Source: Spirochaetaceae bacterium (GTDB lineage: Bacteria; Spirochaetota; Spirochaetia; Treponematales; Treponemataceae). From it: a DNA stretch of 64,000 nucleotides. A model generated the notes under the pieces. That model saw only the letters and a program-made list of their open reading frames with translations, did not search any database and had not been told where the DNA came from. Location: assembly GCA_017618015.1 (NCBI GenBank), contig JAFZVC010000026.1, positions 124,001-188,000 on the forward strand, in the 5' to 3' direction. Numbering within the stretch: the first letter of the stretch is position 1; every line of letters begins with the position of its first letter. Below, piece by piece: positions 1 through 64,000 of the stretch. A program made the position numbers and the translations under genes.

Positions 1-126
1 TGGATATGATATTTTAGTTGTGTAAGTATGTCCGATGTCATCGGGCTTGCTTAACGAGAATAATTAAGGCTTTTCCTGAATACCATTTCCTGCACAGTGC
101 GGTAAGTAAGGAAAAGAAAGGACATG

Positions 127-153
127 GCTGCTCGACCGGGCAGCTTTTTTTTT
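127..153 (+). terminator. Rho-independent terminator
   Basis: A 7-bp stem (GCTGCTC / GGGCAGC, one G-T pair) closes a GACC loop and is followed by nine T. It reads rightwards, so it should end a transcript entering from left of the window. Confidence 0.8.
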
Positions 154-168
154 GCCTGTCCGTGCAAC

Positions 169-198
169 TTGACGGTAATATATGTTAAGACATATAAT
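169..198 (+). promoter_or_regulatory. Promoter of the AbiE-like pair
   Basis: TTGACG at 169-174 and TATAAT at 193-198 are separated by 18 nt. The start codon follows about 33 nt after the -10 box, and the terminator at 127-153 insulates it from the left. Confidence 0.7.
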
Positions 199-231
199 CA
201 AACCGTATAATCTGCAATGGAAGCTACAATT

Positions 232-609
232 ATGTGTAATAATAAGAATAGCATTCTCGGAAAAATCAAATGGGACTACAATTATTCCGATAGCGAACTT
301 CTCGCTATAATAAATAATAAATCCTCTGATTCCAACGTAAGACGTTGTTTTTTTATTAAAAGTTTGCAAACTTTGACATGGCAGGAACTTGTCGCATTGT
401 GGGGCATTAGTGAGTGCGACAGGCTGTATGATGACAAAACCAGGAAAGGGCTGTTTCCAAGACAACTGAGGGAAGTATATGACGGAGTATTCGAGCTATT
501 ACGAAACAAAACTTTATCCCATACAGAACGAAGTCCTGAAGAGCTTGAGCGATTTAAGACTACCGTTCTATTTAACAGGCGGAACCGCATTAAGCAGAGG
601 GTACTATAA
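232..609 (+). CDS. Small partner protein of the AbiEii-like toxin (putative antitoxin)
   Basis: This is a 125-residue protein that I cannot assign to a named family. I chose the ATG at 232 because GGAAG lies 9 nt upstream; an in-frame ATG at 217 has no such site. It sits directly upstream of a nucleotidyltransferase-like toxin gene and shares its promoter, the place where the antitoxin is found in AbiE-type (type IV) toxin-antitoxin modules, so an antitoxin role is inferred from context. The core reads as a small helical, aromatic-rich domain (TWQELVALWG, FPRQLREVYDGVFELLR). The reading frame overlaps the next gene by 131 nt, unusually long; the last 40 or so residues are basic and low in hydrophobic pattern. 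The conserved protein may once have ended near residue 95, with the tail being read-through after a lost stop or frameshift. Confidence 0.55.
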   Translation: MCNNKNSILGKIKWDYNYSDSELLAIINNKSSDSNVRRCFFIKSLQTLTWQELVALWGISECDRLYDDKTRKGLFPRQLREVYDGVFELLRNKTLSHTERSPEELERFKTTVLFNRRNRIKQRVL

Positions 610-1228
610 TCACCGTTATTCTGATGACCTTGATTTCTTTGCAAACGATGACAAGGCTTTTCTGTCACATGCGGAGCTATGTATTGACCGACTTATAAGC
701 AGCGGTTTCAAAGTAGATGCGGAGCCGTCAAATTCAGACAGTTTTTCACGGATATATGTAAACAGGAATACAAACGGATTGAATCAAGAAGGATTGAAAA
801 TAGACTTCGTGAACGATGTCAGCGTTCATTTCGGTAGCATAGAGAATACCCCGGTTTTTTACCGTACTGACTCTGTAAGGAATATCTTATCAAATAAATA
901 TACTGCAATATACAGGCTGTCAATAAAGGATGTGGTGGATATTTGTGAGATAGCCAAAAATAATAGTTTCAACTGGAACGATATAATAAATGAGGCTGAA
1001 CAAAAGGAAGCAGGTATAGACCTGAAAGAAGTCGTTCAGATATTCAAAAGTTACGATGATAATTCTTTTAAGAGTATAAAATGGACGAAAGAACCGGATT
1101 ACAAAATATTGAGAAGTACGGTTGAATCGGTTGCGTATGATATGCTGACTTTAGCTGATAATTCGTTATATACGCTCAAACAAGAGAAAAAAAGAAAAAA
1201 GAAAGCTGATTTCGAATTTGAACGATAG
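479..1228 (+). CDS. AbiEii/AbiGii-type nucleotidyltransferase toxin
   Basis: This 249-residue protein has the nucleotidyltransferase signature of the AbiEii/AbiGii family: a GG(T/S) motif in YLTGGTALSR (residues 31-40) followed by an acidic motif SDDLDFF (residues 48-54). Members of this family act as the toxin of abortive-infection modules and transfer nucleotides to target RNAs; the cognate protein keeps them silent. The start at ATG 479 keeps the family-typical lead-in (LYPIQNEVLK) before the GG motif. The C-terminal end is lysine-rich. The gene overlaps its upstream partner by 131 nt and is probably cotranscribed with it. On a conjugative element such a pair may protect against phage or stabilise the element. 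The family call is solid; substrate and activity are not shown by the sequence. Confidence 0.85.
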   Translation: MTEYSSYYETKLYPIQNEVLKSLSDLRLPFYLTGGTALSRGYYNHRYSDDLDFFANDDKAFLSHAELCIDRLISSGFKVDAEPSNSDSFSRIYVNRNTNGLNQEGLKIDFVNDVSVHFGSIENTPVFYRTDSVRNILSNKYTAIYRLSIKDVVDICEIAKNNSFNWNDIINEAEQKEAGIDLKEVVQIFKSYDDNSFKSIKWTKEPDYKILRSTVESVAYDMLTLADNSLYTLKQEKKRKKKADFEFER

Positions 1229-1252
1229 TCTTATTTATCGTTTCAAGCTATA

Positions 1253-1287
1253 CAGAGCAGGTTCTTACAGAAATCCGAAGCGGAAAA
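1253..1287 (+). repeat. 35-bp fragment of the relB-like gene (direct repeat copy 1)
   Basis: These 35 nt are identical to positions 1963-1997 inside the antitoxin gene 1812-2045, in the same orientation. Sequence before and after differs, so this is a scar of an older antitoxin copy or of a recombination event. Confidence 0.85.
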
Positions 1288-1290
1288 TCA

Positions 1291-1330
1291 ATACCGCGGA
1301 CGGACTTAAAAACTGTTCCGCCGCGGTTTC
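1291..1330. repeat. GC-rich hairpin between gene ends
   Basis: CCGCGGACGG and CCGCCGCGG form an imperfect stem (one bulged A) around an A/T-rich loop. It lies between the stop of the AbiEii-like gene and the stop of the convergent 88-residue gene, so it may end transcription from both sides, but neither side has a clean T run. Confidence 0.4.
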
Positions 1331-1338
1331 TGAAATCT

Positions 1339-1605
1339 TCATATAATACAAAGAAGCTCTTCGAAGAATTCATCCGTCTGTTCCTTCTCAAGAAGTACAG
1401 TAAGCTGTGAAGAGAACTCCTCGGCGAATAAATCGTTTATCCTGTCCAGCTCCTCCGACGTCGGATAGGTGTCTGTGGTTGCAAATGGTCGAAGCATCTG
1501 CTCTGACTTTTCGGTTTTAATACCATACTTTCTACGAAAATTTTTGTTTTCGCAGCTCGCTTTTGCGATTGCCTTCAAGAGTTTTGTCTCGTTTGAATTT
1601 AGCAT
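1339..1605 (-). CDS. Hypothetical protein, 88 residues
   Basis: I do not recognise this protein. It is small, helical and charged, with a basic first half (KNFRRKYGIKTEKSEQ) and an acidic second half (FAEEFSSQ, EKEQTDEFFEELL). AAAAGGAG sits 6-7 nt before the ATG, supporting real translation. No signal peptide or membrane segment is visible. It is convergent with the AbiE-like pair and divergent from the relBE-like pair, so it stands alone between two defence modules. It could be a regulator or anti-defence factor of the ICE, but nothing in the sequence fixes that. Confidence 0.55.
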   Translation of the reverse strand: MLNSNETKLLKAIAKASCENKNFRRKYGIKTEKSEQMLRPFATTDTYPTSEELDRINDLFAEEFSSQLTVLLEKEQTDEFFEELLCII

Positions 1606-1746
1606 ATAATCTCCTTTTCATCACTTTTACTATGACTATATATGATTATAAAACATGAGATTCATTATGTAATTAAAGCAACACTTTAATTGTTTGACTT
1701 AAAACAAATATTAAGGAACATGAAAGACAACGTGTAATGGAATAAA

Positions 1747-1796
1747 ATTCCGGATTTGCTTGACTTAGTGTAATACAAGATATACAATGTATTACA
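1747..1796 (+). promoter_or_regulatory. Promoter and overlapping operator of the relBE-like pair
   Basis: TTGACT (1760-1765) and TACAAT (1783-1788) are 17 nt apart. A perfect 9-bp inverted repeat, TGTAATACA at 1769-1777 and TGTATTACA at 1788-1796, flanks the -10 box. That is where an antitoxin or toxin-antitoxin complex would bind to repress its own operon. The block at 1747-1764 recurs at 2305-2322 with one change. Confidence 0.75.
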
Positions 1797-1811
1797 TAAG
1801 GAGCTGAAATT

Positions 1812-2045
1812 ATGGCACTGACAGCAACCGCAACATTCAGAACAAAGCCAGAGCTTAAAAGCAGGATTGATTTCCTCGCAAAGGAGACTCACAGACCTAC
1901 GAGCTTCTATTACAATCTGCTTCTGGAAGATTACCTTGATGACATTGAGGACATTTACCTTTCAGAGCAGGTTCTTACAGAAATCCGAAGCGGAAAACAA
2001 AAGACATACCCTGCCGATGAAGTTTTTGCTGAGGCTGGATTATGA
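1812..2045 (+). CDS. RelB/ParD-type antitoxin (ribbon-helix-helix-like)
   Basis: This 77-residue protein opens with a short strand followed by helices (TATFRTKPELKSRIDFLAKE), as in ribbon-helix-helix antitoxins of the RelB/DinJ/ParD group. The C-terminal third would wrap the toxin. AAGGAG lies 9 nt before the ATG. The gene overlaps the toxin gene by 4 nt (ATGA), so translation is probably coupled. It is expected to bind the inverted repeat over its own -10 box. A 35-bp piece of its 3' half is also found at 1253-1287. Confidence 0.85.
   Translation: MALTATATFRTKPELKSRIDFLAKETHRPTSFYYNLLLEDYLDDIEDIYLSEQVLTEIRSGKQKTYPADEVFAEAGL
1963..1997 (+). repeat. Direct repeat copy 2 (inside the antitoxin gene)
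   Basis: Identical to 1253-1287, about 710 bp to the left. This copy lies in an intact gene and is probably the source type. Confidence 0.85.
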
Positions 2046-2302
2046 CAGTTGTTTTTGCTGAAAAGGCAAAGAAAGAATTCCTGAAGCTCGACAAGCCGGT
2101 TCAGAGACAGATACAGACTTTTATTGTGAAGCTTCAAGGAATGAGTGACCCGCGTACGAGCGGGAAAGCCCTTGTCGGAAATTTTTCCGGCATGTGGCGT
2201 TATCGTGTGGGCGATTACAGACTTGTGTGCGAGATTGAGGACGATAGAATACTAGTTACTGTCCTGCATATAGCGCACAGAAAAGAAGTATACAGACCTT
2301 AA
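2042..2302 (+). CDS. RelE/ParE-family toxin
   Basis: This 86-residue basic protein has the RelE/ParE layout: an N-terminal helix pair (AEKAKKEFLKLDKPVQRQIQTFIVKL), then the sheet with the typical run MWRYRVGDYRLVCEI and a closing VTVLHIAHRKEVYR. RelE-type toxins cut mRNA on the ribosome and ParE-type toxins poison gyrase. The WRYRVGDYRL segment and C-terminal HRKEVY favour the RelE side. Its start overlaps the antitoxin stop. On an ICE the pair is expected to help retention of the element and is repressed through the operator upstream. Confidence 0.88.
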   Translation: MTVVFAEKAKKEFLKLDKPVQRQIQTFIVKLQGMSDPRTSGKALVGNFSGMWRYRVGDYRLVCEIEDDRILVTVLHIAHRKEVYRP

Positions 2303-2304
2303 AC

Positions 2305-2346
2305 ATTCCGGATTTCCTTGACAAAGGGAATTCGGGGTGGTAGAAT
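2305..2346 (+). promoter_or_regulatory. Promoter copied from the relBE promoter block
   Basis: TTGACA (2318-2323) and TAGAAT (2341-2346) are exactly 17 nt apart. Positions 2305-2322 match 1747-1764 at 17 of 18 bases, so the upstream half of the promoter is a copy; the operator arms are not copied. It drives the gene at 2409. Confidence 0.7.
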
Positions 2347-2374
2347 TCGAATATAAGGATGAGTTGCGGCTACA

Positions 2375-2390
2375 GTCGCAACGTTGCGAC
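2375..2390. repeat. ICE palindrome copy 1 (16 bp, centre CG)
   Basis: Perfect palindrome GTCGCAACGTTGCGAC between promoter and ribosome binding site of the gene at 2409, 18 nt before its ATG. Confidence 0.95.
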
Positions 2391-2408
2391 AATTCAGGGA
2401 GGAGATTT

Positions 2409-2633
2409 ATGAAGAAATTCGAGTATATGCGTAATGACGATATACATAAAAGATATGACGATTCTGGAATGAAAGATTTTACTGTTTTCATGAATAAATT
2501 AGGGGCTGAAGGATGGGAAATAATGCCAGAACCCCGTCCAAACAGTTTTTGCGGATATTTCGCGAGACGTGAAATAGATGATTCAAATGTACAACGAACA
2601 ATACGTCGTGAGGTAGAATATTCCCGCGCATAA
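2409..2633 (+). CDS. Hypothetical protein, 74 residues
   Basis: This small protein has no family that I recognise. I placed the start at ATG 2409, which follows GGGAGGAG by 6 nt; the longer reading frame would be encoded by the promoter and palindrome. The central phrase MNKLGAEGWEIMPE resembles short single-domain proteins of the DUF4177 type (a strand ending LGAEGWE), so a small sheet-forming fold is possible, but this is weak. It has its own promoter and palindrome leader and converges on the end of the transfer operon. Confidence 0.6.
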   Translation: MKKFEYMRNDDIHKRYDDSGMKDFTVFMNKLGAEGWEIMPEPRPNSFCGYFARREIDDSNVQRTIRREVEYSRA

Positions 2634-2643
2634 AATAATAAAA

Positions 2644-2657
2644 TCGCAATATTGCGA
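2644..2657. repeat. ICE palindrome copy 2 (14 bp, centre TA)
   Basis: TCGCAATATTGCGA, 10 nt after the stop of the gene ending at 2633 and just beyond the terminator of the converging virB operon. Confidence 0.9.
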
Positions 2658-2663
2658 CAAAAA

Positions 2664-2696
2664 AGAGCGACAAAAAAGCCGGAGCAAAACTCCGGC
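2664..2696 (-). terminator. Terminator of the virB transfer operon
   Basis: Read on the minus strand, a perfect 7-bp stem (GCCGGAG / CTCCGGC) with a 5-nt loop is followed by TTTTTT. It lies 14 nt after the virB6 stop codon. Confidence 0.85.
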
Positions 2697-2710
2697 TTAA
2701 TTATTTTAAA

Positions 2711-4906
2711 TCATTCGCCTTGCCCGTTTCCGCCTTGCGGACTGGTGTTGCCGTTTTTAGCATCGTTAGCAGCGTCCTTCGCCTCAGAAGCGGCGTTCTC
2801 TGCATCGGAGGCATGTTTCTCAGCCTGCTTCTCGGCAATGTCAGCTTCCTTGTTGTCGGACCCCTGCTGACCGTCGGGAACTCCGGAAGCCTGGCGCTTT
2901 CCGCCTATGCTACCAGACTGTTCCGTGGCTGCGCCCGGATCAAGATTCTCAGCCTGTTTTACGGCGGTATTGGCTTCCTTGTTATCTGAATTTCCGTCAG
3001 GTTGTTTTCCAGCACCGGGTTTTTGATTCCAGCCAAAAAACTTAGAAACATTATCGCCAACAGCATCACCCTGGGTACCTTTCTCACCCAAATATTCGCC
3101 TACCTTCATATTGCGATGAGTATCGGACTGTTTGTCATACATCGACGCATTCTGGAATTTAGGATTAGACCGAGTATTTAATGTATTATTTTCGTCCGGA
3201 TTATGACCCTGCCCATTTCTCATATAAGCGGAATTGCTTGTGCCTCCGCCCGAACCTGTGCCGGAGCCGCCCTTACCTCCGTGAAGGAATTTCTCAACGC
3301 CGCCTTTCAATGATTCACCAGCATCACCAACGAATCCCGCGAGCATACCAGCACTAAAAGCACCTGCTTTGCCAACTGCTTTGCCAAGTTTTGACCCTCC
3401 GTCCTCATGGGAAGCCTTATAATTCGCCGCAGTGGTTTTTCCAGCATGAAGTGCTTTGTTAAGATGTCCTAAAGTATTTATGGTTCCGTTAACACCACCG
3501 CGAACTGCTCCAGCACCGACTTTTGCTGCACCCTTACCAACGGTCTTAAGGTCATGGGCTGCGGCACGTGCGTCGTGCATGGACTGACGGAGCTCGCCGA
3601 AATCGAGGGACGGTCTACCTGTAAGAAGCGTGTCCGCGATTTTAGGAGCATGACGAGTAAGAACAAAAGCGACTACCGCGTTGAAAGCTCCTGTGGCAAA
3701 AAACGTAATATTTCCGATACTGCCGGAATCACTTATCGCGTTAACACACTGGTCGATATAAAGCCAGTATACAAAGAACATTATTATGTCAATGACAATA
3801 AACTTAATAAGGAAGCCGGTGAAAACAGGAACAAGCTTCTTCGCCATATCTTTGGTACCGTCGAAGAGGATAAAAGGAAGAAAGAATGAACCTATCCCCA
3901 TTACAATAATATATTCAAAAACCATCATAACGTAATTGATGCAGCAGAACATTGAAGTAAAAATCAAAAGGAGCTGTAAACAGAAGCATAGAACGTTGGG
4001 GATTAAGCGTTCTCCAAATGTCGATAATGTATGAACCACAGATTTAACATAGTCCACAACTTCACCACCTTTATACCAAGCAGTGTCAAGGTTCTCCTGT
4101 TCCCAATTCATGTCAGCCAAAGCCCATTCTTCATTAAGCTTGGCTTTCATAATCTGGGCGGTAAGCATAACGAGACGGCATAAAGATGACGGTGAAAAAT
4201 AAGGAGTATCGTTACCGTCCTTGTCCTTAAGGAAAAGGTCAAGATCAATATATGAATCAGTGAGTATATCTCCCTCGCTACCGTCCATTTTTTTCTCTAC
4301 AAGGACGCTTTTAATGGCATTAAGAGTGGCTACATCAGAAGCATTATAATAAGCCGGATCGACTTTAGCCGCCTCAATTCTTTCTTTTAAGGTATCCCTG
4401 TCTTTTTTCTTCGGAAGCGAATCGGCAAGACTTTCAAGTGCATTGACATATTCGTTATATGAATTATACTGCGAGAAATCAAGCTCAAGAACGAGTTTAC
4501 GGATGTTAGAGTTACCACTCTGAACAAGCGATGCGCCCAATGTTGCAGCATGTTGTCTCTGTGTTTCCAAATCAGATTCTATAGAAGCTTTAATACTTTT
4601 CAATGAATCGACAATAGTATCTTTTCCATTGCCAGCTTCCGTGCCTATACGGTTGCCGATTTTACCAACAAAGTGAGCGGCAGGAACGTACATATTTATC
4701 ATAATCGTGAACAGCAGCCATTTATAAAGGATATCCCAGAAAGCCTGCTTCGCTCCTATTCGTGCGTTAAGGACCTTGAAACCAGCCCAGAAAATACCCA
4801 GAAGACCGATAGTAGTAGCAAAAATCGAACCGAATTTCAAAAACCAAGCCATAACACCGGAGAAATACTCCATAGCCTTCAACACAGGTACATCTATCCA
4901 ATCCAT
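2711..4906 (-). CDS. virB6: VirB6/TrbL-like inner-membrane channel protein
   Basis: This 731-residue protein has two hydrophobic segments near residues 15-80, a soluble charged stretch (about 85-270), a cluster of strong membrane segments (about 300-440), then a long hydrophilic tail rich in Gly, Ala, Asn and Gln. That is the TrbL/VirB6 plan of conjugative type IV secretion systems, where the protein forms part of the inner-membrane channel. GGAGG precedes the ATG. The tail holds Gly/Ser-rich linkers and repeats of the type DNKEA...KQAE, ending in an Ala-rich helical stretch; such tails vary in the family. It is the last gene of the virD4-virB6 run and is followed by a terminator. Confidence 0.82.
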   Translation of the reverse strand: MDWIDVPVLKAMEYFSGVMAWFLKFGSIFATTIGLLGIFWAGFKVLNARIGAKQAFWDILYKWLLFTIMINMYVPAAHFVGKIGNRIGTEAGNGKDTIVDSLKSIKASIESDLETQRQHAATLGASLVQSGNSNIRKLVLELDFSQYNSYNEYVNALESLADSLPKKKDRDTLKERIEAAKVDPAYYNASDVATLNAIKSVLVEKKMDGSEGDILTDSYIDLDLFLKDKDGNDTPYFSPSSLCRLVMLTAQIMKAKLNEEWALADMNWEQENLDTAWYKGGEVVDYVKSVVHTLSTFGERLIPNVLCFCLQLLLIFTSMFCCINYVMMVFEYIIVMGIGSFFLPFILFDGTKDMAKKLVPVFTGFLIKFIVIDIIMFFVYWLYIDQCVNAISDSGSIGNITFFATGAFNAVVAFVLTRHAPKIADTLLTGRPSLDFGELRQSMHDARAAAHDLKTVGKGAAKVGAGAVRGGVNGTINTLGHLNKALHAGKTTAANYKASHEDGGSKLGKAVGKAGAFSAGMLAGFVGDAGESLKGGVEKFLHGGKGGSGTGSGGGTSNSAYMRNGQGHNPDENNTLNTRSNPKFQNASMYDKQSDTHRNMKVGEYLGEKGTQGDAVGDNVSKFFGWNQKPGAGKQPDGNSDNKEANTAVKQAENLDPGAATEQSGSIGGKRQASGVPDGQQGSDNKEADIAEKQAEKHASDAENAASEAKDAANDAKNGNTSPQGGNGQGE

Positions 4907-4926
4907 ATAAATATTCCTCCGTTTAT

Positions 4927-5868
4927 TTAATTGACTTTGCGGAAACTGTCGCTGACTCTGGAATTTATTGTTCTGTAATTATCAACAGTCTGTCGGAACT
5001 GTTCTTCATCCTCATCCTCGGCTTTCTGCTCCGCCATCACCTTGGAGGCATACATCCCGGCGAAATCGGCGACCGCCTCCGACAGGTTGTTGATTGAAGA
5101 GTTGACCAAATCGAGCAGAGCCAGGTTCGCGTCGCGGAACGCTCCCTCGGTGCTGTTGCCGTCGGGGTCGCGCGTCTCGCGGGCAGCCTTTACAAGCTCG
5201 GCGGCTGTCTCCTGGGACTCGTAGAGGAGCGTCTTCGCCTGCTCCGTCGTCCTTGAAAGAGCCTTCTCAGCGGCGGACGCGACCTGCTGCGATATCGTCC
5301 TCGCGTACATGTAGTTCTCAGGCGACACTCCGTATTTCCGCCAGATGGCGACCTTCTGCTCGTCGGTAAGACCGTCCGTGAGCGTCTTGATTACGCCCTT
5401 CATCGAGCTTCCGAGACTGTTCGTTGTGTCCTCAAGGGCTGTCAGAAGGTTCCTGTTCTCGTCGCCGAGTCCGAAAAGGTCAGCGACGCTGTACCTTACC
5501 CCGCCGAACTGCATGGAAGGCTCCTTGAGCGACGACTGCAAATTCTGGGCGGACGTTATGAGACGGTTGAGCCTGGCTCCGGAAGCCTGAAGGTCGGAGC
5601 GAAGGTTCTCAAGACCTGTGTACGAGAAATAAGTGCTTGGGTTGTCCCATTCTATTCCCCTAGCCGCCTCTATCGTCTTTTGAATCTGCTTATATTGGTT
5701 CTCAACCATGTTGACCGTGTTCTGTATCTGGTCGTACATGGCATACACCTGGTCAATCGCGGAAAGCCAGTTCGAAAAATCGAAGACAGCCATTCCCTGC
5801 GCGAAAATAACGCCAGGAACAAAAACAAACATGAGAAAAACGAAAAACGTGAGTTTCAATTTCTTCAT
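4927..5868 (-). CDS. virB5: VirB5/TrbJ-like transfer protein
   Basis: This 313-residue exported protein starts with a signal peptide (basic MKKLK, then a hydrophobic core ending near VIFAQG). The mature part is almost all helix with coiled-coil patterns (QVYAMYDQIQNTVNMVENQYKQI), as in TrbJ/VirB5, which sits at the pilus tip and helps contact the recipient cell. The start at 5868 was chosen because AAGGAG lies 9 nt upstream. The C-terminal part is charged (EQKAEDEDEEQFRQT). It lies between virB4 and virB6, the normal position for this gene in Trb-type systems. Confidence 0.8.
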   Translation of the reverse strand: MKKLKLTFFVFLMFVFVPGVIFAQGMAVFDFSNWLSAIDQVYAMYDQIQNTVNMVENQYKQIQKTIEAARGIEWDNPSTYFSYTGLENLRSDLQASGARLNRLITSAQNLQSSLKEPSMQFGGVRYSVADLFGLGDENRNLLTALEDTTNSLGSSMKGVIKTLTDGLTDEQKVAIWRKYGVSPENYMYARTISQQVASAAEKALSRTTEQAKTLLYESQETAAELVKAARETRDPDGNSTEGAFRDANLALLDLVNSSINNLSEAVADFAGMYASKVMAEQKAEDEDEEQFRQTVDNYRTINSRVSDSFRKVN

Positions 5869-5913
5869 CAATCATCTCCTTCTAAACAAATCCGCCGCGT
5901 CGCCGCGACGATA

Positions 5914-8520
5914 TCATGAAACGGAGCGTATCATACGCTCGTATTTTGTCGTGTCAAGCGAGGAAGCGTCCTTACCCTCGCTACGCATTCTTGCGGCGAC
6001 GGCGGCGATAAGCTCGAACGCGAGCGGCCTGCCGGTGTTCTTGCCGTAACTGTCCTCAAGCTTGTCGATAAGCTCATGGTCAGGGGAAAGAAGCGCAAGC
6101 TGGAAAGGGTCGAGGTCAAGACGGAACATCCGGCAGCCGCGAGGATTCTTGAAATAATAGTCCCTTTTCATGGTTGCGTTGCTCAAGGCGACGATCTCGG
6201 AGTCCGTGAGACCGAAATACCTGTAGCTCTCGGCAAGCGCGGGAGTACAGGCGTTCTCATCAGCCAGGTAAATGCGCGTTAGGCACTGCTGTGCTATCGT
6301 CTCACGGAGCGGAGAGTTCGCCGCCGCAGAGACTTCCTGAGTCGCGAATATACAGAAAACACGTTTCTTACGTAGAGTACGGAGCCATTCCTGCAGGAAT
6401 CCGGAGAAAATAGGGTTCTGCAAATAAAGCCATGCCTCGTCGAGGAAAAGGAACGTGACAGGCTGACGCTGACCGTGGCGAACGTTCCATATTTTTTCCA
6501 TATAGCGGAAAAGGTACATGAGCGCGGGCGCGACGGCTTTCTCGGAAAGGCGCATGAGAGATCCCATCTCGACGGTAAGGAGCTTCTGCAGCTTGAGCGT
6601 CGTCTTCTCCGCGTCGAATATGGAGCCGAACTGATTCCCCCTGCAGTAAGGCTCAAGACCGTCGCGTATGGTGTTGGTGTGCGTCACGGGGTCCATATAG
6701 GTCGCGTACTGCTGGAACGATGTCAAGTCCTTAAGGTTGTCCTTGTCGGCTATGTCGCGGAGCGTGGCGGATATCACCTTGCTCATCTCAGGTTTTATGT
6801 CGATTCCCTGCTGTGAGAGAAGTCCCTCTATGAACTGCTGGCACCACATAAGGCTCTCGGTGAACTCAGCCTCGGAGCATGTAGAGGGGTCAAGAAGCTC
6901 GGACAACGGCTGGAAAGCTATGTCGTCCTTTCCAGGCTCGACGTAGCAGCCTCCGGCGGCTACCATGAAGGCGCGGGAAGAAAGCTGCTTGTCTATACAT
7001 ATAATGTTAGCGTCCGGATATTTCGTGGCGGACGCTATAAGCGTGGCTATAAGGGTGGATTTTCCGGAGCCTACGGGACCGAAAATGAAAGTGTTGCCTA
7101 CGTCGCCGACGTTCAGATTGAGGAAGAAAGGCGTGCCGTAGGAAGTCGAGCAGATGCAGAGCGGAATGTCCGTGCCGCACCATTCGCCGAACTGGTCGTT
7201 GGAAAGCTGTCCCTGCCATGCGGACGACAGCGGTATGATGTTCGACCAGTTGCTGGTGGTGATTAGCGGACGGCGGACGTTGGAGTAAACGTCGCCGGGA
7301 AGCATACCGAGCCATGCGGCGAAGTTATTAAGGGACTCGTCCCGGCATCCGAAGCCGACGGAGCGTATTGACTGCTGTATCTTCCGTGACTTCATCTTGG
7401 CTTTGTCGAGGGACTTGTCCCATACCATAAGGGTAGATGTATAGTAGCCGAGCAGGAAATGACCGGCGGTAAGGTCTGATATTAGCTGATTAGCCTCGCC
7501 CTCAAGCGTGAGCGCGCCCTGGTTCTCGCGGTCAATCTCCGCGTCCATAGCGAACTCGGCGAAGAGAGTTCCGAGGCTCTTTCTGGCGGAGTACATTTTC
7601 TTCTGGTATTTCTCCGCCTCTTTAAGTGATTTCTCCTTCGATAACGGAATAAAGCGCGTCATCCACCGGTATTCAATGCGCGACCTGTTGAGGCTGTCGA
7701 ACACGGCGGGATAAGTAGAGTTGGGCAAGTCCATTATCGATATGACGGGGACGTAATAGCCGCCTATCTGGAGAGGTATCGTAGTCTTTACGTCCATGTC
7801 GAAAAGGTAGTTGTCAAGGAAGAAGAACGTTCCGTCCGGATATACCAAGTCCTGCCTGTTGAGGGAAACCGAGGACTTTATGTAAGAATAAAGCTCACTG
7901 TTTCCGAGGCGCATTATCCAGAGCTTTCCGGACATTGAACCCATGACTTTCTCGCACTCGTCATTGAAGTTCTCCACTTCCTTGCGCACGATGGGAAGGT
8001 TGCTGAAACGCTCGGTGAATGTGTCCTTCTCCTTCTTTTTTTTCTTTTTCTGCTGCTGCGCGTGACCGGACGTGATGAAGATAGCCTCCGTCCGGCTCTC
8101 GATGTCGGACGGAAGCTGGTAGCAGAAAGTGACGTAATAGTCCGAGGTAAAATGCTCACCGTAGCTACGGTAGTTCTCGGCTCTGCGCTGGTCGATGAGC
8201 CAACCGGCGAGGTTGTCGAACGTTCCCGCCGGATAATCGCGCGTCTTGTAACGCTTGACCTCAAGGAATACAGCCCAGCCCTCCTCCTGCGCGAGCGACA
8301 TGACCGAGCGGTTGAAGAGCGCGGAGACGCTCGCTATCTCAGGACCGGAAGAAGCCTCAAGGTCGGGATAATTTATCTTATAGGTACACATGAGCGCGCC
8401 GTTCTTAAGAAGGCATACGCCGCCGTCCATTATGAAAGAGTACGGCGAGACACCCGCCAGGCGGCTTCCGCCGCCGTCATAGCCCGCCACTTTCTTCCTG
8501 TCGAGCTTCGGAAACAACAT
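5914..8520 (-). CDS. virB4: VirB4/TrbE-family conjugation ATPase
   Basis: This 868-residue cytoplasmic ATPase powers pilus assembly and substrate transfer. Walker A (GPVGSGKST) is near residue 485 and Walker B (FLFLDEAWLY) near residue 693. The N-terminal half (CagE/TrbE/VirB domain) is present and begins without a membrane anchor. A lysine-rich loop (about residues 153-163) stands out as an insertion. It overlaps the virB3 stop by one base, and in many systems the two proteins work as a unit. Length is typical of the family. The start keeps the lead-in MLFPKLDRKKVAGYD. Confidence 0.95.
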   Translation of the reverse strand: MLFPKLDRKKVAGYDGGGSRLAGVSPYSFIMDGGVCLLKNGALMCTYKINYPDLEASSGPEIASVSALFNRSVMSLAQEEGWAVFLEVKRYKTRDYPAGTFDNLAGWLIDQRRAENYRSYGEHFTSDYYVTFCYQLPSDIESRTEAIFITSGHAQQQKKKKKKEKDTFTERFSNLPIVRKEVENFNDECEKVMGSMSGKLWIMRLGNSELYSYIKSSVSLNRQDLVYPDGTFFFLDNYLFDMDVKTTIPLQIGGYYVPVISIMDLPNSTYPAVFDSLNRSRIEYRWMTRFIPLSKEKSLKEAEKYQKKMYSARKSLGTLFAEFAMDAEIDRENQGALTLEGEANQLISDLTAGHFLLGYYTSTLMVWDKSLDKAKMKSRKIQQSIRSVGFGCRDESLNNFAAWLGMLPGDVYSNVRRPLITTSNWSNIIPLSSAWQGQLSNDQFGEWCGTDIPLCICSTSYGTPFFLNLNVGDVGNTFIFGPVGSGKSTLIATLIASATKYPDANIICIDKQLSSRAFMVAAGGCYVEPGKDDIAFQPLSELLDPSTCSEAEFTESLMWCQQFIEGLLSQQGIDIKPEMSKVISATLRDIADKDNLKDLTSFQQYATYMDPVTHTNTIRDGLEPYCRGNQFGSIFDAEKTTLKLQKLLTVEMGSLMRLSEKAVAPALMYLFRYMEKIWNVRHGQRQPVTFLFLDEAWLYLQNPIFSGFLQEWLRTLRKKRVFCIFATQEVSAAANSPLRETIAQQCLTRIYLADENACTPALAESYRYFGLTDSEIVALSNATMKRDYYFKNPRGCRMFRLDLDPFQLALLSPDHELIDKLEDSYGKNTGRPLAFELIAAVAARMRSEGKDASSLDTTKYERMIRSVS

Positions 8521-8783
8521 CAGTCAGCCCTCCATAAATCAGGCGTAAGGAGCCTGTCGAAGAGAATGCGGAGCATCATGGGGTCTTTCCTGCAGACGAG
8601 CTTCGCTACGATGACAAGTACGACTCCGGCTATGACGCTGTAAAGACTTACGACCGTCATAAGAACTATCGTGATGACAGCTATAAACATGAAAGCCTCA
8701 AGACCGATTCCCATGAAAAGCTTGTTCTCAAGAAGAACCCTGTAGACGGGGTTCTCGTAGTCATATACGGTTATTTCGCTCAT
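8520..8783 (-). CDS. virB3: VirB3/TrbD-like membrane protein
   Basis: This short protein (87 residues) has the VirB3/TrbD pattern: a polar start with the NPVYRVLLENKLFMG phrase, a central pair of hydrophobic segments (FMFIAVITIVLMTVVSLYSVIAGVVL in part), and a polar C-terminus with RKDPMMLRILFDRL. VirB3 is an inner-membrane partner of VirB4. I prefer the ATG at 8783, which has GGAG about 7 nt upstream, over the ATG at 8795. It lies between the pilin gene and virB4, as in most T4SS operons. Confidence 0.85.
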   Translation of the reverse strand: MSEITVYDYENPVYRVLLENKLFMGIGLEAFMFIAVITIVLMTVVSLYSVIAGVVLVIVAKLVCRKDPMMLRILFDRLLTPDLWRAD

Positions 8784-8810
8784 TGTTAACTCCATACATA
8801 AAAAGAATTT

Positions 8811-8830
8811 CGTCCGCCGAAAGACGGACG
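8811..8830 (-). promoter_or_regulatory. Intercistronic hairpin between virB2 and virB3
   Basis: CGTCCG and CGGACG form a 6-bp stem with an 8-nt loop. It lies between the pilin stop and the virB3 ribosome binding site. Such hairpins often protect the pilin part of the message from decay; this role is inferred. Confidence 0.5.
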
Positions 8831-8841
8831 TTTTACTATGG

Positions 8842-9237
8842 TTAATTCATGGTGAAATCAAGTTGGTCATACATATAGCTGCATATACCGGAAGCCATAA
8901 GAAGAATAACAGTACCGATAATCCACGGAGCCATTTTCTTGAAAACCTGCGTTCCGCCCCCCTGCTGACCGCCGATGACAATACCGATGGCTTCAATTAC
9001 GAGTGCAACGAGCGCGATTGCCTTAACCCAATTTGAACCAAGAAAAGAAGTAAGTTTTCCAGTCCAATCAGTTATTTGACCGTCGAGTAATGAATTTCCA
9101 GTAGTACCATTTTGTCCAGTTCCACCCTGAGCAAAAACCAGCGAGCAGCAAAGCATAAGGATAAGCACCGCGATTACGCGGCGTACGTTCTGCCGGTCGT
9201 TCCCGGCGATCTTGATATTGTTTATGGGTTTCCTCAT
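8842..9237 (-). CDS. virB2: VirB2/TrbC-like pilin
   Basis: This 131-residue protein fits the pilin subunit: a long signal sequence (hydrophobic core VIAVLILMLCCSLVFAQG), a Gly/Asn-rich linker, then two hydrophobic helices (VKAIALVALVIEAIGIVIGG and IIGTVILLMASGICSYMY) joined by a short polar loop with KKMAP. I set the start at 9237, where GGAGG lies 6 nt upstream. A longer reading frame begins at 9297 but has no such site. Position before virB3 and virB4 supports the call. Confidence 0.82.
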   Translation of the reverse strand: MRKPINNIKIAGNDRQNVRRVIAVLILMLCCSLVFAQGGTGQNGTTGNSLLDGQITDWTGKLTSFLGSNWVKAIALVALVIEAIGIVIGGQQGGGTQVFKKMAPWIIGTVILLMASGICSYMYDQLDFTMN

Positions 9238-9451
9238 AGGGAACCTCCGTCCGCCGGAACGTCTGCCTATGATTCCGGCGTTGTGTGTAGGTTTCAATGA
9301 GATTCATGCAAATACGTCGCGCACGGCGGCGTTTCTAAAGGATTCGTCCGTGTTCCTTCCGGAACCGGCTAAGTAAGATTTCCGGCTAAATTCCGCCGGA
9401 GCGGTGTCAGATACCTCCCTGTACTTTTCGTCTGCCTTAAAATAAGTAAAT
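9238..9451 (-). other. Gap between virB11 and virB2
   Basis: About 214 nt without a convincing gene; reading frames here lack ribosome binding sites. CCGG-rich partial inverted repeats near 9358-9400 could fold, and a pilin promoter might lie here, but I see no clear boxes. Confidence 0.4.
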
Positions 9452-10417
9452 CTACAGGAGTCCGCTGTCCTCGATCGTCTCAAGGAACGAGCGGCTTCCA
9501 GCCGTCTTTGTCTCAACCACCTCGTTCACCTTAGGACCATCCGGGGTGGGAATCATGTGGACGAGGAGCTGCACCGACTCGGATAAGTCGGGAAGCTCGC
9601 CCTCTATGACCTCACGAAGTAGCACCCTGATGCGCGAAAGTATTCCGAGCGCGCTTGAGGCGTGGATTGTGGAGGCGTTCCCGCTGTGACCCGTCATCCA
9701 TGCCTTAAGAAGCTCATTCGTAACGTCGCCGTAACGAAGCTCGCCGAAGATGATACGGTCAACGTTGCACCTAAGCGAGATTCCGACAGCCTTAACCGTG
9801 TCGCGCCCGGCGGCGTAAATCGGCACCTGGTCACGCGCGGCGCACTGTATCTCGCTCGCATCCTCGACTATATAGAACCGATCGTCCGGCGTGAACTCGC
9901 ACATCTTCGCTATGACTGCGTTAAGAAGCGTAGTCTTGCCGGAGCCGGTCTCCCCTCCGATAATTATGTTCGACCTTTCCTTTATATGCCTGATGATAAG
10001 GTCGTAATGCTCCTTCGAAATCCTTCCGGATTCAAGGTAGCTCTCAAGCGTGAAGATAATCGCGCTCGGTCTCCGGATGAAGTACATCGGACCGGCTACA
10101 GCCCTTGGCGGCAGGATTCCCTCGATACGTATGTTCCACTTGGGAAGAACGCCCTCCACTATCGGGTTCTCCGGGTTGATGTCAACTCCGAGTACGGCGG
10201 CGGAGGCTTCTATTATGCGCCTCGTGGTTATCGCGTCGAAGGTGATTCCGGTATAAGTCTTACCCATACCGATTCCCTCGACGATAAGCTCGCCGCCGTA
10301 GCCTATGGCTATGTCGGTGACCCTCTTGTCATCTATGAACGGGATTATGTCCCGCATGTCGAACTCAAGGTTCTGCATCCATTTGTCGAGCTTGATTTTC
10401 TCGACGCTGTTAATCAT
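9452..10417 (-). CDS. virB11: VirB11/TrbB-family secretion ATPase
   Basis: This 321-residue protein is a hexameric traffic ATPase of the VirB11 family. Walker A (GGETGSGKTT) is near residue 156, followed by an Asp box (YIVEDASEIQ), the conserved RYGDVTNELLKAWMTGHSG and the His box GNASTIHA. The N-terminal domain precedes residue 130 as usual. It switches the apparatus between pilus building and DNA transfer. Its start overlaps the end of the upstream gene by 8 nt. All catalytic motifs are intact. Confidence 0.95.
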   Translation of the reverse strand: MINSVEKIKLDKWMQNLEFDMRDIIPFIDDKRVTDIAIGYGGELIVEGIGMGKTYTGITFDAITTRRIIEASAAVLGVDINPENPIVEGVLPKWNIRIEGILPPRAVAGPMYFIRRPSAIIFTLESYLESGRISKEHYDLIIRHIKERSNIIIGGETGSGKTTLLNAVIAKMCEFTPDDRFYIVEDASEIQCAARDQVPIYAAGRDTVKAVGISLRCNVDRIIFGELRYGDVTNELLKAWMTGHSGNASTIHASSALGILSRIRVLLREVIEGELPDLSESVQLLVHMIPTPDGPKVNEVVETKTAGSRSFLETIEDSGLL

Positions 10418-10880
10418 CTTCCGTCTCCGCTTCTTCCTCCTGACTCTCTATAGCGTCGAGAAGGATAGACTCGAACATACCCTGGCTGCCGTTGCCTGAA
10501 AGCTTGGCGACACGTTTCTTGAACGACTCGATGTGATTGTTGAAATCACCGGTATTCATGCCGTTGTCGGGGAGCCTTGAAATAATCTCGGCGGCAAACT
10601 CGGCGAGCGCGTATATCATCGCCGGATATTTCCGGAGCTTGTTCTCTATCCTGTACATTCTGTGATTGACTTCATTGAGGTTCGCGAAAAAAATCTCATG
10701 GTCGGTCATTCTTTTATTGAAATATTCGATAAGAGCGACGCGGACAACTTCATTCTTATTGCAATGGTTGTTCTCTGCATGAACGGATATATTGTTCATC
10801 TGCTCTTTAGTGAGTCTTATGCAAAGCTTCTCGCTGTACACCTGGTCATCGTCCCTTTTTTTATTCAAAAGCTTGGTCAT
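10410..10880 (-). CDS. Ribbon-helix-helix-like conjugation accessory protein
   Basis: This 156-residue protein begins with a basic stretch and a segment that looks like a ribbon-helix-helix DNA-binding motif (EKLCIRLTKEQMNNISVHAENNHCNKNEVVRVALIEYF, residues 17-51 in parts). A helical region and an acidic C-terminus (ESQEEEAETEDD) follow. It lies between virD4 and virB11, where Trb-type systems often carry a small DNA-binding protein (TraJ/MobC/CopG-like). Likely roles are relaxosome assembly at oriT or repression of transfer promoters. It is the best ICE-encoded candidate for binding one of the dispersed palindromes, but that is a guess. Confidence 0.6.
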   Translation of the reverse strand: MTKLLNKKRDDDQVYSEKLCIRLTKEQMNNISVHAENNHCNKNEVVRVALIEYFNKRMTDHEIFFANLNEVNHRMYRIENKLRKYPAMIYALAEFAAEIISRLPDNGMNTGDFNNHIESFKKRVAKLSGNGSQGMFESILLDAIESQEEEAETEDD

Positions 10881-10900
10881 ATATTTTCCTCCTTAATCCA

Positions 10901-13114
10901 TCAGGCTTCCATGAAATAAAGCTCAGTGTCCTGTATCTGCTTTATCTGGACCTCGCTACTCTTCTTTATTTCCGGAGCCGTGAAAGCGTCCGGTTTTATG
11001 GCGGCGGATACTGCTGCCTTCCTTTTTTTGTTGCTGGGCAGGTTCCGAACACGCTTCATAAGATGCTCAAGCTCCGGTATAGGAAGGAACGCTATCCGGC
11101 TAAAGCGCGGGTCCTCGTAATAGACAACCTTCTTCCCCTTGTAAGGAGCCATGCCCTGCGTAAGCAGTATGAAGCGGTTGAACTCAAGCTTCATAAGCTC
11201 GTCGGGCGATATAAGCGAAACAGATGTCTCCTGCGACGAAAGCGATACGCTTCTAAGTCCCGCCTCGTGTCGGTTGCCGCTCGCCGATATGTTGTCAAGA
11301 AGGACGGAGCGGTTTCCGATAGCCTCGCTGAACTCCTTCGCGTCAGAATATTTGCCGGGCGTGTAAAGGACTACGTTCTTGCAATGGTCAAGGAAAGCGT
11401 GATGCTCGCCGTAAAGCTTGACTATCTGGGATAAGGACTGGCTCACGAGAAGGAAAGTGACTCCGTAACCGGCGAGGACACCGGCGTTCTGCTCTATTTC
11501 CTCGAACTTTCCCAGAACAGGGAACTCGTCGAGTACGAACGTGCAAGGTACGGAAAGCTTCTGGCTGTTCGCGTTGGTGGCTCCGTCGGAGAAAACGCGG
11601 ATTATGAAGTTTATGAGAAGACGGAAAAGCGGACTTATTCGCTTTATATGGTTGTAAGGAATGATAAGGTAAAGGCTTATGCCGTTGCCTGACTCGATGA
11701 AGTCCCTTACGGAGAAATCAGAATAGGACGTACATTCCTTTATGAGCGGGTCCTGGAAATTGTTAAGCTCGGAGAAGACGGTCGAGTATACGGACGCGCG
11801 CTCCTTCGGGGTCATTATCTCGCTTCGGTTGGCCGCGTCCGATATGAGCTTGTGTATCTCCGGGAACGGAGTTCCGTCGTCATGGACGTGTATACCGTCT
11901 TCCCTAAGTTTACGGAGCATGGCTGCTCCTGTTCCGCCTTCCGGGTCGTCATCGGATGATTCTTCCGGCGGCATGGAGAATATCTCAAGTACGCGCGTGA
12001 AGGTCTTCTCCTTTGAGGGAATCTCGCGTGAGAAACGTACGTGCATTATTACAGCCGTGAATATATCGCGGGCGTTCTTGTAGAAGAAGGCGTTCTCGCC
12101 TGAATCGTTCTGGCTGAAGAAGAACTCGCCGAACATATCAGACCATGCGAAAGCATCGCTCTTGGAGTCGGGTATCTCATGGATAGGATTATAATGGACT
12201 GTTCCCATAGGCTTACCGTGGGAATCGTCTATCTGCATAGGATTGAAAGGCAGACAAGTGCTGAAACGGCTCCGGAAACCTGCGGTTGCCTCCCAGTTCT
12301 CGCCTTTCGGATCAAAGACGATTACGGAACCCCTGCCCTTTATGGCTTTCTCTTTCTTGGCAAGGAATTTGAAAGCGCCGCCGAATGCCTTGAAGAAAAA
12401 GGATTTCTTGTCATAAGTCCAGCCGAAATAAGGAACACCGTAATTAAGGAGAGTCGGAATGATACAGCCTACACCTTTACCGCTACGGGTCGGCGCGATG
12501 ACCCATGTGTTGGTGGCTCCGGAATGACATACGAGCCTTCCGGCTTTTGGCGGCTGATGGGTAATATATTCGCGCCATACGGAATTCTTGAGGTGAAGTA
12601 TGAGCTTGTCGTTGTTCTCGCCGCCTATCTTATAAGTTACTGGTGCGTTCGCGGTCTCGCCGCATACGATGCCGTACTTCTGCATGAGTCCGAATCTGAT
12701 TAAGTCCTTGATATGCGCCCAACGAGCGGTTCCGTAGATATGCTGGTTCTTCTGATGACCAGCAAAAAGGACTCCCCGGAGCATGTAAGTAATGAGAGCG
12801 ACAACAAAACCGATGATAACGGGCGGGACGCTTTTAAAGATATAGTCTGAGAAATCCTCGTCGCCGAAATACTTGATACATCCGAGGATGAAATATACGG
12901 GATTATAGATACGGTAGCCATTAGAAAGGACTTTAAGGGGGTCACCTATAACTTCGGGGTCATAATTCATGTACGCGGCGAATAGCTGCGTGGACATAAA
13001 GACTCCGACGGTCACGCATAAAAGAGGAATAATGATTCCGGCGGCGGAGACCAGAAAGAATTTTTTCGAACGGTCGGGGTCGCCTCTGCTGAATTCTTCG
13101 TTGTTGTCTTTCAT
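10901..13114 (-). CDS. virD4: VirD4/TraG-family type IV coupling protein
   Basis: This 737-residue protein couples the relaxosome to the secretion channel. Two N-terminal membrane segments (near residues 18-45 and 90-115) are followed by a RecA-like ATPase with the family form of Walker A, APTRSGKGVG (about residue 210), and Walker B, TFVLDEFPVLG (about residue 528). VIVFDPKGENW and the ...LLVSQSLSQI segment are also typical. Length and order match TraG/VirD4. Its own promoter with the CTCCGTCTGCCC motif lies just upstream, so it begins the second transfer transcript (virD4 to virB6). Confidence 0.95.
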   Translation of the reverse strand: MKDNNEEFSRGDPDRSKKFFLVSAAGIIIPLLCVTVGVFMSTQLFAAYMNYDPEVIGDPLKVLSNGYRIYNPVYFILGCIKYFGDEDFSDYIFKSVPPVIIGFVVALITYMLRGVLFAGHQKNQHIYGTARWAHIKDLIRFGLMQKYGIVCGETANAPVTYKIGGENNDKLILHLKNSVWREYITHQPPKAGRLVCHSGATNTWVIAPTRSGKGVGCIIPTLLNYGVPYFGWTYDKKSFFFKAFGGAFKFLAKKEKAIKGRGSVIVFDPKGENWEATAGFRSRFSTCLPFNPMQIDDSHGKPMGTVHYNPIHEIPDSKSDAFAWSDMFGEFFFSQNDSGENAFFYKNARDIFTAVIMHVRFSREIPSKEKTFTRVLEIFSMPPEESSDDDPEGGTGAAMLRKLREDGIHVHDDGTPFPEIHKLISDAANRSEIMTPKERASVYSTVFSELNNFQDPLIKECTSYSDFSVRDFIESGNGISLYLIIPYNHIKRISPLFRLLINFIIRVFSDGATNANSQKLSVPCTFVLDEFPVLGKFEEIEQNAGVLAGYGVTFLLVSQSLSQIVKLYGEHHAFLDHCKNVVLYTPGKYSDAKEFSEAIGNRSVLLDNISASGNRHEAGLRSVSLSSQETSVSLISPDELMKLEFNRFILLTQGMAPYKGKKVVYYEDPRFSRIAFLPIPELEHLMKRVRNLPSNKKRKAAVSAAIKPDAFTAPEIKKSSEVQIKQIQDTELYFMEA

Positions 13115-13126
13115 TGTCTCTCAATC

Positions 13127-13190
13127 GGGCAGACGGAGAAACAAAAAGGATTTATATATTGATTATAATGTTGAATTGTATGACAGTCAA
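13127..13190 (-). promoter_or_regulatory. virD4 promoter with shared 12-mer motif
   Basis: On the minus strand TTGACT (13185-13190) and TATAAT (13162-13167) are exactly 17 nt apart. The motif CTCCGTCTGCCC follows at 13127-13138, 12 nt before the ATG. The same motif follows the promoters of virB8 and topB. Confidence 0.8.
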
Positions 13191-13213
13191 TATTTATTTT
13201 CTTGCAGAAAAAA

Positions 13214-13231
13214 TGTCGCAACGTTGCGACA
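13214..13231. repeat. ICE palindrome copy 3 (18 bp, centre CG)
   Basis: Perfect TGTCGCAACGTTGCGACA after the stop of the giant Ig-like gene; read on the minus strand it is followed by six T, so it could work as a terminator. A half site (CGTTGCGACA) lies at 13237-13246. Confidence 0.92.
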
Positions 13232-13270
13232 AGCAGCGTTGCGACAGGAAAGAGGTTAAAATATTTTGAA

Positions 13271-16200
13271 TTATTTAGCGCAGTTTCTTACTGAAAGGTA
13301 AACAGGTATTGTAAGAACATTGCTGCCATTGACCTGCTGGTATTGTCCGTTGTGCATAAGGTTGTACTGAACGTCACCGATGTGGAAGTAAGCTTTCTCT
13401 GTTGTATCCGTGGTAGCAGCCCAAGAAGCGTTGACATTTTCAACCATAATTCCTTCCTCATGAACTACGTTGCAGTCACCCCAATTCCTGATAGTATGTG
13501 GGCAATAATACCATTGTATACTTTTGAATTCTGATTCTGTATAGAATTTACCTGCTTCCTCTGGAGCTGGTTCTAACCCCCAATATGTGGAACTATCAGG
13601 AGAAATGATTTTTGCTAACCATTCATCACCGGAACCATCAGCGTCGTGGCGAGCATACCAGCAGTAAATCATTTTCTTAGAGTCTGCGTCATTCTTAATA
13701 TCATCGCTGTAACCTTTAGAAGACCAACCGACAGAAGGAGATACTCCGTATTTGATGCTAGGAATAAGCGTAGAATAAGAATCGACCAAACCAGGAGTTT
13801 TTTCGATATGAACAAGACCTGACCAATTTAAATATTGTGTGTAAAAAAATCCATTCGACGTCCATCCACTGGAAAACCATTTTATTTTATCTTTGAAATC
13901 TGTGATGGATATACCGCCGCCGGCTTCTTTCCCGTTCGGGTAATATACAGGTCTGTAAGCTGAATTTATCCTGTACCCCATCAGCTTGGTGTCGGTGTCG
14001 CTAGTCAGCGTGAATGTATTGTTTGCTTTGTTGACGCTTATTGATACATTGCCGTAAGCAGTTGTAGCATTATTGTTCCTAACAAAAGCAGCGTTCTCCA
14101 TACTGAAATTTGCTCCAGACTGCAGAACGGTCATTTTGAGGGTGATAGACTCTCCGTCACCGACAATTATATTGCCGTTCTGCAATTTCGACCATGAACC
14201 ATCTTTTGAATATAAGGTTACGGACGGCGTTATACTGCTGTACTGGAACGTACAGGTAACAGTACGTTCTCCTATATTCTGCTTTTTGTTTTTATCATAG
14301 GCATATAACTTAATCTTGACAGCCTGGGCGTATTCTTTGTCAGGGTTGATGTTTATAATCCCTTCTCCATTATTTTTAGGTATGACCTGTACGGAACCGG
14401 TGAAACCCGAAGTAAGAACGTCATATCTCACCTCCATAAAATCTTTGGCTGGTCTTATCTGATAATTGTAACTCTTACCTACTGTATTTGCGGCAACAGG
14501 TTGTATTGTAACACTGCTCGGTAATCCCTGAACTTCGAATGAGCTGTCATAATCAACGCCTATAGATACCTGACCCCTTGCATTTCCGTCAGTAACACAT
14601 GTAAGAGTACCACTTCCGACTTTAATTCCCTCGACGGTAAGGATTCCGTTTCCGGTGTATTTACCGTTACTGTCTTTTTCGCGCGTATAAGAATAATTAA
14701 AATATGTGTCAGCCTGATTAGCGGAGAAAGTAAGCTCAGCATCCGGCGGACTGTAGGTGAATTTGCGCGTCTTCTTGTTGTCGCCGTTGGTAGCGGCGGC
14801 GACAGGGAGAACAGTAATCCTTGTTCCAGAATCCTCAAAAGCAAAGCTGTTCGGCGCGGAGACAATTACAGTACATATTCCGTCATTGCGTGCGCCTTCA
14901 AGAGTAGCCTTGACTGTACACTCGCCCACTCCGACCGGATAAATCTGCACGGTCTGACCAGAACCGAGAATCCTTACGATTTCTCCTGTTCCCTCGGTAG
15001 TCTCCGACGACCATTTAAGGTCATTGTAATCCTCGCGGCTCTCGGCATTGTCTATAGTCGCGGAAAGCGTCGTGCCGGACGAGCCTTTCGTAAGGTTTAT
15101 CATAGCTTTGTTAATGGTTATGTACTTCTGCTGCGCTCCCGGTATGAACACGTAGAACTGAAGCGCGCTCGGAGCTTTCTCATGCGTACATGTGATTATA
15201 GCCTCACGAGCCTCAACTCCTGAGATATTCTTCGCAGTGACGTATATGGAGTTTCCGGTAACTGTTCCGTCTGCTCCGAGTCCGCCTATAGTAATAACGT
15301 CCGTGTCGGTAGTTGACCACTTGAGGTTGTACTGGTCGCTTTGTGTAATACCGCTTCCCGTAAGATACGCGCTTATAGTCTGGCTCTTGCCGCGCTGTAT
15401 CGTGTTTATGGTGTTCGAGGACGTTATATAGACGCTCTCTGCGGGCTTCGGACGGACGTACACGAGAAGCTCGTCGGAAGCCTGTACGGTTCCGTTGCTT
15501 GTCGCTATAAGGTCAGCATAAATCGTGCAAGAGCCGGAACCTACGCCGGTTACCTGGGCGACGTTCTTAGTGCCTGTGACGGAGACGATGTTTTCGTCGC
15601 CTGGATTCTTAAGATAGTATCTTACATAAGTACTAATGTTGGAGACAGGTATCTCCATATTGAGAAACTGTACGCTACCCTCCGTTATGTTAAGATAATC
15701 ACCGGGGAACGCGAAATTCGCGTACTGCTGTACGTTGACGATAATCTGCTGGTCATACGCTGCTTTCGGGTGGGAAACTGTAATTGTGACGGATCCCGCC
15801 TGTTTCGGCGTTATCGTGCAGACGTTAGCGGCGTACTGGAAATCAATGACATCGTAAACGTCGAGCGACCATGAGAAATTGTATCTGTCAGTCTGGCTGC
15901 CGTTTACGAGGGAAGCGGTTATAGTCTTCTGACCGTCAGTAGGCTTCATAGTGATTATGCTAGAAGGTACGCTTATATAGCAGTCATTCGCGACAGGCTC
16001 GTCGCATATAACGAGTATCTGCGCGGGATAACTTGCTTTCGGATGGGAGACGGTTATGTAAGTAGTTCCTTTGGAGATAGCCTTGAGCTTGCCCGTCTCG
16101 TTCTGTCCGTAAACGGAGCATATCGCGGAGTCGCTTGAAGCCCAGGAGAAACCGGAGAAATCGCCGCTGGAACCGCCTATAAGGTCAGCTTTGATGTCGG

Positions 16201-19200
16201 TGTACGTTCCGTCGGCTGAAAGATTGATTACGCTCGCGGAAAGCTGTATGTAAGGATTAGACGCGGCAGCTCGCGGGTCAATGCACTGAACGATAATGTT
16301 AAGCGGATAGCTGCATGATGTCTGGCGGCATGTTATGATCGCCGTTCCTATGCCGTTTCCGTTTAGTATCGCTGTCGAGTCGTTGCCGGTGACGCTTACT
16401 ATAGTCGGGTTAGAGGAAGACCATGTGTAACCGTTGAGGATAACGTCCTTAGAATTCCTTACAGAGACACTTACAGTCTTCGTATTACCCTCACCTACGG
16501 TGACGACGTTCGAGCCTGTCGTAAGGTAGAGCATATCGGCAAGCTCCGCGTCGCTGTTAGCGACGGTTACGAGAACTTTCTTCTCGAACTCTGAGGCGGC
16601 ATTGAAGACCGTAATCTGCGCCTGACCTGCAGACAAAGGCTTGACATAGCAGCTTCCGCTCTCTGTCTGGGCGGTTATCTCCGCGACAGAGCTGTTGTCA
16701 ACGGTAAAAGAAAATCCCCTGGGTTCCTGAGTCCTGGAGTTGACGAGGACAGCCTGCAGGAGCGCGGGCTGCCCTCCGCTAGTGAGCTGCATGACCTCTG
16801 ACGAGGTGCTTATATAAACATGGGTCTCCGCAGTGTCGGAAACGTCAACAGTAATACGTGCCCTGCTTCCGCATCCGGGATATGAAGCCTCGACATAGGC
16901 GGTTCCGGATGATTTTCCCTTGACGCTCGCGGAAAGACCGTTATGTGCAAGAATCTCTATTACGGACTCATCAGATGTAGTCCAAGATATCTTGTCGTAA
17001 TCATACGCGCTTATTCCTGCCGTCGTAGCAGATAAAGTGATGACGGTTCCTGTCTGTATGGCATAATAATTCCTGCCGGTGGTGATATATTTAGCCGAGG
17101 TTTCAGTTGAAGCTCCGTTTCCCGTGGAGCCGCTCGTGCCGGAAGCTGACCAGGTGCCGATGATGCAAGGCTCGGTATTGGTATAAGTTCCGTCAGAATA
17201 AATTACCTTAGTGTATGACCAGAGGTATTTAAGCTCCTCTGTGGGCTGAACGGGAACTTCTGACCAGCCTGACGTATCAAGTGTAACGGAAGTCATAGAC
17301 GACGAAATGAGATAATAAGCTTTCATGGCGGTTATGCCTACTCCGTTGACTCCGTTCAAGCCGTTGCCGCCGTCCGCGCCGGAAGTCCCGTCGGTTCCGT
17401 TAACTCCGTTCCTGCCGTAAGTTCCGATGATGCAAGGCGTGGTATCCGTGTACGTACCGTCAGAATAAACGATATGGGTGTATGACCAAAGATAAATCTT
17501 ATCCTCGGTGGGGTTCTGTATCTCGATTGTCCAGTTTCCGAAAGAAACTGTTATTCCTGATGAAAGTGAAGAAACAAGATAATAAGGTGTCCGGGAGACG
17601 ATTCCGAGGGGGTCAGGCTCGTTGGCTCCGCCGTTATTCGGGTCGTCCGGCGTGTTCTGCGTGTCGTATGTGACCGCAGGGTCATTTATATATACATGGA
17701 ACGTAAAGGAATTAAGGCTGTCAGGGTGGGAAGCCGTAATATCCACTGTTCCGAATCCGAGTGATATTACAGTGGCGGACGTTCCGTTACCTATAACGGA
17801 GGATTTCTGCGGATTGGAGCAAGTCCACACGATATTTCCGCACTCATATTCAGACAGATTGCGGGCGGTAAGTTTTATTGTCTTGCTCTCGTTAAGGCGG
17901 TTAAGTGAGACAACGTTGTCGCTTGCGATAAAATATACGTCGCTTCCAAGCGACTGGTTAAGACCAGCCTCGTCCTGACCGACGAAAACGAGAACTTTCT
18001 TAGAGGCGTTTGACTGTACGTGCCGGACGGTAAGCTCGGTGAAGCCTTTTTTCTCAGGGCTTATGAAAGCCGTTCCGTTGGCTGACTGCGCCTCTATGGT
18101 AGCTATTTCAGTATCGTCGATAGTGAAAACGAAGTCCTCCGGTTTCATTCCTCTGTAATTGAGAAGCGAAGCGGTGATTTTTTTCTCGGAATCGGCGAGC
18201 GTCATCTGGAGCAAGTCCGGGCATGAAATTCGCGTGAGCGTGTCGGTCGTGACAGACTGCTCCGGAGCTACGACCTGATTCTCGGAGTCTACCCATTTCG
18301 CATAAAGGACTATGTTGCCCGCAGTGCCTTTCTTAATTGACTTGACCGGTTTGTCCTGATAAGAAGGATTATCGTACCATCCCGCGAATATATAAGGGCT
18401 TCTGCTGATATCCTCCGCGACGGGAAGAACTAAAGACGATTTTCGTGTGTAAGAGGACTGGACTGCTCCGGCGTTCACGAAAGTACCGCCGTTAAGCACA
18501 TAACGGACGGTGTAAATCTCATTAAGAGAAGATAGACGGCGGTTCGCTACTGTGTTAAGGTCCTCGGATATGACGATTATCTCGGAATAAGTGTTGAGCT
18601 TAAGACCTGCGGTGCTTATGAAAGCAAGTTTGAGGACATAAGTTCCGGACTGCATCTGGTTTTTCATGAGGACGGCTGTACTGGTGTCCGCGCCGTAAGT
18701 GACGGGAAGCTGCTCCTCGTCTGAGAGAGGCGCGAGCGTACCTGGCTCAAGGAACTGCGCGGTTACGTTAGCCGCAGGATTCGAGGGATATGTAATTGCG
18801 AAACTCAGGTTACCATAGCCTTCTGTACTGTAGCTGACTACAGAAAGCTGGAAATTGATGCTGTTTGTTCCGAGCCTTACCTCGTAGCCGTCTATGTCGC
18901 AGGAAAGGACTGCTCCGCCGCATCTTGCGTTAAGAGTGAAGTCCCATATTCCCGTACTTACAGGAATCCTTGAGCCGAGCATATTATCGTATGATGTCCA
19001 TGTTCCGAGGCTCTTGTATTGAGGATTTTCCTCGCTACGGTTTCTTCCCGTAAGCTCAAGATAGGTGTAATTCTCGGAGGCAATGGAAGGGAGCGCGCTC
19101 CTTGCGTACCTGTCGGAAGAAAGCGAGATATATGCTTCGGTTGAAGAATCCTTTTTGTTCGGATCGTCAGCCTTTATGCTGAAACTGTCAAAAAGATTCG

Positions 19201-19309
19201 AGCAGCCGCCTAACGCGATTATTACTATAAAAAGAACGAACGATACGACAAGCGGCGTTAAGGCGCGAAGTATGTCATTGATTGTCTTAGCTTTGTAAGA
19301 GTTTCTCAT
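13271..19309 (-). CDS. Giant Ig-like (BIG2-type) surface lipoprotein
   Basis: This 2012-residue protein begins with a hydrophobic signal (about residues 18-35) ending in a lipobox, ALGGC, so it is probably a lipoprotein. An InlB-type (Listeria-Bacteroides) repeat lies near residues 265-340 (RYVLNGGTF ... AGWYDNP). Many BIG2-type Ig-like domains follow, with recurring W-S-S/T-(S/D) phrases and TVSHPKA-Y motifs. Two copies of a phage-tail-like module sit near residues 570-720 (YYLVSS, LWSYTH, YSDGTYT, CIIGTYG), next to collagen-like Gly-Asn runs. Such proteins act as stalks or adhesins. It sits inside the transfer operon after virB10 and a second Ig-like lipoprotein, so a role in mating-pair contact is likely but inferred. 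GGAGG precedes the ATG. Confidence 0.85.
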   Translation of the reverse strand: MRNSYKAKTINDILRALTPLVVSFVLFIVIIALGGCSNLFDSFSIKADDPNKKDSSTEAYISLSSDRYARSALPSIASENYTYLELTGRNRSEENPQYKSLGTWTSYDNMLGSRIPVSTGIWDFTLNARCGGAVLSCDIDGYEVRLGTNSINFQLSVVSYSTEGYGNLSFAITYPSNPAANVTAQFLEPGTLAPLSDEEQLPVTYGADTSTAVLMKNQMQSGTYVLKLAFISTAGLKLNTYSEIIVISEDLNTVANRRLSSLNEIYTVRYVLNGGTFVNAGAVQSSYTRKSSLVLPVAEDISRSPYIFAGWYDNPSYQDKPVKSIKKGTAGNIVLYAKWVDSENQVVAPEQSVTTDTLTRISCPDLLQMTLADSEKKITASLLNYRGMKPEDFVFTIDDTEIATIEAQSANGTAFISPEKKGFTELTVRHVQSNASKKVLVFVGQDEAGLNQSLGSDVYFIASDNVVSLNRLNESKTIKLTARNLSEYECGNIVWTCSNPQKSSVIGNGTSATVISLGFGTVDITASHPDSLNSFTFHVYINDPAVTYDTQNTPDDPNNGGANEPDPLGIVSRTPYYLVSSLSSGITVSFGNWTIEIQNPTEDKIYLWSYTHIVYSDGTYTDTTPCIIGTYGRNGVNGTDGTSGADGGNGLNGVNGVGITAMKAYYLISSSMTSVTLDTSGWSEVPVQPTEELKYLWSYTKVIYSDGTYTNTEPCIIGTWSASGTSGSTGNGASTETSAKYITTGRNYYAIQTGTVITLSATTAGISAYDYDKISWTTSDESVIEILAHNGLSASVKGKSSGTAYVEASYPGCGSRARITVDVSDTAETHVYISTSSEVMQLTSGGQPALLQAVLVNSRTQEPRGFSFTVDNSSVAEITAQTESGSCYVKPLSAGQAQITVFNAASEFEKKVLVTVANSDAELADMLYLTTGSNVVTVGEGNTKTVSVSVRNSKDVILNGYTWSSSNPTIVSVTGNDSTAILNGNGIGTAIITCRQTSCSYPLNIIVQCIDPRAAASNPYIQLSASVINLSADGTYTDIKADLIGGSSGDFSGFSWASSDSAICSVYGQNETGKLKAISKGTTYITVSHPKASYPAQILVICDEPVANDCYISVPSSIITMKPTDGQKTITASLVNGSQTDRYNFSWSLDVYDVIDFQYAANVCTITPKQAGSVTITVSHPKAAYDQQIIVNVQQYANFAFPGDYLNITEGSVQFLNMEIPVSNISTYVRYYLKNPGDENIVSVTGTKNVAQVTGVGSGSCTIYADLIATSNGTVQASDELLVYVRPKPAESVYITSSNTINTIQRGKSQTISAYLTGSGITQSDQYNLKWSTTDTDVITIGGLGADGTVTGNSIYVTAKNISGVEAREAIITCTHEKAPSALQFYVFIPGAQQKYITINKAMINLTKGSSGTTLSATIDNAESREDYNDLKWSSETTEGTGEIVRILGSGQTVQIYPVGVGECTVKATLEGARNDGICTVIVSAPNSFAFEDSGTRITVLPVAAATNGDNKKTRKFTYSPPDAELTFSANQADTYFNYSYTREKDSNGKYTGNGILTVEGIKVGSGTLTCVTDGNARGQVSIGVDYDSSFEVQGLPSSVTIQPVAANTVGKSYNYQIRPAKDFMEVRYDVLTSGFTGSVQVIPKNNGEGIININPDKEYAQAVKIKLYAYDKNKKQNIGERTVTCTFQYSSITPSVTLYSKDGSWSKLQNGNIIVGDGESITLKMTVLQSGANFSMENAAFVRNNNATTAYGNVSISVNKANNTFTLTSDTDTKLMGYRINSAYRPVYYPNGKEAGGGISITDFKDKIKWFSSGWTSNGFFYTQYLNWSGLVHIEKTPGLVDSYSTLIPSIKYGVSPSVGWSSKGYSDDIKNDADSKKMIYCWYARHDADGSGDEWLAKIISPDSSTYWGLEPAPEEAGKFYTESEFKSIQWYYCPHTIRNWGDCNVVHEEGIMVENVNASWAATTDTTEKAYFHIGDVQYNLMHNGQYQQVNGSNVLTIPVYLSVRNCAK

Positions 19310-19327
19310 TTAATCCTCCTTAAACTT

Positions 19328-22300
19328 TTAATGAATCTGTATCTGGACGTATGCCGAATAGCACATGCCGCCTTTCGTGGCGAACAAAGTAAGGTCATAG
19401 GAGCCTTCAGCGTATTCGTCGGTATTGATGGTGACACTCGGAGAGGTAATGTACATTTCCTCGTCGTCGAGAAGCCATGAATATGTGTCGTATATATCGT
19501 TCTTAACGGTAAAGGTGATTGACCTTCCGTTCCTTGATGAATCAATCCGGATGTCGTCGGAAAGGACGGTAAGCTTTATGCCGCCTTCGTCCGTCGTTCC
19601 GGAACCGCCCTGAGACTGCTCAGGGTCATTTCCGGCGTTGACTCCGGCAGGATATACGAAAACTTTGCACGAGACAGAGCTTGTCAGGTATCGAGCGGTT
19701 ATTTCCGCAGTACCTTCACGAATTCCCGTTACAGTTCCGTTGCTGACGTACGCGATATCAGGACTGCTGCTCGACCATACTACCCTGTCGTTGTCTATTG
19801 ACGTATAACCGTAGAACCTGAGCGGGATGTCGATGGAGCCTGATACGTTGACGTTATAGGCAGTCGAAGGCATATAAACCGCTTTAGCCTCGGCGAGCTG
19901 CGAGGCTGTATCCGCCGTTATGACGAGAACGTTCTTAGGATAAAGTACTTTAGGGTGGGAAATCGTGATATGGGCGACGTTGTAGCCCGAAGCACCGGAA
20001 ATAATCATAGCGTCCTGTCCGTTAGCCATTACCGAGAAATCGTCGTTGTCACAGAGCCAGGTAATGCTTGATTCGTCTCCGTCAGCCTTGTTTATTCCGT
20101 TAAGAGATACGGAATAGAAATACGATTTGTCGTTCGTGAACATTATGATGTTGGTTCCGGAGAAATAGAGAGAATCCTCAAGAACTGCTCCTGCAGGAAG
20201 GACGCGAACTACGATGCTGATGGAATTCTTAGCCTGCGGATGTCGCACGGTTATGTACGCCGTGCCCGGATTCTGCGCTTGTACGGCAATCTTGCCGTAC
20301 TGTACGGTCTTCTTGTCCGTTACCGGAGTGCTGTCAGCCTGGAAATCGCCGTTAATAGTTCCCGTAGGAGTTATGGCGTTGATAACTTTCTGACCTGACG
20401 TGTCGGGCTGCTCGGTTATCGTCCAGACAAGCCTGTTCTCCGCGCCGCTTCCGAGATTATGAAGGTTCACCGTGATAATGCTGTCGTTCCCCAGCTTGGT
20501 CTGAACATAATTCTGCTGGCATGACAATGATTCCGTGTTCTTAAGGTCGGTCTGGGAAATATTCTGTCCGCCAGCGGTAATATAGAACTTGATTATGTTC
20601 ACGCAGTCAGGGTGGGACGCATATACGGTAGCGTTTCCGGGCGAAAGGCTCCTTATCGTACACTCCGTTCCGTTCGGCATAAGAGAGACAATATTGCTGT
20701 CCTCGGTGAACCATGTGATTTCCTCGCATTTCGCGACGGAAAGGTTCGTTGCATGGAGATATGCGGTAACGGTGTCGTTGATGTTGTATATGCTGAGATA
20801 ATTGTTGCTCGTGGTAAGGAAAGGCTCCGGCTCAAAAGCCATGACTCCCTCCGGATAGACGTAGACAGTGAATACGCATGAAAGGTCGTCATATTGCGCG
20901 GTTACAGTAGCGGAGCCTGCTTTTAGCGCGTTAATGCGGCAGAGCGCAGTGCTGTCGATCGGCGAAATCTGAACGAGGTTCGGATTGCTCACGCTCCATC
21001 TGAGGTGAGAGTAATTGAATTCGTCATAATCGAAGCCTTCGGCGATAAGACCCAATACGTCCTCGTCGCCGATGTTGAGGTTATAATAGCTCTTGTTGGT
21101 GACGAGAAGCTTGATGCTGTCAAGAGTCTCCTCGTCATCTGCGGAGATAAGCGTTATAGTCTTGTCGTTCTCCGCCCTGTCGTGCGATATGGTAAGAACA
21201 GTTCTAAGCACACCGGCTCCCAAAGAAGGAGCCGTGATATGGCAAGAGGCTCCGGCAGGACTGAGATAATACCTTCCGTCTCCTACTGACCAGCGGATAT
21301 TCTGGTCGTCGGCTGCCGTCTTGCCGTTTCCGCTGAGAACGACTTTATATTCATAAGTGGAGCCGTTGAGCATCTTGATTAGACCGCTTCCGGAGAAATA
21401 GAACGGTTCCTCAAGAACAGCGTTCGCGGGCAGTACCTTTACTAGTATTTCCTGCGAAGCTGCCGACTCAGGATGGCTTACCGTGATAACGGCAGTTCCC
21501 TCGGCACAAGGCTCGATATACGCAATGTTGCGGCTTTTCTCTATCGTGATTACGTTGCCGGTACTTCCGTTTGTATTGCGCTGTGTAGCGGTCCATACGA
21601 AGTAATCCTCGCCGCCGCCACCGACAAGATTAGCCTCGACGGAAGTAACTGAGGCTCCGACTTTTGTCCTTATATAATTAGTTGAAAGATTGATAGCCCT
21701 GTATGATGAGTTAGCGTCCGTTGCCTGTCCCTTGACGCTTATAAGGACTTCCTTGTCATATTCAGCCATAGGATGAGATATAACAAGCTTGCAGAAACCG
21801 TTAGCTTTTGCCCTTACTATTACTTTCCCGCCTATTTCAGAAACAATCTCGGCTACGGCAGTGTCATCTATGGAATAAGAGAAATCAGAGTCCGGATAAG
21901 TACCCTCGACGTTACGGAGCGAAGCGGAAACCGTATGCTCGTCGGAATCGTTGATGTCGAGTATGGTAACGTCAGATTCGATGTAAACGTTCCTGACGAC
22001 GACAATAACGCGGCACAGAATATCAAGAGGATAAGGCGCGTCCGGGTGGGACACCCTGACAGTACATGTTCCGCCTCTTACAGGGTGTAGGACCGCGCTG
22101 TTAGCAGTACTGTCAATCCTGACCGGTGCGTTGCCGCCGTCATCTGTAAGAATTTCCCAACGGAAAGAGCTGTCGTTCGAGGAAGAAAGTCCGTTCACAA
22201 GAGAGACATTAACCCTTTTCTCCGGGTCGTTCTGGTTCATGGTTATGATGTTGTCTCCGGTGGTGATGTAAGTGTTTACAGATTCCTGGAAGACATATAT

Positions 22301-22948
22301 GCCTATGTAATATGGATAGACAGCCTTGTTATGCGTGACTTTAATGCGGCTGTAGCCCTTACTCTTCGCCTCTATGACGCAGTACTGACCTGTGGGCTGA
22401 ATGGTTGCTACAGTATTGTCCTCTATCGTCCATGTATAGCCGTCAACGTCCCCGGCGTTTCCGCCGTAAAGGGAAACAAAGATTTTCTCCCGACCGCCGG
22501 GAGCCATCTGAAGTATGGTGGTGTTAGAATAGATATAAGGATCGGTACCGGTTCTTTCAGTGACAGGCGGAGTAGTTTCTGGAACCGCCGCAGGAGTTTC
22601 GGTTATGGAAACGATGCAGGACGCGGAGACTCCGCCGTATGAGCAGCTAAGGTTTGTCTGACCGGCTTTAAGACCGGTGAAAGTTATTCCGTAATTATTC
22701 TTGTCAGAAACGCTTATGATATTCTCGTCATACGACCATTCGAGGGTGATGTCCTTCTGTCTGTCAGAAGGCGTTACGGCTACGGAAAGATGCTCCATGA
22801 CACCTGCGGCAGCTGTAAGAGACGTTCTGTTAAGCCTGAGCGCGTCTATGGGAATCGTGTCTTCCTCGAAGCTCTCGAAAAGGCTGCAACCGGCGAGCAG
22901 CGTAAATGCCAGCAGCAACGGAAGAAATCTTCTTATAATAGTTTTCAT
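19328..22948 (-). CDS. Large Ig-like (BIG2-type) lipoprotein
   Basis: This 1206-residue protein begins MKTIIRRFLPLLLAFTLLAGC, a lipoprotein signal with lipobox LAGC. The rest is a chain of BIG2-type Ig-like domains, each with a W-(T/S) strand, a G-x-(A/G/C)-x-(I/V) strand and often a SHP-A-Y end strand; a final PKD-like stretch (SWLLDDEEMY) closes it. I set the start at 22948 because the 48 nt upstream in frame consist of the ICE palindrome and the ribosome binding site AAGAAGGAG. It is 18 nt from the giant lipoprotein gene and shares its repeat style, so the two arose by duplication or are built from one domain pool. Likely displayed at the outer surface. Confidence 0.85.
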   Translation of the reverse strand: MKTIIRRFLPLLLAFTLLAGCSLFESFEEDTIPIDALRLNRTSLTAAAGVMEHLSVAVTPSDRQKDITLEWSYDENIISVSDKNNYGITFTGLKAGQTNLSCSYGGVSASCIVSITETPAAVPETTPPVTERTGTDPYIYSNTTILQMAPGGREKIFVSLYGGNAGDVDGYTWTIEDNTVATIQPTGQYCVIEAKSKGYSRIKVTHNKAVYPYYIGIYVFQESVNTYITTGDNIITMNQNDPEKRVNVSLVNGLSSSNDSSFRWEILTDDGGNAPVRIDSTANSAVLHPVRGGTCTVRVSHPDAPYPLDILCRVIVVVRNVYIESDVTILDINDSDEHTVSASLRNVEGTYPDSDFSYSIDDTAVAEIVSEIGGKVIVRAKANGFCKLVISHPMAEYDKEVLISVKGQATDANSSYRAINLSTNYIRTKVGASVTSVEANLVGGGGEDYFVWTATQRNTNGSTGNVITIEKSRNIAYIEPCAEGTAVITVSHPESAASQEILVKVLPANAVLEEPFYFSGSGLIKMLNGSTYEYKVVLSGNGKTAADDQNIRWSVGDGRYYLSPAGASCHITAPSLGAGVLRTVLTISHDRAENDKTITLISADDEETLDSIKLLVTNKSYYNLNIGDEDVLGLIAEGFDYDEFNYSHLRWSVSNPNLVQISPIDSTALCRINALKAGSATVTAQYDDLSCVFTVYVYPEGVMAFEPEPFLTTSNNYLSIYNINDTVTAYLHATNLSVAKCEEITWFTEDSNIVSLMPNGTECTIRSLSPGNATVYASHPDCVNIIKFYITAGGQNISQTDLKNTESLSCQQNYVQTKLGNDSIITVNLHNLGSGAENRLVWTITEQPDTSGQKVINAITPTGTINGDFQADSTPVTDKKTVQYGKIAVQAQNPGTAYITVRHPQAKNSISIVVRVLPAGAVLEDSLYFSGTNIIMFTNDKSYFYSVSLNGINKADGDESSITWLCDNDDFSVMANGQDAMIISGASGYNVAHITISHPKVLYPKNVLVITADTASQLAEAKAVYMPSTAYNVNVSGSIDIPLRFYGYTSIDNDRVVWSSSSPDIAYVSNGTVTGIREGTAEITARYLTSSVSCKVFVYPAGVNAGNDPEQSQGGSGTTDEGGIKLTVLSDDIRIDSSRNGRSITFTVKNDIYDTYSWLLDDEEMYITSPSVTINTDEYAEGSYDLTLFATKGGMCYSAYVQIQIH

Positions 22949-22951
22949 GGC

Positions 22952-22991
22952 TTTCTCCTTCTTATGAAAACTTGTCGCAACATTGCGACAA
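22952..22991 (-). repeat. 40-nt leader cassette copy 1 (palindrome plus ribosome binding site)
   Basis: Read on the minus strand this is identical to 33776-33815 on the plus strand: palindrome, GTTTTCATAA spacer and GAAGGAGAAA ribosome binding site. Confidence 0.9.
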
Positions 22992-22992
22992 G
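22971..22992. repeat. ICE palindrome copy 4 (10-bp arms, centre CA)
   Basis: CTTGTCGCAA and TTGCGACAAG are perfect arms around CA, 22 nt before the start of the 1206-residue lipoprotein. It is the longest copy in the window. Confidence 0.95.
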
Positions 22993-22999
22993 ACAAAAA

Positions 23000-24736
23000 T
23001 CAATATCGTACATATTTCTGCGTGACCGGGAACGGCTCCATAGCAGGGAGCGTAAGCGGCTGATTGGTTATAAGCTTAATCTCCGTTCCCGGAGAAACTG
23101 TAATCGACGGCTTTATGTCGAGCGCGCGCTCAACGATTCCGTTGAGGACTCTCTGTGTGGACTGGTATACGTCAGTCATGGCGTTGGATATGAATTCGTT
23201 CTTCTCCTTGGCTATGTCGTTGGTAACCTCAGTGTTGAGAATTGAGTACAGCGCGACCATGCCGAGGGCTTTCATCTCCTCCCAGATATGGTTATATTTC
23301 CAGCCTTCAAGTCCGGAATATCCCTCGGAATCCACTCCGTTCATGTTGCCAAGCTCCATTCTGTAGCCGTCCGGTCTTATGAGAAGGTTCCATGCTATCT
23401 GTATTCTGTCCTGACCGTATGAGACGGAGCTGTTGTACGTGGCGTAAAGAAGCGTTCCCTCCGGGATAAGAAGGTATGAGAAATCATAAGATGAATAGAC
23501 GTTCTCGGTAACGCGGGCAATGACGACTCCGGGGTTATCCGTGTTGATTCCGGTCTCAAGCGCGCCCTTGATTATAGTTCCGTCCCATATAGTGTTCCTG
23601 GCAAGATAATAGCCCGTTCCGGCTCCGGCTGTCCCGGACGAATTGAAAAAATCCTGCTTTGCCTGCTCCACGCTGTCGGAACTGCTTCCGCCGCCGGATG
23701 AAGCGCCACTAGTCTGGCTTCCCTGAAGAGCTGCCATCTGCTTAATGTATTCGTCGCGGGACATCTGGCTTGGGTCAGGTATCGAGAAATCACCTAGAAT
23801 TTGGCTGCCCTGACCGGAAGGTGTTCCGGAGACTCTACCGAGTCCTTCTATTTTTCTGACGGAATTACTGCGTCGTGTGTCGGGTTTTTTAAGCGGGTCT
23901 TCTGTTACAGTTGACGGTGACGGCGTGACAGCCGCGATTAAATCCTCGACGGGATTGCTTGTTTTTTCCGGAACAGGATTCGTCACGACGGGAGTCGGAG
24001 CCGGATTGTCTTTTGGAGCCGTAGGAGCTGGTTCGTTCTGCGGTTTGTTGTTGTTCTGCTGCGGAGCGGGAGATGAACCGCCGTCCTGTGAACTAGGTTT
24101 ACTGGCAGTCTCTTCTTTCTGCTGTCTTATGGGAGCCGTTCCCGGCTCTTCCTGCTTGAAAATATTCCCGCCGGAAGACGTGGACTTTCCGGGAAGCTTA
24201 TAGTCATCAGGAAGACCGTTAAGGATATCGTCGATGTCTTCGTCGGTAAGCTCTCCGCTTTCTTGGATATCTTCATCAGAATCAGTTACGAAAGGACCGG
24301 AAGAAACGGAGCTGTCTTTCCTTCCTATCATCGCCGCGACGTTGGGGACGCTCCTGCCGCCGGATGAAAGCATATTGTTCTCTTTCTCCTTCTCCGACGA
24401 CGAGAGCTTTGTAAGCACCATAATAACGAGGATTATAACGGCGAGTATAATGAATATGACGGCGAAAATCGCGCCGACATTGACTTTTGCCGCGCTGTTG
24501 TTGCTATTGATGAAGCTGAGTTCTTCTTCATCCGCTTCATCGGGAAGCTCGTCAGAAAGAAGGCTTTTCTCGCGGTCATCGGTAGAGTCAGTATCATGCG
24601 TGTCGTGAGATTTAATATCAGAAATGTCTGCGCGTTCGGCGAAATTGACAGACCTTCCGTCGTCAGCTCCGGAGCTTGCGCCGGTACCGTAGAAAGCGTC
24701 GTCATCATGATTCATGCCGTCATATTGCTCGTCCAT
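23000..24736 (-). CDS. virB10: VirB10/TrbI-like envelope-spanning protein
   Basis: This 578-residue protein has the VirB10/TrbI plan: an acidic cytoplasmic start, one membrane segment (about residues 85-108), a long Pro/Ser/Gln-rich periplasmic stretch, and a C-terminal beta-domain (about 370-578) with GTIIKGALETGIN, LIPEGTLLYATYNS and the closing VSPGTEIKLITNQPLTLP. It spans both membranes and forms the outer part of the channel. GGAGG lies 12 nt before the ATG and overlaps the end of virB9. The order virB8-virB9-virB10 is conserved. Confidence 0.93.
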   Translation of the reverse strand: MDEQYDGMNHDDDAFYGTGASSGADDGRSVNFAERADISDIKSHDTHDTDSTDDREKSLLSDELPDEADEEELSFINSNNSAAKVNVGAIFAVIFIILAVIILVIMVLTKLSSSEKEKENNMLSSGGRSVPNVAAMIGRKDSSVSSGPFVTDSDEDIQESGELTDEDIDDILNGLPDDYKLPGKSTSSGGNIFKQEEPGTAPIRQQKEETASKPSSQDGGSSPAPQQNNNKPQNEPAPTAPKDNPAPTPVVTNPVPEKTSNPVEDLIAAVTPSPSTVTEDPLKKPDTRRSNSVRKIEGLGRVSGTPSGQGSQILGDFSIPDPSQMSRDEYIKQMAALQGSQTSGASSGGGSSSDSVEQAKQDFFNSSGTAGAGTGYYLARNTIWDGTIIKGALETGINTDNPGVVIARVTENVYSSYDFSYLLIPEGTLLYATYNSSVSYGQDRIQIAWNLLIRPDGYRMELGNMNGVDSEGYSGLEGWKYNHIWEEMKALGMVALYSILNTEVTNDIAKEKNEFISNAMTDVYQSTQRVLNGIVERALDIKPSITVSPGTEIKLITNQPLTLPAMEPFPVTQKYVRY

Positions 24737-24742
24737 ATCTCG

Positions 24743-25732
24743 TCAGTCCTCCTTCTTAGTTTTCTTCTTCTCGATGGTGACTTTTTTTCCGTCAAGACGG
24801 AGAGTAGCTTTAGTAATAAGACGAGGAACAATGAAAAGGTTTCCTTTGACCGTATAGTTCATTAGCTCTTCCGATTCGTTGAAAAGCACCGGAAGCTCCT
24901 TGTGAAGGACGGACTCGTCAACCTCAATGTACGTCTGCTTTCCGTCGTCATAGATTCTCTTTGGAAGAAAATCCGGTTTTTTGAAAATGTTGTAGGTGAT
25001 TTTATAATCGAAAGAAAGCATGTTCGGGTCTGTAGCCTGAACGAATTCTCCGCTTACGTATGTATTGAGCGCGGTACTGTTCCAACCGTCCTTCACCTTC
25101 GAGAACTTGAAGCGCACCATAGCCATGTGAATGTCATCGAACGACATGATGCGAAAGTGATAAGTCCTGCGGTCTGTTATGACTATGAAGGTCGAGTCAA
25201 GTCCAGGAAGGACAGGCTTAAGGAAAAGATGCTGGATGCTCTCGCCCGTCGTGCCGTCGCGCCCGACTCCGGCGGTAAGTTCCCATACCTGCTCGTCCTC
25301 TGATATAAGAGGATTCGCTATTACTGTCTCGCCGGGTTCAAGGATTATGTCGGTAAGCTGATAAGGTTCGGTATACACCTCGTACACTTGGTTCTCGTTG
25401 TACTGGTAAACGATCGCGCCGTTTTTGTAATCGGCGGGCTGAACGACCGCCTGTGAGTAGCTTTCTTTGACGGTCTCCATTCCAGGCTCAGTCTTCGGTT
25501 CTGTATTCACAACAGGAAGCTCCGGTCTGTAGACGACTTTCTCGACGACGAAAACAGTGTCCTCTACGTCCTGAACTTTAAGCTTGTCCTCAACTAGATA
25601 ATCCATAGTTCCGCTGTCAATTTCTTCTGCTTCAGGAACCTGAGAGACAGTCTCCATGTCGATTGTCCTGCAGGAAAACAAAGAAATGACTGAAATAAAT
25701 GAGATTGTTATTTTAAGTGCTTTGCTTATCAT
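24743..25732 (-). CDS. virB9: VirB9/TrbG-like outer-core protein, probable lipoprotein
   Basis: This 329-residue protein has a signal sequence ending SLFSC, a good lipobox, so it may be lipid-anchored and cover the missing VirB7 role. The middle has the TrbG/VirB9 features: QVYEVYTEPYQLTDIILEPGE, then VWELTAGVGRDG and HLFLKPVLPGLDSTFIVITDRRTYHF. The C-terminal domain would bind VirB10. I chose the ATG at 25732 (GGAG about 10 nt upstream); a longer form from a TTG lacks a reason. It overlaps the virB8 stop region. Confidence 0.9.
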   Translation of the reverse strand: MISKALKITISFISVISLFSCRTIDMETVSQVPEAEEIDSGTMDYLVEDKLKVQDVEDTVFVVEKVVYRPELPVVNTEPKTEPGMETVKESYSQAVVQPADYKNGAIVYQYNENQVYEVYTEPYQLTDIILEPGETVIANPLISEDEQVWELTAGVGRDGTTGESIQHLFLKPVLPGLDSTFIVITDRRTYHFRIMSFDDIHMAMVRFKFSKVKDGWNSTALNTYVSGEFVQATDPNMLSFDYKITYNIFKKPDFLPKRIYDDGKQTYIEVDESVLHKELPVLFNESEELMNYTVKGNLFIVPRLITKATLRLDGKKVTIEKKKTKKED

Positions 25733-25736
25733 TGTT

Positions 25737-26432
25737 TTAGTCTCCATAATCATTGGTTTTGAGTGTCTTGAAGTCAAATGAAGTTATGTATATTCCGAGA
25801 GGATTTACTGTCATATCGTCCTCAGTAGGATTCATGAAATCGACCGATATAAGTGCGCGGTAGTAGGTGTCTGATTTTGTCCTGCCGGAAAGGTTACGCT
25901 TGATGACGTGGAAATCGACCTGATATGTGCTGCCGGAGACTGAAAGAGGCTCCGTATCATAAATGACTTCCTGAGTAACTTCCCCGAAATCAGCGTAAGG
26001 GTTCTCCTGGTCAATCATAAGCGTATATTTTTCGGAAGTGACACGGGTAAGATTATGATAGGCGTTCTGGATGTTCCGCCTCATTACGATTACGTCGGTT
26101 GAAATAAAGAAATAAAGCTCCAAAAATTCTTTTATTTTCGCGGTTACGGCGATGTCAGGAATCTGATATCCCTGCCAGTTTGTCCGCGTGAGCTTGCCGA
26201 CGTAATTCGTCCGACCGAGGTCATCAAGGGTTATTACGACAGGAACGGCATCCGGCTGTGTTATCGCATAATAACATAGTCCAAGCGACGCAAGGAACGA
26301 GACGCTCGCGATTATGCTTATAATCCTGAGCACACGGTTCTCGTTCCTAACGCTGCCACAGATGAAGTCAAAATGCTCCAGTTGCGGATTGAAAGGTGTT
26401 TCTGCCGTTCCTTCCGGAAGATAGTTCTTCAA
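25737..26432 (-). CDS. virB8: VirB8/TrbF-like inner-membrane protein, TTG start
   Basis: This 231-residue protein has a short cytoplasmic part, one membrane segment (about residues 39-60) and a periplasmic domain with the VirB8/TrbF run (AVTAKIKEFLELYFFISTD in part; RNLSGRTKSDTYYRALISVDF). VirB8 nucleates channel assembly in the inner membrane. The start codon appears to be TTG, with GGAGG 6 nt upstream, and no ATG fits as well. It heads the first transfer transcript, behind a promoter carrying the 12-mer seen at virD4 and topB. Confidence 0.9.
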   Translation of the reverse strand: MKNYLPEGTAETPFNPQLEHFDFICGSVRNENRVLRIISIIASVSFLASLGLCYYAITQPDAVPVVITLDDLGRTNYVGKLTRTNWQGYQIPDIAVTAKIKEFLELYFFISTDVIVMRRNIQNAYHNLTRVTSEKYTLMIDQENPYADFGEVTQEVIYDTEPLSVSGSTYQVDFHVIKRNLSGRTKSDTYYRALISVDFMNPTEDDMTVNPLGIYITSFDFKTLKTNDYGD

Positions 26433-26446
26433 TTTGCACCTCCATT

Positions 26447-26497
26447 GGGCAGACGGAGATACAACTTAATAATAAAGCAATAATATTTATTTGTCTA
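26447..26497 (-). promoter_or_regulatory. virB8 promoter with shared 12-mer motif
   Basis: On the minus strand TAGACA (26492-26497) and TATTAT (26469-26474) are 17 nt apart. CTCCGTCTGCCC follows at 26447-26458, just before the ribosome binding site. Confidence 0.75.
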
Positions 26498-26521
26498 CGG
26501 GTATATATTTAATATAAAAGA

Positions 26522-27823
26522 TTATTGATTGTTATGACGCTCATCTTCGTGTGTAATCGCGCCAGGATTTGTCGCAACGTTGCGACGGCGCTTTTTCTTT
26601 TCAGCTTCAATAACTCTAATTTCCTCTGGTTTGACGTTTATGAACTGACGGTTAGATTTTGAAACGGCGTTCACGGAAACTACGCTGTTAAGCAAGCTCG
26701 CGGGATTACCCCTGAAGTCATAGGCGGCGACATAATAGCGCGCTGTTCCGTCATTGATGATTATGGCGTTGTTGAACGCTTCTTCTCTGTCGAAAGTTAT
26801 AACCTTTTCTACGGTTCCCTCGATATATCCGCCTTTATATAACCTGAGAGGGAGCTTGTTAGGCTCCAGGTATTCGCGCATGTATGTGTTGTAACGTCCG
26901 GTGTTGACAAGGACTTCCTTCCAGTTAGGATCGAAAGAAAACTTGATGCCGTCGCAATTGCAAAGCCCGATTTCAATAAGATAATCGAGTCGCCGCCGTA
27001 TCATAGGGTCAATATTATCGGCTGGGCTTATATCTTTATTGGAAGCAGCCTCTATGATTCTTTCATCCAGATAAGTCCATCTGTTTCTTACCGGGGCATT
27101 GCTTCTCGCCGCCTCTATTTCCCTGTCGCTCCGCTCTCCCTGAAGCTGCGTAAAGATATAAGAGCATGTCTCACGGAATCCGTTTTTAACATTTGTTTTA
27201 TCGAACCATACTTTTTTGCCTTTTTTATCTTCTCCGTTTATACATAGATGTATGTGCTTGTGCGCTGTGTCATTGTGAACGACACCTCGCCATAGAAGCT
27301 CATAACCGGTAAGCATTTCAACGTGCTTTATAAAAGATTTGGCGGCGGCTTCGAAATCTCCGTCCGGACATTCTGGCGATATGATTATCTTATGATGAAA
27401 TCCTGTAATTTTCTCCATATATTCTTCAGGGTCCGTTCCGAAAATATTTGAAGCTACTTTGTCATGCTCGACTTCCTTATCGTTCTGAGGCATATACCAC
27501 GACAGATGGCGTTTATGCACGGCTAGGTTTTTGCTGTAGGTAGAATGAAAATAGACCTGCCGTTTCTTTGAGCTGGTATAATCAGACATCCCACCGCTTG
27601 AATATCCTCCGGATATGAATCCGCTTTTTCTATATTGTTTGTGATCAAATAATATGGGTGCGTCAAAATCTTTTTTCTTGAATCCCGGAACGCGGAACAG
27701 GTCCTCTTCTTTTTCACGGCGCATTTCTTTCTGATATTTTGCCCAGGCTTTGTCGGGGATTTTTCTGTTAATCCACTCAACTATGTTGAAATTCTTGTTT
27801 CCAATGATTTCCAATTTTGCCAT
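26522..27823 (-). CDS. HUH relaxase (MOB family, MOBP-like)
   Basis: This 433-residue protein nicks oriT and leads the strand into the recipient. The three-His metal motif is HNDTAHKHIHLCI near residue 186, and Tyr-rich segments upstream (VYFHSTYSKNL; HLSWYMPQ) could hold the nicking tyrosine. The N-terminus is not the usual short form; about 90 residues precede the first Tyr cluster. The last 30 residues are basic, and part of them (RRRNVAT) is encoded by an ICE palindrome, so the repeat inserted in or near the 3' end. It reads away from the candidate oriT at 28.03-28.19 kb. The family is clear; the MOB class is less so. Confidence 0.85.
   Translation of the reverse strand: MAKLEIIGNKNFNIVEWINRKIPDKAWAKYQKEMRREKEEDLFRVPGFKKKDFDAPILFDHKQYRKSGFISGGYSSGGMSDYTSSKKRQVYFHSTYSKNLAVHKRHLSWYMPQNDKEVEHDKVASNIFGTDPEEYMEKITGFHHKIIISPECPDGDFEAAAKSFIKHVEMLTGYELLWRGVVHNDTAHKHIHLCINGEDKKGKKVWFDKTNVKNGFRETCSYIFTQLQGERSDREIEAARSNAPVRNRWTYLDERIIEAASNKDISPADNIDPMIRRRLDYLIEIGLCNCDGIKFSFDPNWKEVLVNTGRYNTYMREYLEPNKLPLRLYKGGYIEGTVEKVITFDREEAFNNAIIINDGTARYYVAAYDFRGNPASLLNSVVSVNAVSKSNRQFINVKPEEIRVIEAEKKKRRRNVATNPGAITHEDERHNNQ
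26571..26586. repeat. ICE palindrome copy 5 (16 bp, inside relaxase gene)
   Basis: Perfect GTCGCAACGTTGCGAC inside the relaxase reading frame, encoding RNVAT near the C-terminus. Confidence 0.95.
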
Positions 27824-27860
27824 TTATTGCGCACCTCATTTTTTTTAGAAAAACATAATT

Positions 27861-27880
27861 TTGTCGCAATGTTGCGACAA
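27861..27880. repeat. ICE palindrome copy 6 (9-bp arms, centre TG)
   Basis: TTGTCGCAA and TTGCGACAA are perfect arms 37 nt before the relaxase ATG, within its leader. Confidence 0.95.
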
Positions 27881-28028
27881 GAAAAAAGTAAAATAATATA
27901 TAAATTATACCATTTTTTTATATATTTTACAACACAAATACAAAAAACAGAAAAGTAATACACCATAAAACAACAGCACAAAAGAAAATAAAAAACAAAA
28001 AGAATACAAACAAATAAATGTAATATTA

Positions 28029-28188
28029 CTAACTCTTTGACAGACAAAAAATAAAATATATTGTGCTACACATGTTTATCTTGCGTCAAAGAGTTAGCTC
28101 AAAATAGAATAGAATTCTATTCATAGAGAATTGCTAACGGCTTAGCAAAATATTTTTCGGAGAATTGTTGACGGATTAGCAAATATTT
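28029..28188. other. Candidate origin of transfer (oriT)
   Basis: The gene-free, A/T-rich stretch upstream of the relaxase holds a perfect 13-bp inverted repeat (CTAACTCTTTGAC at 28029-28041, GTCAAAGAGTTAG at 28085-28097), a perfect 16-bp palindrome GAATAGAATTCTATTC (28107-28122), and two imperfect direct repeats (28126-28155 and 28160-28188, period 34) starting GAGAATTG and containing ACGG(c/a)TTAGCAAA. Clusters of this sort beside a relaxase gene are typical of oriT. The nick site is not identifiable. Confidence 0.6.
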
Positions 28189-28224
28189 CTTGACATTGAA
28201 CATTATAGGTATAATAATTCAATT

Positions 28225-28551
28225 ATGGAAAGATTGTATGATGATATAGATTTCACTAAACCGCTTGGAATGAAAGATATTTTTAATGCCGCGCTGATTT
28301 TGAATACGATAGTAAATTCTACAGAACCGGAAATACGAAATTTTGCAAAAAAAAATATTACCGATTTAATGGAAAAATATGAAAAAGGTATTTCAAATTC
28401 AATGATGGGAATACGTCGCTCTCGTCCGCATGAGATAACAGGAAAAATATGTCCTTTTTGTAATTCTCCGTTTTCGGTTATTAAATATGGTTTTGATAAA
28501 AAAGGCAAACAAAAATTTCAATGCAGGAATTGCAAGAAGAATTTTCACTGA
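28225..28551 (+). CDS. Zinc-ribbon protein, 108 residues
   Basis: This protein has a helical N-terminal half and a C-terminal zinc ribbon, CPFCNSPFSVIKYG ... FQCRNCKKNF (residues 75-107), a type that opens many IS1-like and ISNCY-like transposases. Here the frame ends right after the ribbon, so it is either a complete small DNA-binding protein or the surviving head of a transposase; no transposase catalytic domain follows. It lies next to the candidate oriT, so a relaxosome or regulatory role is possible. A TATAAT-like box (28210-28215) is close upstream but no -35 box is well spaced. The Cys pairs are intact. Confidence 0.6.
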   Translation: MERLYDDIDFTKPLGMKDIFNAALILNTIVNSTEPEIRNFAKKNITDLMEKYEKGISNSMMGIRRSRPHEITGKICPFCNSPFSVIKYGFDKKGKQKFQCRNCKKNFH

Positions 28552-28553
28552 TA

Positions 28554-28571
28554 TGTCGCAAAATTGCGACA
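28554..28571. repeat. ICE palindrome copy 7 (8-bp arms, centre AA)
   Basis: TGTCGCAA and TTGCGACA around AA, 2 nt after the stop of the zinc-ribbon gene and between converging genes. Confidence 0.93.
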
Positions 28572-28590
28572 AAATAAAACTGCAAGTTTG

Positions 28591-29025
28591 CTACTCTTGA
28601 TTGTCTTTGACAATAATATAAATGGCTTTTTCAAATTCTGCTTTTGGATGAGAACAATAAATTGTAGTGTTTCCTGGTTTGATAGGTTTTATAGTAATAA
28701 TGTCACCTGTGCATATCATATCAATTTTGTCACTATCCGCCAACCAAAAAAATTCTCCAATATCAGATGTATCACCGTTTACAAGTTGAGCACAGATTGT
28801 TTTTGGTGAATCATCCAAACTCATTTCGATAATATAATTTGAGAGACTTATATAAGGCAAATCCCGCAGCTCATCTGATGATACAGTTTTATGACTGATA
28901 AAAATAATTATACTTGTGATTGAAATCACTATAGCGATAATTGAAATGATGATAGAAGTTTTCTTAAGTACAATATAACGGGAGCAAAGAAGTTGCTCGG
29001 ATGTTTTATCGATTTTTGTTTCCAT
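28591..29025 (-). CDS. Membrane-anchored single Ig-like domain protein
   Basis: This 144-residue protein has a strong N-terminal membrane segment (about residues 22-46, IIISIIAIVISITSIIIFI in part) and a short linker. The remaining 90 or so residues resemble one BIG2-type Ig-like domain (FFWLADSDKIDMI ... ITIKPIKPGNTTIYCSHPKAEFEKAIYIIV). The SHPKAEF ending matches the SHPKA-Y motif of the two large lipoproteins in the transfer operon. It is anchored by a helix, not by lipid. I chose the ATG at 29025, right after an ICE palindrome and AAGGGG. A role as partner, receptor or exclusion factor for the large adhesin-like proteins is an inference. Confidence 0.7.
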   Translation of the reverse strand: METKIDKTSEQLLCSRYIVLKKTSIIISIIAIVISITSIIIFISHKTVSSDELRDLPYISLSNYIIEMSLDDSPKTICAQLVNGDTSDIGEFFWLADSDKIDMICTGDIITIKPIKPGNTTIYCSHPKAEFEKAIYIIVKDNQE

Positions 29026-29037
29026 TTTTTCCCCTTC

Positions 29038-29053
29038 GTCGCAACGTTGCGAC
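29038..29053. repeat. ICE palindrome copy 8 (16 bp, centre CG)
   Basis: Perfect GTCGCAACGTTGCGAC, 12 nt before the ATG of the single Ig-domain gene and just upstream of its ribosome binding site. Confidence 0.95.
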
Positions 29054-29059
29054 AACTTT

Positions 29060-29254
29060 TTATCCATTAACGCCAAACGCATAAGCACGGAGCACTGCGT
29101 TTATCTTCGTCTGATACCCCTGCCCCTGCGACTTGAACCATTCGAGCACGTCGGTGTCAAGGCGTATGTGCACCTCGGTCTTGTTCTTCTTCAACGGCAG
29201 CTCAGAAAACCTGATGCTCTCGACAAGCTCCTGCTGCTCTTTGCTTAGCTTCAT
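29060..29254 (-). CDS. BrnA-like antitoxin (DUF4415)
   Basis: This 64-residue protein carries the BrnA/DUF4415 core, VHIRLDTDVLEWFKSQGQGYQ ... INAVLRAYA in part, a ribbon-helix-helix-type DNA-binding antitoxin domain. BrnA normally follows a BrnT RNase toxin gene. Here the upstream gene (29254-29442), which abuts it, does not look like BrnT. So it is either an orphan antitoxin acting as a repressor, or the pair is a variant module. The operator-like palindrome in the shared promoter would be its natural target. Confidence 0.8.
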   Translation of the reverse strand: MKLSKEQQELVESIRFSELPLKKNKTEVHIRLDTDVLEWFKSQGQGYQTKINAVLRAYAFGVNG

Positions 29255-29442
29255 TAGTTATAAGCCATGTCCATATCAAGGTTGTTAAGAGCAGATTCTA
29301 CGTGCCAGCTGTCAAGCTCCCAATGCTCCCTCTCGCAGATTGACTCAGCCGTTCGTATTGCATCCTCTTCCTTCATGAATCTGTTCAGATTTTTGAAAGC
29401 TGTATAATCGATTCCGTATTTGTTAGTTGTTTTTTCGTCCAT
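29254..29442 (-). CDS. Small unknown protein upstream of a BrnA-like antitoxin
   Basis: This 62-residue protein is helical and acidic (MKEEDAIRTAESICEREHWELDSWHVESALNNLD) and does not show BrnT features such as the FEWD-(X)-K-N start. AAGGAGG lies 9 nt before the ATG, and it overlaps the BrnA-like gene by one base, so the two are cotranscribed and probably functionally linked. It could be an unrelated toxin partner or a small ICE regulator. I do not recognise its family. Confidence 0.6.
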   Translation of the reverse strand: MDEKTTNKYGIDYTAFKNLNRFMKEEDAIRTAESICEREHWELDSWHVESALNNLDMDMAYN

Positions 29443-29472
29443 AAAAAGGTCCTCCTTCTTACACTAAAAAAA

Positions 29473-29502
29473 AGTGTACACATAATGTGTCTACATTGTC
29501 AA
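29473..29502 (-). promoter_or_regulatory. Promoter and operator of the BrnA-like pair
   Basis: Minus-strand TTGACA (29497-29502) and TACACT (29473-29478) are 18 nt apart. The spacer contains a 13-bp dyad, ACACATAATGTGT (29478-29490), placed where a repressor would block RNA polymerase. It is divergent from the topB promoter. Confidence 0.75.
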
Positions 29503-29512
29503 GGAATTTCTA

Positions 29513-29566
29513 TTGACTTTCTGAAATTTATTGTTTAATATTGGAACATCAGTACTCCGTCTGCCC
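29513..29566 (+). promoter_or_regulatory. topB promoter with shared 12-mer motif
   Basis: TTGACT (29513-29518) and TAATAT (29536-29541) are 17 nt apart, followed by CTCCGTCTGCCC at 29555-29566 and GAAGGAG before the ATG. The 12-mer matches the virB8 and virD4 leaders. Confidence 0.75.
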
Positions 29567-29577
29567 GAAGGAGTACA

Positions 29578-31641
29578 ATGTTAATCCTCACTGAAAAACC
29601 TTCTGTGGCTGCCGACTTTGCAGCCGCCCTCGGTTGCAAAAAAACTGCCGGTGTTTACAAGAATTCCGATACGGTCATAACGAACTGCATAGGTCATCTA
29701 TTCGCTCTTGAAGAGCCGAAGCATTACGGACTGGACTTCCCTATTATTCCTGAGCGGTTCGATTACAGGACGAATCCTGCCGTCGAGAAACAGGCAAAAT
29801 TCGTAATATCCACACTAAAAGCACACAGGAACGATAATATCCTTATTGCTACTGACGCTGACCGCGAGGGCGAGGTTATCGCACGTGAATGCCTTTCACA
29901 AGCCGGGATAAATGACTTTTCAAGGATAAGACGGTTCTGGGTCAGCGAGGCTCTTACGCCTGATGTCATAAAGGCAGGAATAAAGAACGCAAAGCCTCTT
30001 ACGGAATATGAACGGATAGCCCAGCAGGGATTCGCCCGTCAGCGGGCGGACTGGCTCACCGGCATGAACTTCTGCAGTTATATATCGAACGCGGCGCGGA
30101 CGAAGCTTGCCGTCGGTCGTGTACAGACTGCAATTCTGTCCGCGATCTCGCAACGTTGCGACAGTATCAAGAATTTCAAGAGCGAGAAATACTTCGAGCA
30201 TTACGGATTGTTCGGCAACAGGGGTACGGACAAAAGCTGCTGTGGAATTTATTTCGACGATGGCAATAAGACCGGATTCTCCGACAATACGCGGGGCTTA
30301 AAGCTAAGTTCCTGCATAGGACAGAGAGCGCGTCTGCTGGATAACAAAGTCGAGAAAAAATCACAGAATCCGCCGCAGCTTTACAACCTGAACGCACTGC
30401 AGAAAGACGCTTTCAAGACGTTCGGGTATACGGCTGACAAGACGTTGAAAATCGTACAGTCTCTTTATGAGGAACTTAAATGCGTTTCTTATCCGAGAAC
30501 TCCTTCAAGAGTTATGGGCAGCGGAAACGTAGAGCTTTGCAGAAGAATATTTGAATCTCTATGCTCCAGTCAGAAAGGAAAATTATATAGGTCTGCCTTG
30601 GAAAAGTCTGACATATCGCTCGAAAACAAAAGAGTATTCAATGACAAAAAACTTGAGGCTCACCATGCCATAATTCCGCTCGCCGCATTACCGGACAATG
30701 CGACAGACGAGCAGAAAAATATCTATTATCTGGTTTACGACAGGTTTATGGTGGCATTCCTTCCGCCCTGTGAGTATGAGAAACAGACTGTGACAGTTGA
30801 AGTAAGCGATTACAAATTCAGAATCGCCGGAAAGAAAATAACAAAAAATGGATTCAAGGAATTTGTACAATGGAATGAAGATACCGACGGAAAAGAGAAC
30901 GACGACGAAGAAGAATCACAGCCGCTTGATAGCATGGACTGGAACAACCTTATGCTTTCTGAGATTGAGACAAAGGAGAAATGGACAAAAGCTCCGCCCT
31001 ATTTCAACGAAGCAAGCATTTTGTCCTTCACCGAGAATCCGAAGTCGCTTGACGAATCAAAACTTGATAAAAAGCTCGTAGGTTTGGGAACTCCTGCGAC
31101 ACGGCATACGTTTATACCAAAGCTGACGAAATACGGCTATATCATAGTCAAATCGAAGAACTTCTATGTAACGCCTCTGGGCGAGACTTTGTTAAAAGCA
31201 GTCCGGTCCTCTTCCATCCGGAGCCTTGCGGATGTCGCCGAGACTACCGAATGGGAAGAAAGACTTGACGAGAATCCTGTTAGATTCCTGAACGATATTA
31301 AAAAGTTCGTCATGGATTCAGTTTCAAAAGATATAAACATTGAGATACCACCGGAAGCATTGCCGCAACATTGCGACAACAAATGCCCGGTATGCGGCAA
31401 AGAAGTGCGCAAAGGAAAAACGAACTGGTACTGTGCCGGATATAAGGAAGGCTGCAAATTCGTCCTTTGGGAGAATGTGTCGGGAGCGAAGCTGACTGAA
31501 AAAGATGTTTCCAATTTATGCTCCGGCAAGAAGACCGGAATCAAACACTGCAAGAGCAAGGCGGGCAAAGATTTCGATTGCAGATTCGAGCTTGACGAGG
31601 AGAAGAAAATCAAGTTCGTTTTCGAGGAGAAAAGAAAATGA
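29578..31641 (+). CDS. topB: DNA topoisomerase III (ICE-borne TopB)
   Basis: This 687-residue type IA topoisomerase has the Toprim motif DADREGE (residues 93-99; most relatives have DPDREGE), the active-site phrase SYPRTPSR with its Tyr near residue 305 (usual form YPRTDSR), and a C-terminal zinc ribbon CPVCGKEVRKGKTNWYC ... GC from residue 603. TopB is common on conjugative elements and helps resolve or process transferred DNA. Two ICE palindromes lie inside the frame and encode SQRCD (near 191) and PQHCD (near 596), the second at the junction with the zinc ribbon. Its promoter carries the transfer-gene 12-mer, so it is likely co-regulated with them. Confidence 0.93.
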   Translation: MLILTEKPSVAADFAAALGCKKTAGVYKNSDTVITNCIGHLFALEEPKHYGLDFPIIPERFDYRTNPAVEKQAKFVISTLKAHRNDNILIATDADREGEVIARECLSQAGINDFSRIRRFWVSEALTPDVIKAGIKNAKPLTEYERIAQQGFARQRADWLTGMNFCSYISNAARTKLAVGRVQTAILSAISQRCDSIKNFKSEKYFEHYGLFGNRGTDKSCCGIYFDDGNKTGFSDNTRGLKLSSCIGQRARLLDNKVEKKSQNPPQLYNLNALQKDAFKTFGYTADKTLKIVQSLYEELKCVSYPRTPSRVMGSGNVELCRRIFESLCSSQKGKLYRSALEKSDISLENKRVFNDKKLEAHHAIIPLAALPDNATDEQKNIYYLVYDRFMVAFLPPCEYEKQTVTVEVSDYKFRIAGKKITKNGFKEFVQWNEDTDGKENDDEEESQPLDSMDWNNLMLSEIETKEKWTKAPPYFNEASILSFTENPKSLDESKLDKKLVGLGTPATRHTFIPKLTKYGYIIVKSKNFYVTPLGETLLKAVRSSSIRSLADVAETTEWEERLDENPVRFLNDIKKFVMDSVSKDINIEIPPEALPQHCDNKCPVCGKEVRKGKTNWYCAGYKEGCKFVLWENVSGAKLTEKDVSNLCSGKKTGIKHCKSKAGKDFDCRFELDEEKKIKFVFEEKRK
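30148..30161. repeat. ICE palindrome copy 9 (14 bp, inside topB)
   Basis: TCGCAACGTTGCGA within the topB frame, encoding SQRCD. Confidence 0.9.
31360..31379. repeat. ICE palindrome copy 10 (one arm mismatch, inside topB)
   Basis: TTGCCGCAA and TTGCGACAA around CA. The left arm has C for T, as in copies 12 and 14. It encodes PQHCD just before the TopB zinc ribbon. Confidence 0.85.
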
Positions 31642-31850
31642 AAAAAATAGTTAGATTGGATTTGCTTGCTGAAAATCAAACAGCTAAAGTCATAAACAAC
31701 TGTGACGAATGTTCCTTGAATGTCCTTGACGGGGAAGAATTTGACATCTGCGTACTTGGCGGAACTATAGATCAAAGTTATTTAAAACAGATGGAAGGCT
31801 TTCCTAAAGACTGCCCATTACCAGATTACGTAGAAAAAGAAGGGAAATAA
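31638..31850 (+). CDS. Hypothetical protein, 70 residues
   Basis: The ATG overlaps the topB stop (ATGA), so this small gene is translationally coupled to topB. The protein starts with a beta-type stretch (KKIVRLDLLAENQTAKVI) and has two Cys in DECSLNV and one each in FDICVLG and DCPLPDY, which could bind a metal or form disulfides. No family recognised. It could be a modulator of TopB or an unrelated ICE accessory protein. Confidence 0.6.
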   Translation: MKKIVRLDLLAENQTAKVINNCDECSLNVLDGEEFDICVLGGTIDQSYLKQMEGFPKDCPLPDYVEKEGK

Positions 31851-31853
31851 ACG

Positions 31854-32156
31854 ATGCAAAAAAAAGTACTACAGTATGTGAAACTTATTGGATTTAGGGT
31901 GCTGCATATTTTTGCGGACGGTTTTTGTTGCGCATTTATCCTGTATTTAGCCGTGATAAGTCAAAATAGTTTTGTCTGTAATATTCTTGAGAGGTTGAAT
32001 ATCGGTGGCTTGTCATTCCTGGATTATTTTACAGGTTGCAGTTTCATAAATATTTTTGTTCAAATTGTAATCGTTCATAATCTTGACCTCACTAAATATT
32101 TGGAAGAATACAATGATAATCTAAACACGAAAACGCAACAGCCGTTTGATTTTTAA
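31854..32156 (+). CDS. Small membrane protein, 100 residues
   Basis: Two hydrophobic segments (about residues 20-40 and 58-76) are joined by a short polar loop, with a hydrophilic Asn/Thr/Gln-rich tail. It starts 3 nt after the previous stop and probably shares the topB transcript. The ribosome binding site is GAAGGGAAA, weak to moderate. I do not recognise the family. Small two-helix proteins in ICE accessory regions can be immunity, exclusion or holin-like proteins, but nothing here decides it. Confidence 0.5.
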   Translation: MQKKVLQYVKLIGFRVLHIFADGFCCAFILYLAVISQNSFVCNILERLNIGGLSFLDYFTGCSFINIFVQIVIVHNLDLTKYLEEYNDNLNTKTQQPFDF

Positions 32157-32161
32157 TGAAA

Positions 32162-32327
32162 TTATACTCACTGGTTTCGCTTCCGTTTGAGTATAAACAC
32201 CTTAAAAACGGAGTCGCAGGATGCGGGCTGACGATAAACCGATGAAGGTTATCTGCTGATTTAATCAACGTCACAATGCTGGTCGCGGCGGACATTACCA
32301 GCGTCCCAGAATAATCCGCCATCTTTT
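32162..32327 (+). ncRNA. Candidate structured RNA or attenuator
   Basis: This gene-free stretch can form several stems: TTATACTCA with TGAGTATAA (32162-32170 / 32188-32196), GATAAACC with GGTTATC (32233-32240 / 32247-32253, one bulge), and two that exclude each other unless a pseudoknot forms: GCTGG/CCAGC (32278-32282 / 32298-32302) and GGCGGA/TCCGCC (32287-32292 / 32315-32320). The last stem is followed by ATCTTTTT, like a terminator. It sits between the topB operon and the first nuclease-like gene, so it may be an independent RNA or control that gene. Confidence 0.45.
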
Positions 32328-32332
32328 TAACT

Positions 32333-32350
32333 TGTCGCAACGTTGCGACA
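32333..32350. repeat. ICE palindrome copy 11 (18 bp, centre CG)
   Basis: Perfect TGTCGCAACGTTGCGACA, followed immediately by the ribosome binding site GGAGGTGAG of the gene at 32365. Confidence 0.95.
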
Positions 32351-32364
32351 GGAGGTGAGAAAGA

Positions 32365-33123
32365 ATGAACGATAAAAATGATGCACTAAAATCTTTTATG
32401 GAAATAGCAGAAGTCATTGAAAATGACAGTTCCATGACGATACAAAATCCAGTACTCGGAGAAGTGATTTTTGCTAACGGAACATTTGGAAATCTCAAAA
32501 AGAAGAACAATGGGGGATTCGGTATAAAACATATAATAGAAGGTCGGTATAGGAAAGATAATCTTTCTAAGGAAGAAATTTCAGCACTGCTATATTTGAT
32601 AAAACAGACTGTAGAAAAAGTACTTCCTGATGAACCACAAAAAACGAGGCTCAACTTACGTGATAACGGTATATTGGTTGGAATCTCAAGGCAATGGATG
32701 GGAACAGAAGAGAGCTGGGTTATAACAGGATTTGCTGAGAAAGAAAATGACAACGAATTAAAAAAAGAAGCGTCAGATGCCATAAAAGCGGTGAACGCAC
32801 AATATGGCTACACACCTGAATTCCTCTCTATCGGCAAACAGGTGGGAGCTGTTATCGCCTCTGTTGATAAGATAACACAAAACAAGGATTTGTCAAGTCA
32901 TAATCCTCTTACAGATTACACGAAGATTGAAGTTAACGGAAAAGAGCGTGAGTGCAGGAACGGAGTCCTCGAAGGATTCAAAAACGCGGTCAGGCAACTA
33001 GACAGTGTAATAGAAACGAACCACGAGCTTTGCGACGAGAACAACCGACTTGTGATGGAGAACATGCGTCTCAAGGAACAGCTGTACAAGAAGAATCATA
33101 ACAAGGAACATGAGCGCGGATAA
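32365..33123 (+). CDS. Possible PBECR-like nuclease head with shared coiled-coil tail
   Basis: This 252-residue protein has two parts. The head (residues 1-175) resembles the phage/ICE Barnase-EndoU-ColicinE5/D-RelE-like nuclease group: GFGIKHIIEGRYRKDN with a candidate catalytic His, a strand-rich middle, and ILVGISRQWMGTEESWVITGF with a paired Trp pattern. The tail (about 180-252; NPLTDYTKIEVNG, then a leucine-zipper-like helix with ETNHELCDENNRLVMEN) is nearly identical to the tail of the protein at 33821-34885, whose head is unrelated. Two heads on one tail suggest a modular effector or polyvalent protein that might be delivered during conjugation. Family assignment of the head is by motif memory only. 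An ICE palindrome and GGAGGTGAG precede the ATG. Confidence 0.55.
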   Translation: MNDKNDALKSFMEIAEVIENDSSMTIQNPVLGEVIFANGTFGNLKKKNNGGFGIKHIIEGRYRKDNLSKEEISALLYLIKQTVEKVLPDEPQKTRLNLRDNGILVGISRQWMGTEESWVITGFAEKENDNELKKEASDAIKAVNAQYGYTPEFLSIGKQVGAVIASVDKITQNKDLSSHNPLTDYTKIEVNGKERECRNGVLEGFKNAVRQLDSVIETNHELCDENNRLVMENMRLKEQLYKKNHNKEHERG

Positions 33124-33157
33124 ACCGCGAATATATAAATTGCCGCAACATTGCGAC
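32900..33157 (+). repeat. 258-bp duplicated tail segment, copy 1
   Basis: Aligned without gaps to 34662-34919; I count about 15-20 differences. It covers the shared protein tail, a CGCGG/CCGCG stem around the stop codon, and ends within an ICE palindrome. Confidence 0.92.
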
Positions 33158-33158
33158 A
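33141..33158. repeat. ICE palindrome copy 12 (one arm mismatch, centre CA)
   Basis: TGCCGCAA and TTGCGACA around CA, followed at once by GGAGAAG and the ATG of the HNH gene. Confidence 0.88.
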
Positions 33159-33173
33159 GGAGAAGACGAAACA

Positions 33174-33452
33174 ATGCCGATGAAAAGAAATCTATATCCT
33201 GAAAACTGGAATGATATTGCGTTTGAGGTTAAAGAGGAGTCAGGATGGAAATGTAAGAACTGCGGAAAACAATGCCGTAAACCCGGAGAGAAATTCGATA
33301 CTCACAGAAATACACTTACGGTTGCCCATTTGAATCATATCCCGTCGGATATCAGGAAGGAAAATCTTAAGGCGTTGTGCGCACCGTGCCATCTGAAATA
33401 TGACGCTGTTCATCATGCGGAAACAAGAAGAAACAGGAAAGGATTAAAATGA
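33174..33452 (+). CDS. HNH endonuclease-like protein, 92 residues
   Basis: A small single-domain HNH protein: CKNCGKQC (residues 26-33) and CAPCH (about 71-75) would bind zinc, and LTVAHLNHIPSD ... ENLKALCAPCHLKYD holds the His-Asn-His core. HNH proteins cut DNA in homing endonucleases, toxins, restriction systems and phage packaging. It lies between the two tail-sharing proteins, right after a palindrome and ribosome binding site, so it may belong to the same set of nuclease cassettes. It lacks the shared tail. The next gene starts within its stop region (ATGA). Confidence 0.8.
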   Translation: MPMKRNLYPENWNDIAFEVKEESGWKCKNCGKQCRKPGEKFDTHRNTLTVAHLNHIPSDIRKENLKALCAPCHLKYDAVHHAETRRNRKGLK

Positions 33453-33805
33453 AGAATATTGATGAATGTATATCCCTATGTATAGAGATTGAGAAATATC
33501 AGAACTGTTTTGTACGGAATTTATTCCGATGCAATAGTTTTTATGTTGGAAATAAAAAGAAGTTTATAAGCATAATGCTTGATGACATCCACAATATACC
33601 AGATTTGCTGAAACAATTGATTTATCTAAGGGAAAATAAGGATAACAAAATAGATTGTTTCTTGATGAGACTTGTTTCAAAAAAAATGGAAGAATTATGT
33701 ACAATTCTCGAAGATGAGGATTTAAGGAAAAAGACCGGAAATCTATTTTTTTGTTCAAAAGAGCTTGGCAATAAATTGTCGCAATGTTGCGACAAGTTTT
33801 CATAA
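33449..33805 (+). CDS. Hypothetical protein, 118 residues
   Basis: The ATG overlaps the HNH stop, so the two are coupled, the layout of a toxin with its immunity protein; that is an inference. The protein is helical with several Cys (CISLCIEIEKYQNCF, CNSF, CFLM) and no membrane segment. Its last residues (LSQCCDKFS) are encoded by an ICE palindrome, so its true ancestral end was probably altered by the repeat. I do not recognise the family. Confidence 0.55.
   Translation: MKNIDECISLCIEIEKYQNCFVRNLFRCNSFYVGNKKKFISIMLDDIHNIPDLLKQLIYLRENKDNKIDCFLMRLVSKKMEELCTILEDEDLRKKTGNLFFCSKELGNKLSQCCDKFS
33776..33795. repeat. ICE palindrome copy 13 (9-bp arms, centre TG)
   Basis: TTGTCGCAA and TTGCGACAA around TG, overlapping the end of the 118-residue gene and 25 nt before the ATG at 33821. 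Confidence 0.95.
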
Positions 33806-33815
33806 GAAGGAGAAA
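33776..33815 (+). repeat. 40-nt leader cassette copy 2
   Basis: Identical to the minus strand of 22952-22991: palindrome, GTTTTCATAA spacer and GAAGGAGAAA ribosome binding site, but in front of a different gene. Confidence 0.9.
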
Positions 33816-33820
33816 AACAA

Positions 33821-34885
33821 ATGTATACAACTAATTATCCTAAAAACAGATATGATTACATTGAAGGAAAATCAGAATTATATGATGAAGATATTGCGAA
33901 TATTATTGATTTACATCATGAATATCCAGATATGTCCTCACTTAAAAGATATACTGAAAAAAAATATAGGGATTTGACAATTCAAGAAAAAGAATCACTT
34001 ATAAAGACATTATTAAATGATGATGAATATTTAAAATACAAAAATTGCTATATAGCTAAAACAAAACTACTATATGATTCAAGCGAGACTCTAATAAAAG
34101 AAACAGCAGCTTTATCTCGACTGAATGATTTAGGATATGTAGTTTATTTACTTCCTTATGCTTATGCGAGGGATAATATGAATTTTTTTCAGAAATCCGC
34201 AGATTCGATTACAGCAGGGGATTTTCTGGAAATGAAAAGCGTTGTAACAACAGGACCAAGAGCAGGACAAAGTGCTTTTGAAAGTGCAAGACATCAGGCA
34301 AACAATATTTATCTATCAATTGTTAATGATGTTCCAGAACAAAAAATATTAAATAATATATACGGATCTATAGGACAGATAAAAAAAGAAAACAAAAAAA
34401 ATGGTGTGACAGAAAGTTTTGAGGGTAAGTTAATAATAAACTTCGAAAAAAGTAATGAAATATCTCTATATATGATTTCCGAAGAAGGAAGAGTAAATAA
34501 AATTGAAAAACCTGATTTTAATAGTTTCAAAAAAATCAAGGGAACTGTATACGACAGTTCCCAGGTTCTCAAGAACCCCATGACTGAACATGGCAGTTCC
34601 TGTGATTCAAATATATCACAGACTTCAGAAATGTCAAGTGAAAGCAAAAATAATAAAGAATATAATCCTCTTACAGATTACACGAAGATTGAAGTTAACG
34701 GAAAAGAGCGGGAGTGCATGAACGGCGTTCTCGAAGGATTCAAAAACGCGGTCAGGCAACTTGACAGCGTAATAGAAACGAACCACGAGCTTTGCGACGA
34801 GAACAACCGACTCGTGATGGAGAACATGCGTCTCAAGGAACAGCTGAACAATAGAAACCATAACAAGGAACATGAGCGCGGATAA
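33821..34885 (+). CDS. Possible CdiA-CT/PD-(D/E)XK-like nuclease head with shared coiled-coil tail
   Basis: This 354-residue protein has a helical start, then a stretch like the nuclease domain of contact-dependent toxins: ETAALSRLNDLGYVVYLLP (residues 93-111), SITAGDFLEMKSV (about 130-142, a D...E-x-K site) and SAFESARHQANNIYLSI. That order fits CdiA-CT-type tRNA nucleases or other PD-(D/E)XK enzymes. A low-complexity Ser/Asn linker leads to the tail (about 280-354), nearly identical to that of the protein at 32365-33123. The base composition of the head is very A/T-rich, unlike the tail, so head and tail have separate histories. Target and activity are unknown; family call is from motifs. 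Confidence 0.55.
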   Translation: MYTTNYPKNRYDYIEGKSELYDEDIANIIDLHHEYPDMSSLKRYTEKKYRDLTIQEKESLIKTLLNDDEYLKYKNCYIAKTKLLYDSSETLIKETAALSRLNDLGYVVYLLPYAYARDNMNFFQKSADSITAGDFLEMKSVVTTGPRAGQSAFESARHQANNIYLSIVNDVPEQKILNNIYGSIGQIKKENKKNGVTESFEGKLIINFEKSNEISLYMISEEGRVNKIEKPDFNSFKKIKGTVYDSSQVLKNPMTEHGSSCDSNISQTSEMSSESKNNKEYNPLTDYTKIEVNGKERECMNGVLEGFKNAVRQLDSVIETNHELCDENNRLVMENMRLKEQLNNRNHNKEHERG

Positions 34886-34919
34886 ACCGCGAACATATAA
34901 ATTGCCGCAACGTTGCGAC
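34662..34919 (+). repeat. 258-bp duplicated tail segment, copy 2
   Basis: Partner of 32900-33157. Head sequences upstream do not match, so only the tail, stop and palindrome are shared. Confidence 0.92.
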
Positions 34920-34920
34920 G
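34903..34920. repeat. ICE palindrome copy 14 (arm mismatches, centre CG)
   Basis: TGCCGCAACGTTGCGACG, followed by AAGGAG 15 nt before the ATG at 34936. Confidence 0.85.
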
Positions 34921-34935
34921 AAGGAGCATCATGTC

Positions 34936-35469
34936 ATGAGGAAGAAAAAAATATTTAAAGAATTCAGGCGTTGTGTATACTCTCTTGAGGCTGTTATATC
35001 AAGTCAGGATATAAGGCTTGAGAATATGCAGAAATATTTTCTCCGGGAATGGCAGAAACAGGCGGACAGCTATTGGAGATACCGCTTCATGAACAAAAAC
35101 CTCTTCTTCGATTCTTACCTAATGATTAAAGAATTCTACCTGTCGATATCCGACACTTACAATGATTACATGCTCTCTGCCCTAGCCCGTTATCTTGACC
35201 TCATACTTGCGGCAGAGAACAGCACTCAGCTGATACAGCGGATGATTGAGCAGGACGAGAAGCAGTGCGACGGCTCGTATGCTTTCTTCTCTACTTTTTT
35301 ACCCGTCACAGAAATAACAAGAAATAAACTGCTCCTACTGGCAGAAAAAGAGCCGGGTGATTTACGATTGAAAAAACATATTAAAGCGAGCCTTTGCGAA
35401 GGCACAAACAGGCTGCGTCTGTCGCCGTCGCAGAACCTTAATCTGGTTGACCTTCTGTTACGTACGTGA
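34936..35469 (+). CDS. Hypothetical helical protein, 177 residues
   Basis: This protein is nearly all helix, starts with a basic stretch (MRKKKIFKEFRR), and is rich in Tyr and Arg (SYWRYRFMNKNLFF). It has no signal peptide or membrane segment. The ATG at 34936 follows AAGGAG; an ATG at 34931 is followed at once by a stop. It directly follows the second tail-sharing gene and could be its immunity or accessory protein. Its end overlaps the end of the integrase gene on the other strand by 12 nt. No family recognised. Confidence 0.6.
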   Translation: MRKKKIFKEFRRCVYSLEAVISSQDIRLENMQKYFLREWQKQADSYWRYRFMNKNLFFDSYLMIKEFYLSISDTYNDYMLSALARYLDLILAAENSTQLIQRMIEQDEKQCDGSYAFFSTFLPVTEITRNKLLLLAEKEPGDLRLKKHIKASLCEGTNRLRLSPSQNLNLVDLLLRT

Positions 35470-36369
35470 AATAACATTAACAGGAAAATACTTATAATGA
35501 GCTTCGCGGAGCATCTGTTCGTCTACGTGCGTATATATCTGAGTGGTTGTTATCGACGAATGACCGAGGAACCTAGATATCATACAAATATCGGCTCCGC
35601 CTTTTAGCATGTGAGTTGCGCAACTATGCCTGAGAGTATGTACGGAACAGCCGGTGAGTCCGGCTTTATCTGCGTAATACCTGAACCTGAAAAGAATCTC
35701 CCTGGAAGAAAGCTTCGAACCTTGCAATGTCGTGAAAAGATTCCGGCATTTTGATATACGGAGTTCGTGCTGCAGAGCGCGTAATTTAATATAATTTTGA
35801 AGGGCTTTCGAAGCTCTGCCGCCAAAAGGAACAAGACGTTCTTTTCTTCCTTTACCGTTAACAATCAATAATCTCTGCTCTAGCTTCACGTTGTCAAGGA
35901 GCAGATTCCCTGCCTCTGAATTGCGCAATCCGCAACTATATATAAGCTCGAAAAGGCAATAGTCACGGATTCCTATAATACTGTCTGTCTCTATAGATGC
36001 AAGAAATTTCTCGGTCTCCGCCACAGTAAAAACCGTTGGTATTGTTTTTTGAAACTTTGGCGATTCAATCAATGAATAAAAGCCGTATGCCGGATAATTC
36101 TCCTTAAGAAACCGGAAAAACGATTTCAAGCAGGATACGGTATTACAGACAGTCCTGTCTGATTCCCCTGATTCTCTTAAATAAGATATATACGACAAGA
36201 AAATCCTGTACGCTGAATGAAAATCATTCTCAGGAAATAGATAATTCTCTTGCTGAAGCCAAAGAAGATATTGACGTGCCTTATATAGAAGAAGGCTGTC
36301 TGTATTGGGAGAATGCCCAAAAGAGTAAAGCCACAGTTGATATTTGCCCAAAAAACTTTTTTCTTGCAT
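35458..36369 (-). CDS. Tyrosine recombinase (XerC/D-like ICE integrase)
   Basis: This 303-residue protein has the full tyrosine recombinase set: Arg in SCGLRNSEAG (about residue 148), Lys in NGKGRKERLVPFG, HTLRHS (about 248), LGHSSITTTQIYTH with the final His and the nucleophile Tyr (about 278). The N-terminal SAM-like domain (residues 1-100) is short, as in XerC/D and small phage/ICE integrases. I chose the ATG at 36369 (MQEKSFLGK); a longer frame overlaps the divergent gene. Position near the right end of the ICE, close to the first host operon, fits its job of integrating the element. No ribosome binding site is evident on this strand, so the start is not certain. Confidence 0.9.
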   Translation of the reverse strand: MQEKSFLGKYQLWLYSFGHSPNTDSLLLYKARQYLLWLQQENYLFPENDFHSAYRIFLSYISYLRESGESDRTVCNTVSCLKSFFRFLKENYPAYGFYSLIESPKFQKTIPTVFTVAETEKFLASIETDSIIGIRDYCLFELIYSCGLRNSEAGNLLLDNVKLEQRLLIVNGKGRKERLVPFGGRASKALQNYIKLRALQHELRISKCRNLFTTLQGSKLSSREILFRFRYYADKAGLTGCSVHTLRHSCATHMLKGGADICMISRFLGHSSITTTQIYTHVDEQMLREAHYKYFPVNVISRT

Positions 36370-36393
36370 AATAAATAGTAAGGAGGATATAAA

Positions 36394-37086
36394 ATGGGAA
36401 ATAAACCATTCTACATCGCAACGGAACATTTCGGCGTGACTTACCACGGTAAAAGAACGCCGTCCGGACATTACAGAAACAAGTCCGGATCAAAAGAGAA
36501 TATGGTCAGCAATGACTGTATGATAATAACTAATCAAAGCCAGAAGAATCTGTGCCTGCTAATTGACAGTATACCGGAATTCGTCTGCCGTTATAAATTA
36601 TCTTTATGCATTGATTATACGGCAGATTCCAAGAAAAGTAAAACTTCATTGAATCTTTTCACAAGGTATCTAAGTAAGTCGGATTTCAACGAGGGACAAA
36701 AACCGCCTTTGTTTTTTTGGAAAAAACGATATAAGAATAGTCAACTCAATTACCAAATTCTGACAAATGCGCAGCTTACTTTTTCCCCTGAAAAACTAAC
36801 TAATGTAATTCAGTACTTATGGTTTAAATACACACAAAGTTATGAAGCAAAGATAGAAAAAGTAAGCAAAGCAGAAGAACTATCGGCAATAAGGGATTTC
36901 GCATTTAATTTTAAGACCGATATACCACCGGAAGGTTTGTGTAAAAACGAAAAATGGTGGGGAGCAATAAACAGGAAGTATTATATAGTAAAGAAGCCTG
37001 TGAAAAAATATATGACATTAAGGGAGATAATTGAGATAGAAAGTGAGGCGAAACAGAATTTAGCTAACAATCTGTTTATAAAATGA
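36394..37086 (+). CDS. Hypothetical protein divergent from the integrase, 230 residues
   Basis: This basic protein (many Lys, Tyr and Trp) begins 24 nt from the integrase start, with AAGGAGG 7 nt before its ATG. The first 50 residues are Gly/Ser/His-rich (HGKRTPSGHYRNKSGSKEN); the middle has hydrophobic strands and IQYLWFKYTQSYEAKIEKVSKAEEL. I see no known motif, signal peptide or membrane segment. Its location, last gene before the host, suggests an excision or integration accessory factor, or simply cargo. It is A/T-rich like the neighbouring ICE cargo. Confidence 0.6.
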   Translation: MGNKPFYIATEHFGVTYHGKRTPSGHYRNKSGSKENMVSNDCMIITNQSQKNLCLLIDSIPEFVCRYKLSLCIDYTADSKKSKTSLNLFTRYLSKSDFNEGQKPPLFFWKKRYKNSQLNYQILTNAQLTFSPEKLTNVIQYLWFKYTQSYEAKIEKVSKAEELSAIRDFAFNFKTDIPPEGLCKNEKWWGAINRKYYIVKKPVKKYMTLREIIEIESEAKQNLANNLFIK

Positions 37087-37257
37087 TTTAAAAAAAGAAA
37101 AAAAACAATTTTATTGAAAGAAAAAATATTTATACTGCAAAAAAAAGACTGCAATCAATCTAAACAAAATTTAATGATAATTATTCTAATTCTATCAAAA
37201 AAAAAGTGTTTTTATGTAAAATTTTTTTAATTAAATATAAGAGAAAATAATAGATAA

Positions 37258-37278
37258 AACTTTATACGATGTAAAGTT
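37258..37278. other. Possible recombinase attachment site
   Basis: AACTTTAT and GTAAAGTT form imperfect 8-bp arms (7 of 8 match) around ACGAT, a size and layout like the core sites of XerC/D-type recombinases. No second copy is available in the window to test it. Confidence 0.3.
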
Positions 37279-37357
37279 AATGCGAAAAAATCTGTAATTC
37301 TTTACTATCTATAAATATACATTATCGGAAGTAAAATATTTATGGCAATTAAAGACG

Positions 37358-37374
37358 GCGCGGCACTACCACGC
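37358..37374 (-). terminator. Possible terminator of the aro operon
   Basis: Minus-strand GCGTGG / CCGCGC (one G-T pair, 5-nt loop) lies 27 nt after the aroQ stop and is followed by CGTCTTTAATT. The T run is weak. Confidence 0.45.
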
Positions 37375-37400
37375 AGGAAAGCAGTAGAAAAAGTCTCATA

Positions 37401-37832
37401 TCACCTATCTTTTATCAGATAATCAATTGCCTCGATATAGCCGTCAAAACCATGGCCGGTTATTGTCTTACAAGCGAAATAAGAAACGTATGAAATCTGA
37501 CGGAATGGCTCGCGCTCCGGAACGTTAGAAATATGAACCTCGACAGTCGGTATGTTCACAGCTTTAAGAGCATCAAGAAGCGATACGGAAGTATGTGTAT
37601 ATCCGCCTGGATTAAAAACAATACCATCGATCTTATCGAAAAAAGCTTGTTGGATAATGTCAATTAATCCACCTTCGGAATTGCTCTGAAGACATTTGAC
37701 GCTGACGAATTTTTCAGCGCAATGTTTTTCAATCATATCGATTAAATCGTTGTAAGTTTTTTTCCCGTAAATATCAGGTTCACGAATACCAAGCATATTC
37801 AAATTTGGACCATTAAGAACAAGAAGTTTCAT
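37401..37832 (-). CDS. aroQ: 3-dehydroquinate dehydratase, type II
   Basis: This 143-residue enzyme removes water from 3-dehydroquinate to give 3-dehydroshikimate, step three of the shikimate pathway. Type II signatures are present: LVLNGPNLNMLGIREPDIYG at the start, NSEGGLIDIIQ (about residues 51-61), FNPGGYTHTSVSLLDA (about 73-88), EVHISNV (about 97-103) and REPFRQISYVS. Length is normal. It is the last gene of the aro operon, separated by 3 nt from the aroE-aroK fusion; no type I (aroD) gene is in the cluster. Confidence 0.96.
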   Translation of the reverse strand: MKLLVLNGPNLNMLGIREPDIYGKKTYNDLIDMIEKHCAEKFVSVKCLQSNSEGGLIDIIQQAFFDKIDGIVFNPGGYTHTSVSLLDALKAVNIPTVEVHISNVPEREPFRQISYVSYFACKTITGHGFDGYIEAIDYLIKDR

Positions 37833-37835
37833 TTC

Positions 37836-39134
37836 CTAAAAATCTCCTGTTGTTTTTGCGATTTTCTGTATAAGTGAGTCTATGAGCGGATCACCAGCAA
37901 TAAAATCTGGTAAATCCCAAGTTTCATCACAAACAGATTCATAAAGTGGCGAACGTTGCTCAAAAAGCTTTTCAATGCCAGTATTCTGGCTTACAGGTCT
38001 GTTGCTGACATTTTGTTTTTTTAGTGTTTCAAGCGGTCGTTTTATGTAGATAACATGTGAGTTTGCACGCAGATAGAAAAAGTTTTCCGGTCTGGTAACA
38101 ATTCCGCCGCCCGTTGAAATAACAATGCCAGAGCGTGGAAGAATCTTCTTTGCAAGCTCGGTTTCCATCTGTCTGAAAGCACCCTCGCCTTTTGTTTTTA
38201 TGACTTCAGCCGGCGTAACTCCATATTCATCAATGAACGCATTGTCAAGGTCGATAAGCTGACGATTCAAAGCCGCAGCAAGCTTTTTTCCAATTCGGCT
38301 TTTTCCGGAGCCAGGCATACCCACAAGCGTGATATTCATCATCTCTTTTTCAAGAGATTTTGTTACGCTCTCAATAAGATCATCTTCTTCTTTCCCGGAA
38401 GATTCGAGCGAAAACTTATCGCCTTTAAACACGATGCTTGCTTTATACGCCTGTGCTACAAGCATATAAAGACCGCCGGCATGTTTTACGCCAAGTTGTT
38501 CGGCTTGCTGTAAAAATCGCGTTCTTGAAGGATTGTATACGATATCTGCTGCGGCATAAAGCTTTGGAAACCGTGACAAATCGATCGGAGAATCATCGAT
38601 GTTCGGGAACATTCCGACTGGCGTTGTATTTACGATGATTTCAGCATCAGATTGCACCGTGTAAACGTTTTCGTAATTGATATCACCTGTCCGTGAACAA
38701 AAATCGATACGTGCGGCATTAAGTTTTTTCAAAGCGTACTCGATAGCAACGCTTGCGCCACCTGTGCCTAAAACAAGGCAGTTCTTCCCATTTACTTCGA
38801 CCCCCGCTTGCCTTAGCATGTATACAAATCCGTACACATCGGTATTAAAGCCCTTGAAACCGCCTTCTGGAAGCGAGACGACAGTGTTCACCGCCCCTAT
38901 TTCCTGGGCTTCGTCTGAAAGCTCCTTGCACAAGCTGCAAGCGAGTTTTTTATAAGGAATCGTTACGTTAAAACCATCGAGTTTTTCTTTTTCAGACGAA
39001 GAGTTTCCTGTGAAAATAGCCCGAACCTCATCTTCTGTACGCTCCAAAACCGTATACTCATAATCTGCAAAAGATTTATGAATCCGTGGAGAATATGTAT
39101 GCGGAAGTGATTTTCCCAAAACACCGAACATCAT
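37836..39134 (-). CDS. Shikimate dehydrogenase-shikimate kinase fusion
   Basis: This 432-residue protein joins two pathway enzymes. Residues 1-250 are AroE (SLPHTYSPRIHKSF at the substrate site, FNVTIPYK, the Rossmann LVLGTGGAS), reducing dehydroshikimate with NADPH. From about residue 266 the AroK/AroL part begins (NITLVGMPGSGKSRIGKKLA with Walker A, DLDNAFIDEYG, STGGGIVTR, and R in NRPVSQN), phosphorylating shikimate. The linker (about 250-265) is short and acidic. Both active sites look intact, so the fused protein should carry out two consecutive steps. Fusions of aroE with other aro genes are known (for example aroDE in plants and AROM in fungi); this pair is less common. Confidence 0.93.
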   Translation of the reverse strand: MMFGVLGKSLPHTYSPRIHKSFADYEYTVLERTEDEVRAIFTGNSSSEKEKLDGFNVTIPYKKLACSLCKELSDEAQEIGAVNTVVSLPEGGFKGFNTDVYGFVYMLRQAGVEVNGKNCLVLGTGGASVAIEYALKKLNAARIDFCSRTGDINYENVYTVQSDAEIIVNTTPVGMFPNIDDSPIDLSRFPKLYAAADIVYNPSRTRFLQQAEQLGVKHAGGLYMLVAQAYKASIVFKGDKFSLESSGKEEDDLIESVTKSLEKEMMNITLVGMPGSGKSRIGKKLAAALNRQLIDLDNAFIDEYGVTPAEVIKTKGEGAFRQMETELAKKILPRSGIVISTGGGIVTRPENFFYLRANSHVIYIKRPLETLKKQNVSNRPVSQNTGIEKLFEQRSPLYESVCDETWDLPDFIAGDPLIDSLIQKIAKTTGDF

Positions 39135-39157
39135 GTAATTCCTAATATTTGAGATGG

Positions 39158-40309
39158 TTATACAACTTCATTATATGAGCCGAGATATCGGAACTCTTTC
39201 GTCATTGAATGAAGGTCCTCTATCATCTCTGCGAAGCCTTCGTTGTAAATTGAAGTTTCCAAGTCAAAATAGAACATGAATTCAAACATTCTGCCAGGTA
39301 AAGGACGTGATTCAAGCTTTACGAGGTTTATTCCGCGTGAATAGAAAAATGCGAGGATTCTGTAAAGAGAACCTGGCTCGTGGTTAAGAATCATCATCAT
39401 TGATGTTCTGTTTGCACCCGGATAAATCTCCAGATCTTTTGAAATGACGATGAACCTTGTGTAGTTGTTGTCAGAATCCTGAACAGATGTCTGCATAATT
39501 TCAAGATTATAAAGCTCACTGCATCGTTTTGAGGAAAGACAGCATATATCATTCCTTCCTGATGTAGAGACGATTTTAGCGGCTTCTGCAGTGTTCTGGC
39601 AGGCTGTTACTTTGACATCTGGACCAAGATTTTTGATAAATTCACGGCACTGATTCAAAGCCTGCTCATGCGAGATGACTTCTTTTATATCGCTCATTTT
39701 GCTTCCTGGATTCATAAGGCAGTTATGATCAACTTTAACCCTGATAGCCCTTACAATTTTGAAATGATGTTGGATCATCTGGTCATAAACGGCGGAAACT
39801 GTGCCTGCATTTGAGTTCTCTACAGGAAGAACGCCATATTTGCAAAGCCCGGATTCGATCGCGGAGAAAACTTGCGAGAAGTTTTTCATAAACATAATGC
39901 TAGGAATCTGGAACAGTTTTTCACATGCTTCCTGCGAGAAAGCACCTTCAATTCCCTGGCAAGCCACTACTGCCCTTACTGGAAAGGCTTTTGATGACAT
40001 TTCTTCAATTACTTTTCTTACTTGCAAAGCTTCTTCGCTTTTTTCTTGGATCAGTTTGCTTTGAATGCTCCGAGAGATTTCAAATAAAAGGGAATAAATA
40101 GGAGGAACAAAAGGCTGCGTAAGTTCATCTGCTTTATCGTAGATAGCAGAAAGTTTTTCCCGTTCGCGAAGACCATCATAAATTGGTTTTCCGCTTGATT
40201 TTTTGTAGTTTCCGATTTTTTCAGCGACTCTCATGCGCTGTTCCAAAGCTGTCAAAAGCGCGTCATCAGCTTTGTCCATTTCTTCTCTAAGTTTTGTTAA
40301 GTCTTCCAT
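39158..40309 (-). CDS. pheA: Chorismate mutase-prephenate dehydratase (P-protein)
   Basis: This 383-residue bifunctional enzyme converts chorismate to phenylpyruvate. Residues 1-90 are an AroQ-type chorismate mutase helix bundle (LREEMDKADDALLTALEQRM in part, KIGNYKKSSGKPIYD). Residues 110-290 are prephenate dehydratase (GIEGAFSQEAC, VLPVENSNAGTVSAVYD, and the YTRFIVIS end). The last 90 form an ACT domain (MMMILNHEPGSLYRILAFF, NLVKLESRPLPG), with the ESRP phrase used for Phe feedback inhibition. It is the Phe branch enzyme of the operon. Confidence 0.95.
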   Translation of the reverse strand: MEDLTKLREEMDKADDALLTALEQRMRVAEKIGNYKKSSGKPIYDGLREREKLSAIYDKADELTQPFVPPIYSLLFEISRSIQSKLIQEKSEEALQVRKVIEEMSSKAFPVRAVVACQGIEGAFSQEACEKLFQIPSIMFMKNFSQVFSAIESGLCKYGVLPVENSNAGTVSAVYDQMIQHHFKIVRAIRVKVDHNCLMNPGSKMSDIKEVISHEQALNQCREFIKNLGPDVKVTACQNTAEAAKIVSTSGRNDICCLSSKRCSELYNLEIMQTSVQDSDNNYTRFIVISKDLEIYPGANRTSMMMILNHEPGSLYRILAFFYSRGINLVKLESRPLPGRMFEFMFYFDLETSIYNEGFAEMIEDLHSMTKEFRYLGSYNEVV

Positions 40310-40346
40310 AATATCTCCTATTTATTTGCAATAGCAAACTTTACAA

Positions 40347-41450
40347 TTATATTAAATCCGCAAGTGCGAGTGCGGCGGCGGCTTCATAAACTGGAACAGC
40401 ACGCGGCACAATGCAAGGATCGTGCCTGCCCTGCACTTTTATTGTCGTGTTCTGCTTGGTCGCCAAATCGACTGTCTGCTGTTCCATCGCGATTGTCGGC
40501 GTTGGTTTTACGGCAACTTCAAAAACGATTGGAGCAACAGAGCCACCAACACTGATGCCGCCAAGGATTCCACCGCATCTGTTCGTTTTAAGACGGAGAG
40601 AATTGTTTTCGCTCGTGTCGGCAAAAACTAGGCTGTCATTGTTCAGGGAGCCGCGTAAAGCCGCCGCCGCAAAACCGTTACCAAATTCCACGCCTTTACA
40701 TGCCGGTACTGCAAAGCAAATTGAAGCTATTTTACCTTCAATTCCTTCAAAAATCGGTCCCCCGATGCCACCAGGAACACCTTCTATTACAACTTCAATA
40801 ATGCCACCAACAGAGTCGTCAACTGCCCTAGCCTCCGCGATTTTTTGTTTCATCAGATTGCCTTTTTCGTAATCTATAACTGGAAATTCTTTTTCGGCAA
40901 CTTTGTGAAGTTCATCTAGAAATTGAGTATCAACTGGCGAATCAAATGAATATGACTTGTCACTGATTCCCGCAATCGATTTTATATGGGCGCTTATGCG
41001 GATGCCTTTTTGAGCGAGGTATGAGAGCGCAAGAAAACCTGCGGCACAAAGCGGAGCTGTCAATCTGCCGGAAAAAGAGCCGCCGCCAGATGACTTAAAA
41101 CTCTCGCCGTATTTGAGTCGTGCTGTAAAATCTGCGTGCCCCGGACGTGGTGTTATCAAAAGATTAGAATAATCGTGCGGCTTTGTGTTTGTGTTAAGGA
41201 TATGCGCCTCAAACAGGCCGTTTTTAAGCGTATCTACGATAACGACATCAGCTTCTTTTCGCGGAGTTGACCAAGCGTTCTGTCCGGGCGCACGCCGCTT
41301 CATGAAGTTTTTTAATGCGTCGGTATCAAGTTTGTCGTATTCCAAACCTTCAAGACGGACACCAATGCTTTCGCTATGAGATTCTCCGTATATCCCGATT
41401 TTAAGTTTGTCGCCTTTGAACCAATTATATGTATTATTCAGATTTGCCAT
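40347..41450 (-). CDS. aroC: Chorismate synthase
   Basis: This 367-residue enzyme makes chorismate from EPSP with reduced FMN. Signatures seen: GESHSESIGVRLEGL (residues 19-33), RRAPGQNAWSTPRKE, RPGHADFTARLKYGE, SGGGSFSGRLTAPLCAAG, and GGILGGISVGGSVAPIVFEVAVKPTP in part. Length is normal for the bacterial form. It ends the common chorismate pathway in this operon. It is 2 nt from the aroA stop. Confidence 0.96.
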   Translation of the reverse strand: MANLNNTYNWFKGDKLKIGIYGESHSESIGVRLEGLEYDKLDTDALKNFMKRRAPGQNAWSTPRKEADVVIVDTLKNGLFEAHILNTNTKPHDYSNLLITPRPGHADFTARLKYGESFKSSGGGSFSGRLTAPLCAAGFLALSYLAQKGIRISAHIKSIAGISDKSYSFDSPVDTQFLDELHKVAEKEFPVIDYEKGNLMKQKIAEARAVDDSVGGIIEVVIEGVPGGIGGPIFEGIEGKIASICFAVPACKGVEFGNGFAAAALRGSLNNDSLVFADTSENNSLRLKTNRCGGILGGISVGGSVAPIVFEVAVKPTPTIAMEQQTVDLATKQNTTIKVQGRHDPCIVPRAVPVYEAAAALALADLI

Positions 41451-41452
41451 TG

Positions 41453-42772
41453 CTATTCCTTTGTTCCATCATCCACAGTTTTTGTTGATTTTTCTATAAG
41501 CTCAAAAAGTCCTGGAAACGATTTGTTGACGCAATCTTTATTGTCTATGTAAACGGTTTGTCCTGTCCAAGCGGCGATAAGACAAGCTGTCATCGCCATT
41601 CTGTGATCGCCGAAAGTTTCGATTGATGGCGTACCATGCCCGTACGATAATCCGCCATGTATAACAAGCGTTCCATCCAGTTCTTCAGCTTTTACGCCGA
41701 CCGCTGCCAAAGCTTTTATCGTAGCTTCGACTCTGTCGCATTCTTTGAATCTAAGCCGCTCTACATTCTTTATTTTTGTAAGTTTCGTGCGGGCAGCGGC
41801 GAGAACAGCGATATACGGCACAATATCAGGATAATCAGAAGCATCAAGTTCCAATTCATCAACCTGAACCGCAGAATTTGGCGACATCATATCAAGCAAG
41901 ATACTGTTTCCGTTCCATTCCGTTTTGATACCAAGTTTTGAAAGGATTTGGACAATCACTTTATCTTTTTGAATTGAGTTTTTATTAAGGCCGTTGAGTA
42001 CAATTCGCGATTTTTTTGCGAGAGCACCAAGGCAAAGCAAAAATGATGCGCTTGACCAGTCGCCTTCTGCCATGTTTTTGTTTTCACAAAGCGCGGAGAT
42101 TGTATTTATCGTAAAAAGTCCGTTTTGTTCATCGATTTTAATTCCAAAAGATTTGAGCGTTGAAATAGTAAGTTCAAAATATCCTTTTGATTCAAGCGCA
42201 CCAATAAGTTTAACAGAAGAGTCCGGCAGCAATACAAGAGCCATAAGAAGCCCGGAAATATACTGAGAAGAAATATTGCCCTGGATTTCGAAAACACCAG
42301 CGGTAAGATTTCCACTTTCTGTTATTGTTCCTGCCTCTTTATCTATAAAGACGCTTATACCATGAGAGGAAAGGCATTCAATAAGCTGGTCGAGCGGTCT
42401 TTCAATAAGCTTTCCTTTTGGCTCGAAAACAAGACGCTTTTTTTCTGAAAGTCCTTTGTATGATAGATAAGCTGATCCAACACTCATCATAAACCGAAGC
42501 GTAGAACCGCTTTCGTTACAAGGCATTATAATATCGCGCTCGTCAACCGCACAGGAAGCTTCGTACAAGGCTTTTAAGCAACCTCGCGTAGCTCGAATAT
42601 CATCATTATCAGTTGGAAGAATCTCAATAATTTCGCGGATTGCTGCCTTATCCGGTTCAGAATTTAGCGTTTGAAGCAAAAAACTGATTATAAGCTGCCT
42701 ATGAACGACAGATTTTGACGGTGGAACTGAGAAATCTAGGTTTATGTTCGGGATATTAACCGCATATTTCAT
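41453..42772 (-). CDS. aroA: 3-phosphoshikimate 1-carboxyvinyltransferase (EPSP synthase)
   Basis: This 439-residue enzyme joins shikimate 3-phosphate and PEP. Signatures: PPSKSVVHRQLIISFLL (residues 17-33), NESGSTLRFMMSVGSAYL (about 85-102), SSQYISGLLMAL, LDASDYPDIVPYIAVLAA, RLRFKECDRVEATIKAL in part, and FGDHRMAMTACL. The site NESGSTLRF differs from the N-A-G-T-A-x-R of the glyphosate-sensitive class I, so it may belong to a different sensitivity class. Its start overlaps the aroB stop by 4 nt. Confidence 0.94.
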   Translation of the reverse strand: MKYAVNIPNINLDFSVPPSKSVVHRQLIISFLLQTLNSEPDKAAIREIIEILPTDNDDIRATRGCLKALYEASCAVDERDIIMPCNESGSTLRFMMSVGSAYLSYKGLSEKKRLVFEPKGKLIERPLDQLIECLSSHGISVFIDKEAGTITESGNLTAGVFEIQGNISSQYISGLLMALVLLPDSSVKLIGALESKGYFELTISTLKSFGIKIDEQNGLFTINTISALCENKNMAEGDWSSASFLLCLGALAKKSRIVLNGLNKNSIQKDKVIVQILSKLGIKTEWNGNSILLDMMSPNSAVQVDELELDASDYPDIVPYIAVLAAARTKLTKIKNVERLRFKECDRVEATIKALAAVGVKAEELDGTLVIHGGLSYGHGTPSIETFGDHRMAMTACLIAAWTGQTVYIDNKDCVNKSFPGLFELIEKSTKTVDDGTKE

Positions 42773-43794
42773 AAATATTGCCTAAGTTCCTCAGCCTGAA
42801 TAGTTTTAAGCTCACCATGTCCGATTTTATTTACAAGCGCGATAGTAAGCTTGCCGCCGCGCTTTTTCTTATCGTTCATAACGCCTTGCATAATCTCTTC
42901 GGGCGTTATCGGGTCGTCATAAGGAAGTCCGTATAATTTAAGCATTTCTATAAGCTCATCGTGTATGGCGCTTGTGCGGGTGATGCGCTCCATTCCTTTT
43001 GCGACGGCAAAACCATGCGGAACGGTGTAATTGCTTCTGCTTTCAATGGCATGGCCGATTGTATGGCCAAAGTTCAAAATTTGACGCAAGCCATTGTCGT
43101 GCTCATCTTGAGCGACAACTTCTGCTTTTATTCTGATGTTTTGTGCAACAATCTGCTCCAATTCCGGGGATGACTTCGTAACTTTTTGCCGCAGGGTTTG
43201 GTAAAGGCTTTCATCACGGATAAAAGCATGCTTTATAACTTCTGCCATTCCCTCTGTGAAAACGTTATCATCGAGTGTTGATAAAAGGCTTGTATCCGCA
43301 ATTACAAGAGACGGTTGATAAAATGAACCGACAAGGTTTTTTCCCTGCGGCAAGTCAACGCCTGTCTTTCCTCCGACGGAAGCGTCTACTTGCGCAAGAA
43401 GCGATGTCGGTATTTGGAAAACTTTGATTCCACGTAGAAAGATTGATGCGGCGAAACCCGCCATATCAGTCGTTACTCCACCACCAAGTGCGACAACGGC
43501 ATCAGTACGTGTAAAAGCATTTACAGCCATCGTTCCAAGAATTTTCGCGATAGTATCGAGATTCTTGCTTTGTTCGCCAGCAGCAAAAACAAACTCAAAT
43601 ACCTGAAAACCTGCATCAGTCAAAGACTTTTTAAGTTTCCCAAGATAAAGGCTTGAAACATTTGAGTCTGTCACTACAAGAAGCTTCTGAATCCTGCTTG
43701 ATGTGCCTGCAATATGCTCACCGCTTTTTTCAAGCAGTCCGCTTCCGACCAGAACATCGTATTCTTTTCCTGCTTTTACATGTATCTTTTCCAT
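42769..43794 (-). CDS. aroB: 3-dehydroquinate synthase
   Basis: This 341-residue NAD- and metal-dependent enzyme closes the ring of DAHP to 3-dehydroquinate. Signatures: GEQSKNLDTIAKIL (NAD side), ALGGGVTTDMAGFAAS (about residues 103-118), PTSLLAQVDASVGGKTGVDLPQGKN in part, EVIKHAFI with catalytic residues, and NFGHTIGHAIE (metal-binding His). Length is normal. It overlaps aroA by 4 nt and starts 3 nt after the tyrA stop, so the operon is tight here. Confidence 0.96.
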   Translation of the reverse strand: MEKIHVKAGKEYDVLVGSGLLEKSGEHIAGTSSRIQKLLVVTDSNVSSLYLGKLKKSLTDAGFQVFEFVFAAGEQSKNLDTIAKILGTMAVNAFTRTDAVVALGGGVTTDMAGFAASIFLRGIKVFQIPTSLLAQVDASVGGKTGVDLPQGKNLVGSFYQPSLVIADTSLLSTLDDNVFTEGMAEVIKHAFIRDESLYQTLRQKVTKSSPELEQIVAQNIRIKAEVVAQDEHDNGLRQILNFGHTIGHAIESRSNYTVPHGFAVAKGMERITRTSAIHDELIEMLKLYGLPYDDPITPEEIMQGVMNDKKKRGGKLTIALVNKIGHGELKTIQAEELRQYL

Positions 43795-43796
43795 TT

Positions 43797-44627
43797 TTAA
43801 CCGTCCAGCTCTGCCTTGCGCTGGCTTCCATCTTCCAAAAGCTGCTTCAGTTCGTCCTTGTTGTTGCTTATCATTGCATCTTTGTATTTAGAAAGTTCCG
43901 TTATAAGGCTGTCTATTTCTTTAACAAGATTGTCTTTGTTTTCCATAAAGAGCTCAGACCACATCGTAGCGTTAAGCCAAGCAACGCGCGTAAGGTCTTT
44001 GTAGCTGCCGGCAGAAAAACCGTGATGTTCCGCGGCGGTCGGGCTTTTTACATAAGCGTTCGACACAACGTGCGCCAACTGTGAAGTAAATGCAATCATC
44101 TCGTCGTGCTTGTCGGCGTGCGAAAGGCAAAAGCTTCCAAACTCAGCCGGAGCCATAGCTTCTTTTACACGGTCCAAAATCTTCATGTCGTCGAAAGTTT
44201 CAGGAACAATTACAAGCGGTGCGCCTTTGAAAAGCGAAGCCCTTGAGTGCTTCAAACCTGAATACTTGTTTCCCGCCATTGGATGCGCGCCGACAAAAAC
44301 AAAGCCATTCTTTTTGGCTATCTTAAAGCATTCGTCGCACACTACCCGCTTTATTCCGCCAGAATCCATTACAAGCCCGCCTTTGCGGAAGTTTTTGGCG
44401 TTCTCTTTTACGTAATCAATTGTCGCCTGTGGATATACACAAATCAGTACTAAATCGCAATCTTTAAGTTTTTCGCTTGTGAGCGTATCGTCGACAAAAC
44501 CGGCTATTTTACCCATAAGAACAGCTGAATTGTCTATATCATGGATAAGGACAGTCCATCCTGCTTCTTTGTATGCTTTTGCGAACGACGCGCCAATCAA
44601 ACCAAGCCCAACAATGCCGACAGTCAC
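43797..44627 (-). CDS. tyrA: Prephenate/arogenate dehydrogenase
   Basis: This 276-residue NAD(P)-dependent enzyme oxidises prephenate (or arogenate) on the Tyr branch. It opens with the Rossmann motif GIVGLGLIGASFAKAYKEAG (residues 4-23) and has GAHPMAGNKYSG (about 132-143) and SQLAHVVSNAYV, both family signatures. There is no ACT domain and no fused chorismate mutase, so feedback by Tyr may act elsewhere, for example by attenuation of the operon. The stop of aroF is immediately upstream. Confidence 0.93.
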   Translation of the reverse strand: MTVGIVGLGLIGASFAKAYKEAGWTVLIHDIDNSAVLMGKIAGFVDDTLTSEKLKDCDLVLICVYPQATIDYVKENAKNFRKGGLVMDSGGIKRVVCDECFKIAKKNGFVFVGAHPMAGNKYSGLKHSRASLFKGAPLVIVPETFDDMKILDRVKEAMAPAEFGSFCLSHADKHDEMIAFTSQLAHVVSNAYVKSPTAAEHHGFSAGSYKDLTRVAWLNATMWSELFMENKDNLVKEIDSLITELSKYKDAMISNNKDELKQLLEDGSQRKAELDG

Positions 44628-45626
44628 TTAAATCACCTCGCGGATTTTCATAACGCGTTTCGCTACATCGTCAAACTGAGCCGGAGTAAGTGACTGCGCA
44701 CCATCGCACAATGCTTTTTGTGGATTATTGTGAACTTCAATCATAATTCCGTCGGAACCACAAGCTGCAGCCGCCATTGCCATCGGTTTAACCATGCGAG
44801 CAATTCCGGTAGCGTGTGACGGGTCGACAATTATAGGCAGATGAGTAAGCTCATGGAGCATTGGAACTGCTGAAAGGTCAAGCGTGTTGCGTGTATATGT
44901 CTCGTAAGTGCGGATTCCGCGCTCGCAGAGAATTACGTTTTCGTTGCCATTTGACATAATGTATTCGGCGCTCATAAGGAACTCTTTCATTGTATTTGCA
45001 AGACCGCGTTTAAGAAGAATCGGCTTTTTGAGCTTGCCTAAGTCTTTAAGGAGCTCAAAGTTCTGCATATTGCGAGCGCCTACCTGTATCAAATCGACAT
45101 CTGAGAAAAGCGCAAGATGATCGGAACTCATAATCTCCGTGACAATCGGCATTCCCGTAACTCTTTTAGCTTCGAGCAAAAGCTCAAGACCTTCTGCCTG
45201 AAGTCCCTGGAAGTCATATGGAGATGTCCTTGGCTTGAATGCGCCACCGCGAAGAAGTTTTGCGCCGGAAGCTTTTACTGCCTTTGCAATTTCGATAATT
45301 TGGTCGCGGTTCTCAACGGAGCATGGACCGGCAATTAACGCGAAGTTTCCACCGCCTATTTTTACACCACCAACGTCAACGATTGTATCATCGGGATGGA
45401 ATTTCCTGTTCGCTTTTTTGTAAGGCTCTGATATGCGTGTTACGGATTCAATGATATCAAGACCTTTCAGCAAATCGATATCAACTTTTGTTGTATCGCC
45501 GACAAGTCCAAGAACGGTCTTGAACTCACCTTCTGATATGTGAACTTTCAATCCCTGTGATTTGAACCAGTCGATTAAGTTATTAATCTGTTCCTGGCTA
45601 ACACCTGATTTAATTACTGCTATCAT
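44628..45626 (-). CDS. aroF: DAHP synthase (type I-beta, with N-terminal regulatory domain)
   Basis: This 332-residue enzyme joins PEP and erythrose 4-phosphate, the first step of the pathway. The N-terminal 70 residues (VIKSGVSQEQINNLIDWF ... LGLVGDT) form a ferredoxin/ACT-like domain as in Thermotoga-type DAHP synthase, which binds Tyr or Phe. The barrel has AGPCSVENRDQI, LLRGGAFKPRTSPYDFQG, QVGARNMQNF, LLKRGLANTMKEF and IIVDPSHATGI. I set the start at 45626, after AGAGGTG; the longer frame would run into the terminator. First gene of the aro operon, 37 nt past an attenuator-like terminator. Confidence 0.95.
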   Translation of the reverse strand: MIAVIKSGVSQEQINNLIDWFKSQGLKVHISEGEFKTVLGLVGDTTKVDIDLLKGLDIIESVTRISEPYKKANRKFHPDDTIVDVGGVKIGGGNFALIAGPCSVENRDQIIEIAKAVKASGAKLLRGGAFKPRTSPYDFQGLQAEGLELLLEAKRVTGMPIVTEIMSSDHLALFSDVDLIQVGARNMQNFELLKDLGKLKKPILLKRGLANTMKEFLMSAEYIMSNGNENVILCERGIRTYETYTRNTLDLSAVPMLHELTHLPIIVDPSHATGIARMVKPMAMAAAACGSDGIMIEVHNNPQKALCDGAQSLTPAQFDDVAKRVMKIREVI

Positions 45627-45663
45627 AAAAACACCTCTTATGTATTTACCGTTAATCAAACAT

Positions 45664-45693
45664 AAAAAAAACCGCCCGGAAGTGACCGTGCGG
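45664..45693 (-). terminator. Attenuator-like terminator before the aro operon
   Basis: Minus-strand CCGCACGG and CCGGGCGG pair with one mismatch around TCACTT, followed by eight T. The upstream segment GAAGTGATT (45734-45742) can pair with GGTCACTTC (45679-45687) of this hairpin (7 pairs plus 2 G-U), which would block it: an antiterminator. Confidence 0.75.
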
Positions 45694-45740
45694 TTTTCTT
45701 TACAGTTTACTATTTAGTAACTTATATACCACAAATCACT

Positions 45741-45812
45741 TCAACCCCTACTGTTCTTAAAGTAATAAAATGAGTAAAAGTAAAATGTGTTATAATAAGC
45801 GTTAAATGTCAT
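45741..45812 (-). CDS. Phe/Tyr-rich leader peptide of the aro operon (candidate)
   Basis: An ATG at 45812 opens a 23-residue frame in which 11 residues are aromatic (5 Phe, 6 Tyr), including FYFYSFYYF; it ends at TGA 45741-45743, 48 nt before the terminator hairpin. A ribosome stalled on Phe/Tyr codons would leave the antiterminator strand (45734-45742) free, while one reaching the stop would cover it. That is the logic of leader-peptide attenuation. There is no clear ribosome binding site; the ATG is 15 nt after, and in frame with, the TAG of the radical-SAM gene, so reinitiation is possible. The sequence is A/T-rich, which raises the chance of Phe/Tyr codons. Confidence 0.6.
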   Translation of the reverse strand: MTFNAYYNTFYFYSFYYFKNSRG

Positions 45813-45827
45813 ATGCCAATTAAAGCA

Positions 45828-48431
45828 CTATTGCATTTTTGTGTCAATGGGAGAAAATGATTCAAGTTCCTTTTTCGCTTTATCAAGGAACTGTTCATGA
45901 AGCGAGGCAAGATAAGAGAATCTATCGAAATAATCAACAGGCTGCTCTTTTTCGTCCTTTGCGAGCGTTTTTGTCTTTACAATATGGATTATCTTGTGGA
46001 TTTTATCACCAAAGAAAGCTGATATCGCATCGCGCAAAGGCCTGTCGCCTTCAAAACAAACTTTGATTGAGTACTCGCCTTCTTTTATTTTTTGTTCGAA
46101 AATCTGATATTTGGCCTTCAGTTCGGTAAAAGAAGAACTGCTGAAAAAATCATCTGTATTTGGACCGTATTGATCTTTGAAGTAATAGATGTACTCGGAA
46201 CCATATAATTGTGTCGCAAGCGAAACACGCTTTTTCTTACGCGTCACGGGATAGATTATGCATTTAGTAATCTTGAATTGTGGCGGAAGACAAGCATTAA
46301 GCTTGTTCATAAATGTTTCTGGAGTTGTTTCATATCTTAAAAGGCATGAACCGATTTCATCCATACTTTCTGTTCCGAGTGAGATACATGTGGCAAGTTC
46401 CATCCTGGGAACGGGATTAAAGCCGTCAGTGAAGATAATCGGAAGCTCTGTACGTAAGAAAGCTTTGTGAATCATTTCCTGCATAGCGAGATGCGGAATA
46501 AACTGTGCTCCATTGTTTTTTGTAAAAGAAAACAAAACCCTGAAAAGAAGCGGGATGTTGTTTTCTCTTATCGGTGTTGTCGTTATGCAGCTGTTTTTCA
46601 AATCTTCAGGAAGTGAATCAAACTGATTTTCTACAGAATCTACATGAACATGTATATTTTTCTGTACATTACAGACTCCGCATGGCATTTTGCAATGCTC
46701 TGAACAGCGGTCTGTAAGCTGCTGATTCACTGATTTTTCGAATTCACGCTTGAAAAATACAGGGCTCGCGCCAAGACTTATATCGTTCCAAGGCAGGATT
46801 TCGTCAGCAGATCGTTCGCGAGTGACTTCGCTTTCAACATCCCAGCCAGCTTCAGAAATCGCTTCCTGCCACAAATCTTTTCGCATGTGGTCTTCCCAGG
46901 CATCCAAGCGGCAACCTTTTTTGAAAGCCGAATAAAAAAGATGACCCGCCCTGCTGTCTCCGCGCGAAATAATGCCTTCAACGAACGAAACAAACTCGTC
47001 GTGTGTGCTTACCTTAAACTTCCCGCGCGGAAGCGATTTATGGATAAAAGCCATCTTCTCTTTTGATTCTTCCATTGTCAGCTGCCGTACACGCTCGTAT
47101 GGAGTATGTGGCTTCGGAATAAATGTTCCGACATTCACAGAACACTGGATATGCGTTTTCTCTTGTATTTCAAGAAGGAAATCAACAATCTCCTGTTCTT
47201 CTGTTTTTGGGTTCTGCTGCTTTTTAATGTGCTGCTCGTCATTAGCAGGAGGAAGTCCGACCATAAAGTAAAACTTAGCCTTGCTCCAGCCGCGCTTTTT
47301 AGCTTCCTCAATAATTTCAACAAGCTTGCTTGTATATACTTCTTTGTTTACAGAAAGCTGCCAGGCTTCTGCAGGTGTCTCTATGGCGAAAGTAAGCCCG
47401 CTTTTTCGGACTTCCGACAGCTTCTCAAGAAGCGGCAACGTAAAAGTATTTACTTTTAGAGACGGCAGCTGGAACGAAACGTTCGCGCGGGAAAACTTCT
47501 TTGTAAGAATATCGAGCAACTTGTCTATGCAAGGATAATCGCCCGAAGACAGCGATGTAAGGCTTATTTCCCTGAATCCGCCCTCTCTGACTAAAGCTTC
47601 TGCTTCCTGCAAAATAAACTTTGGGTCTTTAGTACGCTGCGGCCTGTAGTAAATGCCTGCGTGACAAAAGCGGCATCCGTTCGGGCAGCCGCGCATAATT
47701 TCAATAACACCGTGGTTTTGGACTGGCTTTATCGTTGGAACCGGATAAAAGTTTTTTTTGGACGCATACTGCCCGAACTGTGTGTCAAAAGCCTTCTCCG
47801 CTTTTTTCCCCGGCACCCAAACATATTTGTTTTGGGCAAGAAGCTCAAGTAATTCAGCTTTTGATGCGCCTTCCTTCTTTTTAAGCGCGAGTGTCTCGAA
47901 AAGCTTAAAAAACTCGTCTTCTGCCTCGCCTATAAAAACGGCGTCCAAAAAGTCTGTGAAGGGTGCCGGGTTCGTTACGCCACAGCCACCTGCAATCAGT
48001 ATGGGGTGCGTTTCATCCCTGTCTTTTTTCAATGCCGGTATATGTCCAGATTCAAGTATTGTGAACATCCCGGTGATGCCAAGCTCATAACCGATAGAAA
48101 AGCCTATGCAGTCGGCTTCGTAAAGCGGTATTCCCGTCTCCAGTGAAAAAAGCGGAATATTCCGTTCCTTAAGAAGCTCTTCAAAATCAGTGTCGGGTGT
48201 AAAAACGCGCTCACAACGGACATACGGGCTCTTGTTCAAGCCGTTATAAAGGATGTGGACAGCTTGATTGCTCATGCCAATTTCGTATAAATCTGGGAAA
48301 GCCATGATAAAAGTGAACGGAACTGAATCATCTTTTACAGTCTGTCCGTATTCTCCGCCTAAATAACGAGACGGACCTTGCACATCAAGCAAAGAGTCGC
48401 CGAATGTTTCCAAAGGTTTGATGTGGGTCAT
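45828..48431 (-). CDS. Radical SAM protein with C-terminal DUF2344 domain (TIGR03960 type)
   Basis: This 867-residue protein has a cobalamin-binding-like N-terminal part, a radical SAM cluster site GCPNGCRFCHAG (about residue 255; CxxxCxxC), and a C-terminal DUF2344 domain (RVLFSFTKNNGAQFIPHLAMQE in part, FTDGFNPVPRMELA). Extra Cys pairs (CSEHCKMPCGVCNV, near residue 590) could hold a second cluster. The two domains occur as separate or fused genes next to cell-shape genes in many bacteria; the reaction is not established to my knowledge. It follows rodA in the operon and ends 16 nt before the aro leader peptide. Confidence 0.85.
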   Translation of the reverse strand: MTHIKPLETFGDSLLDVQGPSRYLGGEYGQTVKDDSVPFTFIMAFPDLYEIGMSNQAVHILYNGLNKSPYVRCERVFTPDTDFEELLKERNIPLFSLETGIPLYEADCIGFSIGYELGITGMFTILESGHIPALKKDRDETHPILIAGGCGVTNPAPFTDFLDAVFIGEAEDEFFKLFETLALKKKEGASKAELLELLAQNKYVWVPGKKAEKAFDTQFGQYASKKNFYPVPTIKPVQNHGVIEIMRGCPNGCRFCHAGIYYRPQRTKDPKFILQEAEALVREGGFREISLTSLSSGDYPCIDKLLDILTKKFSRANVSFQLPSLKVNTFTLPLLEKLSEVRKSGLTFAIETPAEAWQLSVNKEVYTSKLVEIIEEAKKRGWSKAKFYFMVGLPPANDEQHIKKQQNPKTEEQEIVDFLLEIQEKTHIQCSVNVGTFIPKPHTPYERVRQLTMEESKEKMAFIHKSLPRGKFKVSTHDEFVSFVEGIISRGDSRAGHLFYSAFKKGCRLDAWEDHMRKDLWQEAISEAGWDVESEVTRERSADEILPWNDISLGASPVFFKREFEKSVNQQLTDRCSEHCKMPCGVCNVQKNIHVHVDSVENQFDSLPEDLKNSCITTTPIRENNIPLLFRVLFSFTKNNGAQFIPHLAMQEMIHKAFLRTELPIIFTDGFNPVPRMELATCISLGTESMDEIGSCLLRYETTPETFMNKLNACLPPQFKITKCIIYPVTRKKKRVSLATQLYGSEYIYYFKDQYGPNTDDFFSSSSFTELKAKYQIFEQKIKEGEYSIKVCFEGDRPLRDAISAFFGDKIHKIIHIVKTKTLAKDEKEQPVDYFDRFSYLASLHEQFLDKAKKELESFSPIDTKMQ

Positions 48432-48460
48432 GTTTTCTCCAAATTCAGCTGTTTAATGGC

Positions 48461-49780
48461 TTAGAAAGCTGTGTTAAAATCAAGCCTTCTGTAATTGATA
48501 CTCATTAGAATTCCTATCGCGACCATAGAAGTCCAAAGGTGCGAGCCTCCGTAAGACAGGAAAAGAAGAGGTATACCGGTGATAGGCATTATGCCCATTG
48601 CCATTCCGACATTTACAATAAAATGAAAGAAGAACATGAACATAATGCCGGTGGCGATGTAATAGCCATAGACATTTGTAGTATTTTTGATGATAAAAAC
48701 GATTCGGAACATTATGATAATATACATTGCGAATACGACAAAACCGCCTAAAAATCCCCATTCTTCAGAAATTATACTGAAAATGAAGTCTGTACTTTGT
48801 TGCGGCAAATAACGCAAATGGCTAAGTTTTCCCTGAAGGAATCCTTGACCGAAAAGGCTTCCTGAACCGATTGCTCGTTTAGATTGAATAATATTCCATC
48901 CTGCTCCAAGAGGATCAATATCAGGGTCAAGGAATATAATCAGACGGTCTTTTTGATAATCTTTAAGAACTTTCGTTGCCGGAATAGAAAGAATCAATGC
49001 CATTGAGATAATTCCAGAAACAAAAGCAATCCAATAAAAATATTTTTTCTTGAAGAAAATGTTGCCAATTATACTTAAAAGACAAATTACAGATACAGCG
49101 ACAATAACTATCAAACGAAGATTATTTTGACGAAGTACAGCAAGAATTGAAATTGTATGTTTGAGTATTTTTTCTTCTACGCTAGGAAGAACTGTAAATA
49201 TAATTGTGAGCATTGCTGTTGCTATACAAAGGATTAGATAGCGTACAGGAATACCGGCGACGAAACACATTGCAATGAATATAGGTATATAAACACTTGC
49301 CGTTCCTAAATCGGGCTGTATAAGAATTAATCCCGCAGGACCGGCAAGAACAACGCAAAGCAATGCAAAGCGCTTAAGCTCGCTCATCTGCTCTGTTTTT
49401 TCAAGCATATAAGCAAAAAACAAGATATATGGTATTTTACCAAGCTCTGATGGTTGGACACCTACACTTCCAAACCCGATCCAAGAGCGGGCTCCGTTTA
49501 CTTTTTTTCCGAAAATAAGCGTATATACAAGAATAGCAAGAAGCGCATAGAAAAAGTATTTTGAAACTTTTTCAAAGCGTCTGTAATCGAAAAGCGAGAA
49601 TGCTATCATAAGAAGCAACCCGGTGGCTGCGAATATGATTTGTTTTATATATTCGTCGGATACCAATACACCGGTTGAGTCGATACGTGAAGAGTATATA
49701 AAAAAGACTCCGACTGTAATCAAAATGAGTACTGGAATCAATAATAGTAAATCGAAACGTTCAAAAATCCGTAATTTCAT
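48461..49780 (-). CDS. rodA: RodA, SEDS peptidoglycan glycosyltransferase
   Basis: This 439-residue membrane protein has about ten hydrophobic segments and the SEDS features: GARSWIGFGSVGVQPSELGKI in part (residues 95-115), LIQPDLGTASV, QSKRAIGSGSLFGQGF, LPQQSTDFIFSIISEEWGF in part, and GIPLLFLSYGGSH at the end. RodA polymerises glycan for side-wall growth with PBP2. It is about 70 residues longer than the E. coli protein because of an insertion of two extra membrane segments near residues 215-265. It follows mrdA by 1 nt. Confidence 0.94.
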   Translation of the reverse strand: MKLRIFERFDLLLLIPVLILITVGVFFIYSSRIDSTGVLVSDEYIKQIIFAATGLLLMIAFSLFDYRRFEKVSKYFFYALLAILVYTLIFGKKVNGARSWIGFGSVGVQPSELGKIPYILFFAYMLEKTEQMSELKRFALLCVVLAGPAGLILIQPDLGTASVYIPIFIAMCFVAGIPVRYLILCIATAMLTIIFTVLPSVEEKILKHTISILAVLRQNNLRLIVIVAVSVICLLSIIGNIFFKKKYFYWIAFVSGIISMALILSIPATKVLKDYQKDRLIIFLDPDIDPLGAGWNIIQSKRAIGSGSLFGQGFLQGKLSHLRYLPQQSTDFIFSIISEEWGFLGGFVVFAMYIIIMFRIVFIIKNTTNVYGYYIATGIMFMFFFHFIVNVGMAMGIMPITGIPLLFLSYGGSHLWTSMVAIGILMSINYRRLDFNTAF

Positions 49781-49781
49781 A

Positions 49782-51689
49782 TTAATCCTGACGACCTGTT
49801 GGTGGTGTGTAATATCTTACGTGAGGTAATGATTTTACAGCCTCTTCATATGTCTGGTTTGCAAAAATACCTTGGAATATGATATTCGATGCATAAGGTG
49901 CCCACCATTCCCAAATATTTGCTGCTTCGACAAGAACGACGACAACGACAGCATCTTCTGGATCACCGTCGTATGGTCCGTAGCCGACAAACCAAGAATG
50001 CCAGCTGTTCGTATAACCGCTGACTTCTGCTGTTCCAGTCTTACCGGCAATTTGCACTACTTTAGTTTCAAGCGGCCATGTCGCAGTTCCGTCGGTAACC
50101 ATATAACGCAAGTCTGTTTTTAATTCTTTCCAAATACTTTCCTCTAAATCCATTGTATACAATGGTTCGGGCTGTATTGATTCTATTATTTCATTCGTAA
50201 CTGGGTCGCGAATTTCTTTTAATACGTGAGGTTTGTAAATAACACCTTCGTTGACTATCATTGCCATCATATCAGCTACATGAAGAGGTGTTACGAGCGT
50301 ATCACTCTGACCGATAGACATGTTCATTGTATCGCCGTCAAGCCATTTCTGATGGTATCTACGCTCTTTCCACTGTGCAGTAGGAACGAATCCGTCTTTT
50401 GAAGAAGGCAAATCTATTTCAAGTGGTTTTCCATAGCCGAATTCATTCGCATATTCGGCTATACGGTCAACTCCAAGGTAATCACGACCTATCGTCCAGA
50501 AATAAATATTGCATGATTGAGCCAATGCGTTCTTCAAATCAAGTGGCCCATGAGAACCTGTCTTTTTTTCGGCGTTGTAAACGTGGCATTTCCATTGACG
50601 ACCACCGTAATCCAAAATACCAGTACATTTGATGATATCATCAGATGGGAAAGTTTTTTCATTAAGAAGAGCCGTGGACATTATTATTTTGAAAGTCGAA
50701 GCTGGGGGATAAGCTGCGTCCACTGCTCGGTTAATGAACGGATTATTGGGATCTTCTTCAAGTTTTTTTATTTCTTCTGCGGAACGTCTTGTCGTATAAA
50801 TGTTTGCATCGTAATAAGGATACGAAACCATCGCGAGGATTTCACCGGTAGCAGGTTTCAGGACGACTGCGGCTCCAATTCGATTTCCAAGCGCATCTTC
50901 TGCAAGATGCTGGATATTCGTGTCGATTGTAAGTACAAGATTCTTGCCCATTTCCGGTGGTTGCGTTATTGGTGCTTCTGCAATATTCCTTCCCTTTACG
51001 TCGACGTTTCTGTATTCGGTACCAGGTGTTCCCTGTAGAAGCTCGTCATATTGGTTCTCAATGCCCATCTTACCGACAATGCTCGTGTTCGTATAACCTT
51101 TGTTATAAAGGAGCTTAAGCTCTGTGTTCGTTATATCACCGACATATCCGATAACATGCGAAAGGGATTTTGTTTCGATATAGTTTCTAAGCGGCTTTGA
51201 TCTCCAGGAGACTCCAGGCAGGTCGGTTATATTCTCTGCTATGTTATTTATTTCTTCGAAGGAAACGTTCGATTTTATTTCGAAAGTCGTATAGTCTTTC
51301 CTGTTTCCTGAAGGGATAATCTGGTCAATGTCGATTTTGCTCATGCCAAGATATTGTGCAAGGCGGGATGCAACGCTGTCGTATTTGCCAATTGCTTCAC
51401 CTGGTATGAAGTCAACGGCGAAAGAATCGATATTGTTTACAATTGGCAAATCGGCTTTTCTGTCGTATATTTCGCCACGTTGGGCAGGAAGTGTTTTCGT
51501 TCGCTGCATTACGCGTGTTGACTGAATTATGTAACCTTCACCTTCAACGACCTGCATTTTGAATAGTATGACGATATAGAAAATGAAAGTTATGATAACA
51601 AGTATTGAAAGGAAAAAAAGCTTGTCTTTTTTCTTTCCGGTACTACCTGTCTGATTCTGTAAGTCGGTTGCACGTATAACTTTAAGCAT
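49782..51689 (-). CDS. mrdA: Penicillin-binding protein 2
   Basis: This 635-residue transpeptidase cross-links side-wall peptidoglycan with RodA. One N-terminal membrane segment (about residues 25-45) anchors it. The dimerisation domain follows (LPAQRGEIYDRKADLPIVNN), then the catalytic motifs: STFK (about residue 328), SCN (about 391) and KTGT (about 551). Length and order are typical of PBP2. The gene lies between mreD and rodA, as in most rod-shaped or spiral bacteria. Confidence 0.95.
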   Translation of the reverse strand: MLKVIRATDLQNQTGSTGKKKDKLFFLSILVIITFIFYIVILFKMQVVEGEGYIIQSTRVMQRTKTLPAQRGEIYDRKADLPIVNNIDSFAVDFIPGEAIGKYDSVASRLAQYLGMSKIDIDQIIPSGNRKDYTTFEIKSNVSFEEINNIAENITDLPGVSWRSKPLRNYIETKSLSHVIGYVGDITNTELKLLYNKGYTNTSIVGKMGIENQYDELLQGTPGTEYRNVDVKGRNIAEAPITQPPEMGKNLVLTIDTNIQHLAEDALGNRIGAAVVLKPATGEILAMVSYPYYDANIYTTRRSAEEIKKLEEDPNNPFINRAVDAAYPPASTFKIIMSTALLNEKTFPSDDIIKCTGILDYGGRQWKCHVYNAEKKTGSHGPLDLKNALAQSCNIYFWTIGRDYLGVDRIAEYANEFGYGKPLEIDLPSSKDGFVPTAQWKERRYHQKWLDGDTMNMSIGQSDTLVTPLHVADMMAMIVNEGVIYKPHVLKEIRDPVTNEIIESIQPEPLYTMDLEESIWKELKTDLRYMVTDGTATWPLETKVVQIAGKTGTAEVSGYTNSWHSWFVGYGPYDGDPEDAVVVVVLVEAANIWEWWAPYASNIIFQGIFANQTYEEAVKSLPHVRYYTPPTGRQD

Positions 51690-51702
51690 TGCTCAAGCCT
51701 CG

Positions 51703-52236
51703 TTAAATAGTTCTTGATGTTTTTTTAATAGACTCGGCAGGGTCTTCCGACAAAGAACGGAACTTTGAAAACAAGAAGAACAGGACAGGTGATATAAGTC
51801 CGTTTACAATACATTCAAGCCAGATGTTTATGTTCAAGAAGTCATAAGTGTAGACGACATTCGGAAAGAAAAAAGACAGAATCTGCTGGAGAAATGCTTT
51901 TACGAGCGTTGCGCTGAAGCCCAGGAAAACTGGGACGAAAAAGCCGTTCGTGTTGAGTGTAAGAAAGAAAAGACCCGCCACAAAGCCGATAATTGTGCGC
52001 AAAAGTGCATTTAGTCCAAGCGGAGACGCACTCAGGATATCGAGGAAAAGTCCGGAGAAAAAGCCGTTTGTCTCACCAAGAAGAGATCCTCTGTGAATTG
52101 AAACATAGACAGTAAACAGAAGAAGAAAGTCTGGAATTACTACAAAGAAGACTATATTCGTTAAGATCGCTGTCTCGAAAAAAAGGAAGGAGAAAATAAA
52201 AAGGAAACAGGTAAGAAAAGTCTTCATGTCAATCAA
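51703..52236 (-). CDS. mreD: MreD, rod-shape membrane protein
   Basis: This 177-residue protein has five or six hydrophobic segments with few charges and FFSGLFLDILSASPLGLNAL in part, a phrase typical of MreD. It links MreC to the PBP2-RodA pair in the inner membrane. It overlaps mreC by 4 nt. Sequence conservation in this family is low, so the call leans on position and pattern. Confidence 0.9.
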   Translation of the reverse strand: MIDMKTFLTCFLFIFSFLFFETAILTNIVFFVVIPDFLLLFTVYVSIHRGSLLGETNGFFSGLFLDILSASPLGLNALLRTIIGFVAGLFFLTLNTNGFFVPVFLGFSATLVKAFLQQILSFFFPNVVYTYDFLNINIWLECIVNGLISPVLFFLFSKFRSLSEDPAESIKKTSRTI

Positions 52237-53093
52237 TCCATAATCGAAAGATTCTTGAAATTAGCTACGATAACGTTCTCCAATCTGTTGAAATCGATAA
52301 CAGGCACTATATGAAGCTCAAGGGACGTATCGTAATCGAATGCCGAAATTGAGGATATCGTTCCGATCGGGATATCCTTCATGTAATTGTCATTCTCACC
52401 AGAGGTGACTATGACATCTCCGTATTGTATTTCATCCATAACGCGCTTTTTTATATAGCTCATGGTAAGGTATTCGCTTGTGTATCCGTTACCGCTTACT
52501 ATACCAATATCGCGTGTCTTCTCGATTTTCGCAGAAATGTTGCACTGGTAGTCATAAATAGGCAGAATCATGCTTGTGTAAGGACCGACGGATATTATTT
52601 TACCGACAAGCCCGACGTTACCGTTCTGAATGGCGATAACAGGCATTCCTTTGCCTACTCCGTTATGGCTGCCTTTGTTGATTGTTATGCCGGAATAATT
52701 AGCGTTAGGATCTCTGCCTATTATTTGAGCTGTACAATAATCGTACGGCAACGTCTCCGTATAGTCCAAAAGTTCCTTTAGCCTTTCGTTTTCCTTGCGT
52801 ATTTCTACATTATTGCGCTGTAGGTATTTATAGTCTTCAAGTTTCTCAGTCAAAAGCTCATAATCTTTTTTTAGCTGTGCCAGTTCTGCGACTGATGAAA
52901 AAAACGTTTTTATTCCTGTATAAACGGAATTAACGCCCCTTTGCACCGATGAGACTATAGAAAAGCCAAGTTCTTTGAAGTTTACGACAAAGCTGCCGGT
53001 TGAAGTCGCAAGGAAAACGCCTCCTATCAGCATATAAAGAAGGAGTACAAGTAGAGGAACCTTTATTGTCTTTCTGCGCTGTCTTTCTGCCAT
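52233..53093 (-). CDS. mreC: MreC, rod-shape periplasmic protein
   Basis: This 286-residue protein has one N-terminal membrane segment (about residues 14-35), a coiled coil (about 70-110; LKKDYELLTEKLEDYKYLQRN in part), and a two-barrel periplasmic domain with NKGSHNGVGKGMPVI and GDVIVTSGEND. MreC binds PBP2 and links it to MreB. It follows mreB by 10 nt. Confidence 0.94.
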   Translation of the reverse strand: MAERQRRKTIKVPLLVLLLYMLIGGVFLATSTGSFVVNFKELGFSIVSSVQRGVNSVYTGIKTFFSSVAELAQLKKDYELLTEKLEDYKYLQRNNVEIRKENERLKELLDYTETLPYDYCTAQIIGRDPNANYSGITINKGSHNGVGKGMPVIAIQNGNVGLVGKIISVGPYTSMILPIYDYQCNISAKIEKTRDIGIVSGNGYTSEYLTMSYIKKRVMDEIQYGDVIVTSGENDNYMKDIPIGTISSISAFDYDTSLELHIVPVIDFNRLENVIVANFKNLSIMD

Positions 53094-53103
53094 ACTGCAA
53101 ACG

Positions 53104-54150
53104 TCAGTTATTCAAGTTGTCGTAAATACTGCGGTCAGATGACATATCACGGTACAATTCGAAAGCCTGTCCTGCACCGATAGCTACGCTTTCAAGTGGT
53201 TTTTCTGCAAGGAAAACAGGAACACCTGTTTCTTTCTGGATAAGGGCTGGTAAACCTTTAAGCAGAGAGCCACCACCTGTCATAACAATACCGCGCTCAA
53301 CAATATCGGCGGCGAGTTCTGGCGGTGTATTTGCAAGCGTACGCTTAATTTCTTCAACAATCTGTGTAACAGGGTCTTTCAATGCTTCTCTTACTTCAAC
53401 GGAGTCGATTTCAAGGCGACGAGGAAGACCAGTAATGGCGTCTCCTCCCTTTATTTCCATCTTTTCAGTCTTTATGTCCTGTGTAGGCTGGCAAGCGTTT
53501 CCAATCTCTATTTTAAGGCGTTCTGCTGTCTGCTGTCCGATTATGAGGTTATGAACGCTTCTTACGTGTTTTATGATGGACTCGTCGAACTCGTCGCCGC
53601 CAAGACGGATGGCGCTCGTGACAACCATACCACCGAGTGAGATAACAGAAACTTCGGTTGTACCGCCACCGATATCGCATACCATATGGCCGGCTGGTTC
53701 GTGAATCGGGATTTGCGCGCCGATTGCAGCAGCCAAAGACTCTTCGATAACCTGAACTTCTTTTGCACCTGATTTAAGGGCGGCTTCCTGAACTGCACGT
53801 TTTTCAACATCAGTAATACAGCTAGGAATACCGATTTTCATTCTCATTGATTTTATGAGTTTGTGCCTTGGCATAATCTTTGAGATGAAATAGCGTATCA
53901 TCTTTTCTGTGCTGTCAAGGTCAGCAATAACGCCGTCTGCAAGAGGACGTATTGCAAGAATATCGCCAGGAGTCTTCCAAAGCATTCTTTTTGCTTCTGC
54001 GCCGACGGCAACTACATTTTTTGTGCCCCGCTCGACTGCAACTACAGAAGGCTCGTTAATAAGGATACCCTTACCACGCACATAAATGAGCGTATTACAG
54101 GTACCTAAATCTATACCGATGTCTGTTGAAAATCTGTCAAGAAACCCCAC
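53104..54150 (-). CDS. mreB: MreB, actin-like cell-shape protein
   Basis: This 348-residue actin homologue polymerises under the membrane and guides wall synthesis. ATP-site motifs: [18 protein letters not shown] (residues 12-29), [18 protein letters not shown] and [14 protein letters not shown]. Length is normal. A 12-bp inverted repeat lies between it and the upstream TPR gene. It heads the mreBCD-mrdA-rodA run. Confidence 0.97.
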
Positions 54151-54185
54151 TTTAATCCCCTTTCCCTTTTATATATCAATTTGTG

Positions 54186-54222
54186 AAGGATTTGTAAAAT
54201 TCACCGAATCTTACAAATCCTT
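54186..54222. repeat. 12-bp inverted repeat between TPR gene and mreB
   Basis: AAGGATTTGTAA and TTACAAATCCTT are perfect arms with a 13-nt loop. No T run follows on the minus strand, so it could be a weak terminator of the TPR gene, an mRNA stability hairpin, or an operator of mreB. Confidence 0.6.
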
Positions 54223-54226
54223 TATA

Positions 54227-55177
54227 TTATCCTAACTTAGCTAAGGCCCCTTTGTGGTTGCCTTGTATTTTCAGAGCTTTTCTCCATTCAGCCCTTGCTT
54301 CCGCATTTTTTCCCTGCTTCTCATATATTATACCAATTCCGTAGTATGCGTCAGCATTATTTGGATTTTTTTCCAAAATAAATTGGTATTCATTGTAAGC
54401 ATCTGTATAGGATTCTTCAGAAACATAAATATCTGCAAGCAACATACATGCTTTAATCTGAAGAGTTTCGTCAGAAGTACTTGTCTTGATTCTGTACAAA
54501 TACTGTTTTGCAGTATCATTCTGATCGTTTTTAATATACTGCTCTGCGATTGCGAAGCGAAGCTCATCAGAATCGTGTATAAAAAGCGCTTCGGAAAAAG
54601 CTGCAATACTTTCTTCAGGCATTGAAAGCTGTGCATAGCAAAGCCCCAGATATTCCGGTATATCATCGGCTGTTATACCGTTTTTCTCTGCTTCCTTAAG
54701 ATAGTATACAGCAAGATCTGAATAATAGTGATAGGCAGAAAGAAAATTTCTGTGAAAATATGCTTTTCCAAGCACATATTGAACTTGTGGCAAAAGTGAT
54801 GAAGGAGCTGTCCGCAAAGCCATGCGCAACGCGATAATCGCGTCTTCAAGGGTCGTTCGTGCGACAGACGTGTCGTTTTCGGCTATAGAAAGATAAAAAA
54901 GTGCGTAACCTTTGTAAGCCCATGCTGTTCCGTCGGATGGCGTGGAAGATATTATCTTGTCAGTGAGGTTCGTTACAAGATTGTAGTCTTGATTGTCCCA
55001 AGCGGAATAAACTTTAGAAAGAGTTGGATATTCGGCGTATTTGTTAAGAAGAAAACGGGTTCCGAAAAACAGGGCGGCGATGGTACAAGTGATGATAAGG
55101 ACTGAAATAATCAGCCTTCTAAGGGAGAAATTTTTTCTTTTAACAACAGATGTCTGGAACGACGCTCTGTTTTTCAT
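54227..55177 (-). CDS. TPR-repeat protein with one membrane segment
   Basis: This 316-residue protein has a basic N-terminus, one membrane segment (about residues 19-38, ISVLIITCTIAALFFGTRF in part), and then TPR-like repeats (for example GTAWAYKGYALFYLSIA, AYYGIGIIYEKQGKNAEARAEWRKAL in part, DIPEYLGLCYAQLSMPEESIAAFSEAL in part). It is a periplasm-facing scaffold by topology. I chose the ATG at 55177 after GAGGGGTGGG, since the longer frame runs into rnpB. Its place before mreB suggests a role in envelope or cell-shape assembly, which is inferred. Confidence 0.82.
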   Translation of the reverse strand: MKNRASFQTSVVKRKNFSLRRLIISVLIITCTIAALFFGTRFLLNKYAEYPTLSKVYSAWDNQDYNLVTNLTDKIISSTPSDGTAWAYKGYALFYLSIAENDTSVARTTLEDAIIALRMALRTAPSSLLPQVQYVLGKAYFHRNFLSAYHYYSDLAVYYLKEAEKNGITADDIPEYLGLCYAQLSMPEESIAAFSEALFIHDSDELRFAIAEQYIKNDQNDTAKQYLYRIKTSTSDETLQIKACMLLADIYVSEESYTDAYNEYQFILEKNPNNADAYYGIGIIYEKQGKNAEARAEWRKALKIQGNHKGALAKLG

Positions 55178-55204
55178 CTTTTCCCACCCCTCTGAAAAGA
55201 AAAA

Positions 55205-55588
55205 CAGAAGCAATAATAAGCCGGGTTCTGTCGCACGATTCCTGCATATAATGCAAAAACCGTGTAAAACCATCTATCCTGTATGCAACTTACGCTGCAT
55301 ATCCAGCGGACTACCCGTAACGGTGCATCATAAGATGCTATTCGGCATTCCGTTACTGCTTGTCCTTGCTCCAGATGAGGTTTACCATGCGGCTTACGTT
55401 ACCGTAAGCCCGGTGAGCTCTTACCTCGCCTTTTCACCCTTACCTTTTCAGGCGGTATATTCTCTGTGGCACTGTCTGTCAGGATTACTCCTGCCCGGTT
55501 ATTATCCGGCATCTTTTCCGAAGGAGCCCGGACTTTCCTCATTCCGGCATTGAAAGTTCAATACCGGAATACGGTTTTATTGCCCCTG
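55205..55588 (-). ncRNA. rnpB: RNase P RNA (bacterial type A)
   Basis: The minus strand has the RNase P hallmarks: GAGGAAAGTCCGGGCTCC near the 5' side and AGATGGTTTTACACGG ... CGACAGAACCCGGCTTA near the 3' side. A 12-bp P1 helix can be drawn between 55577-55588 (CAGGGGCAATAA) and 55205-55216 (TTATTGCTTCTG), and a P3-like hairpin (ATTCCGGTATTG / CAATGCCGGAAT) follows P1. These set the ends at about 384 nt. It starts 2 nt after the stop codon of the upstream gene, so that gene and rnpB may share a transcript that is then processed. Confidence 0.96.
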
Positions 55589-55590
55589 AA

Positions 55591-56463
55591 TTAATCAAAA
55601 TCATCAAGATTCTTGATCTCTACGCCGTCATCGCGGTCTGAAAGATCGGAATCTTCGTCATACTCGCCTTCTTCTTCATCATCGAAGGCATCGTCGAGGT
55701 CAGAAAGACTTCCTGTATCGTCAAGCTGGAAGTACTCTGTCTCGCCTTCCTCAACATCCTGATAGAAAAGGATACGGCTGCAATAAGGACAGAAAACGAT
55801 TTTCTCGCCGTTGTGTACCTCATTTGCAAACTGAGCAGGAAGAATCATATGGCAACCGTCACAGACGTTGCCTTTTACGGCTACAATACCTTTTCCGTGC
55901 TTGCTCTTTATAATTCTTTCGAATTTGAAAATTATATCAGGATCGATATCCTTGTTGAGTTCTGCTTCCTGTGCCTTAAGATTCTCAAGCTGTTTCTTAG
56001 TCTCTTGGATTTCCTGGTCAAGAGAAGCTTTTCCTGAGTTAAGCTCTTCTTCCTGGCTGTTGATAAGCTGCTCGTCCTGTTTAAGACCTTCGTCAAGTCC
56101 TGTAAGGTTTTTCTCTTCTTTCTGAAGTTCCTTGCGAATCTGCTGCTCTAACTGTGTTGCGTCATCGATTTCTTTCTGAAGTGCTTCATATTCGCGGTGA
56201 GTGGTAATTGAATCCATGCCTTTCTCGCCGCGCTCTCTTGCAGCTTCTGCTTCTGCGAGCTCCGTCTTAAGCCTTGCAACTGTAGATTTTACGCTTTCAT
56301 AAACAGCATGCTTCTCAATATACTCTCTTTTAAGTTTTGCAAGAAGCTCTTCCTGCACTGTAAGCTTTTTAGGTGATTCATCTATTTTTGTTTCCAAAGA
56401 ATACTTTTCAGAAAGAACATCCTGTAAGGATTTCAGTCTGTCAAATACTTCAGTCATTTCCAT
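55591..56463 (-). CDS. Coiled-coil protein with C4-type zinc ribbon
   Basis: This 290-residue protein is a long helical hairpin (about residues 1-185, coiled-coil heptads) followed by a zinc ribbon, CDGCHMILP ... VFCPYCSRILF (about 200-230), and a very acidic tail. It matches the widespread C4-type zinc-ribbon family (DUF164, zf-RING_7). The function is uncertain; relatives occur near rnpB and RNase H-type genes. I chose the ATG at 56463 because it has AGAGG at a good distance; earlier ATGs are too close. Confidence 0.85.
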   Translation of the reverse strand: MEMTEVFDRLKSLQDVLSEKYSLETKIDESPKKLTVQEELLAKLKREYIEKHAVYESVKSTVARLKTELAEAEAARERGEKGMDSITTHREYEALQKEIDDATQLEQQIRKELQKEEKNLTGLDEGLKQDEQLINSQEEELNSGKASLDQEIQETKKQLENLKAQEAELNKDIDPDIIFKFERIIKSKHGKGIVAVKGNVCDGCHMILPAQFANEVHNGEKIVFCPYCSRILFYQDVEEGETEYFQLDDTGSLSDLDDAFDDEEEGEYDEDSDLSDRDDGVEIKNLDDFD

Positions 56464-56509
56464 GTACATGTACCTCTTAATTTATGATAGCTTTTTGAAA
56501 AGCAAGGCA

Positions 56510-56528
56510 GAAGTGTATAATACACTTC
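56510..56528. repeat. 19-bp palindrome between rpoD and zinc-ribbon gene
   Basis: GAAGTGTAT and ATACACTTC are perfect 9-bp arms around one base, 26 nt after the rpoD stop. No T run follows directly on the minus strand. It could be a terminator stem or a repressor site for the next gene. Confidence 0.55.
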
Positions 56529-56554
56529 ACCTTACTTTTATATACTATAATTTT

Positions 56555-58321
56555 CTAAATGTCTATATAATCACGTAATCCGCTTGAACGGCGTGGGTGA
56601 CGGAGCCGGCGAAGTGCCTTTGCTTCAATCTGGCGGATGCGTTCCCTCGTTACATTGAAGTAAAGACCAACTTCTTCCAATGTAAGAGAATAACCGTCTT
56701 CAAGACCGAAGCGCATCTTAAGGACTTCCTGTTCGCGCGGCGGAAGTGTTGAAAGAACTGTCTTAAGCTGCTCCTGTAAAAGCCTGTATGACGTCTGCAC
56801 TGCTGGATTCTCAACTTCCTTGTCCTCAATGAAGTCTCCGAGCAATGAATCCTCTTCCTCACCTATTGGCGTTTCAAGAGAAATCGGCTCACGAGCGACA
56901 TTTTTAACCTGCTTTACGCGTGATACTGGCCAACCAAGCTGTTCCGCAACTTCTTCGTCGGTAGGCTCGCGACCAAGACGCTGCACGAGCTGCCGCGATT
57001 CGCGGACCACTTTGTTTATCTGCTCAATCATGTGGACGGGAACGCGGATTGTTCTTGCCTGATCAGAGATGCTTCTTGTAATTGCCTGGCGAATCCACCA
57101 TGTGGCGTATGTAGAAAACTTGTAACCTTTCCGGTACTCAAACTTTTCTACGGCTTTTATAAGACCGATGTTTCCTTCCTGGATCAGGTCGAAAAGCTGC
57201 AGACCGCGGTTCGTATATTTTTTCGCGATGGAAACGACAAGACGAAGGTTCGCGTTGATAAGCTTGTTCTTCGCGTCTTCCATCATTTTTCTACCGTGAT
57301 CTATTTCATGCGCCATTTTGAGGATATCGGTAATGTCGTTTTCGAACTCGTATTCAAGCCGTCTGAGCTTACGGTCAATCTTTTGAATCTGTGTGTAGAT
57401 TTCACGGATCTCATCAGCCGGCATTCCAAGCTCGTTCTCAAGCTTAGTACGCTCCGATTTAAGCGCCATACGCTTACCAAGGCTGCGGAGTGCGCTGAAG
57501 TCTGAAATTCTAAGCTCTTTGACTTTTCTGTCCTGCTTGTGGCGATATTCGCTTATGCGCTTCGTTGCATCGATAAAACGGTCAGAGAAACGTTCAATTT
57601 CCTCGGACTGAATATCAATTGTCTGAAGAACAGGAAGAATTTTCTCACGAAGCTCAAGAAGCGACTTGTCCTCAAAGATATTCTGCGTCTGATCGGCTTC
57701 ATAAAGCTGCTTTTTAAGCTGGATGTACTGCTTCATCTCCGGCAGAACCTGCTTAAGAACATCGCTGTAGCATGTGCGAAGTCTTCTCTTCTCTGCCATT
57801 TCCTCGTTTATCTCTTTACGAGGCTTACCCGCCTCGTGCGGATCGATGCGCGAGAAGGCTTTTTGAGCGACTGCAAAGAATTCCGGAATCATCATTCCGG
57901 AGTTCTTAATAACGTTCTTGATGATGTTTTCGCCGTTTTCCATGCGTTTGGAAAGAATAACTTCTTGCTCTGCGGTAAGAAGATGTTCTTTACCGATTTC
58001 GCGCAGATAAAGGCGTATTGGATCATCTCCGTTAGAATCTTTCTCGTTGTAAACAAGTTGTTTTCTCGATCTTTCGTCCTGCTGTTCCTGAATCTCTTCC
58101 TGCTGAACAACAGTGTCATCATCAAGCTCTTCCAGCTGAGGGTCATCCTCTATAAGCTGGATGTTGTTCTTTTCAAGGAGAACGAGAATTCCGTCCATTT
58201 TTTCGGAATTAGCTATTTCATCAGGAAGTAACGAGTTAAGTTCATCCCATGAAAGACATTTCTTTTCTTTTGCGTATTCAAGAAGTTTTACTACTACTGG
58301 ATCCAGTTCTTGATCCGTCAT
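56555..58321 (-). CDS. rpoD: RNA polymerase primary sigma factor (sigma-70)
   Basis: This 588-residue protein has region 1.1 at the N-terminus, region 1.2 ([22 protein letters not shown] in part), a non-conserved region of about 200 residues, region 2 ([37 protein letters not shown] in parts; [17 protein letters not shown]), region 3, and region 4 with the helix-turn-helix ([28 protein letters not shown] in part). It is the main sigma factor and fits the TTGACA/TATAAT promoters seen in the window. Its stop overlaps the start... of the upstream dnaG frame by 4 nt. Confidence 0.97.
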
Positions 58322-60123
58322 GCGTTCGCGTCCTTTAATTGTTTCAATTCGTTATCGATACTCATTTTCTCTGAGATAAGTGCGTCAACATCCTTCTTGT
58401 TATCCAAGGTGTCGGGAGACGATGCTGCCTGTCTTATACGGTTCATAATCCGTTCTCTTTTTCTGCAAAGACTGTTGTATTTTATAAGGCGGATGCTGTC
58501 TTTCACGGCCTGTTCCGTGTTCAAGGAAAACTCGCCCGATACTACTGCTTCTGCAATTATATTTTTCAAAGAGACATCACTACATCGTTCCAGAATGCTT
58601 GCGGATTCGGAAGTGTCATCTCTGAAACACTCTTCAAGAGAAATGAACAACTCTCGAGCTGTGGCATCTTCAAAGTCATCAGCGGAGAGAGAATTCCGCA
58701 TTAGGTTGAAATAATCGGTATTAGAAACGACAGCCAATACTGCTCTGACTTCTGCGTTACGTTTTATTTTTTCACGATTTATAACGCCTGTTTCTGGCTG
58801 ACGGTTTGTTGTTTCGATATTTTTCAGAACCGAACTGCGGTTTTCAAAATCTGCTTTCACTGCCTCCGGTTTCAACTGATATGTCCGGCATAACTGCTCA
58901 AGACATGACTCTTTTTGTATATCAGATGGAAGTACGTCTATGTACTGAAAAAACTCCAGGGAAGCCCTTGCTTTACCTTCTGGTGTACCAATATTATATT
59001 CTTTCGACAATACTGATAACAAAAAATCGCTATCCAATATAGCGTTTTTTATGTATTCTGTCAACACTTCTTTCCCTTGTGTATTAAGAATTTCCGAAGG
59101 ATCTTTTCCACCCGCAAGGGCGACAATTCTTACGTTAAAATCGAGCTTGCGCGTCATTAAAATTGCCCTGCGTGTTGCTTTGATTCCAGCAGCATCATTG
59201 TCGAAGGAAAGATAGACTGTATCCGCAAAAGGTCGCAGCATTTTAAGCTGTTCTTCAGTAAGTGCCGTTCCTAAAGGAGCAACTGCCCAGGTAAGCTCAG
59301 CCTGGTGATACGCGATAACGTCCATGTTGCCTTCGCATATTATGACGGCTTTATTCTGACGGATTGACTGCTTTGCTAAGTTAAAGGCGAAAAGCGTCTC
59401 CCCTTTTTTATACTGAATAAGGTCGCCTGAGTTAAGGTATTTTGGACCGTCGCCCTCGAGCACGCGCCCGCTGAAGGCTACGACTTTACCGTTTTTGTCG
59501 CAAATCGGGAACATGAGTCTGTTAGAAAAGAAAGATATCTCTTTATATTTTTTAGAGAACAATCCAGACTCATCAAGAAAATCATCGCTATAACTCTTTG
59601 ATTTTAGGAACTTCCTTAACCACCGCCTGTCAGCGGGCGCGTAGCCCAGAAGAAACTTTTCGGCAATTTCGTCAGTTACGCCTCTGCTCCGTATATAATT
59701 GAGCGCGATTTCCCCTTCTTTTGTGGAAGTCAGGCAATAATGGAAACTTCCTGCAACACGCGTGTATAATTCCTTGTATAACTCTTTTTTATTGTCCTCG
59801 GGTTTATATTCAACGGCAGTCCCTTCTTCATACTCAACCTGGACATTATATTTTTTTGCGAGCGACTGAACGGCTTCTGAAAAGCTCATCTTTTCCATTT
59901 CCATAAGGAAAGATATTGCAGAACCGCCTACACCACAGCCGAAGCAATGATACATTCTTCGGTCGGGCACAACATGGAACGACGGTGTTTTCTCATTGTG
60001 GAACGGACAGCAGCCCCAATATTCGGAGCCTCGCTTTTCGAGCCTGACGTATTCACCTATCAGGCTTACGATGTCGCTTTTGGAGTTAACTTCATCTATC
60101 GTCGAGCGTGAGAAACGTGCCAT
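58318..60123 (-). CDS. dnaG: DNA primase
   Basis: This 601-residue enzyme makes RNA primers. The CHC2 zinc ribbon is at residues 38-65 ([24 protein letters not shown]). The Toprim domain has [15 protein letters not shown] (about 255-270) and [16 protein letters not shown] (about 305-320). The C-terminal part would bind the helicase. It ends in an ATGA overlap with rpoD, the common macromolecular-synthesis arrangement dnaG-rpoD. Confidence 0.97.
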
Positions 60124-61157
60124 TATTTTTTTACAGAATATGTTGTGGCTGTGTTATGTTCTTCCAAGTTCTCCGAGAAAGCGTGTCGTCCAGCCTGCTC
60201 GTCGATTACGCGGAAATACTTATATTTTGTTTTTGCTGGTTTTATTGCGGCATTAAGCGCGATAAGACCAGGATTGGAAATTGCTCCTGGCGGAAGTCCT
60301 TCGTATTTATAAGTATTATATGGATTATCTATTTGTGTGTCTGCTTTTGTGACAACATCTGGATGCGGTTTGCCCAATATATCCGTTATTATGTAGACAA
60401 CGGTCGCGCAAGAATAAAGTCCCATTGTGTGTCCATTCTGCCTTGTATTAAGACGGTTCGTAAAAACACTGGAGATAAGCGGAGCCTCGTCTGCCACGCG
60501 ATATTCCCGCTCGATTATTGAAGCCAACCTTACGTAATAGAATATTTCATCGGCTGTTTTGTCAGCGAATTCTGGTATTGAATCAAGTTTTTCAAAGAAG
60601 TTGTCAGCCATCGCGCGGATAACCTTGTCGGGTTTTGTTTCCGGATCAAAGTAATACGTGTCCGGGAAAAGATATCCTTCAAAACTTTGTCCAGGAATCT
60701 TGTACTCGTCAAGAAGCTTTTTGTTATAGCATTCAGAGACGAATTCATCTGATGATAAGACAACTCCGTGTTCTTCAAATAAAACAGCCATCTGACGCAA
60801 TGTATAACCTTCAGGGATGCTTACGGCGATAAAATCCTGTTTGCCGGACTCAAGAACAGAAAGAATCTCTGCGACTGACATGTCGCTCGTTATCGTGTAT
60901 ACACCTGATTTTATCCCGATTTTCTTAAACTTTGCGTAGTAATAAAATGCATCTGAAGAAAGGATTAGTCCGTCTTCTTTAAGGCTCTTTCCTACTGCAG
61001 AGACGCTTGTTCCGGAAGGAACTTTTACGCGCATAGAGATACTGTCTGCTGTTGTTGTGGCTGGTCCTAAAAGCTTTTTGACTGTAAAAAAGCCGGCAAC
61101 GGCAACGACAAGCAATAATACAAAAAAAACTATGAGTATCTTATTAAATACTTTCAT
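60123..61157 (-). CDS. mltG: Endolytic murein transglycosylase MltG
   Basis: This 344-residue enzyme cuts nascent glycan strands. One N-terminal membrane segment (residues 7-25), a LysM-like stretch (about 40-130; VSIPEGYTLRQMAVLFEE in part), then the YceG catalytic domain with FEGYLFPDTYYF, LASIIEREYR (catalytic Glu), SVFTNRLNTRQN and NPYNTYKYEGLPPGAISNPG in part. All key motifs are intact. I chose the ATG at 61157 (GGCGGAG upstream); a longer frame adds eight residues. It shares one base with the dnaG start. Confidence 0.94.
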   Translation of the reverse strand: MKVFNKILIVFFVLLLVVAVAGFFTVKKLLGPATTTADSISMRVKVPSGTSVSAVGKSLKEDGLILSSDAFYYYAKFKKIGIKSGVYTITSDMSVAEILSVLESGKQDFIAVSIPEGYTLRQMAVLFEEHGVVLSSDEFVSECYNKKLLDEYKIPGQSFEGYLFPDTYYFDPETKPDKVIRAMADNFFEKLDSIPEFADKTADEIFYYVRLASIIEREYRVADEAPLISSVFTNRLNTRQNGHTMGLYSCATVVYIITDILGKPHPDVVTKADTQIDNPYNTYKYEGLPPGAISNPGLIALNAAIKPAKTKYKYFRVIDEQAGRHAFSENLEEHNTATTYSVKK

Positions 61158-61326
61158 TAAAAAATTTCTCCGCCTCATCAATCGTCATAGAATCATAAAT
61201 ACAGTTTTGAAGATTCAGCATAAGGTTTTCAAGACAACCTGGAAGTGTCGCTTCGTTCTCTCTTAATAAAAGAACGAGAGCTTTTATCTCATCCTCTGAA
61301 AAATCATATCTGAATGTCTGTTCCAT
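61144..61326 (-). CDS. Small conserved-looking protein, 60 residues
   Basis: This protein (MEQTFRYDFSEDEIKALVLLLRENE at the start, in part) is acidic and helical with a short hydrophobic patch and no membrane segment. It overlaps mltG at its end and the hydrolase gene at its start, so it is part of a tight operon. No family recognised. It may be a small structural or regulatory protein; the tight packing supports that it is a real gene. Confidence 0.6.
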   Translation of the reverse strand: MEQTFRYDFSEDEIKALVLLLRENEATLPGCLENLMLNLQNCIYDSMTIDEAEKFFNESI

Positions 61327-62267
61327 CATATTTCTATATTTTTTCCTTCGGAAGCAATATAGACATTCATTTTTGACGTTTTTCCGATATAGTCAAGATA
61401 CCACCGGGCAGAAGACAGGATAGACTCGATTTTTCTGTCGCTATAAGTTGGATCGTGATGAAAAAGATACAAGTTTTTAACATCGCGTGCTACGGAAAAA
61501 TCGATTGTTCTGTTAAATGACGAATGGCCCCAGTTTTCTTTCTCAAAAGCTTCCTCAACTGTATACTGCGCATCAAGGATAAGGACATCTGCGCCACGGA
61601 AAAATGGTACGTCAGGGCATGAGGCAGAAAGGTCTTCCTGCCTTAGTTCGGTATCGGTCGCATAAATGAACTTACGGCCTTTATCGATAAATGAATATGC
61701 GTAAGATGAGCCTGGATGATTCATTTTTTGCCACGAAACTTCTGTTCCATCAATTGTGAAAGTCTTTGTCTCTGAAATATCGTGGAAAAACATTTTTTTC
61801 GTGCATGCATCAAGCGTTACCGGGAAATAAGGGAATTTCATCTGCTCAGAGAGATATTCTTTAATTTTGTCGCCTGGGTAATAGAAATGAATTTCAACGT
61901 TCGGATTGTAAACGGGATCGAAAAACGGAATTCCTTGTATGTGGTCCCAATGAAAATGAGACAAGAAGATATGAAAAACCTTTTTTTGTGCTTTGGCGAG
62001 TTTTTTTCCAAGGAGTCTGATGCCAGAACCAGCGTCAAGGATAAACTCCGTTCCATTGGAGTTTACCATCTCTACACATGCAGTATTCCCTCCTACGGTT
62101 GAAGTAAGTGATTCTGGAAGTTTTTGGATGAATCGCTCCCTGGAATCCGCATCTACTAAGTCGGAAGGTGATATTCGCTGAACTATAGCGGATATCTTTG
62201 ATATAAGCTGATCATAGTTTAACGGAGTCGGCAAAGAACCTCTTACACCCCAGAATTGAATAAACAT
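61326..62267 (-). CDS. Metallo-beta-lactamase-fold hydrolase
   Basis: This 313-residue protein has the MBL fold: a start FIQFWGVRGSLPTP, metal motif HFHWDH (about residue 105), GGNTACVE, later His in MNHPGSSYAY, Asp in YATDTE, and VLILDAQY. The opening WGVRGS-P and HWDHIQG phrases place it near cyclic-phosphodiesterase/PhnP-like and RNase Z-like subfamilies. Substrate unknown; it might be a nucleic acid or cyclic nucleotide. Ligand residues look complete. Confidence 0.85.
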   Translation of the reverse strand: MFIQFWGVRGSLPTPLNYDQLISKISAIVQRISPSDLVDADSRERFIQKLPESLTSTVGGNTACVEMVNSNGTEFILDAGSGIRLLGKKLAKAQKKVFHIFLSHFHWDHIQGIPFFDPVYNPNVEIHFYYPGDKIKEYLSEQMKFPYFPVTLDACTKKMFFHDISETKTFTIDGTEVSWQKMNHPGSSYAYSFIDKGRKFIYATDTELRQEDLSASCPDVPFFRGADVLILDAQYTVEEAFEKENWGHSSFNRTIDFSVARDVKNLYLFHHDPTYSDRKIESILSSARWYLDYIGKTSKMNVYIASEGKNIEI

Positions 62268-62330
62268 TTTTTAACTCCTATAAAACCGCCGTTTTTCCAA
62301 AAAATGAAATCTACAATCTATTATACACCA

Positions 62331-62789
62331 TTATTTAAAAAAATCATTCTTTCTTAGAGGGATATTTTTTTCATAGAGAAAGTTTGACTCTTCAATCTCT
62401 TCTCTTGTGTGAATTGGTCCTTTGTTTATACCGGGACATTCATGAGATTCGTTGTTCCATGCTTCTTCGGATTTTATGATAAATGACCAAAATGGATAAG
62501 TAGAACATTGTACGGGGCGTGCTTTATATACAAGGCATCCGTTTGGTTTTTGCTGGAAAATGCAGTCGTAGTTTTCTTTCTCATTAAGGCAAAGTACTTC
62601 ACTTCCGTCGTAGAACGGAACAAAACGACAGTATTTTTCGACGAAATCTTTTGGAGAAAGATTTGTAAGTTCTGTAAGCCTGTCTAAATCTTCTTGTGAA
62701 AGATAGACGAATCCTGGTTCGTCACAGCAACAGTGAGAACATTGCTGACATTCAAAATGAAGGCCATCATCGTAGAATTTCTTGGTCAT
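62331..62789 (-). CDS. YkgJ-family cysteine-cluster protein
   Basis: This 152-residue protein has the cluster motif FECQQCSHCCC near residues 13-22 and later Cys in KYCRFVPF, ENYDCIFQQKPNGCLVY and RPVQCSTYPF. These are the features of the YkgJ/UPF0153 family, which probably binds an iron-sulfur cluster or zinc. Function is not known. It starts just after a terminator that ends the tRNA transcript. Confidence 0.88.
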   Translation of the reverse strand: MTKKFYDDGLHFECQQCSHCCCDEPGFVYLSQEDLDRLTELTNLSPKDFVEKYCRFVPFYDGSEVLCLNEKENYDCIFQQKPNGCLVYKARPVQCSTYPFWSFIIKSEEAWNNESHECPGINKGPIHTREEIEESNFLYEKNIPLRKNDFFK

Positions 62790-62807
62790 ACAGTTTTCCC
62801 CATAAAC

Positions 62808-62838
62808 GAAAAAAAAAGGTGCTGAAAAATCAGCACCT
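62808..62838 (-). terminator. Terminator after tRNA-Thr/tRNA-Tyr
   Basis: Minus-strand GGTGCTG / CAGCACC is a perfect 7-bp stem with a 6-nt loop, followed by nine or more T. It lies 7 nt downstream of the tRNA-Tyr gene. Confidence 0.9.
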
Positions 62839-62844
62839 TAGAAA

Positions 62845-62926
62845 TGGGCAGAGAAGGATTCGAACCTTCGAAGGCGGAACCAACAGATTTACAGTCTGCC
62901 CCCTTTGACCACTCGGGAACCTGCCC
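62845..62926 (-). tRNA. tRNA-Tyr (GUA)
   Basis: 82-nt cloverleaf with acceptor GGGCAGG / TCTGCCC, a long variable arm typical of bacterial tRNA-Tyr, anticodon GTA in ACTGTAAATC, and TTCGAATCC in the T-arm. CCA is not encoded in full. Confidence 0.95.
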
Positions 62927-62941
62927 ATTATTCATTACTAA

Positions 62942-63015
62942 AGCCAACTTAGGGATTCGAACCCTAGACCCCGAGATTACAAATCACGTGCTCTGGCCAG
63001 CTGAGCTAAGTTGGC
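62942..63015 (-). tRNA. tRNA-Thr (UGU)
   Basis: 74-nt cloverleaf with acceptor GCCAACT / AGTTGGC, D-arm TAGCTCAGCTGG, anticodon TGT in the loop TTTGTAA, and GGTTCGAATCC in the T-arm. It lies 15 nt upstream of tRNA-Tyr in the same direction, so both share a transcript. Confidence 0.95.
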
Positions 63016-63086
63016 GTAACGAACGAATAGAACTATATACTCTTATTCTGATTTGGTCAAGAGACTTTTTTTGATTTTCATTCATT

Positions 63087-64000
63087 TTATTCGATAGTCG
63101 GTTCTACAAGACTGTCATAAAGAGGTATATATTCATTTTGGACGACGTGTTTCCATGAATATATAGCGTGTACATATTGCGCTGTATAAACAATCATTTT
63201 GTCAAATGCAGAGCTGTCTTCATGCTTTTTTTGCGCAAGCGTTACGAGCCGTGCAGAAAGTGTCTCTGCAGTATTCGGACTGAAGAGGAAGCCTGTTTCG
63301 CCGTCTTTTATCTTTTTTAGTCCGCCTGTTCCGTGAGCTACAGGTATTGTTCCGTATATAGAAGCTATAAAATCTTCAAGGCCGCACGGCTCGAAAAAAC
63401 TTGGAAGAACGATAAAATCAGAGGCTGCTACACAAAGCCGCGCGAGTGTTTTTTCGTATCCGCGCAAAAAAAGAACTTTTCCAGGGAATTGCTCAGTAAG
63501 TGTTATCTGCCTGTTCTCAAGTTCCGGATCGCCCTGCCCTGTAATTATGAACCTTGCATACGGACACTTCTCCAAAGTTTTTGGAATTGCATCAGCCCAT
63601 ATATCAATTCCCTTTTGATGAACTACTCGTCCATGATATGAAAAATAAACGCAGTCTGGTTTCGCGTCTATAAAACCAAATTGATCAATGCCCGAAGTGA
63701 TTGAGCGGATGCTTTTCTTTATCCCAAAATTTTGGGCACCTTTCGAATAATATTCCATAAAAAGGTCGCGCGACTTATATTTTCCGACAAAAATATTTTT
63801 CTCAGGCGAGAACGGAAATGGCAGCGTAGAAACAGCCGTATTTTCCGGATTATATTTTTCGTAATCTATACCGTTTGTGATTCCTTTTATATGTATTTTT
63901 TTACTTGCAAAAAGCTTGGAAAGACCGTCCGTATTCGTATCTTCTGGGTCCATAAGCTCGTCTGCGTACCAAGGAGAAACAGTCGTAAGGCAAGAATAGA
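63087..64000 (-). CDS. glgA: Glycogen synthase, C-terminal part (runs off the window)
   Basis: The frame stays open to the right edge (upstream codons read TTVSPWYADEL before the Met at 63953), so the gene begins outside the window. The visible 304 residues are the end of the N-terminal domain and the C-terminal GT-B domain of ADP-glucose glycogen synthase: GITNGIDYEKYNP, YHGRVVHQKGIDIWADAI, FIITGQGDPELE, LPSFFEPCGLEDFIASIYGT in part, and VAHGTGGLKKIKDGETGFLF in part. It adds glucose to glycogen. The FEPCGL motif with its Glu is intact. Confidence 0.93.
   Translation of the reverse strand, partial: YSCLTTVSPWYADELMDPEDTNTDGLSKLFASKKIHIKGITNGIDYEKYNPENTAVSTLPFPFSPEKNIFVGKYKSRDLFMEYYSKGAQNFGIKKSIRSITSGIDQFGFIDAKPDCVYFSYHGRVVHQKGIDIWADAIPKTLEKCPYARFIITGQGDPELENRQITLTEQFPGKVLFLRGYEKTLARLCVAASDFIVLPSFFEPCGLEDFIASIYGTIPVAHGTGGLKKIKDGETGFLFSPNTAETLSARLVTLAQKKHEDSSAFDKMIVYTAQYVHAIYSWKHVVQNEYIPLYDSLVEPTIE

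Follow-up and report, generated by a model that had tools for sequence, protein, structure and literature searches.

A rumen Treponema encodes a complete route from chorismate to phenylalanine and tyrosine on one strand (aroF-tyrA-aroB-aroA-aroC-pheA-aroE/K-aroQ), and the element in front of aroF is in all likelihood a ribosome-mediated transcription attenuator, responding to charged tRNA-Phe and tRNA-Tyr and governing all eight genes. The leader very probably switches the operon on when Phe or Tyr runs short, and sequence evidence by itself could hardly make a stronger case for ribosome-mediated attenuation. It lies in a 64,000-nt stretch of a Spirochaetaceae contig (JAFZVC010000026.1, positions 124,001 to 188,000), hereafter the window, to which all coordinates refer unless another locus is named (Table 1).

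An earlier note on this DNA had proposed Phe/Tyr attenuation before the aro operon, naming a 23-codon aromatic frame, a terminator with eight T and a tyrA lacking an ACT domain. All three are confirmed: the leader frame has 11 aromatic codons (5 Phe and 6 Tyr), 37 nt lie between the T8 terminator and the aroF ATG (45626), and the domain content of TyrA is as described. A 41-nt spacer separates the leader stop from the terminator.

Table 1. Predicted regulatory features and genes of the aromatic amino acid operon, in window coordinates.
Feature	Position	Strand	Comment
-35 box TTGACA (predicted)	45842-45847	-	same place in all clade members
-10 box TTTAAT (predicted)	45819-45824	-	17-nt spacer from TTGACA; 6 nt to leader ATG
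Leader peptide MTFNAYYNTFYFYSFYYFKNSRG	45741-45812	-	ATG at 45812, TGA at 45741-45743; no Shine-Dalgarno
Region 1 (aromatic codons)	45761-45792	-	partner of region 2 if free of ribosome
Region 2	45728-45742	-	at and just past leader stop; partner is region 1 or region 3
Region 3	45679-45694	-	terminator 5' arm and loop; antiterminator partner of region 2
Intrinsic terminator (3:4)	45664-45699	-	stem 45666-45699, T8 at 45664-45671
Local hairpin, region 2 and next segment	45716-45740	-	-7.5 kcal/mol, fold only; possible pause hairpin
aroF Shine-Dalgarno	45632-45637	-	GAGGTG-like
aroF, DAHP synthase with N-terminal ferredoxin-like domain	44628-45626	-	PF00793 and PF18152
tyrA, prephenate dehydrogenase without ACT domain	43797-44627	-	domain matches PDH_N and PDH_C only
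aroB	42769-43794	-	
aroA	41453-42772	-	
aroC	40347-41450	-	
pheA, chorismate mutase and prephenate dehydratase	39158-40309	-	weak ACT match under Pfam cut-off
aroE-aroK fusion	37836-39134	-	
aroQ, type II dehydroquinase	37401-37832	-	final gene of the operon

The optimum fold of 45664-45812 has a free energy of -41.1 kcal/mol (z -5.3), a value reached by none of 200 shuffles, and combines the pairing of the aromatic codons with 45728-45742 (1:2) with the terminator (3:4). The pairing of 45734-45742 with 45679-45687 claimed in the earlier note is real and longer than stated, comprising 15 pairs between 45728-45742 and 45679-45694 (2:3). Region 2 can pair with region 1 or with region 3 and the two pairings are mutually exclusive, which is the classical attenuator layout; region 1 (GCACATATTACTT) resembles region 3 (GCACGGATCACTT). 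Each of the two states does fold, as that note had asked to see. When the transcript ends with region 3 and a ribosome stalled at an aromatic codon masks the leader to that point, 2:3 forms at -19.4 kcal/mol; in nascent folds it stays with the ribosome at codons 5-17 and is gone with the ribosome at the stop. The local hairpin at 45716-45740 competes with it. Once the whole terminator is present, 3:4 is favoured at equilibrium in every ribosome state. The switch must therefore be kinetic, with 2:3 prevailing over the more stable terminator fold because it forms first.

We infer the following course in the cell, from the start of transcription through leaderless initiation and stalling to termination. 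Transcripts from the promoter at 45819-45847 would begin at the leader AUG or beside it, which would let a 70S ribosome load at their 5' end. With Phe or Tyr short, the ribosome would halt at one of the 11 aromatic codons and cover region 1; 2:3 would then pair, no terminator would form and aroF onward would be transcribed. With both plentiful, the ribosome at the UGA would cover region 2, leaving 3:4 to stop transcription before aroF, and without translation 1:2 would form and 3:4 would again terminate. Leader peptides can regulate translation in other systems, a precedent for attenuation acting chiefly on aroF translation, but this seems extremely unlikely here given a strong T8 terminator ending ahead of aroF and an aroF Shine-Dalgarno outside the folded region.

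The window has a consensus promoter, with the leader ATG at the +1 predicted from the boxes only. Promoters scoring at least 10/12 precede 72 of 96 leaders, compared with 2.2% of shuffles. The true start might instead lie inside or after the leader frame, leaving the leader untranslated and the terminator to serve only read-through from upstream. A TTGGCA/TATTAT-like pair does overlap the leader start, as the earlier note pointed out, and the upstream gene (45828-48431) ends only 15 nt from the leader ATG, with its stop codon within the promoter spacer. We consider this very unlikely, however, since TTGACA is kept across the clade, relatives keep the aromatic frame, and TTGACA-17-TTTAAT persists in the 98%-identical relative G006 despite different flanking DNA upstream; the internal pair is outcompeted by this conserved promoter.

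Transcription start through these boxes would leave the leader without a 5' untranslated region. Among spirochaete leaders outside the window's clade with a detectable promoter, the ATG falls no more than 9 nt past the -10 box in 37 of 39 and a Shine-Dalgarno motif is found in one of 39, whereas in Clostridia the ATG lies within 10 nt of the -10 box in 4 of 40 leaders and 30 of 40 have the motif. As aroF itself carries a Shine-Dalgarno motif in 50 of 52 spirochaete loci, its lack is specific to the leader. By distance, the leaders of the window and G006 (both 6 nt) are leaderless, and those of G005 (28 nt), L036 and L052 (25 nt, GGAG) and the Clostridia loci L038-L041 (29-30 nt, GGAG) are not. 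For L010, L035 and L057 the start picked automatically lies at 11 nt, and the GGAG-led TTG of L010 gives 23 nt. All these start sites are predictions from consensus boxes only. With the ATG of spirochaete leaders mostly 6-9 nt past the -10 box and no Shine-Dalgarno, the window's leader is probably leaderless, as in other spirochaetes and unlike Clostridia, and the comparison suggests that the attenuator, once acquired, shed its 5'UTR in the lineage of the window.

A chance frame in AT-rich DNA is ruled out by shuffles and by relatives. Only one in 5000 dinucleotide shuffles of the window's upstream region gave an aromatic frame as dense, and frames holding 8 or more aromatics in 12 codons occur in 45 of 108 aroF upstream regions, mainly from treponemes and Clostridia, where dinucleotide shuffles predict 0.3. 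Most of 40 further Treponemataceae loci repeat this result, as do some loci of other spirochaete families, and at a looser limit 45 of 73 sampled Treponemataceae loci have the frame. Terminators precede aroF behind 81 of 96 leaders across lineages; none was found in the other 15 by a finder that overlooks terminators whose T run is broken (e.g., L044). In 54 of the 81 the end of the leader is complementary to the terminator arm at p≤0.05, and in 38 at p≤0.01, each p-value being for a single locus against mononucleotide shuffles. In most native treponemes region 2 lies within the last codons of the leader, not past the stop, and the pairing letters differ (TGCGGA/TCCGCA, GCAGAGTTC/GAACTCTGC, GGAAGTC/GACTTCC), with the layout the same. 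Judged from these sequences, a Phe/Tyr-codon switch of the same kind is common in treponemes and gut Clostridia.

Within the window's 12-member clade, 97.4% of cells support the 2:3 pairing, a share that falls to 34-49% in slid controls; 1:2 is also kept, and the terminator is 100% paired in all. Covariation there is thin, amounting to one double change in 2:3 (G-C to A-U) in four related sequences of a single lineage, so the argument is carried by composition and by evidence across lineages. Relatives thus keep the aromatic codons and stems, the comparison called for in the earlier note, and together with the folds of both states they support its proposal.

Aromatic leaders also precede aroF in a Lentisphaerae MAG (L096) and a Synergistaceae MAG (L067), which extends the device to phyla beyond spirochaetes and Bacillota. 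Three loci of another spirochaete family (L157, L159 and L160; family f19, G261/G287) have aromatic leaders, one of them Phe-only (MKAKFISNIISNSFCFAFFFSFFGV), in which the stop codon lies within a GGCG...CGCC hairpin and no clear terminator is seen before aroF. A ribosome at that stop would melt the hairpin, and the logic may therefore differ.

The composition of the leader tracks what the operon makes, with little overlap between classes. In operons with both tyrA and pheA (n=33), F/(F+Y) in the aromatic core is 0.38-0.71 (median 0.50; window 0.40), in those with tyrA and no pheA (n=15) 0-0.40 (median 0.14), and in those with pheA and no tyrA (n=4) 0.75-1.0, eight loci at contig ends having been set aside. 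Mann-Whitney comparisons of the classes gave p-values of 5.5e-8, 0.001 and 0.003, which overstate independence because the loci are related. The pattern recurs in Treponema (G099, G089, G028), Ruminococcus-like MAGs and others, and also inside the window's clade, where G185 and relatives have pheA reduced to a 90-aa chorismate mutase. PheA is the mutase alone in both G185 and G005 (L187 6588-6860, L188 5957-6313); the window and G006 retain the fused dehydratase. Leader type was predicted for two second aroF copies before they were fetched, and both predictions held: the aroF-tyrA copy of G406 has the leader ...NYYYIGGRYYYAVF... and the copy upstream of pheA in G404 has ...VYFAFSFFFGWFYFSRF.... 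A second copy in G393 also has a Phe-rich frame, and that in G397 has no leader. Exceptions are G005, which keeps its Phe codons with the dehydratase part of pheA lost, and mixed leaders, seen in G001 and G092 and kept by some Treponema aroF-tyrA operons.

Two further alternatives bear on this pattern. A conserved, aromatic frame could be translated for its own sake as a functional hydrophobic peptide with regulation incidental; yet residues outside the aromatic run vary, Phe and Tyr swap with operon content and the tail of the frame is a pairing partner, making such a peptide so improbable as to be nearly negligible. T-boxes regulate aromatic genes in Firmicutes, and if the RNA sensed tRNA or a metabolite directly, as a T-box or otherwise, the frame would be incidental. 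T-box identity was rejected, with no covariance model match between 40 and 50 kb of the window even at E≤1 and none in a set of 20 loci, the majority having no strong leader frame. Different lineages conserve the frame and not a fixed RNA fold, and codon mix follows the operon's genes; a direct sensor accordingly appears extremely improbable, and we retain the ribosome-mediated attenuator.

The operon and its attenuator appear to have been acquired together. The window's AroF is 92-98% identical to those of G005 and G006, 85% identical to rumen Clostridia MAGs and 61-64% identical to four other members of the genus, and a maximum-likelihood tree joins its group to the rumen Clostridia with 100/99 support, far from the native Treponema AroF clade. 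Such a grouping inside Clostridia points to horizontal transfer. In G006 the operon sits behind different upstream DNA, similarity beginning about 10 nt before the -35 box, and together with the tree this suggests that promoter, leader and operon moved as a unit. Contigs mis-binned into a MAG could mimic such an origin, but the result is shared by four Clostridia assemblies and five or more from Treponema, and the contig that holds the window extends over 347 kb.

About 0.9 kb past the operon end is a PF00589 phage-integrase-family recombinase (35458-36471, minus strand), with a bacterial DNA topoisomerase farther out (29578-31641, plus strand); the two may belong to a mobile element adjoining the acquired operon. 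Neighbouring plus-strand frames at 32365-33123 and 33821-34885 have almost the same C-terminal stretch (NPLTDYTKIEVNGKEREC...GVLEGFKNAVRQLDSVIETNHELCDENNRLVMENMRLKEQL), the former with a weak PBECR1 nuclease match.

His-rich leader frames (e.g., MNLVHLHAHHHHSHHEAIR, MSLVIMHAHHHHSHEVSQ) precede hisG in six congeners (L203-L208), with a terminator after those read by eye and the ATG 6-9 nt past the -10 box in the five scored. No Trp leader was found before trpE in the genus (a gene identified in just three of seven genomes), nor a consistent Ile/Leu/Val leader before ilvB. At one of the hisG loci (L205, 31-150) the TD-1 RNA model (RF03155) scores 60.7 bits, just under its cut-off of 64.5. We lean slightly towards a broader view in which leaderless leader peptides (AUG at +1, with 70S ribosomes loading at the 5' end of the nascent RNA) are a general amino acid attenuation device of spirochaetes at aroF and hisG, specificity for Phe, Tyr or both is retuned with the gain or loss of tyrA and pheA by operons, and a horizontally acquired clostridial attenuator led by a Shine-Dalgarno was made leaderless in the window's lineage.

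No description of leader-peptide attenuation in Treponema, Brachyspira or other spirochaetes was found in the literature searched, an absence that is weak evidence as subscription journals fell mostly outside the search. The present locus would bring classical attenuation into this phylum, where, as in gut Clostridia, it appears common at the entry to the aromatic pathway. It would also offer a natural series in which sensor codons shift with the operon's product, a marker by which leaderless translation in spirochaetes could be read, and an instance of a regulatory RNA moving between phyla along with its operon.

The enterobacterial pheA and pheST attenuators have a short Phe-rich leader, a mutually exclusive antiterminator and terminator, and a Phe-related target. 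The window's element resembles these systems (Rfam Phe_leader, RF01859) in its short leader, exclusive structures and Phe-related target, but would sense Phe and Tyr together, would control an eight-gene chorismate-to-Phe/Tyr operon in a different phylum, and has no Shine-Dalgarno and an ATG at the predicted +1; against RF01859 it scores 28.2 bits (E 0.23), below the curated cut-off of 55 bits. By its published description, the uORFC-13-1 motif before aroF is restricted to Acholeplasma and environmental sequences and has an RBS and one Phe codon or more (PMC8632094); none of the window's Rfam matches bears its name. The motif shares with the window a Phe-codon uORF, possible promoter boxes and a terminator just before aroF, and differs in that the description reports no Tyr run or link to operon content. 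Leader peptides, earlier known only in Proteobacteria and Actinobacteria, were extended to bacilli (PMC2965389), and the hisL-type leaders of Proteobacteria and the hisZ/hisS His leader of bacilli likewise place a run of codons for the sensed amino acid before a terminator, for another amino acid and other genes. Mycobacteria have polycysteine uORF attenuators that are leaderless (Canestrari 2020, via PMC9031893; candidates in PMC4633059). As far as these accounts go, their frame has codons that match the pathway product and starts without a 5' leader, as the window's probably does, but they respond to cysteine, belong to Actinobacteria and control downstream translation, unlike the window with its intrinsic terminator and clear 2:3/3:4 switch. 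The kind of attenuator is thus already known, and what appears to be new is its dual Phe/Tyr sensing, its probable leaderless start, its phylum and its evolving specificity.
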